From positions 1 through 51,905 of the forward strand of contig JAAYGY010000043.1 in the NCBI GenBank assembly GCA_012735575.1: DNA of 51,905 nucleotides, written 5' to 3'. The position numbers were made by a program, and so were the translations under genes. The notes beneath the pieces are model-generated. The model made no database searches. It was not told the origin of the DNA and saw only the letters and a list, made by a program, of their open reading frames with translations. How positions within the stretch are numbered: position 1 is the first letter of the stretch; each line of letters begins with the position of its first letter. Source of the stretch: Clostridiales bacterium (GTDB taxonomy: Bacteria; Bacillota; Clostridia; Caldicoprobacterales; UBA3941). Below, piece by piece: positions 1-51,905 of the stretch.

Positions 1-116
1 GTCTTGGACAGTACCATGGTAATAGCTGCTGTTAATGTTGTCTTACCATGATCAACGTGACCTATTGTTCCTATGTTCACGTGAGGTTTCGTTCTTTCAA
101 ATTTCGCTTTAGCCAT
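1..116 (-). CDS. tuf: Elongation factor Tu, N-terminal fragment (cut by window edge)
   Basis: Only the first 38 or so codons are inside the window. They read [20 protein letters not shown] and continue through [10 protein letters not shown], the G1/P-loop of EF-Tu, which binds GTP and delivers aminoacyl-tRNA to the ribosome. The ATG at 114-116 has a strong AAGGAGG site just upstream (about 125-134 on the complementary strand). It lies downstream of two tRNA genes and sigH on the same strand, a common clostridial order. The rest of the gene lies beyond position 1. Confidence 0.96.
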
Positions 117-214
117 TTTCCTTTTTTCCTCCTTCGTGACCCGGCTACAATCATTATTATGTAAAAACTAACTACACACGGCCAGGCGTTTCATTTTTGT
201 TTATTATATAACAA

Positions 215-290
215 TGGAGCCCACGACCGGACTTGAACCGGTGACCTCCGCCTTACCATGGCGGCGCTCTACCTGCTGAGCTACATGGGC
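215..290 (-). tRNA. tRNA-Thr (anticodon GGT)
   Basis: A 76-nt cloverleaf reads on the minus strand: acceptor GCCCATG pairs with the 3' CGTGGGC, the D arm is GCTC/GAGC, the anticodon stem CCGCC/GGCGG holds loop ATGGTAA (anticodon GGT, Thr), and the T arm contains GGTTCAAGTCC. The CCA end is encoded (TGG at 215-217). It sits between tRNA-Gly and tuf and is probably co-transcribed with both. Confidence 0.96.
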
Positions 291-310
291 TTATAAAAGT
301 AAAATCAATA

Positions 311-384
311 TGGAGCGGGTGATGGGAATCGAACCCACGTAGCCAGCTTGGGAAGCTGGTATTCTACCATTGAACTACACCCGC
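311..384 (-). tRNA. tRNA-Gly (anticodon CCC)
   Basis: A 74-nt cloverleaf on the minus strand has acceptor GCGGGTG, anticodon stem CCAGC/GCTGG with loop TTCCCAA (anticodon CCC, Gly), T arm GGGTTCGATTCCC and an encoded CCA. It resembles bacterial glyU-type genes. It is the first gene after the promoter at 470-498, followed by tRNA-Thr and tuf. Confidence 0.95.
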
Positions 385-469
385 ATGTTGTCGATTCGTT
401 TGTAATGTAACGAAAAGATCAGCATGCTTTTAATTTGGGTTCAAATATTAACTGTAACGAACACATTAT

Positions 470-498
470 ATTCTACATGCTAAATTTAATTTTGTCAA
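470..498 (-). promoter_or_regulatory. SigA-type promoter for tRNA-Gly / tRNA-Thr / tuf
   Basis: The minus strand carries a perfect -35 TTGACA (493-498), a 17-bp spacer and -10 TAGAAT (470-475), directly followed by further TATAAT-like bases. It lies between the sigH stop and tRNA-Gly, so it should drive the two tRNAs and tuf independently of sigH. The start is expected near 463. Confidence 0.75.
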
Positions 499-511
499 CT
501 GTTTTTTTTAA

Positions 512-1153
512 TTATTCTCTCTCCTCCAGATAACGTTCTACCTTGCGCTTTACTCTCTGCAATGCATTATCAATGGACTTAACATGCCTGTCCAATTCTG
601 CAGCAATTTCCTGGTATGTTTTCCCTTGAAGATAGGATGTTAGCACTTCCCACTCTAAATCACTTAAGAGTTCTTCGATAACATTTTCTATATCACTAAA
701 CTCCTCTTGTCTTATTATGAGTTCCTCAGGATCAGTCACCATTACACCAGATATAACATCCAAAAGTGTCCTGTCAGATTCTTCGTCATATATAGGTTTA
801 TTAAGAGAAACATATGAGTTTAGGGGAATATGCTTTTGCCTAGTGGCAGTTTTAATGGCAGTGATAATCTGGCGAGTAACACATAGTTCTGCAAAAGCTT
901 TAAAGGAAGAAAGCTTGTTAGGTCTAAAATCCCTAATAGCCTTATATAAACCAATCATACCTTCCTGTACTATATCCTCGCGGTCTGCTCCTATAAGAAA
1001 ATATGAACGCGCTTTAGCCCTCACAAAATTCTTATACTTATTGAGTAAATACTCCAATGCGTATGAGTCCCCGTTTAAAGCTAATTCTACTATTTCTTCG
1101 TCCAGCATTTGATCGTAGTGTGCTATTTTTTCTTTGGCAGTAGCTAACTCCAC
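512..1153 (-). CDS. sigH: RNA polymerase sporulation sigma factor SigH
   Basis: This 213-residue protein matches SigH (Spo0H), the sigma factor that starts the transition to sporulation and stationary phase. Region 2 spans roughly residues 18-95 and includes the core-binding, -10-recognition stretch EDIVQEGMIGLYKAIRDF. The region 4 helix-turn-helix lies at about 165-210 (GKTYQEIAAEL...). The length is usual for the family. The start is GTG at 1153 with GGAGGG 6-7 nt upstream. It follows rlmB in the usual clostridial order, and a TTGACT-18-TATAAT promoter at 1213-1242 suggests its own transcription. Confidence 0.95.
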   Translation of the reverse strand: MELATAKEKIAHYDQMLDEEIVELALNGDSYALEYLLNKYKNFVRAKARSYFLIGADREDIVQEGMIGLYKAIRDFRPNKLSSFKAFAELCVTRQIITAIKTATRQKHIPLNSYVSLNKPIYDEESDRTLLDVISGVMVTDPEELIIRQEEFSDIENVIEELLSDLEWEVLTSYLQGKTYQEIAAELDRHVKSIDNALQRVKRKVERYLEERE

Positions 1154-1212
1154 CAGTATCCCTCCACCATAATGTCAAGAATAATCAGGACCTTCAGTAA
1201 TACACTAAATCA

Positions 1213-1242
1213 ATTATACATTACATAATCCTAGCAAGTCAA
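1213..1242 (-). promoter_or_regulatory. Promoter of sigH
   Basis: On the minus strand TTGACT (1237-1242), an 18-bp spacer and a perfect TATAAT (1213-1218) lie in the rlmB-sigH gap. The predicted start near 1206 gives a leader of about 50 nt. It looks like a vegetative (SigA) promoter. Confidence 0.65.
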
Positions 1243-1282
1243 GCTATCTTTGCCATTCTGAGGGATTCTATTGGGATTCTGT

Positions 1283-2050
1283 TTATTTCCCTCTATCCCT
1301 TTGTCTGACTATTTCATACATTAGCACTACAGCTGCCACCGAAGCGTTCAAAGACGATATTTTCCCCTTTTGAGGTATCCTTACTAGAAAATCACATTTT
1401 GCTTTAACCAGACGTCCCAGCCCCTTTCCTTCGCTGCCAATAACCAAGGCTATAGGGCCTGTTAAATCCTTGGAAGTATATAGATCTCCATCCATATGGG
1501 CACCAGCTACCCATAGACCATATTTTTTTAGATCTTCCAGGGTATTGGCTATGTTTGTCACCTTGGCTATGGGCATAAATTCAACAGCACCTGCTGATGC
1601 TTTTATTACGGCTGGAGTAAGACCAGCAGAACGTCTTTTAGGAATAATTATCCCGTGAGCGCCACAGCTCTCTGCCGTTCTGATTATAGAGCCCAGGTTG
1701 TGGGGATCAGTTATCTCGTCCAAAACTACTACAAAAGGTGGTTCATCTTTTTCCGCTGCTCGATTTATAATATCTTCCACCGTTACATAGGAGTAAGGAG
1801 TTACAAAAGCTATTACGCCCTGGTGGGCACCACGAGTCATGGACAGTTCGTCCAGTCTTCTTCTATCCACTTCCTGAATAACTACACCTTGCTCTTTAGC
1901 TTTTTGAATAATCTCAAGGATAGACCCTTCTCTGCTGCCCTTGGCTATCAAGAGTTTGTCTACTGTTCTGCCTGAACGAAAAACCTCAAGCACAGGATTT
2001 CTACCCTCTATCTGGTTTTCGTTATTAGATTTTTTGCCATTACTGTTCAT
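1283..2050 (-). CDS. rlmB: 23S rRNA (guanosine-2251-2'-O)-methyltransferase RlmB
   Basis: This is a SpoU/TrmH-family SAM-dependent 2'-O-ribose methyltransferase of 255 residues. Residues about 15-90 form the N-terminal substrate-binding domain (EGRNPVLEVFRSGRTVDKLL). Residues about 105-250 form the knotted SPOUT domain with the three family motifs: the DPHNLGSIIRTAES region, IGSEGKGLG, and SLNASVAAVVLMYE. It is expected to modify the P-loop of 23S rRNA. The start has AAGGAG about 10 nt upstream of ATG. It lies between thyX and sigH on the same strand, as in many Clostridia. A closely related rRNA methylase paralogue is the only real alternative. Confidence 0.93.
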   Translation of the reverse strand: MNSNGKKSNNENQIEGRNPVLEVFRSGRTVDKLLIAKGSREGSILEIIQKAKEQGVVIQEVDRRRLDELSMTRGAHQGVIAFVTPYSYVTVEDIINRAAEKDEPPFVVVLDEITDPHNLGSIIRTAESCGAHGIIIPKRRSAGLTPAVIKASAGAVEFMPIAKVTNIANTLEDLKKYGLWVAGAHMDGDLYTSKDLTGPIALVIGSEGKGLGRLVKAKCDFLVRIPQKGKISSLNASVAAVVLMYEIVRQRDRGK

Positions 2051-2074
2051 ATGTTATCTACTCCTTTTGACTTA

Positions 2075-2809
2075 TCACATTTTTAGGAAATTATCCCTAA
2101 CTTCATTGGCCTTTCCACAGGTCATTTTGCCTTCAGGGCATTTACCCCTTACACACCCCGGCCCTGCATTCTTAAATAAATTAGGTGCTATTTCCTTAAC
2201 CTGACGCAGCATCTCTGTTGCTAAGATTCTAATCTCCCACTGGGCACGGTTACAGCATCGCAAGCTGAAAAAGTGCAAAAGCTCTCGCGCATTCATAGTA
2301 ACTACAAACTTTGTTTCAGCTGCATTGGGCAGTACAAAACGGGCATCTTCATTGGATTTTTCTCCCTGGTTGCCCAAAACCTCAATCCAATCATCATACC
2401 ATTTTTGAATCTGCTGCATCTGCTTATCAAACTTCTCTATATATTCATCTCCCAGCTCCTTGATGCTGGGGGGAATAATATAATTAAAAGTACTTTCCCC
2501 TTGAGATTTTTGGCTGACATATCTTTGAGATTTTACGCTAAAACTTGCGATACGGTGCCTGGTGATTTGTGCCAGTAAACTTCTAGACACACCCTCCACG
2601 CCAAAGATAAAGCTGGCGTGTTCCACCGGTGATAAATGGCCCATATCCATCAGCTTTTGCAAAAAGTTAGCCTGATCCTTTTCTTCAATATCTTGAGCCA
2701 GTTCATCTATATCCGCAGCTGAATAACAAAGTTTTGCCGCCATAGCTATAGCCTTTTCTGGTTCTGGTGTATATCTTAATAATTTCACTTTTAGACCGAC
2801 CTCACCCAT
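2075..2809 (-). CDS. thyX: Flavin-dependent thymidylate synthase ThyX
   Basis: ThyX makes dTMP from dUMP using FAD, NADPH and methylene-tetrahydrofolate. The diagnostic RHRx7S motif is complete: R84-H85-R86, then S94-Q95-R96. The length of 244 residues is typical. The start is ATG at 2809 with GGGAGG 9 nt upstream. It sits head to tail with mrnC upstream and rlmB downstream, with gaps of only 25-65 bp, so the genes are probably one operon. Presence of ThyX suggests, but does not prove, that the genome lacks the classical ThyA. Confidence 0.96.
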   Translation of the reverse strand: MGEVGLKVKLLRYTPEPEKAIAMAAKLCYSAADIDELAQDIEEKDQANFLQKLMDMGHLSPVEHASFIFGVEGVSRSLLAQITRHRIASFSVKSQRYVSQKSQGESTFNYIIPPSIKELGDEYIEKFDKQMQQIQKWYDDWIEVLGNQGEKSNEDARFVLPNAAETKFVVTMNARELLHFFSLRCCNRAQWEIRILATEMLRQVKEIAPNLFKNAGPGCVRGKCPEGKMTCGKANEVRDNFLKM

Positions 2810-2848
2810 GAAAACTTACCTCCCACAATTTTCCTTATCTAAGTAGTG

Positions 2849-3274
2849 TCATTTTTCTTCGAATATCCACTGTCCTATCTCCATTAGACGATCTACCTGC
2901 TCTGTTAGATATAAATATCCTAGCAATGCCTCAAATCCTGTTGCATATCTATATTCTCCTATATCCGCATTCTTTGGTACAGTTCCTGACTTGGCATTCC
3001 GGCCCCTGCGCACAATATTTTTCTCTTCATCAGTAAGTTTTTCAAATATTTCTTCCAGGGTATGAGCCTGGGCACCTGCCTTAACAAAATTTACAGCTTG
3101 GTTATGCAAGTTATGAACACTTACTCTATTGTTGAGAATCAAATAGGTTCTTACCAGCAAATCGTATATAGTATCGCCTATATATGCCAGCACCAGGGGA
3201 TTCATCATTCTCACCTGGCTTTCATCCAGAGCATTTCCAGTTATTTTCTTTAGCTGATCCAAACACTTAACCAT
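2849..3274 (-). CDS. mrnC: Mini-ribonuclease III (MrnC)
   Basis: This small RNase III-type catalytic domain without a dsRNA-binding domain matures 23S rRNA ends in Firmicutes. The hallmark stretch NPLVLAYIGDTIYDLLVR holds the acidic metal-binding residues, and RRGRNAKSGTVPKNA and ATGFEALLGYLY are also conserved. An upstream in-frame ATG at 3293-3295 overlaps the GGAGG site itself. The ATG at 3272-3274 lies 14 nt after that site and is preferred, but the longer start is possible. A TATAAT sequence lies just upstream. It is the first gene of the mrnC-thyX-rlmB run. Confidence 0.9.
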   Translation of the reverse strand: MVKCLDQLKKITGNALDESQVRMMNPLVLAYIGDTIYDLLVRTYLILNNRVSVHNLHNQAVNFVKAGAQAHTLEEIFEKLTDEEKNIVRRGRNAKSGTVPKNADIGEYRYATGFEALLGYLYLTEQVDRLMEIGQWIFEEK

Positions 3275-3349
3275 ATAAATCTTGTGAACCTCCATTATAA
3301 TTATATCTTATTGTACACTATTTTTAGCTAGATTGTCTGATTATTGTAC

Positions 3350-3376
3350 AAAAAAATACGGGGTTTATAAACCCCC
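3350..3376 (-). terminator. Rho-independent terminator of the 3380 oxidoreductase gene
   Basis: A perfect 16-bp palindrome GGGGTTTATAAACCCC (3360-3375) is followed on the minus strand by GTA and then seven T residues. It stands immediately after the stop codon of the oxidoreductase gene and separates it from mrnC. Confidence 0.75.
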
Positions 3377-3379
3377 TTA

Positions 3380-4597
3380 CTAAAACTTGTCTTTGAAAAG
3401 CTCAAAACTCCTATAGTCTTCCATGGAAAAAGGTTGAGTGGGAACAGCCCATTCAATAGACATTTCAGAAAACATTTTGCCTTCTTCTGCAGCCTTTTCT
3501 ATAATTTTTTCTATATCCTTTATATATGTGGCTACAGTATCCCCTTCAGGTTTTATAATCAAGTAGTCTTGAGGAATCTTTATGGTTTTGCCACAGGATT
3601 CAAAGGCACCATTAGAGGCCAAGACAAAACTTCTGCAGCTGGAGATGGAAGAGTTTAGCTTTGCCTTTTTGTCTTCCAAAACTTTTACAAAGTTTACAAG
3701 CATTTTTTCAAAGAGATCTTCCTCTTCAAATTGATAACTCTCCTTGTCTCCGTCATTGAATTTAATTTCTAAAATATTGTTGTAGTCCCAGTATGCCTGA
3801 CCCTTGCTTCCATACACCTTAATATACGGGGTATCATTTCCAGTATGGCATAAGGTGGTATAAAACAAAACCTCAACATCATTAACCGTATTTATCCTGA
3901 CACAAGTGGTATCTTCCCCTTCAATTTCATGACCTTTGTAAAGTTCAGCCTGTACTGTTTGGGGCATTGCCGCATTTGTATCACCTCTGCCTGCCGCTAT
4001 CAAACAATTGTTTAACAGATGAGCAAGGGGGTTGTTCATGGATCCATCCAGAACATAGCTACCATTATGTATCAGTTTGCCTGCCCAGGGGGTTCTTTCA
4101 TAGTAGTCCTGTGTCCTTTTCCATATGCCAACACCCACCACCTTTTCAATATCTCCCAGCACTCCGGCTTTGAGTTTTTCAATTAAAGTTTTGAAGGCCT
4201 TTCCTGAAGTATTTTGAAAATCCACCTCACAAAACTTACCGCTTCTTTCTGCAGCCTGTATAATCTCATCTATGTCCTGTATTGTCACCGCCGGGGGTTT
4301 TTCCAAAAAGACATTAAACCCTTTGTTTAGGGCATTTACAGCCATGGGTGTATGCAGATGTATAGGGGTAGCCATGGTCACAAAATCCAAATCCCTATGA
4401 TTGTCCAACATTTCATTGTAGTCAGTATAATGCCTGGCACCCAGGGCAATCAGTTCCTGATAATCTTTATCCTCTTTATCCACTTTAACATCAGCAAAGG
4501 CCACACACTTAACTTTACCCTTTGCTGCCTGCTTTAGAACATTGGCAACATGTATCTTTCCAAATCCATTAATACCTATTAAGCCTACTTTTAGCAT
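3380..4597 (-). CDS. Gfo/Idh/MocA-family oxidoreductase
   Basis: This is an NAD(P)-dependent sugar or cyclitol oxidoreductase of about 405 residues. The N-terminal Rossmann domain starts MLKVGLIGINGFGKIHV, followed by the EKPPA loop (the family EKP motif, with the catalytic Lys) near residue 100. The C-terminal alpha/beta domain carries VDFQNTSGKAFK. The ATG at 4597 is chosen over an upstream in-frame start because AGGAGG lies 7 nt before it. It stands alone, with a terminator behind it, between mrnC and a sortase gene, so the substrate cannot be inferred from context. It is not closely related to the Gfo/Idh protein at 25951. Confidence 0.85.
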   Translation of the reverse strand: MLKVGLIGINGFGKIHVANVLKQAAKGKVKCVAFADVKVDKEDKDYQELIALGARHYTDYNEMLDNHRDLDFVTMATPIHLHTPMAVNALNKGFNVFLEKPPAVTIQDIDEIIQAAERSGKFCEVDFQNTSGKAFKTLIEKLKAGVLGDIEKVVGVGIWKRTQDYYERTPWAGKLIHNGSYVLDGSMNNPLAHLLNNCLIAAGRGDTNAAMPQTVQAELYKGHEIEGEDTTCVRINTVNDVEVLFYTTLCHTGNDTPYIKVYGSKGQAYWDYNNILEIKFNDGDKESYQFEEEDLFEKMLVNFVKVLEDKKAKLNSSISSCRSFVLASNGAFESCGKTIKIPQDYLIIKPEGDTVATYIKDIEKIIEKAAEEGKMFSEMSIEWAVPTQPFSMEDYRSFELFKDKF

Positions 4598-4715
4598 AAG
4601 TTTACCTCCTAATAACACCAAGGGCTATACCATTAATCATTGATTAAACCATCAATATGATTTTTGGTATCATTAATATTTTTTTATTTATTTTATATCT
4701 ACCATTATATTGCTA

Positions 4716-5489
4716 TCATTTTATTCTTCTGGCATGTACTACAAACCTGGCATCATCAAATTCATAGCTGCAGGTGGATAATGTTATAATCCTATCTTCA
4801 GCATTTAATTCAATTTCTGTTTGGTGCATGGATTTATCCTTTAAAGCAGTAATAAAGCTTAAGTAGTCTTCATCTGATATAAAATCCTTTTTTATATAAT
4901 TAAACTCTGATTTAGTTACATAAGCAGAGAAAATTTCCCATTGAGTTATCTCCTTTAAAGTATAAAACCATAAAGTAGTATTTTCCTCAAAGAAATCCTC
5001 ATTCTTATACCTGGTCAAATCTTTAAACATAGAACCGTCCCGCATATTATGCCCATATAATATGGTGTTTCTATTATCTGCATTGGGACTATTTCCGCAA
5101 TCCATAAAAATAGCCCCTCTTTTGGATTCATTTCCATATATATCATGAGATAAGTAATATTCATTATCATCAGTCCGAACAACTGGATAGTCAATAACCG
5201 TCCCGGGAAGCGTAATCCATCCAACCACTTCCGGATTAATCTTCAATAAAGGTTCGAACCTTTCCCTCAAAGTCAAACTATCATTATTAGAAGTTGTATC
5301 TTCATCTTTTGATTCAGCACTCTTCATTTTTTGAGGCTCTTGTGTATTCTCTTGTGTATGAAATAGGTTGCCTAATTCCTGATAGGTTTTTTTATTCTTA
5401 TAACCCTCATAATAATAGTTAAATATATTTATCAGTGAATATATAAAAACAGCTGTACAAATAAAAAAAAGTATTCTTCTCCCTTTCAT
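4716..5489 (-). CDS. Class B-type sortase
   Basis: This 257-residue cysteine transpeptidase is anchored by an N-terminal membrane segment (residues about 5-25, after a basic MKGRR start), followed by a polar linker (about 40-75). The catalytic triad is visible: His147 in YGHNM, Cys240 in TLSTC and Arg248 in ARFVVH. The layout and motif spacing fit class B enzymes of Clostridia, which attach surface proteins or pilins to cell wall. The ATG at 5489 has AGGA 6 nt upstream, though TTG or ATG codons at 5504 and 5495 are possible. No protein with a recognisable LPxTG- or NPxTG-type sorting signal occurs in the window, so its substrates are elsewhere. Confidence 0.88.
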   Translation of the reverse strand: MKGRRILFFICTAVFIYSLINIFNYYYEGYKNKKTYQELGNLFHTQENTQEPQKMKSAESKDEDTTSNNDSLTLRERFEPLLKINPEVVGWITLPGTVIDYPVVRTDDNEYYLSHDIYGNESKRGAIFMDCGNSPNADNRNTILYGHNMRDGSMFKDLTRYKNEDFFEENTTLWFYTLKEITQWEIFSAYVTKSEFNYIKKDFISDEDYLSFITALKDKSMHQTEIELNAEDRIITLSTCSYEFDDARFVVHARRIK

Positions 5490-5599
5490 AAGCATTCCTA
5501 CCAACCATAATATTCTAACAAGATTATTACATCAATATTATACCATAGATTGCCCAGAAAAAAATAAAGAAATAATTTATGAATTTTTCCATGTATAAC

Positions 5600-5628
5600 T
5601 TGTGCTTTTCTAAAATATAATATATAAT
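5600..5628 (+). promoter_or_regulatory. Promoter of the cold-shock gene
   Basis: TTGTGC (5600-5605), a 17-bp spacer and TATAAT (5623-5628) give a predicted start near 5635. That leaves an untranslated leader of about 107 nt before the csp ATG, typical of cold-shock genes. Confidence 0.6.
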
Positions 5629-5655
5629 AACATTAGTTCATTTTTTAAGTTTTAA

Positions 5656-5698
5656 AATGCATTACCGAAAGTTGTGAACATACACTTTCATATGCATT
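5656..5698 (+). promoter_or_regulatory. Structured 5' leader of the cold-shock gene
   Basis: Two nested inverted repeats lie in the leader: AATGCAT (5656-5662) pairs with ATGCATT (5692-5698), and GAAAGT (5667-5672) pairs with ACTTTC (5684-5689) around an 11-nt loop. Long structured leaders of csp mRNAs are known to act as temperature-sensitive switches. That role here is inferred. Confidence 0.45.
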
Positions 5699-5741
5699 GA
5701 AACAAAATGGAACATAAAGTGCATAAGGAGGTGTATGTTTC

Positions 5742-5942
5742 ATGAAAGGTACTGTAAAATGGTTTAACTCTGAAAAAGGCTACGGTTTTATCGTAGGAGA
5801 AGACGGCAGTGACGTGTTTGTTCATTTTTCAGCCATTCAGGTTGATGGATACAAAACACTAGAAGAAGGCCAAAGCGTAGAGTTCGAAATCGAGCAAAGC
5901 CCCCGTGGTCCTCAAGCCGTCAATGTAGTTCCTTCTGTATAA
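5742..5942 (+). CDS. csp: Cold-shock protein, CspA family
   Basis: This 66-residue OB-fold protein binds single-stranded RNA and DNA and acts as an RNA chaperone. RNP1 is KGYGFIV (12-18) and RNP2 is VFVHFSAI (25-32), both intact, and the N-terminus [13 protein letters not shown] is canonical. The ATG follows a strong AAGGAGGTG site. The gene is monocistronic, with its own promoter and a terminator 18 nt after the stop. Confidence 0.97.
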
Positions 5943-5960
5943 GTTGGAATAAGTCAAAAA

Positions 5961-5985
5961 GCACTGTTTAAACAGTGCTTTTTTT
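5961..5985 (+). terminator. Terminator of csp
   Basis: The perfect palindrome GCACTGTTTAAACAGTGC (5961-5978) is preceded by AAAAA and followed by TTTTTTT. It is symmetrical, so it could also end transcription of the convergent degV gene. Confidence 0.85.
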
Positions 5986-6024
5986 GTTTGCCCAGTATTG
6001 TATGGTATTGCAGTTATGGGACTG

Positions 6025-6858
6025 CTAAAAGGCAATAACCAGCCCACCCTCGTTTGCATAGACGGTGCTTATACCTCCTGTACCTACTATTACTACATCT
6101 TTAAAGTTATATCGCTTTAAGACTTCCTCTTTTAAGGCCAGAGCCTTATCCAGGCAGTTGCAGTGTGCTATTCCCAATATTTTGTCCTCCAGGTTACTAC
6201 CCTGTTCCCCAATTACATCTACAAGCCTCTTAAAAACTCTTTTGGCTCCTATAACCTTCTCATGCAGCTGGATTTCCCCGTCTTTTTCAGCCATTATAAG
6301 CCTAACTGACAATGCGGAAGATATCTTGGCAACCAGATGGCTTACCCTACCAGCCTTAGCCAGATTGTCAAGGGATTTAATAGTAAAGAAGGTTTTCATC
6401 TCTTTAATATAGGAGTTTACCTTTTCCACGATCTCCATTTCCTTTAAGCCCTTGTTAATCAATTCGGATATTTTTAAGCTAATCATAGTTTCTCCTATGG
6501 AACCGCTAAAAGAATCAAAGACATGGATGAATTTGTTACCTATCTCTTCCAAAAAAATCTCCTTTGCCAGCATGGCACTTCTATAGGTACCACTTAGTTT
6601 AGATGATATGGTAACTACAAAGACACTTTCATCCCCTTTATACTCCTCTATAAAATCCTGGGGAGAAGGGCAGGCGGTCTTAGGCGCTTCATGGGATTTC
6701 TTCATCTCACTAATTAATTCATTAATATCAAGACTACTATCATCCCTATATCTCTTTCCATTTACCTCAATAGTCAAAGGTACCAGTTTTACCCCTGTTC
6801 TCTCTTTAATTTCCTGATTAACATCGCAGCAGCTATCTGCAACAATTTTCATATTCAT
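6025..6858 (-). CDS. DegV family fatty-acid-binding protein
   Basis: This 277-residue protein has the DegV two-domain layout. The N-terminus KIVADSCCDVNQEIK is the usual 'DS..D' start, a mid-protein block has VTISSKLSGTYRSA, and the C-terminal block ends GTGGISTVYANEGG. In Firmicutes, DegV/FakB proteins bind an acyl chain and present it to a FakA kinase that makes acyl-phosphate for phospholipid synthesis. The ATG at 6858 has GGAGAG about 6 nt upstream, and the longer in-frame extension has no ribosome site. It is convergent with csp and shares its bidirectional terminator. The exact ligand is unknown. Confidence 0.9.
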   Translation of the reverse strand: MNMKIVADSCCDVNQEIKERTGVKLVPLTIEVNGKRYRDDSSLDINELISEMKKSHEAPKTACPSPQDFIEEYKGDESVFVVTISSKLSGTYRSAMLAKEIFLEEIGNKFIHVFDSFSGSIGETMISLKISELINKGLKEMEIVEKVNSYIKEMKTFFTIKSLDNLAKAGRVSHLVAKISSALSVRLIMAEKDGEIQLHEKVIGAKRVFKRLVDVIGEQGSNLEDKILGIAHCNCLDKALALKEEVLKRYNFKDVVIVGTGGISTVYANEGGLVIAF

Positions 6859-6944
6859 GTAAAGCTCTCCAATCAAAATATTATATATCAATATTATTAC
6901 AAATCAAAGTAAACTTCAAGAAAATTTTTCATTTTCCTGAAATT

Positions 6945-7080
6945 TATGATATAATTATAATATAACCAAAATTTAGTTATTCTAATAAAAAGAGGGATAT
7001 TTTTATTGCTTTATTAGAATTGTCTATGGAGGCAAATGCAGAAAATCCAACCAATACCATGGTCGGCGCAAGGGATTTTA
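6945..7080 (+). other. Unexplained leader-like element (repeat, SD-like loop, short open frame)
   Basis: Two overlapping TATAAT sequences (6950-6955 and 6956-6961) precede an 11-bp inverted repeat, ATTCTAATAAA (6979-6989) and TTTATTAGAAT (7010-7020). The 20-nt loop contains AGAGGG. An open frame then runs to a TGA near 7083 and could encode MEANAENPTNTMVGARDFI from the ATG at 7026. No good -35 and no properly placed ribosome site is seen for that ATG. It may be a small regulatory RNA, a leader, or decayed sequence. Confidence 0.25.
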
Positions 7081-7116
7081 TCTGAATAGTTCTGTTATAG
7101 GCTAAGTAATAAAACA

Positions 7117-7153
7117 AAATGCAGATGGGAACCAAAACTTCTCATCTGCATTT
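7117..7153 (-). terminator. Terminator after the four-helix membrane protein gene
   Basis: AAATGCAGATGGGAA (7117-7131) pairs with TTCTCATCTGCATTT (7139-7153), with a single G-T wobble. On the minus strand it is followed by a T-rich stretch, and it lies just past the stop at 7158. Confidence 0.65.
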
Positions 7154-7157
7154 CTAA

Positions 7158-7598
7158 TTAAGATTTACTTTTTTGCTTATATTTCATTACATAAAAGGCA
7201 ACTAAAGCTACACATACGGCAGCCATTGCCAAAACCTGTGTAATGGATAACGTATTTAATTCAATAATCCCTATAGTCATTCCAAACACTTGGCACATAA
7301 ATAGTAAGATCATCTCTATCAGGGTTATTGAGACAAATTTTCTTGGCAACTGGTTCTTTTCATAGGATTTCTCATAGGCATGCTGAGAATATATAACAAG
7401 CCCAAGTAAAACAAAGCCTAGTACAAAGGAGCTGGCAAGCTCAATAAATCTCCATGACCAAAAATTAGAATGATACAGGAGTAAAGAAAATCTAATAAGA
7501 CTTTTTATTCTAAATAAGATAACAACTCCTAAAAAACCGGTTATTGCTGTAAGCAAATAAGAAATTAAAAAAGTAAAGGCACTTTTCTTTACTTTCAC
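7158..7598 (-). CDS. Small membrane protein of unknown function (four membrane segments)
   Basis: I do not recognise a family. The protein of about 146 residues has a basic N-terminus (KVKKSAF) and four hydrophobic helices, at about residues 5-30, 45-70, 85-110 and 115-138, with a Lys-rich tail. It could be an integral inner-membrane protein. The start is uncertain: a GTG at 7598 lies 9 nt after a G-rich ribosome site, and an in-frame TTG at 7622 would add eight residues. It stands between degV and the opp operon on the same strand as both, but hairpins on both sides suggest independent transcription. Confidence 0.65.
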   Translation of the reverse strand: MKVKKSAFTFLISYLLTAITGFLGVVILFRIKSLIRFSLLLYHSNFWSWRFIELASSFVLGFVLLGLVIYSQHAYEKSYEKNQLPRKFVSITLIEMILLFMCQVFGMTIGIIELNTLSITQVLAMAAVCVALVAFYVMKYKQKSKS

Positions 7599-7661
7599 TG
7601 ACCTGACACCCCCAAGTTTCAAATCAAATTTTTATATATCCTATATTGGTCAGTCTAATTA

Positions 7662-7703
7662 AAGCAGTGGAGTAAAATCCTTATAGATTTTTCCCCACTG
7701 CTT
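7662..7703 (-). terminator. Terminator-like hairpin after the opp operon
   Basis: On the minus strand AAGCAGTGG pairs with CCACTGCTT, and the stem is extended by AAAATC/GATTTT around a 6-nt loop. It lies 85 nt after the oppF stop. There is no long T run, so it may act in mRNA stability as well as termination. Confidence 0.5.
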
Positions 7704-7787
7704 ATAACCTTAATTCTGTGCTGTACCTATTATACCTGACAAACACAGATAACATAACCTCTATAATCTTATAATCATAATTGTATT

Positions 7788-8813
7788 TTATTCTACTCCT
7801 GCCAGGGATAATTTTTCCGCGAAATGACAGGTTACAAAATGAGGCTCTTCTTCTGTTCCTACATTCTTTAATTCAGGATATTCCTGTTTGCATATATCCT
7901 GAGCATATGGACACCTTGGATGGAAGTAACATCCACTAGGTGGATTTGCAGGATCCGCTACCTCACCAAATACTATCTTCTTGGCTCCTCTATATTTAGG
8001 GTCTGGCTTAGGCATAGAAGCTAGCAAGGCTTCTGTATAGGGGTGTTTTGGATTCTTAAAGAGTTCTTCTGTTTTGGCATGTTCTACCAATCTACCCGTA
8101 TACATAACTGCTACCCTGTCACTTATATGCTCAATTACCCCTAGATCGTGGGAAATAAACAGATAGGTCAGATCTAAGTCCTCTTGCAAATCCTCTAAGA
8201 GGTTTAGGGTTTGGGCCTGAATGGATACGTCTAATGCAGAAACCGGCTCGTCACATATTACCAGTTCAGGGTTTAACGCCAGAGATCTGGCAATACCTAT
8301 TCTTTGCCGTTGTCCTCCACTAAAAGCGTGGGGATACCTTATCATGTATTCCGGCCTTAGTCCAACAGCCTCCATCAGCTCTGCAACCCTATCCTCCAAC
8401 TCTGACCCTTTTGCAATATTGTTGACCAATAGGGGTTCCCCAATTATTTCCTTTACTGTCATCCTAGGATTTAATGAAGAATATGGATCCTGGAATATAA
8501 TCTGCATGTGTTTTCTAAATTCTTTCAACTCATTTTTTTCCAGTGATGATACTTCTACTACTTCACCGTTTAATCTAAAATATACTTCACCATCTGTAGG
8601 TTCTATAGCTCTTATAATACTTCTTCCAGTAGTGGTTTTACCACTTCCTGATTCGCCAACCAGTCCCAGTGTTTCACCCTTTTTTATAAAAAAATTAACA
8701 TCATCTACTGCTTTTACCCATCCAACAGTTCTCTTGAAAAAACCTTTCTGGATAGGAAAATGTTTTTTCAACCCATTTACTTGAAGCAAAATATCTCTAT
8801 CCATTTTATCCAT
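7788..8813 (-). CDS. Opp-type ABC transporter ATP-binding protein (OppF-like)
   Basis: This is the second ATPase of the dipeptide/oligopeptide/nickel-class importer. It has Walker [10 protein letters not shown] near residue 53, signature [14 protein letters not shown], Walker [15 protein letters not shown] and the H-loop ISHDLG. The C-terminal oligopeptide-transporter extension carries the Cys cluster [16 protein letters not shown]. The start at 8813 is set by a GGAGG embedded in the last codons (YGGR) of the upstream oppD gene, 8 nt before the ATG. The two genes are therefore probably translationally coupled. It is the last gene of the A-B-C-D-F operon. Confidence 0.93.
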
Positions 8814-8814
8814 T

Positions 8815-9807
8815 TTATCTTCCTCCATATAAAAAACAGCTTACCCTGTGTTCTGAATCTATCTCCACTTCTGATGGCTCAGCAGCATCGCATACCCCTT
8901 CTATATATGACGGGCATCTGGGGTGGAATTTACATCCTTTAGGCAGATTATAGGGGTCTGGTACCATTCCTTCTATGGATTCTAGCCTGTTGGCTTTTAC
9001 CCCTACTTTAGGTATGGATTTTAACAATGCCCTTGTATAAGGATGTTTAGGATCATAGAAGAGTTTTTCTACTGGAGCCAGCTCCACTATCTTGCCCAGA
9101 TACATAACCGCAACTTCATCGGCCATTTCAGCTACTACACCCATGTCGTGGGTTATTAGCATAATAGCCATTCCTAATTCTTCCTGTAATTGCAATAAGA
9201 GATCTAGAATCTGTGCCTGTATAGTAACATCTAGCGCGGTTGTGGGTTCGTCGGCAATTAGAAGGTTAGGGTTGCAGGATATGGCCATGGAGATCATGGC
9301 ACGCTGCAGCATACCTCCCGATAGTTCAAAAGAATAGGAATCCAACCTTTCTTCAGGTTTGGGTATTCCCACTCTTCTGAGGCCTTCTGCAGCTATTTTC
9401 CTTGCTTCTTCCTGATCAACATCCTGATGTAGTAGTATGGCCTCTTCAATCTGACTGCCAATGGTATGCACAGGTGAGAATGCTGTCATTGGCTCTTGGA
9501 ATATCATAGAGATTTCTTTACCTCTTATTTTTCTCAATTCTTCAGACGTGGCTGGCATTTTAGCCAGGTCTAAGGTTTCACCATTCCTGTGAAGTATTAT
9601 TTCGCCGTCTGTTACCTCTTCTAATCTAAGGATGGACCTGGCGGTTACACTCTTACCGCATCCTGATTCTCCTACAACGCCAAAGGTCTTGCCTTTTTTC
9701 ATTTTAAAACTAACCCCGTCAACAGCCTTAACTGTTCCTTCATCAAGGTGAAAGTGGGTTTTAAGATTTTTTACTTCCAAAAAAATGTTTTCTCCTTGAT
9801 TAGTCAT
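8815..9807 (-). CDS. Opp-type ABC transporter ATP-binding protein (OppD-like)
   Basis: The first ATPase of the importer, 330 residues, has Walker A GESGCGKS, signature [14 protein letters not shown], Walker [15 protein letters not shown] and H-loop ITHDMG. The C-terminal oligo_HPY extension has the Cys-containing GCKFHPRCP stretch. Together with the OppF-like protein it would form the heterodimeric motor on the cytoplasmic side. Its final codons overlap the ribosome site of oppF. The Cys residues in this extension bind an iron-sulfur cluster in some family members, and the substrate cannot be read from the ATPase. Confidence 0.93.
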
Positions 9808-9881
9808 ATCTACACCTCGCTCTTTCGCTAATGATTTTCTCCTACCACTATGCCCCTGTTTTCAATAAAGGCCTGTATGGA

Positions 9882-11042
9882 TTATGATGAATAAGGATCT
9901 GCTGCGTCTCGTAGACCATCACCAAGGAAGTTAAAGGCCAACACACTTATAATTATGCAAAAAGCAGGTATGAGCCTCCATGGATAATGTGCTACTGCGA
10001 TAACCTGTTGGGCATCCTGCAGCAATACACCCCAGCTGACGGCAGGAGGACGTAGTCCTAATCCTAAAAAGCTTAGAGACGTTTCTCCTAGAATCATACC
10101 GGGAACTGATAAAGTTACAGAAGCTATCAAATGGCTGGTAAATGATGGCAGCATGTGTTTGGTTATAATCCTAAATTCACTGGCACCGCTTAGTCTGGCT
10201 GCCATAACAAAATCCTCTTCCCTTAAGCTCAACAATTTACCACGGACAACACGAGCAAGTCCGCCCCAGCCTACAAAGGAAAGAATTATGGTAATAGCAA
10301 AGTAGGTTTTAACAACTGGCCAGTCCTGGGGTATGGCTGCCGATAATGCCATCCATAAGGGTATTGTGGGAATTGAAACAAGAAAGTCTATGGCACGTTG
10401 AATTATTTCATCAACTACTCCGCCAAAGTATCCTGAAATTCCTCCCAGCAATGTTCCCAGGATAAAGCTTAGGGCTACGCCGATAAATCCTATTGTCAAT
10501 GATATTCGTGTTCCATAGATTACCCTGGTAAACAGGTCTCGGCCCAGCTCATCGGTTCCAAAGAGGAAAATGGGCTTATCTTCCACTCCAAACAGGTGTA
10601 GATCGGTTTCAAAAAGCCCCCACATTTTATATTTGGGTCCCCTTGTAAAGAAACGTACCGGGTACTTGGTTCCTGTGTCATTTACGAAGGTTTTTCTAAA
10701 GGTCTCCATGTCCATCTCTTGCTTTATATTATATATGAAGGGTTTTTGAAAGCCCTCCTCCTTATCATATATCCTAATTAACATGGGTGGAGCATTCTTA
10801 TATTTCTCAAACCTTTGCCATGGATCGTAAGGTGCTATAAATTCACACAACAATACTATAATGTAGAAAAAAATGAGTACAAACATGCTTGCATAGGCTA
10901 TTTTATGTTTCTTAAACCTCCACCACATCAACTGCCACTGTGATGCCAGATAAAGATCGTCTTCCGTTCTCGTTCTATTGTCCTTTGGTTCCTTTTGCTT
11001 CTTAGGAAAAGAAAAAATATTCTTGATTAGTTGCACAATCAT
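9882..11042 (-). CDS. Opp-type ABC transporter permease (OppC-like)
   Basis: This 386-residue inner-membrane permease has a long N-terminal cytoplasmic stretch, one membrane helix (FVLIFFYIIVLLCEFI, about residues 55-72), and a large insertion of about 90 residues facing outward. The MetI-type core follows with the EAA loop, GASEFRIITKHMLPS, which contacts the ATPase. The ending EFNFLGDGLRDAADP-like sequence (FNFLGDGLRDAADPYSS) is typical of OppC. Its start directly adjoins the OppB stop (11042/11043). The long insertion is characteristic of a branch of Opp permeases often found beside glycoside hydrolases. Confidence 0.92.
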   Translation of the reverse strand: MIVQLIKNIFSFPKKQKEPKDNRTRTEDDLYLASQWQLMWWRFKKHKIAYASMFVLIFFYIIVLLCEFIAPYDPWQRFEKYKNAPPMLIRIYDKEEGFQKPFIYNIKQEMDMETFRKTFVNDTGTKYPVRFFTRGPKYKMWGLFETDLHLFGVEDKPIFLFGTDELGRDLFTRVIYGTRISLTIGFIGVALSFILGTLLGGISGYFGGVVDEIIQRAIDFLVSIPTIPLWMALSAAIPQDWPVVKTYFAITIILSFVGWGGLARVVRGKLLSLREEDFVMAARLSGASEFRIITKHMLPSFTSHLIASVTLSVPGMILGETSLSFLGLGLRPPAVSWGVLLQDAQQVIAVAHYPWRLIPAFCIIISVLAFNFLGDGLRDAADPYSS

Positions 11043-12041
11043 CTACCTCCCTGACTCGCCGTATCTGATTCTAGGATCTGCCCAGGCCAGTAATATATCT
11101 GAAATTAGGGTTCCTAACAGGGTTAAAGATCCCAATATTAAAATAATACTTCCGGCCAGATACATATCCTGTGCCATAAGCGCCTGCATTAGCATAGGTC
11201 CGATAGTAGGTAAATTAAGTACAATAGATGCCAGGGCCTCACCAGAGAATAATGATGGTAGTGTCCAGCCTATAGTACTTAACATAGGACTAACAGCTAC
11301 ACGAATGGGGTACTTGAATAACAATTTTCTTTCTGCTACACCTTTGGATCTAGCTACCATTACATATGGCCTTTTTAATTCATCTAATAGGTTGGCCCTC
11401 ATAGTACGAATATTGCCAGCAATACCTGAGACAGCAACTACTAAAGCAGGTAGCCAAATGTGCTTGAGCAAATCCAAGAACTTGGCAAAGCTCCATGGCG
11501 CATCTTCAAACTCTGGCGAAAAAAGGCCGCTAATATATATACCAAACCTGCTATAAAGAAACCACATGAGCAAGAGAGCAAGTAGGAATCCCGGTATGGA
11601 TACACCTATAAATCCAACAAAGGTAAAAATATAGTCAAAAGCTGAATACTGCCTTACTGCAGAAAATACACCTATTGCAAAACCTATGGTCATAACAAAA
11701 ATAGTCGAGAATAGTGAAATAGCTACACTTAGGGCTAACCTTTCTTTGATAAGATCAAGCACCGGCTTATCCCATTGGAAAGATCGTCCAAAATCGCCTC
11801 GTGTAATTATGTTCTTAAGCCAAGTATAGCATCTTATATATCCCGGCTTATCCAACGCATACTGTCTGGAAAGTCTTTCTATAGCCGTTTCATCCATCAT
11901 AACACCTGAAGCTTTGAGCTTTTCTACGTATACTGTTAAAAAATCTCCCGGAGGGAGTTCGATGATAATAAATACTAAAATTGCCAAAATTAAAATCAAA
12001 GGAATCATGCCCAAAAGCCTTTTAACAATATAAGATAACAT
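11043..12041 (-). CDS. Opp-type ABC transporter permease (OppB-like)
   Basis: This 332-residue permease starts MLSYIVKRLLGMIPLIL, the usual OppB N-terminal helix. The periplasmic region begins ELPPGDFLTVYVEKLKASG, a variant I associate with Opp-type systems linked to carbohydrate loci (from memory, not tested here). The EAA-type loop (ARSKGVAERKLLFKYP) and the closing DPRIRYGESG are present. It forms the channel with the OppC-like protein. A strong hairpin separates it from the binding-protein gene upstream. Confidence 0.92.
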   Translation of the reverse strand: MLSYIVKRLLGMIPLILILAILVFIIIELPPGDFLTVYVEKLKASGVMMDETAIERLSRQYALDKPGYIRCYTWLKNIITRGDFGRSFQWDKPVLDLIKERLALSVAISLFSTIFVMTIGFAIGVFSAVRQYSAFDYIFTFVGFIGVSIPGFLLALLLMWFLYSRFGIYISGLFSPEFEDAPWSFAKFLDLLKHIWLPALVVAVSGIAGNIRTMRANLLDELKRPYVMVARSKGVAERKLLFKYPIRVAVSPMLSTIGWTLPSLFSGEALASIVLNLPTIGPMLMQALMAQDMYLAGSIILILGSLTLLGTLISDILLAWADPRIRYGESGR

Positions 12042-12063
12042 CCTTTAATCCCCTTTCTTAAAT

Positions 12064-12092
12064 CCCTGGATGGAGCCAAGCTCCATCCAGGG
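12064..12092 (-). other. Strong intercistronic hairpin between oppA and oppB
   Basis: A perfect 13-bp stem, CCCTGGATGGAGC (12064-12076) with GCTCCATCCAGGG (12080-12092), has a 3-nt loop and no following T run. It lies within the 63-bp gap between the binding protein and permease genes. Such hairpins usually protect the upstream mRNA, so the binding protein is made in excess over the membrane parts. That role is inferred. Confidence 0.7.
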
Positions 12093-12104
12093 CCAACTTT
12101 TGTC

Positions 12105-14156
12105 CTATTCGTCGTAGTAGAATACTTCTGCTGCAAAGTTTGCCATGATTTGATATCCGTTTCCAGATTCTGGCACATTCCTTATCTTGCTATTATAGAT
12201 TAGAGGAATTGCAATGTCTTCAACTGGGATAATCAGGAATAGAGATTCACCCATGAATTCCTCCCATTTTTGTAGGTTGGTTCCAACCTCGTCGAAGGTC
12301 TTACTCGATCTAACTTGGTCATATAGATCAAAGGCAGGTTTTAAATCATCTGGTGGTTCTACTCCTTCTTGACCAAAGGATACATACCATTTACGGAATC
12401 CTTCGGATACTTTTGCTCTATCATTTAAGAATACCCAGTCGATCATGTAAGGATTGGATCGTGCTACTGGTAGGTCCATCCAGGATGATATAACTACTCG
12501 TGTTTCGTCAGCTTGTTGCCTTGTGCCTAGCAAGGAACCGTCTACCTGGTTCATGGTGGTGTAAATTCCTATGTCTCTCCAGTTTTCCACGATTATTTCG
12601 ATCATAGGTATAAAGTCAGTTGATGGTGCACTGGTTTCAATCAGCAGCTCCATCCTCTTGCCGTCGGGGCGTAGTCTCCAGCCTTCAGAGTCTCTTTGAT
12701 CCAGGCCAATGCTGTCAAGGAGTTCATTTGCTTTGTCTGGATTATGTTCTCCAGGAGTAAAGTCTGATGGAGATGCTAATCCATTGTAGACTGCGTCAAT
12801 AATTTCATCCCTGTCAAGAGCCAGGTTCAAAGCTTCTCTGAATTGTCTGTTCTCTATAATTTCTGTCCATTCTCTTTCTGGATTGCTGTAGTTAAAGGTA
12901 ATTGGAATGGGGCAGTGGAAATTGTACAATCCTACTGTGTAGCCACCCTTTTCCTCATTCTCTTTATACAGAGCTATCTCTTTTACAGATATAGCTTGAC
13001 GAGCCAGGTCTGCCTGACCTCCCATTATCTCCATAGGTAGCATTTCAACAGATGCAACAGTGCTTGCTCTGATTTCATCTATATATGGTAGCTGATTACC
13101 TGCAGCGTCAACTTTGAAGTAGTATGGATTTCTTCTCAAGATAGCTGTCTGAGCATCTGGCATTTCCTCCAGAACGTAAGCTGCCAAGGTAGGACATCCG
13201 ATTTTTGTTTCGGATAGGCCGCCTCCTGCCCAGGAATACAAGCTGAACAGTCTGTACCATTCATTGTCTTCCAGACCGTTTTCTTCTAGTAAAGGCTTAA
13301 GCTCTTCCTGAGAAGTATAGTTAATGTGGAACTTCTTCATATAATGAGCAGGCTGAATTATTGGACCAGAATCCCAGGTTTGCCAGTGTAGACTCAAGGT
13401 ATAGGGGAACAAGGCATAGGATTCTTTAAACTTAATTTCAAAGGTATGCTCATCGAGAATGTTGAGCTCACAAGGTGTTCCATCAAGGTTGGATAACCAT
13501 TTGGGGAACTGTGGAGTAAGCTCTTCATTGTGTAGAACATCTTCAAATGCGAATCTTACGTCTTCAGTTGTAACTGGTTCGCCGTCAGACCATTTCAAAC
13601 CTTTTCTCATGTGGAAGACAAAGGTTTTACCGTCATCGACCATGTCAAAATCTTTTAAAACGTTTCCGAATGGTTTCTCGCCTGGTTCACCAAAGCCAGG
13701 TTGGTTAAGCAATGGCTCCCTATTAATAGCCCACCATTCTCCACCGCCTGGGCTACCAGGGTTGATAACCCTTAGAGTACCGCCATATTTACCAATTTCA
13801 AGCTCTGGCATATCCTCTAGGGGCACTTCAGTACCAGCAACATAAATCAGAGGCTCTTCTGGTAGTCTTTCTTCTACAGGTGGTAATTCACCTTTATCTA
13901 CCAGTTCTTTTAGATCTGGAGCTTCGCCATACTCCGTAATTGCTGGTTCAGCGTCTCCCTCATTATCTGGAGTATCCGCTGGTTCTTCATCATCTTGGCT
14001 ATTATTGTCTGCTACATCATTGGCTGCATTGTCTTCATTATCAACCTGTTCACTGTTATTGCCAGGTGGTTGATCTTTGCTGCCACAGCCAGATAGCGCT
14101 AGTGAAAAGACTAGAAGAAGAATTAGCGCCAGCGAAAGAATTCTTTTTGTTTTCAA
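12105..14156 (-). CDS. Opp-type solute-binding lipoprotein (SBP family 5)
   Basis: This 683-residue extracellular receptor captures the substrate for the OppBCDF system. It has a lipoprotein signal peptide with lipobox ALSGC (Cys24), then an acidic low-complexity linker rich in Asp, Glu and Asn (about 28-75). The SBP_bac_5 domain includes FVFHMRKGLKWSDGEPVTTEDV. The pre-domain segment LPPVEERLPEEPL resembles binding proteins found in glycan loci rather than classical OppA. The start is TTG at 14156 with AGGAG 9 nt upstream. An ATG six bases upstream (14162) is out of frame. It is the first gene of the operon. The substrate could be an oligosaccharide, peptide or glycopeptide. Confidence 0.9.
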   Translation of the reverse strand: MKTKRILSLALILLLVFSLALSGCGSKDQPPGNNSEQVDNEDNAANDVADNNSQDDEEPADTPDNEGDAEPAITEYGEAPDLKELVDKGELPPVEERLPEEPLIYVAGTEVPLEDMPELEIGKYGGTLRVINPGSPGGGEWWAINREPLLNQPGFGEPGEKPFGNVLKDFDMVDDGKTFVFHMRKGLKWSDGEPVTTEDVRFAFEDVLHNEELTPQFPKWLSNLDGTPCELNILDEHTFEIKFKESYALFPYTLSLHWQTWDSGPIIQPAHYMKKFHINYTSQEELKPLLEENGLEDNEWYRLFSLYSWAGGGLSETKIGCPTLAAYVLEEMPDAQTAILRRNPYYFKVDAAGNQLPYIDEIRASTVASVEMLPMEIMGGQADLARQAISVKEIALYKENEEKGGYTVGLYNFHCPIPITFNYSNPEREWTEIIENRQFREALNLALDRDEIIDAVYNGLASPSDFTPGEHNPDKANELLDSIGLDQRDSEGWRLRPDGKRMELLIETSAPSTDFIPMIEIIVENWRDIGIYTTMNQVDGSLLGTRQQADETRVVISSWMDLPVARSNPYMIDWVFLNDRAKVSEGFRKWYVSFGQEGVEPPDDLKPAFDLYDQVRSSKTFDEVGTNLQKWEEFMGESLFLIIPVEDIAIPLIYNSKIRNVPESGNGYQIMANFAAEVFYYDE

Positions 14157-15017
14157 CCCTCATCACTCCTATTTTTTTTATTTATTGCAAGACTCTAATT
14201 TTTTAGAGTCTTACATACAACATAAATTTTTATAATTCCTTTGTTTATATAACATTGGCCCTTCTATTTGAATCTAGCAACTTACCAAAGACATCTATAG
14301 AAGTGCCATAGGTTAATACTTTAAAATTTTTTGAAAATTACTAATAGGAGTTAATAATATAGTGAATCAATTAATGATGGATCAACTGGTTTCCGTAAAC
14401 AACTGTTGAAGAGACCTAAATGAAGTAAGCACGAGAAACCCCTATACATAAATACTTTTCAGGTGTTTTTACAATAAACCTCTATTAAGTAATTATAAGC
14501 TTTTTAAGCTGTATGTTCAGCCTCCAAGATCCAAAAACGGTAATAACCAGCTTTACATTCTTTCCATTGGGTTGTCTTATTATAGTTGAGCTATTTAATT
14601 TATATCAATTATCAATATATCGGTGGAATTATATCTAGGTATTATAATGTGTAGATCATATGGTCAAAACAAAGTTGTCAGTATGTTATAATTTATATAT
14701 ACAATTTATAGCAATCTATATAAACTAATGAATTGTTGTTTGTTCAATATTAATCAAGGGTATTATTCATATTTTATATATAATGTCTCTCTTGCCTAAA
14801 AATTATATCCCATTTCTATATTTATGTCAATAGAATTCAATCTATGATTTATGCCGGTATAAAAAAGTAAAAAACCTATGAAATGGCTAGACTTTATTGT
14901 AAAAACCCATCGAATTAATACCTTTCATCGTTTATTACATTTATATTAAAATTTTGTTTATAATTAATAAACAAATAAGAAATAGTTTTAATATTTATAT
15001 AAATTTACTCCATTATA
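14157..15017. other. 860-bp AT-rich intergenic region
   Basis: No convincing gene is seen. A hairpin GACTCTAA-TTTT-TTAGAGTC (14191-14210) lies in the leader of the oppA gene. The rest is very AT-rich, with short open stretches in several frames (for example a 15-codon GTG frame near 14363) that lack proper ribosome sites. It must contain the oppA promoter on the minus strand and the end of the regulator transcript. I see no known riboswitch. Confidence 0.5.
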
Positions 15018-15920
15018 TCACTGATAATAAAGTCTAACTATAATATCCTGATCATAGTTGCCAAACCCTGCGCCATATATGGTCAATCCACCAGGCTTTC
15101 CCTCTTTTTCTGATACTTCAATCTTAAAATCTAAATTTTTATGATCTATTTCTAAATCTTTTAATGTAACATTTGATAGCTTTATTCCATCCATCCAGAT
15201 CCCCTTGTGATTTATCTTCAACACCTTAAGTAAGCCGTATTGATTTATATCACTGCTCCACCAGGTGGGAGTAAATCTTCCCCTTTTGTCACCAAAATCT
15301 CCAGGACTCATCCACTGTCCTATATACTTGCCATTTATATAAAAGTTTAATCTGGATGGCCAGTTGTTATTATACCCTGGTGCTTCAGAACCGAGCTCCA
15401 TGCTTATCTCCAGCTCTTTAAGTTCCTCATTGGACCTTAGATAATTAGGTATTCTATATTCTATATAGCCCTTCATAAACCATAAAATTTTAGCATTTAC
15501 CCTCTCCACATCAAGAAAGTATCTTGGATCGTCAAAGTACCCAATAATTTTTTCATGAGTTGCCAGCCCACAAGTAGGTAATATATGAAAATCCGTATAG
15601 TGACCTACAGGTATTACTATCTCATGATATTTTCTTTGCCTGTCCATTTCTTTAGGAAAGTGGATCTCTAAACGATCTATAGCCAAACTACATAATTTTT
15701 GAATGCCACCATTGCTTTTGACCCTCTGGCTGGAGATAATTCCAGCCTTCTCTAGTTTTCTCACATGCATGGTCATAATGGCACTACTAAGCTCCAGAGC
15801 CTTTGCCAACTCCTTTATGTTTTTCGGTCCCTGGGCAAGAATTTCTATAATTCTAAGTCTCACTTTACTGGCCAGGGCTTCATAAACTGGTAACCATTCT
15901 TCACTTGCCTTAATCTTCAT
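15018..15920 (-). CDS. ArsR-type HTH regulator with a beta-rich C-terminal domain
   Basis: The first 80 residues are a winged helix of ArsR/HTH_5 type: ASKVRLRIIEILAQGPKNIKELAKALELSSAIMTMHVRKLEKAGII. The other 220 residues are unlike metal-sensing ArsR proteins and are rich in aromatic and beta-like segments (LNFYINGKYIGQW, TPTWWSSDINQYG), suggesting a jelly-roll or ligand-sensing domain. It is divergent from the arabinofuranosidase gene, with 205 bp between starts. A long-spaced inverted repeat overlaps that promoter, so it probably controls abfA and perhaps itself. The inducer may be an arabinose-containing sugar. It has no Cys/His metal site that I can see. Confidence 0.8.
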   Translation of the reverse strand: MKIKASEEWLPVYEALASKVRLRIIEILAQGPKNIKELAKALELSSAIMTMHVRKLEKAGIISSQRVKSNGGIQKLCSLAIDRLEIHFPKEMDRQRKYHEIVIPVGHYTDFHILPTCGLATHEKIIGYFDDPRYFLDVERVNAKILWFMKGYIEYRIPNYLRSNEELKELEISMELGSEAPGYNNNWPSRLNFYINGKYIGQWMSPGDFGDKRGRFTPTWWSSDINQYGLLKVLKINHKGIWMDGIKLSNVTLKDLEIDHKNLDFKIEVSEKEGKPGGLTIYGAGFGNYDQDIIVRLYYQ

Positions 15921-15996
15921 CTTTTTCTAGCTCCTTTATCTGCAAAATTGGTCAACACAATAAGAGGTGTTAATAAAATTATAAATCCCTTATATT

Positions 15997-16058
15997 AATT
16001 TGTAAAGAAAATAGAAAAAGCGCCTTGTATTCTGCCCATATTATTGACTTTACAAATT
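15997..16058. promoter_or_regulatory. Putative operator of the ArsR-type regulator: split inverted repeat
   Basis: AATTTGTAAAG (15997-16007) is exactly inverted as CTTTACAAATT (16048-16058). The centres are 51 bp apart, close to five helical turns, and the second arm overlaps the -35 and spacer of the abfA promoter. This fits two bound dimers and a DNA loop. Confidence 0.5.
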
Positions 16059-16072
16059 TATGCTAATATAAT
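16044..16072 (+). promoter_or_regulatory. Promoter of the arabinofuranosidase gene
   Basis: TTGACT (16044-16049), a 17-bp spacer and a perfect TATAAT (16067-16072) stand 54 bp before the chosen ATG. The spacer overlaps one arm of the inverted repeat, which suggests repression. Confidence 0.75.
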
Positions 16073-16125
16073 GAAATTAACATCTTTCTTACTTGTTAAT
16101 AAATTTATTAAGGGGGTATTGCTTT

Positions 16126-17604
16126 ATGAAAAACAGGCTGGTCATTAATGGGGATCTTGGCAGCACCACTGTTAACCGGAATATCTACGGCCATTTTTCA
16201 GAGCATCTGGGGCGATGCATATACGAGGGCATCTGGGTAGGTGAAGATTCTCCCATTCCTAACACCGATGGGATCCGCAATGATGTTCTGGAAGCATTAA
16301 AGAAAATGGGCATACCTGTTCTAAGATGGCCAGGTGGCTGTTTCGCCGATGAATATCACTGGAAAGACGGAGTAGGACCCAGGGAAAAACGAAAAAAGAT
16401 GATCAATACCCATTGGGGCGGTGTTGTTGAAAACAATCACTTCGGTACCCATGAATTTATGAGATTGTGCGAGCTTTTAGAGTGTGAACCCTATATCTGT
16501 GGTAATGTAGGAAGCGGTACTGTCCAGGAAATGCAGGAATGGGTTGAATACATAACCTTTGATGGAACCTCTCCTATGGCGGATTGGCGTAGAGAAAACG
16601 GCCGTGAAGAACCCTGGCGCCTAAATTTTTTTGGAGTGGGTAACGAAAACTGGGGATGCGGTGGCAATATGAGAGCTGAATACTATGCTGATGAATACCG
16701 CCGTTATCAAACCTATGTACGAAATTACGGGGAAAATCGAATCTATAAAATTGCCTGTGGACCTAGTACCGATGACTACCACTGGACAGAGGTATTAATG
16801 AGGGAAGCTGGCAATATGATGGATGGATTAAGCCTTCATTATTATACAGTTCCCGGTACCTGGCAAGCTAAAGGTTCGTCTACGGATTTTGATGAAAAAG
16901 ATTGGTTTGTTACCATGAAGAAAACCATGTATATGGAAGAGCTGGTAACCAAACATTCAACTATTATGGATAAGTATGATCCTGATAAGCGGGTTGGACT
17001 CATAGTCGATGAATGGGGAACCTGGTATGATGTAGAGCCAGGTACCAATCCAGGGTTCTTATATCAGCAAAACACCTTGCGGGACGCATTAGTTGCCGGA
17101 ATAAACCTTAATATATTTAACAACCATGCAGACAGGGTGCAAATGGCTAATATTGCCCAAACCATAAATGTGCTTCAGGCAGTAATACTGACTGAAGGGG
17201 AGAAAATGCTCAAAACTCCCACCTATCATGTATTTGAAATGTACAAGGTTCATCAGGATGCAACTTTACTGCCTATAGATCTTTATAGTGAGGATTACAA
17301 CAGTGGAGATAGTTCCATACCTCAGATAAGCAGCTCTGCATCCAAAAACAAGGATGGGTTAATCCATATCTCCCTATGCAATGTTCATCATGAAAGATCA
17401 GCAGCTCTTGATATTGAACTTAGGGGAACTGTTGCCAGCAAAGTAACAGGAAGGATTTTAACCTCGGATGATATGAGAGATCACAATACTTTCCAGGAAC
17501 CTGAAAAGGTGCAGCCTACAACATTTAATGGTTTCAAGCTTGAACAAGACAGACTTTTTGTCAATCTGCCACCCAGATCTGTAGTAGTTTTGGCTGTGGA
17601 ATAA
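16126..17604 (+). CDS. abfA: GH51 alpha-L-arabinofuranosidase (intracellular)
   Basis: This 492-residue glycoside hydrolase removes L-arabinofuranosyl side groups from arabino-oligosaccharides. The TIM-barrel domain has acid/base Glu174 in [11 protein letters not shown] and nucleophile Glu296 in [10 protein letters not shown], positions close to those of characterised GH51 enzymes. The C-terminal beta-sandwich follows, ending [12 protein letters not shown]. There is no signal peptide, so the substrate must be imported. The ATG at 16126 has a GGGGG site 9 nt upstream, and the longer frame has none. It is divergent from the ArsR-type regulator and followed after 23 bp by a small Cys-rich gene and then the glycyl-radical pair. 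Confidence 0.95.
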
Positions 17605-17627
17605 AAAACCGAAGGGGTTAATTACAC

Positions 17628-17888
17628 ATGAATAAAACGACAGATTGTAAAGGCTGTTCTGCCTCTGTCTGGGTTAAGATAGATGAAACTTATGAAAAAC
17701 TTAAAGCTACTCTGATAGATGAAAACAAGGCTGCATCCAAAGAAGTTTATGAAAACAGGTTGAAGATCTGTAAATCCTGTCCTTCCCTAATCTATGACAC
17801 CACCTGTAAACATTGCGGCTGTTTGGTCTATGCGAGAGCCTTGAACATAGATAGCTATTGCCCGGAACCTTCAGGCGGAAGATGGTAG
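17628..17888 (+). CDS. Small Cys-rich putative zinc-binding protein (DUF6171-like)
   Basis: This 86-residue protein has paired Cys motifs: CKGC at the start, ICKSC in the middle and TCKHCGC with a final Cys in YCPEP. The pattern suggests one or two zinc sites, and it resembles DUF6171 proteins of Clostridia. No function is known. It starts 24 nt after the abfA stop with AAGGGG upstream of the ATG, so the two are probably co-transcribed. A hairpin follows at 17905-17940. Confidence 0.75.
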   Translation: MNKTTDCKGCSASVWVKIDETYEKLKATLIDENKAASKEVYENRLKICKSCPSLIYDTTCKHCGCLVYARALNIDSYCPEPSGGRW

Positions 17889-17904
17889 TATATTTTAAAA
17901 TTAT

Positions 17905-17940
17905 GCCTATAAACCAGACATATGTAGCTGGTTTATAGGC
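17905..17940 (+). terminator. Terminator-like hairpin after abfA and the Cys-rich gene
   Basis: GCCTATAAACCAG (17905-17917) pairs perfectly with CTGGTTTATAGGC (17928-17940) around a 10-nt loop. The following stretch TTCTAATTTATAT is T-rich but not a clean T run, so termination may be partial. Confidence 0.55.
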
Positions 17941-17971
17941 TTCTAATTTATATAGACTCTTTAAATGAAAA

Positions 17972-18000
17972 TTGATTTTTTGTATGCTATAAACTATACT
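17972..18000 (+). promoter_or_regulatory. Promoter of the glycyl-radical enzyme operon
   Basis: TTGATT (17972-17977), a 17-bp spacer and TATACT (17995-18000) lie about 88 bp before the activase ATG. A weaker TTGTTT-16-TATAAT candidate lies further downstream. Confidence 0.5.
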
Positions 18001-18088
18001 TATCATATATCATCTCCTTGTTTTAACTTACAAAATATTTATAATTTATATACCAATATGCTTATAATAGATATATAAGGTGGAATAT

Positions 18089-18991
18089 ATGACAAAAGGG
18101 CTTATTTTTAACATTCAACGCTATTCCTTACACGATGGCCCGGGTATACGGACTACATTATTCTTCAAAGGCTGTCCCCTGCGCTGTTGGTGGTGCCATA
18201 ACCCTGAAAGCCAAAAAACAAAAATAGAGTTTCAATACTGGAAAGACAGGTGTATAGGATGTGCTGCCTGTACTTTTAATTGTCCTGTTAACGCACTTTC
18301 TCTAAGAGAAACCGGCATTATTAGAAATGATAAGCTATGTATAGAATGCGGCAAATGCCAGCAGGTATGCTTTGTGGATGCCATAGAATGGATAGGCAAA
18401 AAAATGACGGTTTCCGAAGTAATGGAGGAAATAAAAAAGGATATACTCTTTTATGATCAGTCGGAAGGTGGTATTACCCTGTCTGGGGGAGAACCTCTCC
18501 TGCAGTCGGAATTTGCTTTGGAAATCTTAAAGGAGTGCAAATCACAAAGCATACACACTGTTGTAGATACCTGTGGATATGTTCACTGGGAAAGCCTGTT
18601 AAGGATACAAAAATATGTGGACTTATTTTTATTTGATATTAAGCTAATGGATGATGAGGCTCATAAAAAATATACCGGAGTATCCAACAAACTCATCCTT
18701 GGTAATCTAAAGAAACTATCCCTTGTTCATCCTAATATAATCATTAGAATTCCTATCATCCCTGGCATAAATGATGATTACCATAATTTATTCCAAACAG
18801 GCAAATTTGTTGCGTCACTGGGGATTAAAGAGGTTGACCTGCTGCCATATCATAATATTGGCATAGCAAAATATCAGCGTATGGGCAAGAAGTATTTACT
18901 GGATAATCTAAGCACCCCTGATGACAGGAATATACAGAATATCCAAGCCCTTATGGCCAATTTTGGACTATCTGTAAAAAAAGGAGGTTGA
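18089..18991 (+). CDS. Glycyl-radical enzyme activating protein (radical SAM)
   Basis: This 300-residue radical-SAM enzyme installs the glycyl radical on the enzyme encoded next door. The SAM-cluster motif CPLRCWWC gives Cys29, Cys33 and Cys36. An inserted ferredoxin-like domain has two four-cysteine clusters (Cys55, 58, 61, 65 and Cys84, 87, 90, 94), as in activases of dehydratase-type glycyl-radical enzymes but not PflA. ATG at 18089 follows AAGGTGG; a GTG at 18080 lies within that site. The AAGGAGG of the next gene overlaps its last codons, so the two are coupled. Confidence 0.94.
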   Translation: MTKGLIFNIQRYSLHDGPGIRTTLFFKGCPLRCWWCHNPESQKTKIEFQYWKDRCIGCAACTFNCPVNALSLRETGIIRNDKLCIECGKCQQVCFVDAIEWIGKKMTVSEVMEEIKKDILFYDQSEGGITLSGGEPLLQSEFALEILKECKSQSIHTVVDTCGYVHWESLLRIQKYVDLFLFDIKLMDDEAHKKYTGVSNKLILGNLKKLSLVHPNIIIRIPIIPGINDDYHNLFQTGKFVASLGIKEVDLLPYHNIGIAKYQRMGKKYLLDNLSTPDDRNIQNIQALMANFGLSVKKGG

Positions 18992-18997
18992 ATTGAA

Positions 18998-21358
18998 TTG
19001 ACTGAAAGGGTCAAGAGATTAAGAGAACAAAGCCTTAATACTCCGCCCAGCCTGTCCATAGAACGAGCCAGGCTTTTAACCCAAGCCTACAAGCGCTACG
19101 CCGGTACCGTTTCTACACCTGTTTTGAGGGCACTTGCTTTCAAGCATATAATGGAGAATAAGACCATCTATATAGGGGAAGGCGAACTCATTGTAGGCGA
19201 AAGAGGACCAGCACCACAACAGGCACCCACCTATCCTGAGCTTTGCTGTCATACTTTAGAAGATTTTGAAGTGATTCATAACAGGGAAAAAATCTCTTTT
19301 TGTGTTTCAGAAGAGGCCAGAGAGATTCAAAAAAATGAAATTATTCCCTACTGGAAAGGTAAATCCATAAGAGACAGACTGTTCCAGGCCATGAGTCCGG
19401 AATGGAAAGAATGCTATGAAGCAGGTATCTTTACCGAATTTATGGAACAGCGGGCTCCGGGGCATACAGTGGCTGATGATAAGATATATAAAAAAGGATT
19501 TTTAGACTTTAAACGTGAAATAGAAGAATCAATGGCTAAGCTGGACTTTTTTGAGGATGAAGAGGCCTATTATAAACAGGAACAGTTAAAAGCTATGGCT
19601 ATCTGTGTAGATGCTATTGTTGCCTTTGCCAGGCGACACGCTGAAATGGCACTAGAGCTGGCAAGCAAGGAAACAGATCCTAATCGTAAAAGGAAGCTGG
19701 AAAAAATAGCTGAAATTTCTTTCCGGGTACCTGCCCATAAACCCCGTACTTTCTGGGAGGCACTACAAACATATTGGTATGTCCATCTGGGAGTTGTTAC
19801 AGAGCTTAACACCTGGGACTCCTTCAATCCCGGCAGATTGGATCAGCACCTGTATCCTTTCTATAAAAAGGATATAGAGGAAGGAATTCTGACTCGGGAA
19901 CAAGCAAAAGAACTGTTGCAATGCTTCTGGGTCAAGTTTAATAATCAGCCCGCACCTCCAAAAGTAGGTATAACTCTGGCTGAAAGTGGAACTTACACAG
20001 ACTTTGCCAATATCAACATTGGCGGACTAAAACCCGATGGTACTGATGGAGTTAATGATGTAACTTATCTTCTCTTAGAAGTAGTAGATGAAATGAGGCT
20101 TCTCCAGCCTAGTTCCAATATTCAGGTAAGCAGAAAAAACCCTGACCACTTTATTAAAAAAGCAGGTGAAGTCATCCGCAAGGGTTGGGGCCAGCCTTCT
20201 GTCTTTAATGCCGATGGGGTAGTTGAACAGCTCCTTAGACAGGGCAAATCCCTTTTAGATGCCCGCTGCGGCGGAACCAGCGGGTGTGTAGAAACTGGTG
20301 CTTTTGGTAAGGAGAGCTACATTCTTACTGGCTATCTGAATCTGGTTAAGATCCTGGAGATAACCCTGAACAATGGTATAGATCCTAGGACAGGACGAAA
20401 GTTAGGTCTGGAAACAGGCCATCCAACATCCTTTAACAGCTATGAAGAATTATTTGAAGCTTTTAAAAAACAATTAGCATATTTTATAGACATTAAAATA
20501 AAAGGTAACAACATTATAGAAAGATTATATGCTACCTATATGCCCGCACCTTTCCTCTCCATAATTATCAGCGACTGCATACAGAAAGGGAAGGACTATA
20601 ATGCAGGTGGTGCCAGGTACAATACTACCTATATACAGGGAGTAGGAATAGGAAGCCTGACCGATAGCTTATCATCTATCAAACATCATGTGTTTGTGGA
20701 TAAAACCATAACCATGGAGGAAATGTTAAAGGCTTTGAAAGAGGATTTTGCCGGCCATGAAAGAATCAGGCACCTAGTTCTTAATAGAACTCCCCGCTAT
20801 GGGAATGATGACGATAGAGCTGACCAAGTAATGATGGAAGCCTTTGAAACCTATAGGGAATTAGTAGAAGGCAGGAAAAACACTAAAGGCGGTGTCTACA
20901 GAATTAATATGCTGCCTACTACCTGCCATGTATATTTCGGCTCAGTAATAGGAGCTACTCCCGATGGTCGCAAAGCAGGCCAACCCCTATCTGAAGGAAT
21001 TTCTCCGGTTCAGGGTGCTGACCGCCAAGGTCCCACCGCTGTTATTAAATCTGCATCAAAGATGGATCACTTAAAGACCGGTGGAACTCTCCTTAACATG
21101 AAGCTTTCGCCTCAGGTACTGGAGGGTGAGGAAGGCCTTGAAAAACTAGTCCATTTAATTCGCACCTACTTTAGAATGGACGGCCATCATATTCAATTCA
21201 ATGTCATTGATTCAAATACTCTAAGAGCTGCAAAGAAAAATCCCGATCAATACAGGGACTTGATAGTGAGAGTAGCCGGCTATAGCGATTATTTCTGTAA
21301 CCTAACCGATGCTCTCCAGGATGAAATCATTGCCCGTACCGAACATAGTGCCCTTTAA
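18998..21358 (+). CDS. Glycyl-radical dehydratase, probable trans-4-hydroxy-L-proline dehydratase (HypD-like)
   Basis: This 786-residue glycyl-radical enzyme has the active-site loop GGTSGCVETG with thiyl Cys430 and base Glu432, and the glycyl-radical motif RVAGYSDYF with Gly761. As I recall the Clostridioides difficile HypD (Asp278, Cys434, Glu436, Gly765), the equivalent residues here are Asp274 (NTWDSF), Cys430, Glu432 and Gly761, a constant offset of four. Long stretches such as QRAPGHTV, GRLDQHL and FNNQPAPPKVGITL also agree. HypD turns hydroxyproline into pyrroline-5-carboxylate. The start is TTG at 18998 after AAGGAGG. No P5C reductase gene (proC), the usual HypD partner, is nearby, so a related substrate is possible. 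Confidence 0.82.
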   Translation: MTERVKRLREQSLNTPPSLSIERARLLTQAYKRYAGTVSTPVLRALAFKHIMENKTIYIGEGELIVGERGPAPQQAPTYPELCCHTLEDFEVIHNREKISFCVSEEAREIQKNEIIPYWKGKSIRDRLFQAMSPEWKECYEAGIFTEFMEQRAPGHTVADDKIYKKGFLDFKREIEESMAKLDFFEDEEAYYKQEQLKAMAICVDAIVAFARRHAEMALELASKETDPNRKRKLEKIAEISFRVPAHKPRTFWEALQTYWYVHLGVVTELNTWDSFNPGRLDQHLYPFYKKDIEEGILTREQAKELLQCFWVKFNNQPAPPKVGITLAESGTYTDFANINIGGLKPDGTDGVNDVTYLLLEVVDEMRLLQPSSNIQVSRKNPDHFIKKAGEVIRKGWGQPSVFNADGVVEQLLRQGKSLLDARCGGTSGCVETGAFGKESYILTGYLNLVKILEITLNNGIDPRTGRKLGLETGHPTSFNSYEELFEAFKKQLAYFIDIKIKGNNIIERLYATYMPAPFLSIIISDCIQKGKDYNAGGARYNTTYIQGVGIGSLTDSLSSIKHHVFVDKTITMEEMLKALKEDFAGHERIRHLVLNRTPRYGNDDDRADQVMMEAFETYRELVEGRKNTKGGVYRINMLPTTCHVYFGSVIGATPDGRKAGQPLSEGISPVQGADRQGPTAVIKSASKMDHLKTGGTLLNMKLSPQVLEGEEGLEKLVHLIRTYFRMDGHHIQFNVIDSNTLRAAKKNPDQYRDLIVRVAGYSDYFCNLTDALQDEIIARTEHSAL

Positions 21359-21371
21359 AAATCAATGCTAA

Positions 21372-21417
21372 AAAAGGCCATAGATAAGATATTATAATTT
21401 CAAATCTATGGCCTTTT
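21372..21417 (+). terminator. Terminator after the glycyl-radical enzyme gene
   Basis: AAAAGGCCATAGAT (21372-21385) pairs with ATCTATGGCCTTTT (21404-21417). It has A and T runs on both sides, so it can serve both this operon and the convergent small gene at 21447. Confidence 0.8.
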
Positions 21418-21446
21418 CCCTTGCCTTCTATGAACCTTACAAAAGT

Positions 21447-21656
21447 TTAATCTTCCTTGCTCTGAACACCAAAGCCCCGGAAGAAAGAACCTCCTCCAAA
21501 TAAGAGAACTAATAACAGGAAGAAGAATAACAACTCGTCTCCATCGTCAAATAATCCGCAGTTACAGAAAATTATTACCAATAGTAGGAAAAAGAAAAGC
21601 AAGCTTTCATCTTTTTCATCGCGAAATCTTCCACCTAATACATCTAAGCCAGGCAT
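21447..21656 (-). CDS. Phe/Leu-rich microprotein with an internal duplication
   Basis: I do not recognise a named family. The 69-residue protein contains two copies of an acidic-then-hydrophobic unit: ESLLFFFLLLVIIF and ELLFFFLLLVLLF, each preceded by an Asp/Glu-rich stretch and followed by a Cys- or Gly-rich turn. The ATG has a clear AAGGAGGG site 7 nt upstream, so it is likely real. It could be a hairpin membrane protein. Similar FFFLLL-type small proteins occur in spore-forming Clostridia, but a spore role is only a guess. It is convergent with the glycyl-radical gene. Confidence 0.7.
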   Translation of the reverse strand: MPGLDVLGGRFRDEKDESLLFFFLLLVIIFCNCGLFDDGDELLFFFLLLVLLFGGGSFFRGFGVQSKED

Positions 21657-21791
21657 AAACTACCCTCCTTCATTACTTCCTAATAACAGGATATGAAAGC
21701 TATAAATAATTTGTGAAATAATAATTTTACTAGACAAGGTTGCAAGATCTGCAATACAATAATGTTAAAGTTTGCTGTTCTCTTATTGGTG

Positions 21792-21820
21792 TGCTATGGT
21801 TAAGTGAACGGTCAATAACA
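21792..21820 (-). repeat. Dispersed repeat, copy A (degenerate)
   Basis: The minus-strand sequence contains TATTGACCGTTCA followed by yTTA...ATAG. It agrees at 22 of 29 positions with the element at 28364-28392, including 13 consecutive identical bases. This copy no longer forms a good hairpin. Confidence 0.45.
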
Positions 21821-21907
21821 GATTTTGTATATATTAAGACAGATGTTGAATAGTGTCATGTATTAATTACCTAGATCATTTAAACTTTATAATGGAGGAT
21901 GACTATT

Positions 21908-22624
21908 TTGAAAAACATGCGTTTAGACCGCTTTTTGTCCAATTCTGGGATAGGCTCTCGAAAGGAAGTAAAAGCTATAATAAAAGCCCAAAGGGTTTTA
22001 GTAGATGACAAGATAGTTAAAGACCCGGGATTTATAATAGATCCATCTAAAACCAAGGTTATGGTAGACAATCAGCCAGTAGTATATAAAAAATTTTATT
22101 ACCTAATGCTAAACAAGCCTGCTGGAGTAATATCTGCAACAAGAGATAACCTTCACCAAACCGTTGTGGATCTTCTGCCGCCACAATACCAGCACCTTAG
22201 TCTTTTCCCTGTGGGAAGGCTGGACAAGGATACGGAAGGTTTACTGATTCTAACCAACGATGGCAAGCTTGCCCATAGAATTCTGTCTCCTAAAAAAAGA
22301 GTGCCAAAAACCTATTATGCTGTCATAGAGGGCAAAGTAACCTTTGAAGATATCCAGGCCTTTCAGCGAGGTATAAAACTTGATGAAGATTTCACTACCC
22401 TTCCTGCACAACTAACCATCTTAAAAAGCTGTGATCGATCCCAGGTTCATGTCACCATATTTGAAGGAAAATATCATCAGGTTAAACGCATGTTTGAAGC
22501 TGTTGATAAAAAGGTAGTATACTTAAAACGGATTAGCATGGGCAATCTATGTTTAGACCAAAACCTCATGCCGGGTCAGGTACGGGAGCTAACCCAGGAG
22601 GAGCTTAACCTATTTATGGAATAA
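21908..22624 (+). CDS. RsuA/RluB-family rRNA pseudouridine synthase
   Basis: This 238-residue enzyme isomerises a uridine in rRNA. An S4 RNA-binding domain occupies residues about 1-48 (MRLDRFLSNSGIGSRKEV). The catalytic domain carries GRLDKDTEGLL, with the catalytic Asp106. The ATG at 21899 overlaps its own GGAGG, so the TTG at 21908, 9 nt after that site, is the better start. Whether it acts on 16S (RsuA) or 23S (RluB/RluE) rRNA cannot be settled here. It is followed by an RsmC-like methyltransferase on the same strand. Confidence 0.9.
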   Translation: MKNMRLDRFLSNSGIGSRKEVKAIIKAQRVLVDDKIVKDPGFIIDPSKTKVMVDNQPVVYKKFYYLMLNKPAGVISATRDNLHQTVVDLLPPQYQHLSLFPVGRLDKDTEGLLILTNDGKLAHRILSPKKRVPKTYYAVIEGKVTFEDIQAFQRGIKLDEDFTTLPAQLTILKSCDRSQVHVTIFEGKYHQVKRMFEAVDKKVVYLKRISMGNLCLDQNLMPGQVRELTQEELNLFME

Positions 22625-22695
22625 GCACAAGAGAATAATTTATACTCAGAATATTCTATAACTATATATGATCATGATATGATAAGGGAGGAAAA

Positions 22696-23286
22696 ATGGA
22701 ACATTATTTTAGTGAAAACCCAAAATCCGAACACCGCATATTAAACATAAAATATAACCTGGAGGATCTGGAGTTAAACTTTACCACAGATACTGGAGTC
22801 TTTTCCAAGAATAAGGTTGACTATGGAACTGATATACTTATCAGAACCCTTCCATCCCTTCATGGTAAGGTTTTAGATTTAGGTTGCGGTTATGGCCCCA
22901 TAGGTATTAGCCTGGCTAAACTTAATCCGGACGCCCAAATAACCATGGTGGATATAAATCAGAGAGCTGTAGAGCTGTCAAATCAAAATATCCAGCAAAA
23001 CAATGTACAAAACGCTGCTGTATTCCAAAGTGATGGCTTTGAAAAAGTTGAAGGACTTTATAATGCCATAGTCAGCAACCCTCCAATACGTGCAGGCAAA
23101 AAGGTAATATATCCTTTATTTGAGCGCAGTATTGATTTTCTAGAGGAGGGTGGTGCCCTTTATCTGGTCATTCAAAAAAAGCAGGGTGCAAAATCAGCTA
23201 TGGATAAACTAATTCAGATCTATGGTAATTGTGAAGTTATCAATAAAAAAGGTGGCTATTGGATTTTAAGAAGCATAAAAGCTTAG
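22696..23286 (+). CDS. RsmC-like class I SAM-dependent methyltransferase
   Basis: This 196-residue protein is a single methyltransferase domain of the MTS/RsmC family. Motif I is VLDLGCGYGPIGISLAKLNP, motif II has VDINQRAVELSNQN, and the N6/N2-amino methylase motif SNPPI is present. It starts HYFSENPKSEH, typical of the short Firmicute RsmC-like enzymes that probably modify rRNA. ATG follows GGGAGG by 4-5 nt. It lies 71 bp after the pseudouridine synthase gene, and the two may form an rRNA-modification pair. The exact target is unknown. Confidence 0.88.
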   Translation: MEHYFSENPKSEHRILNIKYNLEDLELNFTTDTGVFSKNKVDYGTDILIRTLPSLHGKVLDLGCGYGPIGISLAKLNPDAQITMVDINQRAVELSNQNIQQNNVQNAAVFQSDGFEKVEGLYNAIVSNPPIRAGKKVIYPLFERSIDFLEEGGALYLVIQKKQGAKSAMDKLIQIYGNCEVINKKGGYWILRSIKA

Positions 23287-23391
23287 TACAATCTTAGCCT
23301 GTATATTTATCACTGTCACAGAAAACAATAGGTATGATTACTTAAGAAAGGAGTTTCGCCAAATTGTACAAGTTTTCTGGCTGAATTATAG

Positions 23392-23437
23392 AAGGCCGCT
23401 AGATGAACTGACCTTTGTCAATCAGATAGCGGCCTTT
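23392..23437 (-). terminator. Terminator of the cyclophilin gene
   Basis: AAGGCCGCTA (23392-23401) pairs with TAGCGGCCTT (23427-23436) around a 25-nt loop. It stands between two convergent genes and may serve both. Confidence 0.65.
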
Positions 23438-23451
23438 ATATTTTACTCGTT

Positions 23452-24048
23452 CTATTCAGGCTTTTTGTATCCCTCGGGAATCTGCACTGTGGCTTTTTCT
23501 ATAACCTGAGGTTCAAGAGGATAGTCATTTGCATCAGTGGGCGTTTCAGCGATCTCATCCACCACATCCATTCCCTTAATGACCTTACCAAAAGCTGCAT
23601 AATCTCCGTCTAAATGAGGAGCATCTTCATGCATGATGAAAAACTGGCTTCCGGCAGAGTCAGGATGCTGGGATCTGGCCATGGAAATTATACCACGCTT
23701 ATGTTTCAAATCATTCTGGGTAAAACCATTGCTGGCAAACTCTCCCTTTATGGTATAACCAGGTCCACCTCTTCCAGTTCCTTCAGGATCACCACCCTGT
23801 ATCATAAATCCTGAAATAATCCGGTGGAAGGTTAGGCCATCATAGAAACCTTCTTCTACCAGAGATATAAAATTTGCAACTGTCTCAGGTGCCTTGTCAG
23901 GATAAAGCTCAATTACTATATCCCCCTTGCCTTCTATTGTCAGTGTTACTATGGGGTATTCCTTCTTACCACATCCGGCAAAGAAAACCGTACCCAGTAT
24001 AAGGGATATAGCAAGCATTATTGCAGGTGTTTTCCATAGTATGTCCAT
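23452..24048 (-). CDS. Cyclophilin-type peptidyl-prolyl isomerase, lipoprotein
   Basis: This 198-residue protein catalyses cis-trans isomerisation of prolyl bonds. A lipoprotein signal ends FFAGC (Cys26), so it is anchored outside the membrane. The cyclophilin domain has FHRIISGFMIQGGDP with the catalytic Arg, AGSQFFIM and YAAFGKVIKGMDVVD. It probably helps fold secreted proteins. AAGGAG stands 8 nt before the ATG. The gene is alone on this strand between the RsmC-like and AraC genes. Confidence 0.93.
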   Translation of the reverse strand: MDILWKTPAIMLAISLILGTVFFAGCGKKEYPIVTLTIEGKGDIVIELYPDKAPETVANFISLVEEGFYDGLTFHRIISGFMIQGGDPEGTGRGGPGYTIKGEFASNGFTQNDLKHKRGIISMARSQHPDSAGSQFFIMHEDAPHLDGDYAAFGKVIKGMDVVDEIAETPTDANDYPLEPQVIEKATVQIPEGYKKPE

Positions 24049-24181
24049 TTGTCTTGCTCCTTCCTAATGGTATTATAAAATGATATTATGTATTGTGTCA
24101 CATGACCTTAATTATACAACACAATCCTATCAACTGTAAATGTATCCCACTTCTTTAAAAAATAATCTAAACCTTTAATAA

Positions 24182-25069
24182 TTATTTGTATCCCTTTATC
24201 CTATACTTTTTTGGAGACACACCTTTTATCCGTTTGAACTGCTTGATAAAGTAGCTGGAACTGGTAAAGCCTACGGCCATGGCTATCTGTGTTATATTCA
24301 TATCGCTACCTAAAAGCAACTTTTCCCCTTCACGGATTCTTACATGGTTTAGATACTCTATAAAAGTTTTGCCCATAACCTGCTTAAACTTTCTTGAAAA
24401 ATAACTATAACTCATGTTGCATATCTGGGCTGCCTTTTTAGCAGAAATCTCTTGAGTATAATTTTGATCTACATAGTCAAAGAGTCTTCCAAACCTTTGT
24501 ATATCTATTTCCTTTAGCACCGTACCCGTTCCCAGGACAACATTCTTTTGCTCCCAGTACCTGATAACCCAGAGAAATATATTACAGATCCCGGTCTGTA
24601 CCGCCAGTTCAAAGCCATAGTTTTTATTCTGAAACTCCCTATAAGTATCTTTCATCAATCTTGGTATTACAGTAAAATCCAGTTCCTTTGCTTTAAATAA
24701 TTTCTGATAGGATATATTGCCAAGGGTCAGGGGAAGAATATACTTCATCTCGAATACGGATTTGGACATATTTAGTATCTCGGGATCAAACTTTAACACA
24801 ATGTATCTAGTGTCTATATCCTTCTCTGCAATAATGGAGTGGACCTCGCAGGCATTTATAAATACCATATCACCCTTATTGGCTGCGAACCACTCTCCTC
24901 CCAGCAACACCTTGGCTTGTCCTGACAAAAAATATAGTATTTCAATGTAGTAATGCCAATGGGGATCGATTATAAAATCCTTCTTTCTATTATCGGAAAT
25001 CTGACAGTCAAAGGGATACTGTGCATCTCCCCAGCCTATTTTTATCTCTTCAAAGTAAGGTTTTTGCAT
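24182..25069 (-). CDS. AraC-family transcriptional regulator with cupin sensor domain
   Basis: This 295-residue regulator has an N-terminal cupin (DPHWHYYIEILYFLSG and EHV-like residues, about 30-110), which likely binds a sugar. The C-terminal double helix-turn-helix, about 190-290, includes YSYFSRKFKQVMGKTFIEYL and TQIAMAVGFTSSSYFIKQFKR. The ATG at 25069 lies 11 nt after GGAGG; an ATG at 25087 overlaps that site. It is divergent from the isomerase and Gfo/Idh genes and is their probable regulator. Confidence 0.88.
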   Translation of the reverse strand: MQKPYFEEIKIGWGDAQYPFDCQISDNRKKDFIIDPHWHYYIEILYFLSGQAKVLLGGEWFAANKGDMVFINACEVHSIIAEKDIDTRYIVLKFDPEILNMSKSVFEMKYILPLTLGNISYQKLFKAKELDFTVIPRLMKDTYREFQNKNYGFELAVQTGICNIFLWVIRYWEQKNVVLGTGTVLKEIDIQRFGRLFDYVDQNYTQEISAKKAAQICNMSYSYFSRKFKQVMGKTFIEYLNHVRIREGEKLLLGSDMNITQIAMAVGFTSSSYFIKQFKRIKGVSPKKYRIKGYK

Positions 25070-25184
25070 AAATGAATATACCTCCATGACAAATTCGTAC
25101 AATTTTTATATATTTACATTATATACTGAAAAATGTTGATATGGTAATATATATTTAAGATTATTACAAGGAGGGTGCATTCTC

Positions 25185-25934
25185 ATGGCCAAAATAGGTT
25201 TACAGCTTTATTCTATAAAAGAACTTACAGAAAAAGACTTCTTTGGCAGCTTGGAAAAGGTAGCCAAGATTGGTTACCAGGGCGTTGAATTTGCAGGTTT
25301 TTTTGGTGCTCCCGCTTCAGAGTTAAAAAAAGTTTTAGATGATTTAGGAATTGTCCCTTGTGGAAGCCACACTGGAATTGACGCCCTTGAAGAAGAATTA
25401 AACAGGGTCATTGATTATAACCTGGAAATTGGGAACCAGTACATAATTTGTCCCGGTTTACCAGAACATATGAGAGATAGCTATGATGCGTATTTAAAAC
25501 TGGCCGACAAGTTCAATGAAATAGGACAAAAGTGCAAAGACCAGGGTATCCAGTTTGGCTACCATAATCACGATGTTGAATTCCAAAAATTCAACGGTGA
25601 ATATGGCCTAGATATTCTTCTCTCCAATACCCAACCAGATCTAGTTCATATGGAGCTTGATACCTTCTGGGTGGAGTATGCCGGACTTAAATCCGTTGAT
25701 TTTATGAAAAAATACCCCAAGCAACACTCATCCCTCATTCATATAAAGGATATGAAGAGCCTGGATGAGAAAATAAGTACAGAGGTTGGCAATGGTATAA
25801 TGGATTTTGTAGAAATCATCAATTTGGCAAAAGAACTGGGTACAAAATGGTATATTGTAGAACAGGAAGAATTTGAAATGCCCCAACTTGAAAGTATTGA
25901 AAAAAGTCTGGAATACTTAAATAGTATTATATAA
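25185..25934 (+). CDS. Sugar phosphate isomerase/epimerase-like TIM-barrel protein
   Basis: This 249-residue protein belongs to the AP-endonuclease-2 (xylose isomerase-like) TIM-barrel superfamily. Features include GLQLYSIKELTEKD, metal-site residues in GYHNHDVEF, MELDTFWVEYAG and LIHIKDM, and a late Glu in VEQEEFE. Members isomerise, epimerise or dehydrate sugars and cyclitols, and some cleave 3-keto-glycosides. AGGAGGG stands 9 nt before ATG. It is co-transcribed with the Gfo/Idh gene 16 bp downstream, so the two probably act in one pathway on an oxidised sugar. The substrate is unknown. Confidence 0.85.
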   Translation: MAKIGLQLYSIKELTEKDFFGSLEKVAKIGYQGVEFAGFFGAPASELKKVLDDLGIVPCGSHTGIDALEEELNRVIDYNLEIGNQYIICPGLPEHMRDSYDAYLKLADKFNEIGQKCKDQGIQFGYHNHDVEFQKFNGEYGLDILLSNTQPDLVHMELDTFWVEYAGLKSVDFMKKYPKQHSSLIHIKDMKSLDEKISTEVGNGIMDFVEIINLAKELGTKWYIVEQEEFEMPQLESIEKSLEYLNSII

Positions 25935-25950
25935 TCAAGGAGGAATAACT

Positions 25951-26994
25951 ATGAATAAAATTCGTATTGGAATCATAGGTGCCGGAAACATTGCACAAAA
26001 TTCTCATATCCCTGCCTATTTAAAGCAGAGTGATGCAGAAATCGTCGCTGTTTGTGATCTAAAACTGGACAGGGCTAAAGAAGTTGCAGCCAAACACAAT
26101 ATTCAATATGCTGTAGGCAGCATAGAGGAACTGGTAGCCATTGATGAAGTTGATGCCGTTAGCGTGTGCACATGGAATAATGCCCATGCATCGGCTGCTA
26201 TTGCTGCTGCTAATGCAGGTAAGCATGTTTTATGTGAAAAGCCCATGGCCATGAATGTAGAAGAGGCCGAAGCCATGAAAGAAGCAGCGGAAAAGAATAA
26301 TATAGTATTTATGATGGGCTTTACCAACCGCTTTAGGGCAGACAGCCAGGTTATAAAAGAAATTGCCGATAGCGGAAAACTGGGAGAGATCTATTACGCC
26401 AAAGCCGGTTGGCTGCGCAGAAGAGGAACTCCCCTTGGCTGGTTTACTGATCTATCCAAATCCGGAGGAGGCCCTGTTATAGACATTGGTGTTCATGCCA
26501 TCGATCTCACCTGGTATTTCATGGGTAAACCCCGTCCTGTAAGCGTTACAGCTTGCACCTATGACAAGATTGGTGACTACAAAACCAAAGGAGTCAGTCG
26601 TTGGGAAGCACTGGATACAGATAACCTGGTGTTTAACACAGAGGATTCAGCGTCCGGCTTTATCAAATTTGAAAATGGCGCTTCTATGAGCTTTGATGTA
26701 AGCTGGGCTATCAATGGTAAGGATACAGGAATATTCAGCGATATCTTTGGAACCAAGGCTGGAGCCAGCCTCAATCCCTTTACCATATATGGAGAAGAGC
26801 AAGGCTATCTCATGGATTCCTCTCCAGTTATAGAGCCTCAGGATACTTTCGCCAATGAAATCAGGCACTTTTTAGATTGTATAAAAACAGGAGAAGAGCC
26901 TATGGCATCTGCAAATGATGGAGTCATTATCCAAAAGATTCTAAACGGAATTTATGATTCCGCAAAAGAGGGTAAAGAGATTATTTTAGACTAA
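25951..26994 (+). CDS. Gfo/Idh/MocA-family oxidoreductase
   Basis: This 347-residue NAD(P)-dependent oxidoreductase has a Rossmann fold IRIGIIGAGNIAQNSHIP and the EKPMAMN motif with the catalytic Lys. The C-terminal domain has KSGGGPVIDIGVHAIDLTWY, including the substrate-binding Asp and His. AAGGAGG stands before the ATG. It follows the TIM-barrel gene in an operon ended by the terminator at 27008. Pairing of this family with a sugar isomerase is typical of inositol or 3-keto-sugar pathways. The actual substrate is not shown by sequence. Confidence 0.9.
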   Translation: MNKIRIGIIGAGNIAQNSHIPAYLKQSDAEIVAVCDLKLDRAKEVAAKHNIQYAVGSIEELVAIDEVDAVSVCTWNNAHASAAIAAANAGKHVLCEKPMAMNVEEAEAMKEAAEKNNIVFMMGFTNRFRADSQVIKEIADSGKLGEIYYAKAGWLRRRGTPLGWFTDLSKSGGGPVIDIGVHAIDLTWYFMGKPRPVSVTACTYDKIGDYKTKGVSRWEALDTDNLVFNTEDSASGFIKFENGASMSFDVSWAINGKDTGIFSDIFGTKAGASLNPFTIYGEEQGYLMDSSPVIEPQDTFANEIRHFLDCIKTGEEPMASANDGVIIQKILNGIYDSAKEGKEIILD

Positions 26995-27007
26995 GTAAAT
27001 ATGCTAT

Positions 27008-27045
27008 GGGAGCTGGAAACTATATAACCTTTCAGCTCCCTTTTT
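27008..27045 (+). terminator. Terminator of the isomerase / Gfo/Idh operon
   Basis: GGGAGCTG (27008-27015) pairs with CAGCTCCC (27033-27040), and five T residues follow immediately. Confidence 0.85.
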
Positions 27046-27118
27046 ATCTGCAATATTTTCTAAATTTTAGTGGTGTTATCCCTTCTTTATTTTTTTCATC
27101 AATATTATGTATTATATG

Positions 27119-27146
27119 ATGACAAGGAAATAGCATATGGTATAAT
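27119..27146 (+). promoter_or_regulatory. Probable promoter of the first URO-D-like gene
   Basis: ATGACA (27119-27124), a 16-bp spacer and a perfect TATAAT (27141-27146) lie about 80 bp upstream of the chosen ATG at 27229. Confidence 0.45.
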
Positions 27147-27228
27147 GATATAATAATTGTTATATTTTTCTTAATATACACAATATATTAAGGCTATGTA
27201 TAGTTGTATAGGGAAAGGAGTTAATAAA

Positions 27229-28350
27229 ATGGATATTAAGCCTTGTAGACCTAAATGGAAGGGCACCATGACCGATAGGGAACGCTTTAACAATCAGATG
27301 CATTACAAACCTTTTGATCGTTGCTTTAATATGGAATTTGGCTATTGGGATGAAAATTTTAAGGAATGGTCAATATTTGTTGAAAATGGCATTACCAATA
27401 ACTGGGAGGCCGATATTTTCTTTAACTTTGACAGAATAGAAGTGGTTAGTGGGAATATTTGGATGTCTCCTCCCTTTGAATCAAAAGTAGTGGACGAAAC
27501 TGAAACTACCTATATAATGATCAATGAAGATGGTCTACTGGCTGAAGTACCTAAAAGCAGCCATGATACTATTCCCCATTACATAAAGGCCAGTATAGTT
27601 ACTCCTGAAGACTGGAAGAGGTGCAAGGAAGAAAGATTTAACCGGGATCATCCCTCCCGGAAAGTGGATATTGAGGCCATCAAAAAAGCTCATCCCACTG
27701 ACAGAGATTATCCCTTAGGAGTAAACTGTGGTTCAATGATTGGAAAAATCCGGGATATGCTTACCTTTGAAGGACTGGCCTACGCCTGTTTTGATTATCC
27801 TGACATGGTGGAAGATATGGTTGAGACCTGTTGCCAGCTAGTAGAAGATTTTCTGGACCAGGTACTGCCCCATATAGATTTTGATTTTGCATCAGGCTGG
27901 GAAGACATTTGCTTTAAGAACGGCCCCATTGTGACAGTTGATTTTTTCAAAAATGTGGTTATGCCAAGATACAAACGAATTCGGAAGAAACTGGACCAGG
28001 CTGGTATTGAGCTTTGGTATACAGATTGTGACGGAGACGTAAGGCCCATATTGCCTTATATGGTAGAAGGTGGCATCAACTGCCTATTCCCCTTTGAGGT
28101 TAACAGCTGCGCACACCCGGCAGAGTTACTAAATGAGTATGGCAAGCAGCTAAGGATAATGGGTGGCGTAGATAAAATTGAGCTGGCTAAAGGGCCGGAG
28201 GCCATAAAAGCCTATCTGGAAAGCCTTGTGCCCTTGGTAGAAAGAGGAGGCTATATTCCCTTCTGCGATCACCGCTGTCCTCCCAATGTAAAGCCTGAGT
28301 ATTACTTATATTATCTAGACCTAAAGGAAGAAATGTTTGGAATGAAGTAA
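27229..28350 (+). CDS. Uroporphyrinogen decarboxylase-superfamily protein, unknown substrate
   Basis: This 373-residue TIM-barrel protein belongs to the URO-D superfamily, which holds heme-pathway decarboxylases and cobalamin-dependent methyltransferases such as MtaA. It has the late conserved block FCDHRCPPNVKPEYYLYYLDL. At the place where methyltransferases have the zinc motif HxCGN, this protein reads YTDCDGDV, so the site differs. It is not a true HemE, because the N-terminal heme-pathway motif is absent and no heme genes are near. ATG at 27229 lies 8 nt after AAAGGAG. It is convergent with the GH38 gene. A role with modified sugars or methyl groups is guessed from context. Confidence 0.75.
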   Translation: MDIKPCRPKWKGTMTDRERFNNQMHYKPFDRCFNMEFGYWDENFKEWSIFVENGITNNWEADIFFNFDRIEVVSGNIWMSPPFESKVVDETETTYIMINEDGLLAEVPKSSHDTIPHYIKASIVTPEDWKRCKEERFNRDHPSRKVDIEAIKKAHPTDRDYPLGVNCGSMIGKIRDMLTFEGLAYACFDYPDMVEDMVETCCQLVEDFLDQVLPHIDFDFASGWEDICFKNGPIVTVDFFKNVVMPRYKRIRKKLDQAGIELWYTDCDGDVRPILPYMVEGGINCLFPFEVNSCAHPAELLNEYGKQLRIMGGVDKIELAKGPEAIKAYLESLVPLVERGGYIPFCDHRCPPNVKPEYYLYYLDLKEEMFGMK

Positions 28351-28359
28351 ACTGAACCA

Positions 28360-28396
28360 TAATGGCTATTGACCGTTCATTTATCAATAGTCATTA
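28360..28396 (+). repeat. Dispersed repeat, copy B (hairpin)
   Basis: TAATGGCTATTGA (28360-28372) pairs with TCAATAGTCATTA (28384-28396), one mismatch, around an 11-nt loop. It stands just after the URO-D-like gene, but no T run follows. The same stem occurs at 35831-35869. Confidence 0.55.
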
Positions 28397-28462
28397 TATA
28401 CAAAGTGACTAATAACCATCCAACTAGAATAACCAGTTAGTTTAATAAATGTAATGTATTTA

Positions 28463-28492
28463 AAAATCTGGGGAAAAATTTCCCCAGATTTT
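28463..28492 (-). terminator. Terminator of the alpha-mannosidase gene
   Basis: AAAATCTGGGGAAA (28463-28476) pairs with TTTCCCCAGATTTT (28479-28492) around a 2-nt loop, six bases past the mannosidase stop. It is nearly symmetrical and may work in both directions. Confidence 0.8.
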
Positions 28493-28497
28493 AATCT

Positions 28498-31400
28498 TTA
28501 ATATCCAATCTTTATAGTCTTAATTTCAAAGGGCCTAAAATCCAGTTCAAAGGTTTGGGCAGCGTTCATTGCCTCTTGAACTTCTTCCAACATATTAGTA
28601 ATCTCAATAGATTCAGGCACCCTGTCCAAAGTTACTTTTGCATGGGTATATGTGCCTTCGGCTTCATAAAGCCTCATGATGAAAGCTTTCTCATTTTCCT
28701 CGCAGCATTTAACTGTTTCTATAATAATGTTGCTGCTATCTACTTTGGCAAAGGACTCTACTTGTATCCTGCCTGGTTTTACAATTGGCTTAACATTTAG
28801 GCTATAGGCCGGTAATATAACATTTTCAGCGCTAAAACCTCCAACATGGGGCAGGAAGGAATATACGCATTCATGTACACCTACATCCCCTCTAGGATCT
28901 GGCCTGCATCCACCCTTTAATAAAGACAGCTGCATATCTGAGCCCTCTACGGAAATACCATATTTACAGTCATTAAGCAAGGCCACTCCATAACGGGTTT
29001 CGGAAAGATCCGTAAATTTATGGTTGACTACTTCAAACATGGCCTGCTCGATACTGTTATTACGGGTTGTTGGTTTTAAGCTGTGGCCAAACTGGATTTC
29101 ATGCCTTGCAAAATTACTTCTAACGGTTGTATCAAAGCTCACTTTGAGGAAACGGTGCTTATCCTTCCAGTCTATAATTGTTTCAAAATCCACCCTTGGT
29201 GTTGTGGAGTAAAATATCATATCCTGCTTTAGGGTAGACTTGTCTGAAAGCCTATAGGTACTGCGGATTCTAAATTGTACCTTTCCGTCAGATACTACCT
29301 TACGCTCCACAAGCTCTGCACAAGGTTTAAACTTCAGCTGGCTGTCCGCATCTATATCCCAGCTATCCCATGCTGTAGGAACGTCTTCTGCCATAAGGAA
29401 GGTATTAAGAGGCAGCCCATTCCCTCGCAGTTCCCTATTAACACGGGTATCTATGAAGGATTCTATAGTCCCATCCCCTGCAAAGGTAACCTTGGCAAAA
29501 GGAGTAGTTAAAACATTATCTTCATATACAAAGGCAGAATCCCCATTATCGGCTGCTCCATCCTTTTCTTTAAACTGGATTACCTTTGATCCCATTGAGG
29601 GAAGATGGAGATTGCCAATGCAAAGCATATCTTGCCCATGTATATCCTGAATAGGCTGGGCAATTAATTCCTTGTCTACAGGAACCTTACCCTCAAAATC
29701 TTTTACATAAACTACCTCGTCCCTGTCAAAGCCCAGAGTATTTATAACTGTCACGGTGTTTTCCTCGGGCTCTGCACAGATGGCATCTTGAATGAGCTGA
29801 TCGGCTTTTTCCAGCACTTCTTCCATCTCCTGATAGGACTGATCGTGAGCTTTTGCTATACAGGTACCTGGTAGGATATCATGGAACTGGTTGACCAGCA
29901 AGGTCTCCATAAGGGGTCTTATATGGGTATCCTCTGCAACAATATCTTTGTAAACTGCATTTAATACCGTTAAAAATTCTAAATCCCTCAAAGCCAGCTC
30001 AGCCTTACGGTTGTTGCGCTTGATCCTATGTTGATTGGTGAGGGTACCTCGGTGCAGCTCTAAATAAAGTTCTCCCCTGTATACAGGAGGATTTACCGAT
30101 TCTTTTTCCAGTTCGGTCATAAACTGGCCAACATTTACATGCTCAGCCCTGGGACATCCGTCCAGATCTCTTACCCGTCTGGCCATCTCTATCATCTTTG
30201 CCTCTGGACCTCCACCACCGTCACCAAAGCCATAGGCCACCAGACGTCTTCTGGATACATGCTTATCCTGAAGATAATTGCTGCTTCCCCTGCCCTCCAG
30301 GTTTTCAATCAGCGCCTTTGGATCGGGCCAGCAATGCATGGTATTAAAATGGGCAAATACCCTTGTCCCATCTATTCCCTCCCAGTAGAAGGTTTCAAAG
30401 GGGAACTTGTTTGTATCATTCCAGGACATCTTTGTTGTGAGGAAATAATCCACCCGGCAGCCTTTCATGATCTGGGGTATGGCAGCACTATAGCCGAAGG
30501 TATCCGGCAGCCAAAAACAGTTGGACGTATAGCCAAAATGTTTTTGTGTATATTTTTGACCCCAGAGAAACTGTCGGATCATGGATTCCCCAGATGTAAT
30601 ATTACAGTCACATTCAACCCATACCCCTCCGTTGGGTTCATAGCGGCCTTCCCTAATCTTTTCTCGCATCATTTCAAACAATTGGGGATAATGGCGGCGC
30701 ATCATTTCTGCGTGATAAGCCGAACTTTGGATGAATCTATATTCAGGATACTGGTCCATTAGGCTTATAACATTGGAATAGGTTCTGGCACACTTTTTTA
30801 CAGTTTCGGGAATATGCCATAGCCAGGCCGTGTCCATATGGGAATGCCCTATAATGCCAGCTATGGGTGCAGATTCTGCATTCTTTGCCTCCAGTACAGG
30901 TTTCATTATTTGCCTTGCTTTCTTTAATGCAGAACGCCAGACTTCCTCTTCTACATCTTCTACTGCATAGTAAACGGTCTTGTGAACATCTATAAGGCAA
31001 TTGATAATGTCAGCACGCCTGAAACTTAATGGATCCATCTTTTCTACCAGTTGATTAAGGACCCTTAAATCCAGGATAAAGTCCAGAATATCCTGATTCT
31101 TTGTACAGATATAAACACCATCAAAGGTATAGCGAAAATCCGATTTAACCTCAGTTTCAAATGGCTGGGTCCCAATCACGTAATGCCCTGCATAAAATTC
31201 TAAAGCTATATCTATATCTTCATCAGGGTTATAATTATCTACTAGCATATTACAGTAGTGGTTTCCACTTATAGCTGTAGTGGCATATTTGCTGGTAAAT
31301 ATACCTCCAGGAATTCCGTTAACCCAAAGCATTCCCTCAAAGCCACCTACTTTAGGCATTATGTAGATTTTTTGCCCCCTATATTCTTCAGGAAGGCTGA

Positions 31401-31620
31401 CCTTTCCTTTAAACCAGCAATATACACCCTCTCCTCCCCAGGTATCGCCCATGGCTGTATCCACAAAAAGGCTGTCATCCTGTGGAATTTGATGATACTG
31501 CTCTGCTGTCTCAAATCGCTTTACTTCTACCTCACCAATAGTAGAGAAAATATAGGGTTCAAGGGTTTCTTCCATACGGACCAGCTTTTTTAACATACGT
31601 TCTATTTGCGCTTGATTCAT
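28498..31620 (-). CDS. GH38 alpha-mannosidase (cytoplasmic)
   Basis: This 1040-residue glycoside hydrolase family 38 enzyme removes alpha-linked mannose by a retaining mechanism with zinc. The metal motif GHSHMDTAWLW gives His259, His261 and Asp263, and the nucleophile is Asp373 in LPDTFGYSA. The alpha/beta barrel is followed by a helical bundle (residues about 550-640) and a long beta-sandwich C-terminus. No signal peptide is present, so it acts on imported mannosides. GGAGG stands 11 nt before ATG. The second URO-D-like gene lies 25 bp upstream on the same strand, so the two are probably one operon. Confidence 0.93.
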   Translation of the reverse strand: MNQAQIERMLKKLVRMEETLEPYIFSTIGEVEVKRFETAEQYHQIPQDDSLFVDTAMGDTWGGEGVYCWFKGKVSLPEEYRGQKIYIMPKVGGFEGMLWVNGIPGGIFTSKYATTAISGNHYCNMLVDNYNPDEDIDIALEFYAGHYVIGTQPFETEVKSDFRYTFDGVYICTKNQDILDFILDLRVLNQLVEKMDPLSFRRADIINCLIDVHKTVYYAVEDVEEEVWRSALKKARQIMKPVLEAKNAESAPIAGIIGHSHMDTAWLWHIPETVKKCARTYSNVISLMDQYPEYRFIQSSAYHAEMMRRHYPQLFEMMREKIREGRYEPNGGVWVECDCNITSGESMIRQFLWGQKYTQKHFGYTSNCFWLPDTFGYSAAIPQIMKGCRVDYFLTTKMSWNDTNKFPFETFYWEGIDGTRVFAHFNTMHCWPDPKALIENLEGRGSSNYLQDKHVSRRRLVAYGFGDGGGGPEAKMIEMARRVRDLDGCPRAEHVNVGQFMTELEKESVNPPVYRGELYLELHRGTLTNQHRIKRNNRKAELALRDLEFLTVLNAVYKDIVAEDTHIRPLMETLLVNQFHDILPGTCIAKAHDQSYQEMEEVLEKADQLIQDAICAEPEENTVTVINTLGFDRDEVVYVKDFEGKVPVDKELIAQPIQDIHGQDMLCIGNLHLPSMGSKVIQFKEKDGAADNGDSAFVYEDNVLTTPFAKVTFAGDGTIESFIDTRVNRELRGNGLPLNTFLMAEDVPTAWDSWDIDADSQLKFKPCAELVERKVVSDGKVQFRIRSTYRLSDKSTLKQDMIFYSTTPRVDFETIIDWKDKHRFLKVSFDTTVRSNFARHEIQFGHSLKPTTRNNSIEQAMFEVVNHKFTDLSETRYGVALLNDCKYGISVEGSDMQLSLLKGGCRPDPRGDVGVHECVYSFLPHVGGFSAENVILPAYSLNVKPIVKPGRIQVESFAKVDSSNIIIETVKCCEENEKAFIMRLYEAEGTYTHAKVTLDRVPESIEITNMLEEVQEAMNAAQTFELDFRPFEIKTIKIGY

Positions 31621-31645
31621 TTTCAGAGAATCCTCCTTTGTTCTA

Positions 31646-32893
31646 TTAATAATAGGAATCTATAGTTTCCCTTACAGTTTGTTCCCAAATGATCAAATTT
31701 TCCGGCCGGTAGGATACCGTACTAATATCCTTAAGGACAAACTCATAAGGACAGCCATTTTTTATGCAGGCTTCAATGGTTCTAGATATGTCCTTTCGAA
31801 CCTCTTCTGGATCAGTCTTAACTGCTACAGCAGCAGGATTGGGTTTTCTGGCATATACATAGTCCTCTCCTATCTGCTCAGCACAGCTTTCAATATTGGA
31901 CCAGGAGCTTACTCCTATCTTCCGCATATTGGGAATTTTTTTAAGGAGATCTATCTTATTGTCCAGAGGCTCGCAGCAGCCATAATAAACCAGGCCACAC
32001 TTTTCAAATAGGGGCTTGCTGTATGCCAGATCAAACTCCTCATGAAATTCTGGGGAAATGGTTGAAAACATTTGAGCCATGCTGCGAATCCAGATATCCT
32101 TAAGCCGTACTTTGCCTCCATCATAATCTTTGGCTGGCAGATGGCTAGTATAGGGAGGTGTGCAATGAAGGTCTGATATATCGTAATCCAAAAGCCCTAA
32201 TTCCTCATATTGTTCCATAACAGATAGCTGAATCTGGGTAAACTTCTTTATTATCTTATGGGTAAACTCCGGACGGTCTACCATATCATAAAGTACATTA
32301 GATACACCCCGCAGCCTGGGAATAACATCCCAGGGTGCATGATAGATATAATAGCCACGAAGCTTAACAGGTAAAATATCCCCTAGAATTTCCTGAGCCA
32401 ATTCAACCCTGCGCTTATCTTTGCCTTCATCATTGGTTATGACAGGGCATTTAAGCTTTTCCAAATCATCCTCAGTACTTAATTGATCCAGATACTCATG
32501 AGAAACTATATGGTTGGCCTCATCGGTTACTGCTATATTTTCCTTTATTTCTAACCCATATCCGGTAGAATGAACCGACTTGTAAATTGGATAAAAGTTT
32601 TCTACTACCATATCACCCGGGAAGTATTTCCACTGAAAAAGCTTCCTTCTAAAAAAAGTTTCCATTTCCTTTGCAAGGCTGCTTTCACATCGATTCTTTA
32701 GCTGTCCGTCTATATCCATTTCATGCCAGGGTACTTCATCTATTAATACTGGAGGCCTCCCTGGTTTCAAATCATTATTATCCCGCATTCTTTTGATATT
32801 CTCCTGCTGAATATCCAAGGCAGCAACTTCAGCATACTCTTTGGCCAATTCCCTAAGAATATTTTTTTCATAGCTTGTAACTTTCATACCCAT
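31646..32893 (-). CDS. Second URO-D/MetE-like superfamily protein, unknown function
   Basis: This 415-residue protein is a distant URO-D/methionine-synthase-like TIM barrel, unlike the one at 27229 except in fold. It has the block YYGCCEPLDNKIDLLKKIPNMRKIGVSSW, where family methyltransferases carry zinc-binding Cys/His. Only the two Cys are seen here. Such proteins are common in glycan loci of Lachnospiraceae and related Clostridia, but no function is established. A start at ATG 32893 is used, and another ATG two codons on is equally possible. It is followed by the mannosidase and preceded by the HD hydrolase, all on the minus strand. Confidence 0.7.
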   Translation of the reverse strand: MGMKVTSYEKNILRELAKEYAEVAALDIQQENIKRMRDNNDLKPGRPPVLIDEVPWHEMDIDGQLKNRCESSLAKEMETFFRRKLFQWKYFPGDMVVENFYPIYKSVHSTGYGLEIKENIAVTDEANHIVSHEYLDQLSTEDDLEKLKCPVITNDEGKDKRRVELAQEILGDILPVKLRGYYIYHAPWDVIPRLRGVSNVLYDMVDRPEFTHKIIKKFTQIQLSVMEQYEELGLLDYDISDLHCTPPYTSHLPAKDYDGGKVRLKDIWIRSMAQMFSTISPEFHEEFDLAYSKPLFEKCGLVYYGCCEPLDNKIDLLKKIPNMRKIGVSSWSNIESCAEQIGEDYVYARKPNPAAVAVKTDPEEVRKDISRTIEACIKNGCPYEFVLKDISTVSYRPENLIIWEQTVRETIDSYY

Positions 32894-32910
32894 CCTACCT
32901 TCCCCTTTAA

Positions 32911-33507
32911 TTAATCTCTCTCTAAAATCCCCATTCTAATGGAATCCTCAACCATTTCCTCTACCAGTTCCCATAAGTCTGGCGCACCTTCCTTTACAAT
33001 AAAGTTGCGTTCCAGAACCTTATCACTCTTTATTCCATACTTAACCCATGTATGGCCTTTCGTTAGATAGTTGCATATAAGGGGCTGTATCCGGTCCAAA
33101 GAGGCAGCAAAAAGGGCTTCCTGGGTTTTTCTTTCCTCAAACTCATCCCACAGGGCTCTAAAATCCTGACTTTGGTCTGGGGGTAGTATACTAAAAAGCT
33201 GCCGTGCTGCTAAAAGCTCCCTTTCAGCCTTGTCCAAATTGGCTTCTTCGTCATAGCAAAAGGTATCACCTGCGTAGATTTCCACCAGATCATGAATCAG
33301 TAACATCTTTAATACTTTGGTAATATTCAAATCCTTCTTTGGGGAATATTCATGTAAAACCATGGCCATCAATGCTAAATGCCATGAATGCTCTGCATCG
33401 TTTTCCTGCCTTGATCCATCCATCAACAAGGTTTGCCTATAGATTTGTTTAAGCTTATCTATTTCTATGATAAATTCAATTTGCTTTTTTAATCTTTCCT
33501 TATCCAT
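32911..33507 (-). CDS. HD-domain phosphohydrolase (YfbR-like)
   Basis: This 198-residue HD-superfamily hydrolase has the metal motif His40 (NDAEHSWH), His72-Asp73 (LLIHDLVEIYAGD) and a later Asp (DRIQPL). This layout fits the HD_3 group with 5'-nucleotidase YfbR and related dNMP or sugar-phosphate phosphatases. GAAAGG stands about 9 nt before ATG. It lies 17 bp upstream of the URO-D-like gene and 23 bp after the 51-residue membrane protein gene, so it probably belongs to one transcript with them. The substrate is unknown. Confidence 0.82.
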   Translation of the reverse strand: MDKERLKKQIEFIIEIDKLKQIYRQTLLMDGSRQENDAEHSWHLALMAMVLHEYSPKKDLNITKVLKMLLIHDLVEIYAGDTFCYDEEANLDKAERELLAARQLFSILPPDQSQDFRALWDEFEERKTQEALFAASLDRIQPLICNYLTKGHTWVKYGIKSDKVLERNFIVKEGAPDLWELVEEMVEDSIRMGILERD

Positions 33508-33530
33508 CTAATACTACCTTTCAAATCTTG

Positions 33531-33686
33531 TTATAATAAACCACTTAAGAATCCATAATTTGTTAGTATATAAAATGCTGCTATTACTACTGCTATGGTC
33601 AGAATAAACTTTAAGATCTTTGCTGCAATCTTCATAATCAATACTATAGCCAGAATAGCTATTATTATAGTGATAAGATCTGTCAT
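33531..33686 (-). CDS. 51-residue single- or double-pass membrane microprotein
   Basis: This small gene is shorter than usual ORF cut-offs. It has ATG at 33686 with GGGAGG 7 nt upstream and ends TAA at 33531. The protein begins MTDLITIIIAILAIVLIMK, has a Lys-rich centre (KIAAKILK) and a second hydrophobic run (ILTIAVVIAAFYIL), then NYGFLSGLL. It looks like a helical hairpin, with the basic centre on the cytoplasmic side. It leads the minus-strand transcript with the HD hydrolase. I know of no family for it. Confidence 0.7.
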   Translation of the reverse strand: MTDLITIIIAILAIVLIMKIAAKILKFILTIAVVIAAFYILTNYGFLSGLL

Positions 33687-33846
33687 TGCCCATCCTCCCA
33701 TTTTTTTATAATTTTGGCTGCAATTATACTATACCAAGCCATAAAAATCTGATACCATTATATTATAGGTTTATTATACCATACTTGAATTGTGAAAAAA
33801 GTTTTTCTTTATAATAATATGGAAATACTCTTTGGAGGGAGCATTT

Positions 33847-35292
33847 ATGTTTACAGACATAAATTTTTCAGATGATAGGCCCCTATACTTACAGATAAGG
33901 GATTACATAAAACAAATGATCCTTCAGGGCTTGTTAAGTCAGGGTCAAAAACTTCCCTCCACCAGGGAACTTAGTAGTATCCTAAAGGTAAGCCGTAACA
34001 CTGTTATTCTAGCCTATGAATATTTACAGGATGAAGGATTTATTGAGATCCTTAGAGGTAAGGGAACCTTTGTATCTGCTATTAATATCGACTATCAAAA
34101 TGAATGGGAATATAACTGGAACTGTAAACTCAATTCATACGCCCAACTAGCCAATGAACTGGACATTGTAAAACACGAATCTAAATGGAAAAAGGGAATG
34201 ATCTCCTTTAAAAGTATTGCGCCTGATGATAAACTCTTTGATGTGGAGGATTTTAAGAGAGCTTTTTTAAATCGTTTCTCATTGGAAGGTGAAAAACTGC
34301 TCAACTATGGATATGCACAAGGATACAAGCCCCTTATTGAATACCTTTTAAATTATATGAATAATAAGGGAGTGGATGTGGAAGGTAAGGATATACTCAT
34401 AACTAACGGATTTACTGAAGGCTTTGATATAGTACTATCCTCCCTTACCAGTCCAGGTGACTATATCCTTTGTGAAAACCCCACCCATAACACGGCTATA
34501 AAGATTATGAAACTCCACCATCTCAACATAGTAGGGGTAGATATTGAAGAAGACGGTATAAGCTTAAGTAAGCTGGAGGAAGCCTTGTCCCATAACCCTA
34601 TATCCATGGGTTTTCTCATTCCCTCTTATCATAACCCCACAGGGATCGTCATGTCCCCTGAAAAAAGAATGGAAGTAATTAAGATCTTTGCCCGATATAA
34701 AGTACCTATTATTGAGGATGGTTTCAATGAAGAGCTTAGATACTCCGGTGCCCATCTGTCCCCTCTGGCAGCACTGTGCGGTCGGGGAAACAGCGTCCTC
34801 TATATTGGCAGTCTGTCCAAAGTCCTATTTCCCGGCCTTAGGATAGGATGGATTTTGGGAGATAAAGACCTTATTTCAAAACTGGAAAGCGTTAAGCGCA
34901 GCCGGGATATACATACTTCTTTTTTAGATCAGGCTGTCCTTTATGAATATCTGGTAACAGGCAATCTGGAAAAGTACCTAAAAAAAGCACGAAGAATATA
35001 TAGGGAGAAATATGATTTTGCCTTGGATTGCGCTAAAAAATATATACCTCACAAAAAGATCTTAGGCGAAGGCGGCCTTCATATTTTTGTTGAACTGTAT
35101 GAAAATATAGATGCACGCCTGGTCCTTAACAGGTGTATCAAAGAAAATCTTATCTTTATGCCGGGAGATATTTTTTTCACCGACGAAAAGGGCAAAAACA
35201 CTTTTCGCCTGGGCTTTGCCCGTTCAACCTTGAAAGAAATAGAAAAAGGCTTTAATATTATAGGCAAAATCATTAAAGAAATGGAGGAATAA
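33847..35292 (+). CDS. MocR-family GntR-type regulator with aminotransferase domain
   Basis: This 481-residue PLP-binding transcription factor has a GntR winged helix at residues 1-70 (RPLYLQIRDYIKQMILQG, LPSTRELSSILKVSRNTV). A fold-type I aminotransferase domain spans about 100-480, with the PLP-binding Lys325 in IGSLSKVLFPGLRIGW. Members regulate vitamin B6, GABA, taurine or other genes. ATG at 33847 has GGAGGG 7 nt upstream. It is followed at once by a flavin reductase, whose GGAGG overlaps its end, so they are coupled. The target is not pdxST here. Confidence 0.92.
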   Translation: MFTDINFSDDRPLYLQIRDYIKQMILQGLLSQGQKLPSTRELSSILKVSRNTVILAYEYLQDEGFIEILRGKGTFVSAINIDYQNEWEYNWNCKLNSYAQLANELDIVKHESKWKKGMISFKSIAPDDKLFDVEDFKRAFLNRFSLEGEKLLNYGYAQGYKPLIEYLLNYMNNKGVDVEGKDILITNGFTEGFDIVLSSLTSPGDYILCENPTHNTAIKIMKLHHLNIVGVDIEEDGISLSKLEEALSHNPISMGFLIPSYHNPTGIVMSPEKRMEVIKIFARYKVPIIEDGFNEELRYSGAHLSPLAALCGRGNSVLYIGSLSKVLFPGLRIGWILGDKDLISKLESVKRSRDIHTSFLDQAVLYEYLVTGNLEKYLKKARRIYREKYDFALDCAKKYIPHKKILGEGGLHIFVELYENIDARLVLNRCIKENLIFMPGDIFFTDEKGKNTFRLGFARSTLKEIEKGFNIIGKIIKEMEE

Positions 35293-35294
35293 AG

Positions 35295-35798
35295 ATGAAA
35301 GACGTACCTTATAACCAATACCTAAAGGAAGTAGACCACCACTTAAAGCGGGGAGGAATTTTTCTGACCACCGGCCATGACAAAGTTAATACAATGGTTA
35401 TCGGCTGGGGTGGGATCAATATCTACTGGGGAAAACCCATATTTATTGCTCCAGTTAGAAAGTCCAGATTTACCCATGGCATCTTAGAAGAGACTGGAGA
35501 ATTTACTGTCAGCATCCCTATGAGGAAAGATTTAAGCAAGGCCCTGGCCTTCTGTGGAAGCAGGTCAGGACGTGATTATGATAAGTTTAAGGAATGCAAC
35601 CTTACTCCTGTACCTTCTCAAAAAATCCAGACGCCCATCATCAAGGAATGTACTCTGCATTATGAATGCAAAGTGGTGTACAAACAAGATATGATTCCAG
35701 AAAATCTGGATAGGGCCATCAATGAAAAATGGTATCCAGACTATCACACCCTGTATTTTGGTGAAATCCTGGCCTGCTACGAGACCAGCGGATCATAG
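35295..35798 (+). CDS. Flavin reductase-like domain protein
   Basis: This 167-residue protein belongs to the flavin reductase-like/flavoredoxin FMN-binding family. It contains MVIGWGGINIYWGKPIFIAPVRKSRFTH, where the FMN phosphate is usually bound, and EFTVSIPM. Members bind FMN and pass electrons from NAD(P)H or another flavoprotein. It is co-transcribed with the MocR regulator, with GGAGG inside the MocR stop region 7 nt before its ATG. Regulation by MocR suggests a PLP- or amine-linked redox function, which is inference. Confidence 0.85.
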   Translation: MKDVPYNQYLKEVDHHLKRGGIFLTTGHDKVNTMVIGWGGINIYWGKPIFIAPVRKSRFTHGILEETGEFTVSIPMRKDLSKALAFCGSRSGRDYDKFKECNLTPVPSQKIQTPIIKECTLHYECKVVYKQDMIPENLDRAINEKWYPDYHTLYFGEILACYETSGS

Positions 35799-35830
35799 TT
35801 TAACTCCTTATTCTAACTTGGTTCATACAC

Positions 35831-35869
35831 ATAATGGCTATTGAAAAGTGAAGGATCAATAGCCATTAT
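35831..35869 (+). repeat. Dispersed repeat, copy C (hairpin)
   Basis: ATAATGGCTATTGA (35831-35844) pairs perfectly with TCAATAGCCATTAT (35856-35869) around an 11-nt loop. Its reverse complement matches copy B at 24 of 29 core positions. It could also act as a terminator for the flavin reductase gene, but no T run follows. Confidence 0.55.
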
Positions 35870-35921
35870 AGCATAGTGAGATATATGTTATACCTATACC
35901 ATAAATAAAATACCCCATCAA

Positions 35922-35955
35922 AAAAGTCTCCCTTCCTTTTAATAAGGGAGACTTT
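35922..35955 (-). terminator. Terminator of the aspartate kinase gene
   Basis: AAAGTCTCCCTT (35923-35934) pairs with AAGGGAGACTTT (35944-35955). On the minus strand it is followed by TTTTTT, just past the lysC stop. Confidence 0.85.
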
Positions 35956-35957
35956 GC

Positions 35958-37274
35958 TTAATCTACGAAAGCATAATATATAGCCTTTATTGCTCTCTCG
36001 AAGTCTTCGTTTTCTACGCCTATTATAATATTCATCTCACCAGAGCCCTGGGCAATCATTCTCACATTGATATTTCCCTTACCCAAAGCACCAAAGAGTC
36101 TACCTGAAATTCCAGGGGTATTGGCCATGCCATGGCCTACTGTAGCAATTAAGGCCATGTTAGAAGTTATATCTACGGTATCAGGCTTTAGCTGCTGCTC
36201 TATATCTTGAATTATATCCTCCAGCTTTCCATCCAGTTGATTATCCGCAATTACCAGTGAAATATGGTCAATGCCTGAAGGCATATGCTCGAAGGATATA
36301 CCTTTTGACTCTATTATTGATAAAAGCTTGCGGCCAAATCCCAGCTCAGAGTTCATCATAGCCTTTTCTATAGATATAACGGTAAAACCTTTTTTACCCG
36401 CTATTCCTGTAATCATACCTGTAGCCCGGTAGTTACCGCCGTTGGGTACAATTAGGGTTCCTGGTGCTTCTGGATCATTGGTGTTTCTTATATTTATAGG
36501 AATATTAGCCTGTCTAACAGGGAAAACTGCTTCCTCATGGAGTACGTTTGCACCCATATAGGCCAGTTCCCTTAGCTCCTTATAGGTTATTTCCTTAATT
36601 GGCTTAGGATTCTTGACAATCCTGGGATCAGCCATCATAAATCCGGAAACATCAGTCCAATTCTCATATAAATCGGCCTTTACTGCCTGAGCTATTATAG
36701 CTCCTGTAATATCAGACCCTCCTCTGGAGAAGGTTTGTATTCCTCCATCGGGCCTTGAACCATAGAAGCCAGGAATAACGGCTCTTTCCACCTTTCTCAA
36801 CGTCTCTCTAACAGCCTGTACAGTCGCCTGAGCATCATAGGTCCCAGACTGGGTAAAGAAAATCATATCCGCTGGATCTACAAACTCATAGTCTAAGTAT
36901 TCAGCCAGAATCAAGCCATTTAAATATTCGCCTCTGCTTGCTGTGTATTCAGCGGAATAGCCCCCCAAAATCTTCTCTCTAATATCTTCAAGGATAGGCA
37001 CAAGATCCAGGGATAATCCCAATCCCTCTACAATTTCTAAATATCTAGTAGATATAAGTTCAAAAATCTCCCCAAAAGGAATACCCTTTTGAGCGTGTTC
37101 CTGACATAGATATAGAAGATCTGTTATTTTATGATCACTAGAGTGCCTTTTCCCAGGTGCAGAAGGAACGATATATCTACGCTCTTCATCCATCATAACT
37201 ATGGAACGTACTTTTTTAAACTGTTCTACATCTGCCAGGGAAGATCCCCCAAATTTGGCAACCTTGATACCCAT
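35958..37274 (-). CDS. lysC: Aspartate kinase
   Basis: Aspartokinase phosphorylates aspartate at the entry to Lys, Thr and Met synthesis. The protein of 438 residues has the kinase motif VAKFGGSSLAD at the start, SRGGSDITGAIIAQ, and two C-terminal ACT domains (about 300-438) for feedback control. It is monofunctional. The ATG at 37274 lies 10 nt after GGAGG, and the longer in-frame extension reads as a hydrophobic stretch without a ribosome site. Its type matches the clostridial aspartate kinases with an APGKR loop. No other amino-acid genes are adjacent. Confidence 0.92.
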   Translation of the reverse strand: MGIKVAKFGGSSLADVEQFKKVRSIVMMDEERRYIVPSAPGKRHSSDHKITDLLYLCQEHAQKGIPFGEIFELISTRYLEIVEGLGLSLDLVPILEDIREKILGGYSAEYTASRGEYLNGLILAEYLDYEFVDPADMIFFTQSGTYDAQATVQAVRETLRKVERAVIPGFYGSRPDGGIQTFSRGGSDITGAIIAQAVKADLYENWTDVSGFMMADPRIVKNPKPIKEITYKELRELAYMGANVLHEEAVFPVRQANIPINIRNTNDPEAPGTLIVPNGGNYRATGMITGIAGKKGFTVISIEKAMMNSELGFGRKLLSIIESKGISFEHMPSGIDHISLVIADNQLDGKLEDIIQDIEQQLKPDTVDITSNMALIATVGHGMANTPGISGRLFGALGKGNINVRMIAQGSGEMNIIIGVENEDFERAIKAIYYAFVD

Positions 37275-37356
37275 AACTAATAAACCTCCATTAATTAAAT
37301 CGAATATGCTTATTATAGTGACCCACAGAAAAATTGTCAAGTTATTGTCGAATTAA

Positions 37357-38199
37357 TCATTTAGATTCCCTTTTATTATTCAGCTTCTTTTCATAGGCCA
37401 AAGCAGCGTTTAGCTCTCCTCCAAGCAGGATAATAACAGCACTGTAATACAGCCATATAAGTAAAATTACCACCCCACCAATACTCCCATAAAACCTAGA
37501 GTAGTTGGAAAAATTATCCACGTAATAGGCAAAGCCTAGAGAGGTTAACAGCCAGCCCAGGGTGGCAAAAACAGCTCCAGGAACTACCTCTGTCAATCTC
37601 ATACACCTGGAGGGGATAAATCTATATAGGATTATGAAAACCAGAAATACAGCTGAAGAAATAAAGATATAACGGCCTGTGTTCCACAGATTTTGGTAAA
37701 AAGGGTCTAGTTCCATCCCATCCAAAATCTGCTTTTTTATAACTCCACCAAATATAAGAAGAATGAAAGAAAAAATAATGACAATAGAAAGAAGTAAAGT
37801 AAATATTATGGAAATGAGCTTTACCATCCAAAATGGCCTTTTCTCTTTTTCATCATAGGCCTTGTTAAGCCCTGTTATTATGGAGCCTATTCCATTTGAG
37901 GCAAACCAAAGGGCCAAAATTCCGCTTATAGGAGCCAGACCGCCTGTTTTCCTATCTACTATCTCCACAACTGTATCATTAACTAAATTATAGGCCTGCT
38001 CAGGAAGGATACCCAATAAGCCTCTCAGCACCTGTTGGCTGGAAACGGGGCTATGTCCTATTAATGCCATAAGAAATATTAAAAAAGGGAAAAATGACAA
38101 TATCAGATAATATGCCATCTGAGCACCCAAGGCTAAAATATCGTCATCTAGCAGGCGATAATACATAGTCTTTATGAAATCTATGAAACTCCCTATCAA
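37357..38199 (-). CDS. YihY/UPF0761 family membrane protein
   Basis: This 280-residue inner-membrane protein has six predicted helices and the family block LGAQMAYYLILSFFPFLIFLMAL near the N-terminus and IGGVVILLIWLYYSAVIILLGGELNAAL near the C-terminus. The family was formerly called ribonuclease BN, but that activity belongs to another protein, and its function is unclear. The start is TTG at 38199 with GGGAGG 8 nt upstream; the in-frame 26-residue extension upstream lacks a site. It sits just before aspartate kinase on the same strand. Confidence 0.88.
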   Translation of the reverse strand: MIGSFIDFIKTMYYRLLDDDILALGAQMAYYLILSFFPFLIFLMALIGHSPVSSQQVLRGLLGILPEQAYNLVNDTVVEIVDRKTGGLAPISGILALWFASNGIGSIITGLNKAYDEKEKRPFWMVKLISIIFTLLLSIVIIFSFILLIFGGVIKKQILDGMELDPFYQNLWNTGRYIFISSAVFLVFIILYRFIPSRCMRLTEVVPGAVFATLGWLLTSLGFAYYVDNFSNYSRFYGSIGGVVILLIWLYYSAVIILLGGELNAALAYEKKLNNKRESK

Positions 38200-38344
38200 A
38201 CTCAATACCTCCCACTCTATTTGTATATTTCCCCTTCCTTTCATGTATAAACCAAGATTTATATCTTTCCATGCCACGTTCTGTTTGATATAATGGTGAA
38301 CAATAAATGCAATATATTTACATACAACAAAGGAGAAATATACT

Positions 38345-38617
38345 ATGCTTAGAGTATGGGGATTAATCCGGAAAAATAATAAAATTGTTAAAGATATAGT
38401 GGCCAGGTGTTTAGAAGATGACCTAAATGAAGAGGATGCCCTTCATATGTGTATCCAAGAGATCTGCTATGAGTTTGATCTTCAGCGTCCTCTGTGGTTT
38501 CCCAAAAATCAAAGGGAGTATGAGGATTATAGAAGAATAGTACTGACTCAGGATAATTTTATGGAGCCTATTGATTTTGATACCCTGGAACTGGAAATAT
38601 TAGAAGATGATGATTAA
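38345..38617 (+). CDS. Small acidic conserved hypothetical protein
   Basis: I do not recognise a named domain. The 90-residue protein is basic at its start (MLRVWGLIRKNNKIVKD) and strongly acidic at its end (LELEILEDDD). It has a Trp/Phe-rich central patch (PLWFPKNQREYEDYRRI). AAGGAG stands 9 nt before the ATG. The gene is divergent from the YihY gene and ends with a strong hairpin. It resembles small cytosolic proteins that are conserved in Clostridia without known function. Confidence 0.75.
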   Translation: MLRVWGLIRKNNKIVKDIVARCLEDDLNEEDALHMCIQEICYEFDLQRPLWFPKNQREYEDYRRIVLTQDNFMEPIDFDTLELEILEDDD

Positions 38618-38640
38618 ATAACGAAAATCAACAAAAATAT

Positions 38641-38669
38641 AGAAAGCAGTGGAAAATCCACTGCTTTCT
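38641..38669 (+). terminator. Bidirectional terminator between the acidic protein and transketolase genes
   Basis: AGAAAGCAGTGGA (38641-38653) pairs perfectly with TCCACTGCTTTCT (38657-38669) around AAA. The flanks are A- and T-rich, and it lies between convergent genes. Confidence 0.75.
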
Positions 38670-38688
38670 AAAGTGCTTAGCTTTCTCT

Positions 38689-40677
38689 TTATTTTCTTAC
38701 CAGCTTTTCAGCCTTTTCTACAACATTTTCTACTGTAAAGCCAAACTTCTCAAAGAGAACCTTTCCTGGTGCAGATGCACCAAAATGGTCTATAGTAATT
38801 GTATCTCCGTCAATACCCACATATTTATGCCATCCAAAGGAAGATGCTGCCTCTACTGCTAAACGTGCTCTAACTGCCTTAGGCAATACCTTCTCCTTGT
38901 ACTCCTCAGGCTGCTCCTCAAATATTTCAAAGGAAGGCATGCTAACTACTCTAGCATCAATACCCTTTTCTTTTAGTATACCATGTGCCTTATATACCAG
39001 CTCAACCTCTGAACCTGAAGCCATGAGTATAATATCTGGAGTCTCCTTTTCTGAATCTAACAGGATATAAGCACCCTTTAATGCCTCTTTCCCTGTCTCC
39101 TCATAGAGGGGCAGATTCTGACGGCTAAGTACTAAAGCAGTAGGACTGTTCTTTCGGGTAAGGGCTGCATACCATCCAGCAGCGGTTTCTTTGGGATCTG
39201 CGGGACGGAATACGGTAAAGTTTGGAATACTTCTAGCTGCAGCTAAATGCTCAATAGGCTCATGGGTAGGCCCGTCCTCTCCCACACCAATACTGTCATG
39301 GGTTAGCACATATACTACAGGCAACCCCATTAAGGCAGACAGCCTCATAGCTGGTTTCATATAGTCTGAGAATACAAAGAATGTAGACACATAGGGTGTT
39401 AGTCCACCATGGAGAGCCATTCCATTGGCCATGGCTGCCATAGCATGTTCCCGAACACCAAAATGCAGATTAGATCCGGTACGGTTTTCTGCTGAGAAAC
39501 TACCCCTATCATCCATCAATGTCTTTGTGGAGGGTGCTAAATCCGCAGAGCCACCAATTAAATTGGGCAGCACTTTAGCCAAACGATTTATAACTTTACC
39601 AGAAGATGAGCGAGTAGCGTCTCCTCCCTCAAACTTCCAGAAATCTTCATTGTTTATGAGGTCTACTGGTAGTTCATCACTATGCCATAGCTCCCATTCC
39701 TTAGCTAGATCAGGATATTCTTTGGCATAGGCTTCCCATTTCTCCTGCCATGCTTTTTCAGCCTGGATACCTTTCTCCTTTAATGAATCCATATGTTCTC
39801 TAACTTCCTGAGGCACAAAGAATTCCTCTTCATAGTCCCATCCCAAAAACTCCTTGGCAGCCTTTAGATTTTCTTCTCCCAGTGGCTCACCATGAGCAGA
39901 GGCTTTCCCCTGTTTTGCAGGTGCACCATAACCAATCTCGGTGGTTATTACGATCAAGGAAGGTTTCTTCTTTTCAGCTTTTGCCTCTTCAATGGCATTA
40001 CTAATAGCATCTATATCATTACCATCCTCTACTTTAAGGACCTGCCATCCATGGGCTTCAAAACGTTTGCCTACATCTTCCCTAAAGGCTATATTGGTTT
40101 CCCCTTCAATAGTGATGGAATTGGAGTCATACAAGACTATGAGCTTATCCAACTCTAAGGTTCCTGCCAAGGAGGCTGCCTCAGCAGTTATACCTTCCAT
40201 CATGCATCCGTCACCGGCAAGTACATAAGTATAATGATCTACAACATCATAACCGGGTTTGTTGAATTTAGCTGCAAGATGTGCTTCTGCCAGAGCCATA
40301 CCAACAGCGGTGGCAAAGCCCTGTCCCAGGGGACCTGTTGTAGTTTCAACTCCCACTGTATGGCCATATTCAGGATGACCTGGAGTTTTGCTGCCCCATT
40401 GTCTAAACTGTTTTATCTCTTCCATCGGTAAGTCATATCCAAACAGGTGAAGCAGTGAATAAAGTAAAGCAGAGGCATGACCAGCCGAGAGAATAAAACG
40501 ATCCCGATCTACCCAATTGGGATTGGTTGGATTATGCTTCATCTGTCTTGCCCAGAGTGCATAAGCCATTGGAGCTGCTCCCATAGGCTTTCCAGGATGC
40601 CCAGATTTTGCCTTTTCTACCATTTCCGCTGAAAGTATACGAATGGTGTTTACACTCTTCATTTCCACTTGTTTCAT
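38689..40677 (-). CDS. tkt: Transketolase
   Basis: Transketolase moves two-carbon units between sugar phosphates in the pentose phosphate pathway, using thiamine diphosphate. The 662-residue single-chain enzyme has [13 protein letters not shown], the ThDP motif [12 protein letters not shown], and the central pyrimidine-domain block [15 protein letters not shown]. The C-terminal domain is present, so this is the bacterial type and not the split one. ATG follows AGGAGGAATAGT. It would channel arabinose or xylose derived from GH51 and similar enzymes. Confidence 0.96.
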
Positions 40678-40997
40678 ACTATTCCTCCTATGCCATATTT
40701 TTTCATAAACAAATATAGATCTCAGGTAATATTATATGTAATTTAGAAAATTAACCACAATTGAGATAAATCTGTTCTAAATAATAATATCATTTTATAG
40801 TTCCTCTGTCCATTACTGCATGCCCAAATCAAACTAAAAATAACTTTTTTCAATATTTAAAAAATCTTTTTTGATTTTATGTTTATTTTTTTTAAAAACG
40901 GTTACTATAATAACGTAAGTTACCCAAACCCCCAAACCCCTTACATAAAGAACCGCGAACTTGTTTCGCGGTTCTTTGATTTTGTTGGCTTTTATTT
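40678..40997. other. 320-bp intergenic region
   Basis: The left half, upstream of tkt, is AT-rich and must hold its promoter on the minus strand. On the plus strand TATAAT (about 40905-40910) is followed by a run of CCC tracts and a strong hairpin at 40947-40977. That could make a small RNA of about 60 nt, but no clear -35 is seen. Otherwise nothing recognisable. Confidence 0.4.
40947..40977 (-). terminator. Terminator of the esterase gene
   Basis: AAAGAACCGCGAA (40947-40959) pairs with TTCGCGGTTCTTT (40965-40977) around 5 nt. It stands about 20 bp after the esterase stop. The T run is short on both strands. Confidence 0.75.
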
Positions 40998-41777
40998 TCA
41001 TTTCTTATTCAAGGGAAGCCATTCCAACACTCTTTGTATCTTCTTATCCCAGTAGCCCCATTCATGGGCTCCTGGTTCCTCTTCGTAGGTCAGGTCAAGC
41101 CCTAACTTTCTGGCATGGTCCCTAAAGGTAATATTGTCCTGGTAGAGAAAATCCTCTGTGCCACAGCACTGGTACAATATGGGCTTAGCCCCATCTGATT
41201 CAGCTACTTTCTCCGCTAAGTATAACAGATCATTATTGCTTCCTTTAACTTTGTCCAGATCTCCAAAAATATTCTCCAGGAAGCTGTCTGACCCTCTTCT
41301 TTGGATAATTCCCATTATATCCAGGGCACCAGATAGACTGGCTCCCGCAATAAACTTTTCCGGACAGCCAAGAGCCAGCTTGAATGCACCATATCCTCCC
41401 ATTGACAGGCCGGCTACAAAATTATCCTCCCTTTTTGGGGAAATTGGGAAAAAGGATTGGGCTATAGCAGGCAACTCCTCACTGACAAAGGTCCAATATT
41501 TGTCTCCTCTGTCCATATCCGTATAAAAACTCTTATGCACTGCAGGCATAACTACTGCAAGGCCCATGGATGCTACATAGCGTTCGATGGAGGTACGTCG
41601 TGCCCAAATGGTATGATCGTCAGACAAACCATGGAGTAGATATAAAACGGGATATTTGTCTGCGGTCTGGCTTCCTTCCATACCAATCTGTCCTGATGCC
41701 GGCTGCGGTAAGATGACATTCATAGAAGTGGATAAACCTAATACTTCTGAAAAGAAATCACATTGAATAAAAGCCAT
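40998..41777 (-). CDS. Esterase D-like / CE1-type esterase
   Basis: This 259-residue alpha/beta-hydrolase has nucleophile Ser125 in [11 protein letters not shown] and the catalytic His238 in GAHEWGYWD, with oxyanion-loop residues in [13 protein letters not shown]. The family includes S-formylglutathione hydrolases and acetyl xylan or feruloyl esterases of plant degraders. It has no signal peptide, so it acts inside the cell, perhaps on imported acetylated or feruloylated oligosaccharides. ATG has AAAGGGG about 8 nt upstream. It lies between transketolase and the AraL-like phosphatase on the same strand. Confidence 0.85.
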
Positions 41778-41811
41778 GAGTATTTCCCCTTTCTCCTAAT
41801 CTTATTTTTTA

Positions 41812-42600
41812 TTATAAAAAATTAACAATATCTACAAGTCTATCGACAATAATATCCGGCTTAACTTCAGATTTTTCCGCATCCTCCAGCTTGGTCTCTC
41901 CCGATAGAACCAGGATGCTGGTAACTCCATGGTTAACCCCAATAGCTATATCAGTGTATAGCCTGTCCCCCACAAAAACCAGTTCATCTTTAGTACAGCT
42001 TAGATGATCTAAAATAAACTCCAACGTCTCAGTATAAGGTTTGCCCAGGTATTTGGGCAGGACCCCTGTAGATGCAGTAATAAAAGCACAGATAGCACCG
42101 CAATCGGGTATAAAACCATTTTCTACTGGACAGTTGAAATCAGGATGGGTAGCTATAAATTTAGCACCCTTGCGTATAAAGGTACAGGCCTTGGAAAGTT
42201 TTTCATATGTAACGGTAGTATCAAAACCTGCTACCACCAGTTCCGGATTCTCCTCAACTAAATTTATCCCATCCTTTTTAAACTGATCCTCCAGGGCAGG
42301 AGTTCCCAGTAAATATACTCTAGGATCTTTATAATGTTTTTTTAGGTAATGGGTTGTAACCATGCCCGAAGTTACTATCTTGCTTGGCCCTATTACGCAT
42401 CCCATACTTTTTAATTTATTTATATAAACTTCAGGATTCTGAGAAGAATTATTGGTAAAGAAAAGAAAATCATAACCTTGGCTATTTAGCCTATCCAAGA
42501 ATTCTAATGATCCATCCAGCAATCTATTTCCAAGATAAAAAGTTCCATCCATATCCAGGACAAAGTATTTCTTACTATTCAACCTCAAGTTTTTATTCAT
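41812..42600 (-). CDS. HAD-IIA phosphatase (AraL/NagD-like)
   Basis: This 262-residue haloacid dehalogenase-type phosphatase has motif I DMDGT (Asp16, Asp18), motif II FFTNNSSQNP, and motif III-IV FVGDRLYTDIAIG. The C2-type cap lies between. It is closest in type to NagD and AraL, the sugar-phosphate phosphatase of the Bacillus arabinose operon. ATG follows GGAGGGGG by about 10 nt. It is downstream of the AraM/EgsA-like gene on the same strand, with a 30-bp gap, so they are co-transcribed. Exact substrate unknown. Confidence 0.85.
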   Translation of the reverse strand: MNKNLRLNSKKYFVLDMDGTFYLGNRLLDGSLEFLDRLNSQGYDFLFFTNNSSQNPEVYINKLKSMGCVIGPSKIVTSGMVTTHYLKKHYKDPRVYLLGTPALEDQFKKDGINLVEENPELVVAGFDTTVTYEKLSKACTFIRKGAKFIATHPDFNCPVENGFIPDCGAICAFITASTGVLPKYLGKPYTETLEFILDHLSCTKDELVFVGDRLYTDIAIGVNHGVTSILVLSGETKLEDAEKSEVKPDIIVDRLVDIVNFL

Positions 42601-42630
42601 TAAAATAAGTCCCCCTCCATAGTGCCATGA

Positions 42631-43995
42631 TTAATAATATTTATCTACTATATAATCTACAGCTTCCTCCAGCATCCCTAGATCATCCAATAACTGCATA
42701 ATGCCATAGCGTTTTCGTATCTCTTTTGCCACTATCAGGCTGTCCCTGAATAATTCCCTGTCTACACCCAGTTCCTTGGGACTATATATGGCTCCTACAT
42801 CCTTTAATAATTCCATCAGCTGATCTGCTGAAGGGAGATTTACGTAGCACCTCTCCTTTATCTCCTCCCATTTACTCTCTATAAGATCCATCCTCTTCTC
42901 TCTTTCCTCAACTTCCAAAAGTAAATCTTTTTCTTTAAGCTGGAAAATCTCATCAGCCATCTGTCCAAAGCATCTCTCTATCCTCTTTATCCATCTATCC
43001 TTATCAAACTCTTTGTAGCTGGCTGATTTCCGTATTTCCTTTATATCCTTGTTGAATAGATAGTCATAGGCATGTAAAGTGGCCAAAGTGGCTACACCTA
43101 CCTTATTACCATGAAGCCATTTGCTGCTGATATTTTCTTGCAAGAATATCATTTCTATGTAATGGGAGATCTGATGCTCCGATCCTGACGCAGGTCTGGA
43201 ATGATCGGCAAGCCCTATACAAAGACCGGAAAGTATTAAGCCTTCCATTATGGCCTGGATAGTATCCTCATCCCGACTTGATAGTTTAGGAGCTGCATCT
43301 ACACATTTTTTTACAGCATCCTCCACCAGGTTGGAGATATTATCACAATAGGGTTCATCTGCCTCTAACCCCATTATCTTAGACATTCTCCAGTCAGCAA
43401 GCCCAGTATATTTGCCTAATACATCACCTAACCCTGCGTGGAGCATATGCATGGGAGCATCTTTCATTATTTGGGTATCCCCTACTATGGCTACGGGATA
43501 TACTCCATTAAATGTAGTCTTTATCCCATTTCGTATTAATGGAGAAACTATAGATGTATAGCCATCCATTGAAGGGGCGGTAGTAACAATGGCATAGGGA
43601 ATTTTGGTTCTGGCACTTACATATCTGGTTATATCGTTAAGGGTTCCTGAACCTATGGTGAGAATTAAGGATATGTCGTCATCCAGTTCCATCAAAAAGG
43701 TGCCAAGGGAGTTGGCATCGGCTACGAGGTGGTCATCCTGATAAATAAAAATATTAAAGACAAACTCATTGGATAATAGGTCTATAACCTGCTGGCCGGC
43801 TACTTTAAAGGTGTTTTTATCCGCTACCACTAATAGCTTTTTACCCTTATATTGACCGAGGATTTCAGGAAGCTCTTGTAGTACCCCTGAGCCTATACGG
43901 ATATTGTCTATACTTACCGTATGACGATAGCCACAGGTACATTTAAAGTCCAGCTTTGTCAGCTTTTCTATGGACTGTTCCTTTAGATTTACCAT
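42631..43995 (-). CDS. sn-Glycerol-1-phosphate dehydrogenase (AraM/EgsA-like)
   Basis: This 454-residue iron-alcohol-dehydrogenase-fold enzyme carries the GSGTLND cofactor loop, TAPSMDGYTSIVSP, and the metal-binding His residues in HAGLGDVLGKY and GSEHQISHYIE. These fit G1P dehydrogenase, which reduces dihydroxyacetone phosphate to sn-glycerol-1-phosphate. In Bacillus, AraM (EgsA) feeds G1P into an archaeal-type ether lipid via PcrB. ATG at 43995 follows AAGGAG by 8 nt; a GTG at 44004 overlaps the site. Its pairing with an AraL-like phosphatase mirrors araL-araM. Confidence 0.87.
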   Translation of the reverse strand: MVNLKEQSIEKLTKLDFKCTCGYRHTVSIDNIRIGSGVLQELPEILGQYKGKKLLVVADKNTFKVAGQQVIDLLSNEFVFNIFIYQDDHLVADANSLGTFLMELDDDISLILTIGSGTLNDITRYVSARTKIPYAIVTTAPSMDGYTSIVSPLIRNGIKTTFNGVYPVAIVGDTQIMKDAPMHMLHAGLGDVLGKYTGLADWRMSKIMGLEADEPYCDNISNLVEDAVKKCVDAAPKLSSRDEDTIQAIMEGLILSGLCIGLADHSRPASGSEHQISHYIEMIFLQENISSKWLHGNKVGVATLATLHAYDYLFNKDIKEIRKSASYKEFDKDRWIKRIERCFGQMADEIFQLKEKDLLLEVEEREKRMDLIESKWEEIKERCYVNLPSADQLMELLKDVGAIYSPKELGVDRELFRDSLIVAKEIRKRYGIMQLLDDLGMLEEAVDYIVDKYY

Positions 43996-44105
43996 ATAAT
44001 TCACTCCTTGTATAAATATATTTCTTTATATCTAGCTTAATATACTTTTTTGTGCTAAAGTATATTTGCAATATCTATGGTACCATTCCAAAAGGGGGAC
44101 ACTTA

Positions 44106-45317
44106 ATGAATGTTTTGAAAAGGCTATATAGCAGAATTAACCATATGAATCCCAAGCAAGTAAACCTGTCAATACTGGAATTTATTTTTTGGGCCACTAT
44201 GGCCGCCTATTATCCTTTTGTAGTAGTCTTTTTACAAGCCAAGGGGCTGAGCAATACAGCTATAGGAACAATACTTTCCATAAACTCTTTTATTATAGTC
44301 TTTGCCCAACCTTTTTGGGGAATGGTCAGTGACCGATTTAGATCCGTAAAAAAGGTGTTTGTCTTATGTATGATTTTTGCTGCTCTTGTTATGCAGCTGT
44401 TGCCCATAATAAACTCTACCATAATTATAGCACTGGTCCTAGCTATTATAACAATATTTGACTCTCCTCTTTCCCCTTTGATGGACAGCTGGGTAATTCA
44501 AGAAATACGAAATGAACAGGACTTATCCTATGGTAATATTCGGCTATGGGGTTCGCTGGGTTATTCTATTTTTGCCTATTTTTTTGGATTATTGGTAAAT
44601 AAATTCTCCATCAACTACAACTTCATTATATTTGCTGTCATGACTGTTTTGATCATTCTTTTAACAAGGAATATAAAAGATGAGGCATCTGCATCTGCCA
44701 TAAACTTAAAAGATATGAAGATTGGTAAGCTGCTTAGAAACTACTCCTATATTACTTTTTTGATTTTCTCTATTGTAATATATGTCCCTCATAAAGCCTC
44801 CTACTCTTTTCTTCCCAATCTACTGGTATCAGTAGGGGCAAGTCCAGGAACTCAGGGTATAGCTTCAGCAGTAATGGCCTTTAGCGAGATCCCCTTATTT
44901 TTAATGTCCTATAAACTATTAAAACGGTATAAGCCCATACATTTAATATTAATATCTTCCCTTTTCTTCCTACTCAGGCAGATTGCCTATTTAACAGCTA
45001 CAAGCCCTGAGCAGGTAATTTTAGCACAGCTGCTCCATGGTCCATCCTTTGCCCTTTTTCTAAATGGTGCTGTATATTACATAGACTCCCTGGCACCCGA
45101 TGAGCTAAAATCCACAGCCCAGACCCTGGCTACTTCCCTCTACGGTGGGGTTAGTGGCATTCTTGCCAATTATGGGGGAGGCTGGGTTATAGATAATTTA
45201 GGTATCAAACGGCTATATTCTATGGGTATATATGCAATTGTGCTTGTTACCCTATTGTTTGTTGCCTCCCTGGCAGTACAAAAATTCTTGTATGTAAAAA
45301 ACACCAGGTCTATGTAG
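44106..45317 (+). CDS. MFS transporter, LacY/phenylpropionate-type (MFS_1-like)
   Basis: This 403-residue protein has about twelve hydrophobic helices and the conserved loop GMVSDRFRSVKKVF between helices 2 and 3, typical of the major facilitator superfamily. Its ending DLGIKRLYSMGIY and the N-terminal region fit the MFS_1-like/LacY-like group, which moves sugars, nucleosides or aromatic acids with protons. ATG at 44106 lies 7 nt after GGGGG. It is divergent from the AraM-like gene. The substrate cannot be inferred. Confidence 0.8.
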   Translation: MNVLKRLYSRINHMNPKQVNLSILEFIFWATMAAYYPFVVVFLQAKGLSNTAIGTILSINSFIIVFAQPFWGMVSDRFRSVKKVFVLCMIFAALVMQLLPIINSTIIIALVLAIITIFDSPLSPLMDSWVIQEIRNEQDLSYGNIRLWGSLGYSIFAYFFGLLVNKFSINYNFIIFAVMTVLIILLTRNIKDEASASAINLKDMKIGKLLRNYSYITFLIFSIVIYVPHKASYSFLPNLLVSVGASPGTQGIASAVMAFSEIPLFLMSYKLLKRYKPIHLILISSLFFLLRQIAYLTATSPEQVILAQLLHGPSFALFLNGAVYYIDSLAPDELKSTAQTLATSLYGGVSGILANYGGGWVIDNLGIKRLYSMGIYAIVLVTLLFVASLAVQKFLYVKNTRSM

Positions 45318-45322
45318 TCAGT

Positions 45323-45547
45323 TTAGTCTTCAAATAGCTTATCCATTAAAGCCTGTATCCTTTTTCTTCGTTCATTGGTTTCTTCTATGGACACAGAAAC
45401 TTTGCCCTCATCATCTATATAGATGACACTACCCTCCCTGGCATCAGGAGGTAGTGTCTCTATGGATATCTCTATAAACTCTCCATCCTCCATCTCCACC
45501 ACTGCCCAGACTTTTTCAAACCTGTCGATAATTCCTTTTTTTACCAT
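45323..45547 (-). CDS. DUF3006 family protein
   Basis: This 74-residue protein reads IDRFEKVWAVVEMEDGEF..., with the compact DUF3006 pattern of a small OB- or SH3-like domain. Its function is unknown. GGAGG stands 7 nt before the ATG. It lies directly after the secreted ComEC-type metallo-hydrolase on the same strand. DUF3006 is repeatedly found next to or within such hydrolases, so the two may act together. Confidence 0.85.
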   Translation of the reverse strand: MVKKGIIDRFEKVWAVVEMEDGEFIEISIETLPPDAREGSVIYIDDEGKVSVSIEETNERRKRIQALMDKLFED

Positions 45548-45589
45548 GTAGTATCCTCCACTAAATTATTCTATAAACTAGATTAAAAC

Positions 45590-46495
45590 TTATTTATTAA
45601 AGGATATCTGGCTACCGTCTGAAATAGCGACAATGGTTCCGTCTCTATCCGTCCTGTACAGGATAATCCCCTTTTCCTTCATCAGTGCCACCACCTCTTT
45701 ATGGGGATGTCCATACTTATTTCCCTCTCCCGCGGAAACAATTGCATAATCAGGATCTACTGCATCAATATAGTTGGATGTACTGGAGGTAGTAGAGCCA
45801 TGATGGCCTAATTTTATAACATCAGCCTCTACATCAATGCCAGATGTCAGTATAGCCTCCTCTGTTTTCCTTTCTGCGTCTCCTTGTAGCAGGAATACAG
45901 TTTGCCCATAGGTTAGCTTTATTACAATGGAATAGTCATTGAGGTTATCTGATTTTAGCTGACTATCAGGCGCTAAAATATCAGCCCTGACATCATCAAT
46001 GGTTATGTCCATCCCCGCCTGCGCTGCCCTTATTTTTAAATTTTTCCTGTCTATAGCCTCTAATAGATCCATATAGGTCTTTGTGGTATGGGCAACCTTA
46101 GGCATATATATATCCCCTATTTCAAAATGGTCAATTACATGATCCATCCCACCTATGTGATCTGCATGGGGATGGGTGGCAATTAGATAGTCTATTCTAC
46201 TTACCCCTTGTTTTTCTATATAATCCACAACCACCTGGCCCTTATCATTATCCCCTGCATCTATTAGCATATTTTGCTGGTTAGGCAATTGAACCAATAT
46301 TGAATCTCCCTGACCTACATCAATAAAATGAACTATCAGATCCTGTCCTGAAACAGAAAGCTGTTCCTGCTGATCCCCTTCTATATACAGGTCATCCAGT
46401 AAAAAATCACAGGCTGATAATAAAGATAATGTGATTACTAATAAAACCAGTATTAAAGGAAATTTCTTATTAAAGCCTTTTAATTTATTATCCAT
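45590..46495 (-). CDS. ComEC/Rec2-type metallo-beta-lactamase-fold hydrolase, lipoprotein
   Basis: This 301-residue protein has a lipobox LLSAC (Cys29), so it is exported and anchored outside. The metallo-hydrolase domain starts IVHFIDVGQGDSILV and has the metal motif THPHADHIGG, plus GHHGSTTSS and the late HPHKE site. This matches the extracellular domain of ComEC, which cuts DNA during uptake, but here the transmembrane channel is absent. It might be a secreted nuclease or phosphodiesterase. It is followed by DUF3006. Confidence 0.88.
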   Translation of the reverse strand: MDNKLKGFNKKFPLILVLLVITLSLLSACDFLLDDLYIEGDQQEQLSVSGQDLIVHFIDVGQGDSILVQLPNQQNMLIDAGDNDKGQVVVDYIEKQGVSRIDYLIATHPHADHIGGMDHVIDHFEIGDIYMPKVAHTTKTYMDLLEAIDRKNLKIRAAQAGMDITIDDVRADILAPDSQLKSDNLNDYSIVIKLTYGQTVFLLQGDAERKTEEAILTSGIDVEADVIKLGHHGSTTSSTSNYIDAVDPDYAIVSAGEGNKYGHPHKEVVALMKEKGIILYRTDRDGTIVAISDGSQISFNK

Positions 46496-46515
46496 ATTAT
46501 GTGTATCTCTCCATC

Positions 46516-47685
46516 CTAAAAGCCGTCAGTCATATAGGTAACATGCTCTTTAAAGATTGTCTTCATGTCTTCCGCTGCCTTAAGATTGTGAACAGTTATC
46601 TTTCCTATTTCTATTGCCTCTTCTATACCCGTATAGCCTAATGCAACTTGGGAGAATACATTAATATCACAGCTAATGTCAGCTGTATCATCTTCTATCT
46701 TATTAACCTCTGCAGTACCTTGATCAATAATGAGCTTAAAAGTTCCATTATTCCAGGGAGCCCATTTATCTGTAATATTAATAGTGAAACCGCCTTTGTA
46801 CAGGGCTGGATATTTATAAGATCTCAATACCCTTGCCACATCCACCACTCTGATCATCATTCCAGGCTCTATCTTCTGCTCAATCCTAGGATTATCTAGA
46901 AGTAACATGGTGTTGTCATCAAGAGGAGCCTTCCAATTAACTTCTCTGACCTGAGCATTATGATTGTAAATAAACCTAAAAAGCTCCAGTTTAGTTTCTA
47001 TGGAATCATATACCATCTCATGAATATAAAATACACCACTTTCTATAGAGAAAAAGATATATCCATTTAAACCATTTTCCTGTCGGCTAAAACTATATCC
47101 GTAATTCCGGTTTTCTCCAATTCTCTTTAATCTGGATTTCCAGTTATCTTTATCCCTATCTATAGAACCGTTGTATTTTACATAAAAGTTCCTATATACT
47201 TGATTAATACTATCTATATCCTCAAGGGTCAAAGGCCTGAACTGCCCTTTTCCTGTACCCAAACCTTTAAAGCTATTTACGGGGATAATGTTCCTTTTAC
47301 TATTAAATCCCAGCTCCCAACCATATTTTCTGTAGAAAGCATAAGAAAAAGGGGCCAAGGCCGAAAAGGCATAACCTCTATCCTTCATAATTTCTACGGA
47401 CTTAATTAACATATTGGACGCACAACGATAATATCGGTATTCCGGCAAAGTAGATACAACCCCTATTCCACCCATGGGAACAGTGTTTCCATAAAAGTGC
47501 ATATCATAAGGATAAATATACAAAAGGCCAACCAGTTTATCCTCGTCAAAGCAGCCCAAGCAGTTCTCATAAGTATAGGTTTCATTGACAAAGGATTCTC
47601 CAATACCCGATACACCACTAAAGCAATAGTTTAATACATGTTTTATTGACTCCTTGTATTCCTCTGGTACAAATTTTATTTCCAA
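46516..47685 (-). CDS. GNAT N-acetyltransferase with SCP2-like domain (Eis-like)
   Basis: This 389-residue protein starts with a GNAT acetyltransferase domain (YENCLGCFDEDKLVGLLYIYP, VSTLPEYRYYRCASNMLIKSVEIMKDRG), followed by a second GNAT-like lobe. It ends with an SCP2/sterol-carrier-type domain. This architecture is that of Eis, which acetylates aminoglycosides or protein lysines. The start is TTG at 47685, 8 nt after GGAGG. The real acetyl acceptor here is unknown. It is upstream of the secreted hydrolase with a 20-bp gap, so they may be co-transcribed. Confidence 0.85.
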   Translation of the reverse strand: MEIKFVPEEYKESIKHVLNYCFSGVSGIGESFVNETYTYENCLGCFDEDKLVGLLYIYPYDMHFYGNTVPMGGIGVVSTLPEYRYYRCASNMLIKSVEIMKDRGYAFSALAPFSYAFYRKYGWELGFNSKRNIIPVNSFKGLGTGKGQFRPLTLEDIDSINQVYRNFYVKYNGSIDRDKDNWKSRLKRIGENRNYGYSFSRQENGLNGYIFFSIESGVFYIHEMVYDSIETKLELFRFIYNHNAQVREVNWKAPLDDNTMLLLDNPRIEQKIEPGMMIRVVDVARVLRSYKYPALYKGGFTINITDKWAPWNNGTFKLIIDQGTAEVNKIEDDTADISCDINVFSQVALGYTGIEEAIEIGKITVHNLKAAEDMKTIFKEHVTYMTDGF

Positions 47686-47795
47686 AGCCTACACCTCCAG
47701 TGTTATAACTAAAAGAAAGTATCAAACAAATCAATTATATAATAAAAAGCTAGCTAATATCTACCTTTTTACCAAAATCTATATATAAAATTAAG

Positions 47796-47827
47796 AAAAG
47801 CCCATTGACGACATCTCAATGGACTTT
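47796..47827 (-). terminator. Terminator of the lpl-type transporter operon
   Basis: AAAAGCCCATTGA (47796-47808) pairs with TCAATGGACTTTT (47815-47827), one mismatch, around a 6-nt loop. It lies about 55 nt after the last permease stop. Confidence 0.65.
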
Positions 47828-47881
47828 TTCGCTAAATATTTTATTAACTATATCATCCTTGGTAAAAGGAGACATAGGGGA

Positions 47882-48769
47882 TTATCCTTTAACACTACCT
47901 ATCATTACACCTTGGATAAAGTAACGTTGTAGGAAGGGATATACAAATAGAATTGGAAGAGTAGCTACCATGATGGTACAATATTTTACCAACAATCTAT
48001 AGCTCTCCTGTTGTGATTGACCTACTGCGCTTAACTGAGTCATGCTCTTGGTATCGTTCTGTAGCAAGATCTCCCTCAATAGCAACTGAATAGGATACTT
48101 ATCCTTACTGGACAGGAATATAGATGGATTAAACCATTCATTCCACATACGAACAGCATAGAACAAAGCAATAACTGCTACAGTGGCCTGTGCCAGAGGC
48201 ACCATAATTACCCATACGATCCGCCAATCACTAGCACCATCTAACTTAGCTGATTCAACTAAACTTTCAGGTATCCCTGCAAATGCAGTACGCATGATAA
48301 TCAAATTCCATGTGTTAACTGCAATAGGAAGTATAATCGACCAGCGACTATCCAAAAGTCCCATATTTTTTACCATTAGATAAAATGGAATTAGTCCACC
48401 GTGGAAATACATTGTGAACACTATTATCTTCATAATGAGATTATTCCAATATAGCCCTTTTCGGGATAAAACATAGGCACCAAGTATTGTTAAAAACATA
48501 CTTATAGAAGTACCTACAACAACATAGAACAAGGTGTTTAAAAATCCTGAAATAATATTGGGGTTGTCTAAAACCAACTTATATCCCCGAAGAGTGATCT
48601 CTCCTGCTGGATAGAAGTAGAATCCTCGCTTGGCATAAACAATTAAAGGATCACTTATGGAGGCCATGGCAACGTGCCATAACGGGTACAAGGTAACAAC
48701 ACATATTGCAAATAGCAGTAAATAATTGAAAACTCGAAATATCTTTTCTCCTGTAGATAGCTTATTCAT
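47882..48769 (-). CDS. Carbohydrate ABC transporter permease (LplC/YtcP-like, MalG family)
   Basis: This 295-residue permease has six membrane segments and the EAA loop ESAKLDGASDWRIVWVIMVPLAQ. The ending LQRYFIQGVMIGSVKG is diagnostic of LplC/YtcP-type sugar permeases. It forms the channel with the permease encoded just upstream. It is the last gene of a three-gene importer operon and is followed by a hairpin. No ATPase is encoded in the operon, so it probably shares an MsmX-type ATPase. Confidence 0.93.
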   Translation of the reverse strand: MNKLSTGEKIFRVFNYLLLFAICVVTLYPLWHVAMASISDPLIVYAKRGFYFYPAGEITLRGYKLVLDNPNIISGFLNTLFYVVVGTSISMFLTILGAYVLSRKGLYWNNLIMKIIVFTMYFHGGLIPFYLMVKNMGLLDSRWSIILPIAVNTWNLIIMRTAFAGIPESLVESAKLDGASDWRIVWVIMVPLAQATVAVIALFYAVRMWNEWFNPSIFLSSKDKYPIQLLLREILLQNDTKSMTQLSAVGQSQQESYRLLVKYCTIMVATLPILFVYPFLQRYFIQGVMIGSVKG

Positions 48770-48785
48770 CAGGTCATCCTCCTTC

Positions 48786-49745
48786 CTACCACAGGCTGGT
48801 CTCCGTCATTTTTCCACTAGCCCAGTTAGCAAATACAACCAGTACAAAGTTGATAACTGAATTAAACAATCCTACAGCAGTAGAGAAACCAAAGTTACTT
48901 TCTTCTATACCTTTTCTATATACATAACTGGATATAACGTCAGCAGTCTCATAGGTTAGACCGTTGTAGAGCAGGATTATCTTTTCAAAGCCCAGACTCA
49001 TCATAGCACCTATACGTAAAACTAATAGGATAGCTATGGTAGGCATAATTCCTGGTAATGTTACATGGAAAACTTGTCTTAGTTTGCCTGCACCATCTAT
49101 GGTTGCAGCTTCGTACAACTCCACGTTAATAGCGGCTAATGCTGATAGGAAGATTATGCTGTCCCAGCCAAGTTTTTGCCATAAGTCCGAAATTACATAT
49201 ATGGCACGGAAATACTTGGGATCGGCAAGCAGGTTAGTTGGCGTACCCCCAAAGAATTTGATAATTTCACCAATTACGCCGTCAGAGGCTGTAAAGTCAA
49301 CTATCATACCGCAGATAACTACTAGAGAAATAAAGTAGGGCATGTATGTTATAGTCTGTACAGTTCTTTTATAAAGCCGATTTCTAACCTCGTTTAATAA
49401 CAGCGCAAATACAATAGGCAATGGGAAACCAAATACCAGGTTCCAAAAATTTATCATTATGGTGTTTCTGATAACCCTGAAAGCAAAAGGACTCGCAAAA
49501 AAGTCTTTAAAGTGTCTCAGACCTACAAAGGAGCTGCCCCATATACCCTTTCGGGGAGAAAACTCCTTAAACGCAATCAAAATTCCATACATAGGTCCGT
49601 AACACCATACAAAATAGTAGACCAAAACAGGTATTATCATCATATATATTTTCCAGTGCTTACGCCAGTCTTTGGCCACAATACTGGTCCAGCTGTCGCG
49701 TTTTGTCGCTGATGCTGTTAGAATAGTATCCTGTCTAATAGCCAT
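48786..49745 (-). CDS. Carbohydrate ABC transporter permease (LplB-like)
   Basis: This 319-residue permease has a cytoplasmic N-terminus, then six helices. It carries WKIYMMIIPVLVYYFVWCYGPMYGILIAF, typical of LplB/YtcQ systems, and the EAA loop ELYEAATIDGAGKLRQVFHVTLPG. The ATG at 49745 lies 11 nt after AAGGAG; a GTG at 49757 overlaps that site. It is between the binding protein and the second permease genes, in the usual order. Confidence 0.93.
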   Translation of the reverse strand: MAIRQDTILTASATKRDSWTSIVAKDWRKHWKIYMMIIPVLVYYFVWCYGPMYGILIAFKEFSPRKGIWGSSFVGLRHFKDFFASPFAFRVIRNTIMINFWNLVFGFPLPIVFALLLNEVRNRLYKRTVQTITYMPYFISLVVICGMIVDFTASDGVIGEIIKFFGGTPTNLLADPKYFRAIYVISDLWQKLGWDSIIFLSALAAINVELYEAATIDGAGKLRQVFHVTLPGIMPTIAILLVLRIGAMMSLGFEKIILLYNGLTYETADVISSYVYRKGIEESNFGFSTAVGLFNSVINFVLVVFANWASGKMTETSLW

Positions 49746-49826
49746 ATTATTGCACACTCCTTGGGGTGATATTTAATTATGGGGATCCCTAATTTATAGG
49801 GATCTCTCATAGTTAATACCTTTTGA

Positions 49827-51605
49827 TTAACGGTTGTAATATCTATCAAGTGCAGCTTGCTTAATTTCAATAGCACGGTCAATACCCATGCCCTTGATGG
49901 TCTCTACAAAGTCTTCAAACTTGGATAGAGGCTCCTGACCCATGATAAACTTGAGGGTCATTTCGTCTCTGTAGGTGTTGATATCTGTCATAATATTAGC
50001 AAGTTCAGTAGATTCTTCTGGAGTATGGCTAATATTATCGGGCATTACCCAGTCAGCACCCTGCTGTGCCCATAGTTCGATACATTGATGTACCTCAGGC
50101 TCAAACTCATAGGCTCTTGAATTTCTCAAGTATCCCCAGTTATGAAGCTTAAACAGAGGATAAAGTGTCCAGAAGTCTAAGCCTTCATCGTTCTCCAGTG
50201 CAGGATAGATCCACTCATATTCTCCTTCTTCATTCCATACGTAGGAAACACCTTCTGGTCCGTAGGAAGCTAGGTCTCCGCCATCCTGGCTGTACCAGTA
50301 ATCCTTCCATCGAACAGCTATTTCATCCAGACCGTCATCTACAAGTTTAGCAGTGAAGAATTCCCTGTCTCCACGTACTGTAGAGTTGTCCTGACGTAGT
50401 TTGATTACCTGTCCCTCATAGGAGGTAGGCATAGGTACTGGTATCCACTTGAAGTTAGGATCTTCATTCTGTCCAGTTACCTTAATCTGACCCATTTCAC
50501 CATAGGCTAGTCCTGCTGCACCAATCTTACCAGAAGCAATATTGGCGTTGTAGGAGTCTGTATCACGGGTTGCAAAGTCAGGATCTATTAAGCCTTCCTG
50601 ATACCATTCATTCATCTTGGCCAAGAAATCTTTGAATCCTGGCTCAATTGGACCATAGGCAACTTTACCATCTTTATTGATCCATTCATAACCTACATCA
50701 TAGGATGATGCAAACATATAGTTGGTTGCTACACCATACCAGGAAGTAATATTAAGACCTAATGGAGCAATTCCTTTGGCCTCTTTCATGGCCCTTAGCA
50801 TATTATCCCAATCTTCAATAGTCTCAGGTACATCTAGTCCCAGTTCTTCTAACCAGTCACCACGTACCCATAAACCGCTCCATGGATGGGATGGTACAAT
50901 GTCGATCATTGGGAAGAAGTTCATTCTACCTTCATCGTCTACGATGTCACGATCAATTTCCTCGTAGTTCTCACGAAGCCACTTAATATTAGGCATTAAG
51001 CCTTTATCATAGTAAGGAGTAAGTTCTAGATACACTCCGTCTTGAATAGCTTTTGGATAGCCACCGGGATAATCTGGTGGAGTTGAGAAAATATGAGGTA
51101 GGTCATCTGAACTGATTCTTAGGTTGAAGTTGTCAACTTCCTGACCAACAGGAGGATATAGGAATTCAACCTTTACACCAGTTCGTTTCTCTAACTCTTT
51201 GAAGAATTCTGATTCATCTAAACCCTGCATTACAGTAGAGGTAAAGCCTCTCCAAAGAGTTATGGTTACATCGTCCTCGGTAATAGGCAACTTGGTTGCA
51301 TTAATACCGGTGAGGTACTTATCATCTCTAGTGTCGTATTTTACAGGATTGAGGTTATAAGGACGACCATTATTGGTGTCAGGACCTTCAGCAAGGTCAT
51401 CTCCAGCAGAAGCTGAGTCATTTCCGCTGTTGTCGTTACCGCTGTTGTCAGTACCGCTGTTGTCAGTGCCAGTATTATCATTACCGGCATTAGTTGAAAC
51501 ATCGGTGTTATTGGTCCCACCCTTGTCGCCAGATCCACAACCTGCCACAACAAGGATACCTAATGCTAATACAAGCATTAAAGCAATTAGTTTTTTAGGT
51601 TTCAT
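49827..51605 (-). CDS. Extracellular sugar-binding lipoprotein (LplA-like, SBP family 1)
   Basis: This 592-residue binding protein has a lipoprotein signal ending VVAGC (Cys23), then a flexible linker of repeats DNSGT/DNSGN (about residues 30-68). The binding domain follows, including TKLPITEDDVTITLWRG and GLDESEFFKELEKRTGVKVEF. The size and family match LplA/YtcQ-type receptors, which often bind oligosaccharides from pectin or xylan. ATG at 51605 lies 7 nt after AGGAGG. It heads the lplABC-like operon. Confidence 0.92.
   Translation of the reverse strand: MKPKKLIALMLVLALGILVVAGCGSGDKGGTNNTDVSTNAGNDNTGTDNSGTDNSGNDNSGNDSASAGDDLAEGPDTNNGRPYNLNPVKYDTRDDKYLTGINATKLPITEDDVTITLWRGFTSTVMQGLDESEFFKELEKRTGVKVEFLYPPVGQEVDNFNLRISSDDLPHIFSTPPDYPGGYPKAIQDGVYLELTPYYDKGLMPNIKWLRENYEEIDRDIVDDEGRMNFFPMIDIVPSHPWSGLWVRGDWLEELGLDVPETIEDWDNMLRAMKEAKGIAPLGLNITSWYGVATNYMFASSYDVGYEWINKDGKVAYGPIEPGFKDFLAKMNEWYQEGLIDPDFATRDTDSYNANIASGKIGAAGLAYGEMGQIKVTGQNEDPNFKWIPVPMPTSYEGQVIKLRQDNSTVRGDREFFTAKLVDDGLDEIAVRWKDYWYSQDGGDLASYGPEGVSYVWNEEGEYEWIYPALENDEGLDFWTLYPLFKLHNWGYLRNSRAYEFEPEVHQCIELWAQQGADWVMPDNISHTPEESTELANIMTDINTYRDEMTLKFIMGQEPLSKFEDFVETIKGMGIDRAIEIKQAALDRYYNR
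51422..51481 (-). repeat. 15-bp tandem repeat in the lplA-like linker
   Basis: Four 15-bp units of the type taccgctgttgtcag (plus strand) occur, two of them identical. They encode the five-residue repeats DNSGT/DNSGN. The number of repeats may vary between strains. Confidence 0.8.
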
Positions 51606-51638
51606 CAAAATACCTCCTTAATAGTTTTTTGTATTATA

Positions 51639-51657
51639 TATGGCTAAATTAGCCATA
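51639..51657 (-). promoter_or_regulatory. Putative operator in the promoter spacer of the lplA-like operon
   Basis: The palindrome TATGGCTAA-A-TTAGCCATA lies directly before a TATAAT (minus strand, 51633-51638), where the promoter spacer should be. A further half-site GGCTAAATT (51663-51671) repeats the first (51642-51650) exactly 21 bp away. No good -35 is seen. A repressor site is the simplest reading. Confidence 0.5.
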
Positions 51658-51905
51658 AAAGGGGCTAAATTGAACTTCCTATAAATAAATTATTCTGAAA
51701 ATTCTGAATGTGGTAATAGACCACTTCTTTTGCTTTGCAGTCATTTTAACTAATTTCTAGATAAAAAAACTTGCCAAGTAAAAACATAAAATTAATAGTT
51801 ATAAATATACATAAGAGTTACAAACAAAAATACAAACATGATACGTCTGGTGATAACATGTCAAAGTGCATATATTAAAACGTTACTACTCAAGTTGTAT
51901 TTATA
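51658..51905. other. Window-end intergenic region upstream of the lplA-like gene
   Basis: About 250 bp of AT-rich sequence hold the half-site at 51663 and a small hairpin GTGGT-AATAG-ACCAC (about 51710-51724). I see no gene here. Regulators of this importer may lie beyond the window. Confidence 0.4.

What the first reader, a model, noticed from the sequence alone, without database searches (positions are those of the whole stretch)
27229..32893. Two different URO-D-superfamily proteins flanking a GH38 mannosidase
Neither is a heme-pathway HemE by its sequence or neighbours. Both depart from the HxCGN zinc motif of corrinoid methyltransferases (YTDCDGD in the first, YYGCCE in the second), and no corrinoid protein is encoded nearby. 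Their presence in a glycan locus suggests unknown chemistry on sugars, such as demethylation of O-methyl mannosides or a decarboxylation.
Basis: partly seen in the sequence, partly recalled or inferred. Interest (0 to 1): 0.62.

Follow-up and report, generated by a model that had tools for sequence, protein, structure and literature searches.

The report
Corrinoid-linked enzymes in a mannosidase locus
Two odd relatives of a heme-pathway enzyme, beside a mannose-cutting gene, most likely strip methyl groups from sugar-type compounds and hand them to a vitamin-B12 protein encoded elsewhere in the genome, which would make such systems part of how anaerobes digest methylated glycans.

Summary
P1 (27229-28350 +) and P2 (31646-32893 -) are two distant URO-D-fold proteins flanking a GH38 alpha-mannosidase (28498-31620 -). 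Neither resembles HemE closely and neither has the HxCGN motif. The inference "no corrinoid protein nearby, so unknown chemistry" does not hold genome-wide. The same genome encodes, elsewhere, one stand-alone corrinoid protein (CP) with its RACo activase, and a methyl-H4folate:corrinoid methyltransferase. In a 341-genome class sample, 52 of 54 P2 genomes and 18 of 20 P1 genomes carry this CP, against 22% and 31% of the others. A GH38 control reaches only 59%. P2-family genes form operons with CP, an MtaA-type URO-D and RACo in two families. P1 is divergent from CP in one genome. In another family CP, DUF2284, a P1-like URO-D, a GH78-type rhamnosidase and a P2 relative are consecutive on one strand. 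Best explanation: both are corrinoid-dependent methyltransferases (MT I) working in trans with a shared CP hub, probably demethylating O-methyl sugars or glycosides. The corrinoid link is well supported for P2, moderately for P1. The substrate is inferred from glycosidase neighbours only. This is a new variant of a known kind.

The parts
27229..28350 (+). P1: URO-D-superfamily protein, 373 aa from the likely start. Probable corrinoid-dependent MT I. Conserved D277-C278-D279-G280-D281, E301, D358-H359 (numbering from 27196; subtract 11 for the 27229 start)
   Evidence: Pfam, AF2 model and PDB fold search, conservation in 81 sequences, linkage to CP in L277, L278 and a P1-like gene in L280, co-occurrence
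28498..31620 (-). GH38 alpha-mannosidase, 1040 aa
   Evidence: Pfam PF01074/PF07748/PF09261/PF17677
31646..32893 (-). P2: divergent URO-D-fold protein, 415 aa. Probable corrinoid-dependent MT I; 25 bp upstream of GH38 on the same strand
   Evidence: AF2 model and PDB fold search, alignment, operons with CP-MtaA-type URO-D-RACo in L275 and L276, co-occurrence
32911..33507 (-). HD-domain protein (HD_3/YfbR-like), 17 bp upstream of P2 and probably co-transcribed; conserved beside P2 in the nearest relatives
   Evidence: Pfam; L313 and L314
27006..27046 (+). GGGAGCTG...CAGCTCCC stem followed by TTTTT after the Gfo gene, suggesting that P1 is a separate transcription unit
   Evidence: read directly from the sequence; the pattern scan did not list it, its loop being longer than the scan allows
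28463..28492 (+). bidirectional terminator-like stem between P1 and GH38 (convergent genes)
   Evidence: terminator-like sites overall no more numerous than in shuffles; sequence
25185..25934 (+). xylose-isomerase-like TIM barrel protein (AP_endonuc_2), context gene
25951..26994 (+). Gfo/Idh/MocA oxidoreductase, context gene; a homologue adjoins P2 in the same-genus genome G021
   Evidence: L313
24182..25102 (-). AraC-family regulator, divergent from the AP_endonuc_2-Gfo pair

Best explanation
P1 and P2 are substrate-specific methyltransferases (MT I) of the UroD superfamily. Each takes a methyl group from a small methylated compound, most likely an O-methyl ether on a sugar or glycoside released from a glycan (in this locus possibly an O-methylated mannoside), and passes it to Co(I) of a small stand-alone corrinoid protein. 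In this genome that protein is encoded on another contig (C68) with its RACo reductive activase and a PocR-type regulator. The methyl group would then go to tetrahydrofolate through the methyl-H4folate:corrinoid methyltransferase on contig C29, or to homocysteine through the split methionine synthase on C58. One corrinoid protein would serve many MT I enzymes scattered through glycan loci. Shown: fold, sequence families, co-occurrence with the corrinoid protein, physical linkage in other genomes, presence of the partner genes. Inferred: methyl-transfer activity, the sugar substrate, the acceptor.
For: (1) URO-D fold for both, with MtaA and HemE as nearest solved structures. (2) Same-sample survey of 341 class genomes: CP in 52/54 P2 genomes against 64/287 without P2 (Fisher 3e-26), and in 18/20 P1 genomes against 98/321 (1e-7). 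The three genomes lacking CP are 61-86% complete. Among genomes at least 90% complete and at most 5% contaminated all 34 P2 genomes carry CP. By family: P2 29/29 (p 3e-8), P1 11/12 (p 0.02). GH38 as a glycan-degrader control: 54/92 carry CP; P2 stays significant within GH38+ and GH38- strata (8e-11, 1e-9). (3) 44/44 P1 genomes examined, in several phyla, have a B12-binding_2 domain, and most have a stand-alone CP homologue. (4) Operons P2 - CP - MtaA-type URO-D - RACo in two families (L275, L276). (5) Locus L280: CP, DUF2284, P1-like URO-D (31%), GH78-type rhamnosidase and P2 relative (46%) consecutive on one strand, with PocR, RACo and an MtaA-type URO-D alongside. (6) P1 divergent from CP in L277; P1, interrupted, beside the HydA-RACo-PocR-CP cluster in L278. 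(7) Own genome: CP and RACo on C68, methyl-H4folate:corrinoid methyltransferase over its curated cut-off on C29, split MetH on C58. (8) Of 15 own PF01208 proteins only one has the MtaA-like HxCG...C pattern; the others have HSDG, HSCG, DxDG or similar, mostly with H at the last ligand position. (9) URO-D-type genes adjoin GH38 repeatedly: three of four own GH38 loci, both sides in L363, and L342, L343, L397; in loci not picked for adjacency, 6/23 in CP+ genomes against 0/17 in CP- genomes within 6 kb.
Against: No activity is known for any close homologue. P1's neighbours are diverse, including diphosphate-dependent phosphofructokinase, GH4, Gfo/Idh/MocA and AraC genes, so its substrate is open. 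Within the order nearly every genome has the CP, with or without P1 (29/30), so the P1 link is weaker than the P2 link. The co-occurrence tests are not fully phylogeny-corrected. The CP could primarily be the missing B12 module of the split MetH. Glycosidase neighbours include GH38, GH78/106-like, GH4 and GH31, so O-methyl mannose is not singled out. Two genomes of one genus (G017, G018) have the CP cluster but no pterin-binding methyltransferase.
Confidence: 0.55

Rival explanations
1. P1 and P2 are corrinoid-dependent methyltransferases, but for non-sugar donors (methyl-sulfur or methyl-selenium compounds, methoxy-aromatics, methylamines), and their place in a glycan locus is incidental.
For: Characterised UroD-superfamily methyltransferases act on methoxy-aromatics and haloalkanes (PMC13222342) or are proposed for methyl-S/Se (PMC10418091). 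P1 is often solitary, in many different contexts.
Against: Repeated neighbours of P1, P2 and related own-genome genes are glycosidases, sugar importers and sugar kinases. URO-D-type genes overlap or lie within about 30 bp of GH38 on the same strand in L358, L363 and the window.
Confidence: 0.2
2. P1 and P2 do corrinoid-independent chemistry on sugars (isomerisation, elimination or decarboxylation) using a hard-ligand metal site. P1 has D277/D279, E301 and H359 where MtaA-type proteins have H, C, (E) and C.
For: Thiolate ligands of the MtaA type are replaced by D-x-D-G, E and H in P1. Neighbouring AP_endonuc_2 and Gfo/Idh/MocA proteins often work on keto-sugars (general knowledge).
Against: Presence tracks the corrinoid protein far better than a glycan-degradation control does, and both families have members inside corrinoid clusters.
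Confidence: 0.15
3. The co-occurrence is indirect: the corrinoid protein is needed for the split methionine synthase and simply marks lineages that also carry URO-D expansions.
For: CP is near universal in this order regardless of P1, and the split MetH lacks a B12 domain.
Against: Physical linkage of P2-family and P1-type genes with CP in several families, which is not expected from a bystander. No URO-D was found within 6 kb of GH38 in CP- genomes (0/17).
Confidence: 0.08
4. They are HemE-like decarboxylases of a tetrapyrrole or other acid.
For: Foldseek and VIA rank HemE structures at the top or near it.
Against: No hemE model is reported for either protein; sequence identity to HemE structures is 10-17%; no heme gene seen nearby.
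Confidence: 0.02

Closest known systems
UroD-superfamily corrinoid MT I: aromatic O-demethylases MtvB, OdmB, VdmB, MtoB, and chloromethane methyltransferase CdmB
   Same: Superfamily; corrinoid protein, reductive activase and methyl-H4folate methyltransferase in the same genome; zinc motif not required (CdmB, PMC13222342)
   Different: Genes sit in glycan loci away from the corrinoid protein; P1 has conserved polar and acidic residues at the positions examined, whereas the CdmB cavity is described as mainly aromatic. No direct comparison with OdmB, VdmB or CdmB sequences was made
MtaA/MtbA/CmuA and the Mlp proteins of type 1 mlp gene clusters (PMC10418091)
   Same: Homologous fold; MtaA-type URO-Ds lie in operons with P2-family genes (L275, L276)
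   Different: P1 and P2 lack HxCGN...C; P1 scores 27 bits against a cut-off of 235 for mtaA_cmuA, P2 has no hit
HemE, uroporphyrinogen decarboxylase
   Same: Nearest solved fold (P1 Z 22.5, rmsd 3.8, 308 aligned; P2 Z 18.5, rmsd 4.0, 292 aligned)
   Different: 10-17% identity, no hemE model hit, unrelated gene context
MetE, cobalamin-independent methionine synthase
   Same: Related barrel (Z 11-12)
   Different: Single barrel; weaker match; no MetE model reported for P1 or P2

Membership tests
UroD superfamily (PF01208 clan) | URO-D barrel fold / profile match | tested here: met
   P1 PF01208 40 bits over 23.9; P2 below the cut-off by sequence but fold Z 18.5 to HemE; P1-P2 profile match E 1e-7
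HemE | NCBIfam hemE (TIGR01464) equivalog match | tested here: not met
   not among hits of either protein at E 0.1
MtaA/CmuA subfamily | NCBIfam mtaA_cmuA (TIGR01463) over cut-off | tested here: not met
   P1 27 bits against 235.4; P2 no hit
MtaA/CmuA subfamily | HxC...C zinc-thiolate motif | tested here: not met
   alignment with MtaA-type URO-Ds of corrinoid operons: P1 DxDG + H, P2 YYGCCE + LKD
Corrinoid-dependent MT I (functional class) | Cognate corrinoid protein and reductive activase in the genome | tested here: met
   CP and RACo on G000 C68; CP co-occurrence
Corrinoid-dependent MT I (functional class) | Gene linkage of family members with corrinoid protein and activase | tested here: met
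   P2 family in L275, L276, L280; P1 in L277 and, interrupted, L278; P1-like in L280. Not in the window itself
Corrinoid-dependent MT I (functional class) | MT II (methyl-CP:H4folate methyltransferase) in the genome | tested here: met
   G000 C29, NF005719 377 bits over 259
Corrinoid-dependent MT I (functional class) | Methyl transfer from donor to Co(I) | not testable with these tools
   needs biochemistry
Type 1 mlp gene cluster (PMC10418091) | two or more Mlps, corrinoid protein and Ram in one directon, no H4folate methylase within 20 kb | tested here: not met
   no corrinoid protein or Ram seen in the window; the G000 C68 CP cluster has no URO-D in the 15 kb read
GH38 | GH38 N, middle and C domains | tested here: met

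The most novel reading that the evidence does not exclude
A general anaerobic glycan O-demethylation network: one corrinoid protein with its activase acts as a hub for many UroD-superfamily methyltransferases (P1, P2 and further divergent classes), each placed in a glycan locus and specific for one O-methylated sugar, feeding methyl groups into the folate/methionine pools. P1 would be the enzyme for one very widespread methylated substrate, spread across many phyla.
Probability: 0.4. Interest if true: 0.8.

Novelty: new variant of a known kind. Interest (0 to 1): 0.6.

Why it matters
O-methylated sugars are common in plant, algal, fungal and bacterial glycans (general knowledge), but no corrinoid-based route for removing sugar O-methyl groups turned up in the literature searched here. 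If these proteins do it, many 'uroporphyrinogen decarboxylase family' annotations in glycan-degrading anaerobes become a testable set of sugar demethylases, and a methyl-carbon source for folate, methionine or acetate in digesters, sediments and guts. The P1 family is a good first target: very high conservation (suggesting one substrate) and many phyla.

Tried and rejected
Heme pathway: no hemE model hit. Conserved operon for P1: 80 loci with up to 8 kb flanks show no consistent partner beyond close relatives; recurring neighbours are AraC regulators, diphosphate-dependent PFK, GH4, Gfo/Idh/MocA and other URO-Ds, each in a minority. Cobalamin or other riboswitch near these genes: none by Rfam in the window or in L157, L275-L278. 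P1 against CP within the order: no contrast, because nearly all genomes carry the CP. Literature searches for UroD-type or corrinoid sugar demethylation found no report. Sequence relatives in the PDB: none by phmmer; weak profile matches to HemE and MtaA for P1 only. 4-O-methyl-glucuronate was considered as P1's substrate from general knowledge (GH4 neighbours, xylan degraders) but not tested.
Full report
What is there. P1 (27229-28350, +; AGGAG just upstream of the ATG) and P2 (31646-32893, -) flank a GH38 alpha-mannosidase (28498-31620, -). P2 and GH38 are on one strand 25 bp apart, with an HD-domain gene 17 bp upstream of P2. P1 is convergent to GH38, with a terminator-like stem between them. 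A GC-rich stem with a T run follows the Gfo gene upstream of P1 (read; not listed by the scan), so P1 looks like its own transcription unit. P1 is a PF01208 member; P2 falls below that model's cut-off. Predicted structures of both (pLDDT 93 and 95) have the URO-D barrel: P1 to HemE Z 22.5 (rmsd 3.8, 308 aligned) and MtaA Z 19.8 (rmsd 4.4, 311 aligned); P2 to HemE Z 18.5 (rmsd 4.0, 292 aligned) and MtaA Z 16.1 (rmsd 4.0, 281 aligned). The two profiles are homologous to each other. Neither hits the hemE model.

Families. P1 orthologues (70-91% identity among the 80 loci kept, median pairwise identity 74%, 132 near-invariant positions) occur in records labelled Bacillota/Firmicutes, Armatimonadetes, Chloroflexi, Planctomycetes, Lentisphaerae, Kiritimatiellaeota, Verrucomicrobia and others, mostly MAGs. 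Across a sample of these genomes P1 is more conserved (median 77% to the window) than the corrinoid protein (median 58%). Their neighbours are diverse. P2 has four members in the own genome and occurs in 54 of 341 class genomes. The own genome (2.6 Mb) has 15 PF01208 proteins, and further divergent classes were seen (below).

Motifs. Aligned with MtaA-type URO-Ds from corrinoid operons (YHNCGN...SSGC), P1 shows D277-x-D279-G, E301 and D358-H359. Most own-genome paralogues show HSDG, HSCG, HTDG or DxDG, mostly with H at the last position; only one own protein (C45) keeps HxCG...C. P2 has YYGCCE and LKD. A metal site is plausible but not shown; P1-MtaA alignments in this region are weak, so exact ligand equivalence is uncertain. 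Loss of HxC...C does not exclude corrinoid methyl transfer: CdmB, an experimentally characterised UroD-superfamily methyltransferase, needs no zinc (PMC13222342).

The corrinoid link. The own genome has one stand-alone corrinoid protein, with RACo activase, a hydantoinase-A-like protein and a PocR/AraC regulator, on contig C68, a methyl-H4folate:corrinoid methyltransferase over its curated cut-off on C29, and a methionine synthase without a B12 domain on C58. In the same sample of 341 class genomes the corrinoid protein (E <= 1e-45) is present in 116. It is present in 52/54 with P2 (against 64/287 without; Fisher 3e-26) and in 18/20 with P1 (against 98/321; 1e-7). The P1 or P2 genomes lacking it (G073, G121, G179) are 61-86% complete. 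Because genomes in a family are not independent, I also counted families: 29/29 P2 families and 11/12 P1 families include the corrinoid protein, out of 52/82 overall (p 3e-8 and 0.02). As a control for glycan-degrading lifestyle, GH38 was surveyed in the same sample: 54/92 GH38 genomes carry the corrinoid protein, and P2 remains strongly associated in both GH38 strata, P1 moderately in the GH38+ stratum only (0.003; 0.06 in GH38-). Inside the order the corrinoid protein is nearly universal, so no contrast is possible there.

Physical linkage. L275 and L276 (two different families) hold P2-family gene - corrinoid protein - MtaA-type URO-D - RACo, contiguous on one strand: the P2-family protein sits where an MT I would. 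L277 has P1 divergent from the corrinoid protein about 290 bp apart. L278 has the HydA-RACo-PocR-CP cluster, then an AraC gene, a P1 copy interrupted by a stop, and two more URO-Ds. L280 has PocR - corrinoid protein - DUF2284 - P1-like URO-D (31% to P1) - GH78-type rhamnosidase - P2 relative (46%) on one strand, with RACo and an MtaA-type URO-D beside it. That locus puts both kinds of protein and a glycosidase together with the corrinoid machinery.

Substrate. URO-D-type genes recur beside GH38: the window; L358 (URO-D overlaps GH38 by one base); L356 (URO-D, dapA-like gene, GH38); L363 (a URO-D on each side of GH38 within 31 bp, same strand); L342 and L343; L397. Some of these were found because of the adjacency; among loci not chosen for it, 6/23 in corrinoid-protein-positive genomes and 0/17 in negative ones have a URO-D within 6 kb (recounted from the list; the p-values printed there include the pre-selected loci). 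Other related URO-Ds adjoin GH78- and GH106-like genes, GH4, GH31, GH51-like genes, sugar importers and kinases (GH106- and GH51-like naming is by inspection of sequence, not by a model). O-methyl sugars or glycosides are therefore the best guess for the methyl donor, and an O-methyl mannoside the natural guess for this locus. This is inference from neighbours.

Confidence. That P2 is a corrinoid methyltransferase: about 0.75. That P1 is: about 0.65. That the donors are methylated sugars or glycosides: about 0.6 if the former is true. The figure given for the best explanation (0.55) should be read as confidence in the corrinoid MT I reading with a sugar-type donor as its leading but less certain part.

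Caveats. No activity has been measured. E-values and Fisher tests treat genomes as independent; the family counts only partly correct this, and genome and family lists were transcribed by hand from the tool tables. Gene calls in fetched loci are mechanical ORFs. I did not compare P1 and P2 directly with OdmB, VdmB, MtvB or CdmB sequences.

Noticed in passing
L154 (own genome C92) 1634-17958: Locus with two sets of sugar-importer-like genes, nucleoside hydrolase, ribokinase-like gene, ADP-ribosylglycohydrolase, GH4-like gene, a P2-family gene and three URO-D-type genes; suggests methylated ribose or nucleoside catabolism as a testable idea.
   Followed up: partly
L154:10739-11806, L347:5542-6618, L350:7445-8509, L412:5416-6474: A third divergent URO-D-like class (about 355 aa, N-terminal 'FWE..I.DRPPV' type); no Pfam hit for the L154 member; lies beside the corrinoid protein in L412 and beside P1 in L347 and L350.
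   Followed up: partly
L318:553-2268 (own genome C58): Methionine synthase with homocysteine and pterin domains but no B12 domain, so it presumably borrows the stand-alone corrinoid protein; similar lengths in other genomes of the order.
   Followed up: partly
L402:4611-6380: 590 aa protein with URO-D and corrinoid-binding parts in one chain (a CmuA-like arrangement), next to RACo and a homocysteine methyltransferase-like gene.
   Followed up: partly
L278 about 10716-11960 (genome G018): P1 orthologue interrupted by a stop beside the corrinoid-protein cluster; this genus (G017, G018) shows no pterin-binding methyltransferase.
   Followed up: no
L308:1529-3798 and L312:6618-8887: A threonine-aldolase-like gene (named by inspection) directly upstream of a P2-family gene in two genomes; a different kind of substrate is possible for that subgroup.
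   Followed up: no
L106, L119, L130, L138 upstream of P1: Diphosphate-dependent phosphofructokinase gene directly upstream of P1 in several PVC-group genomes.
   Followed up: partly
window 218-384, - strand: Two tRNA genes by Rfam.
   Followed up: no
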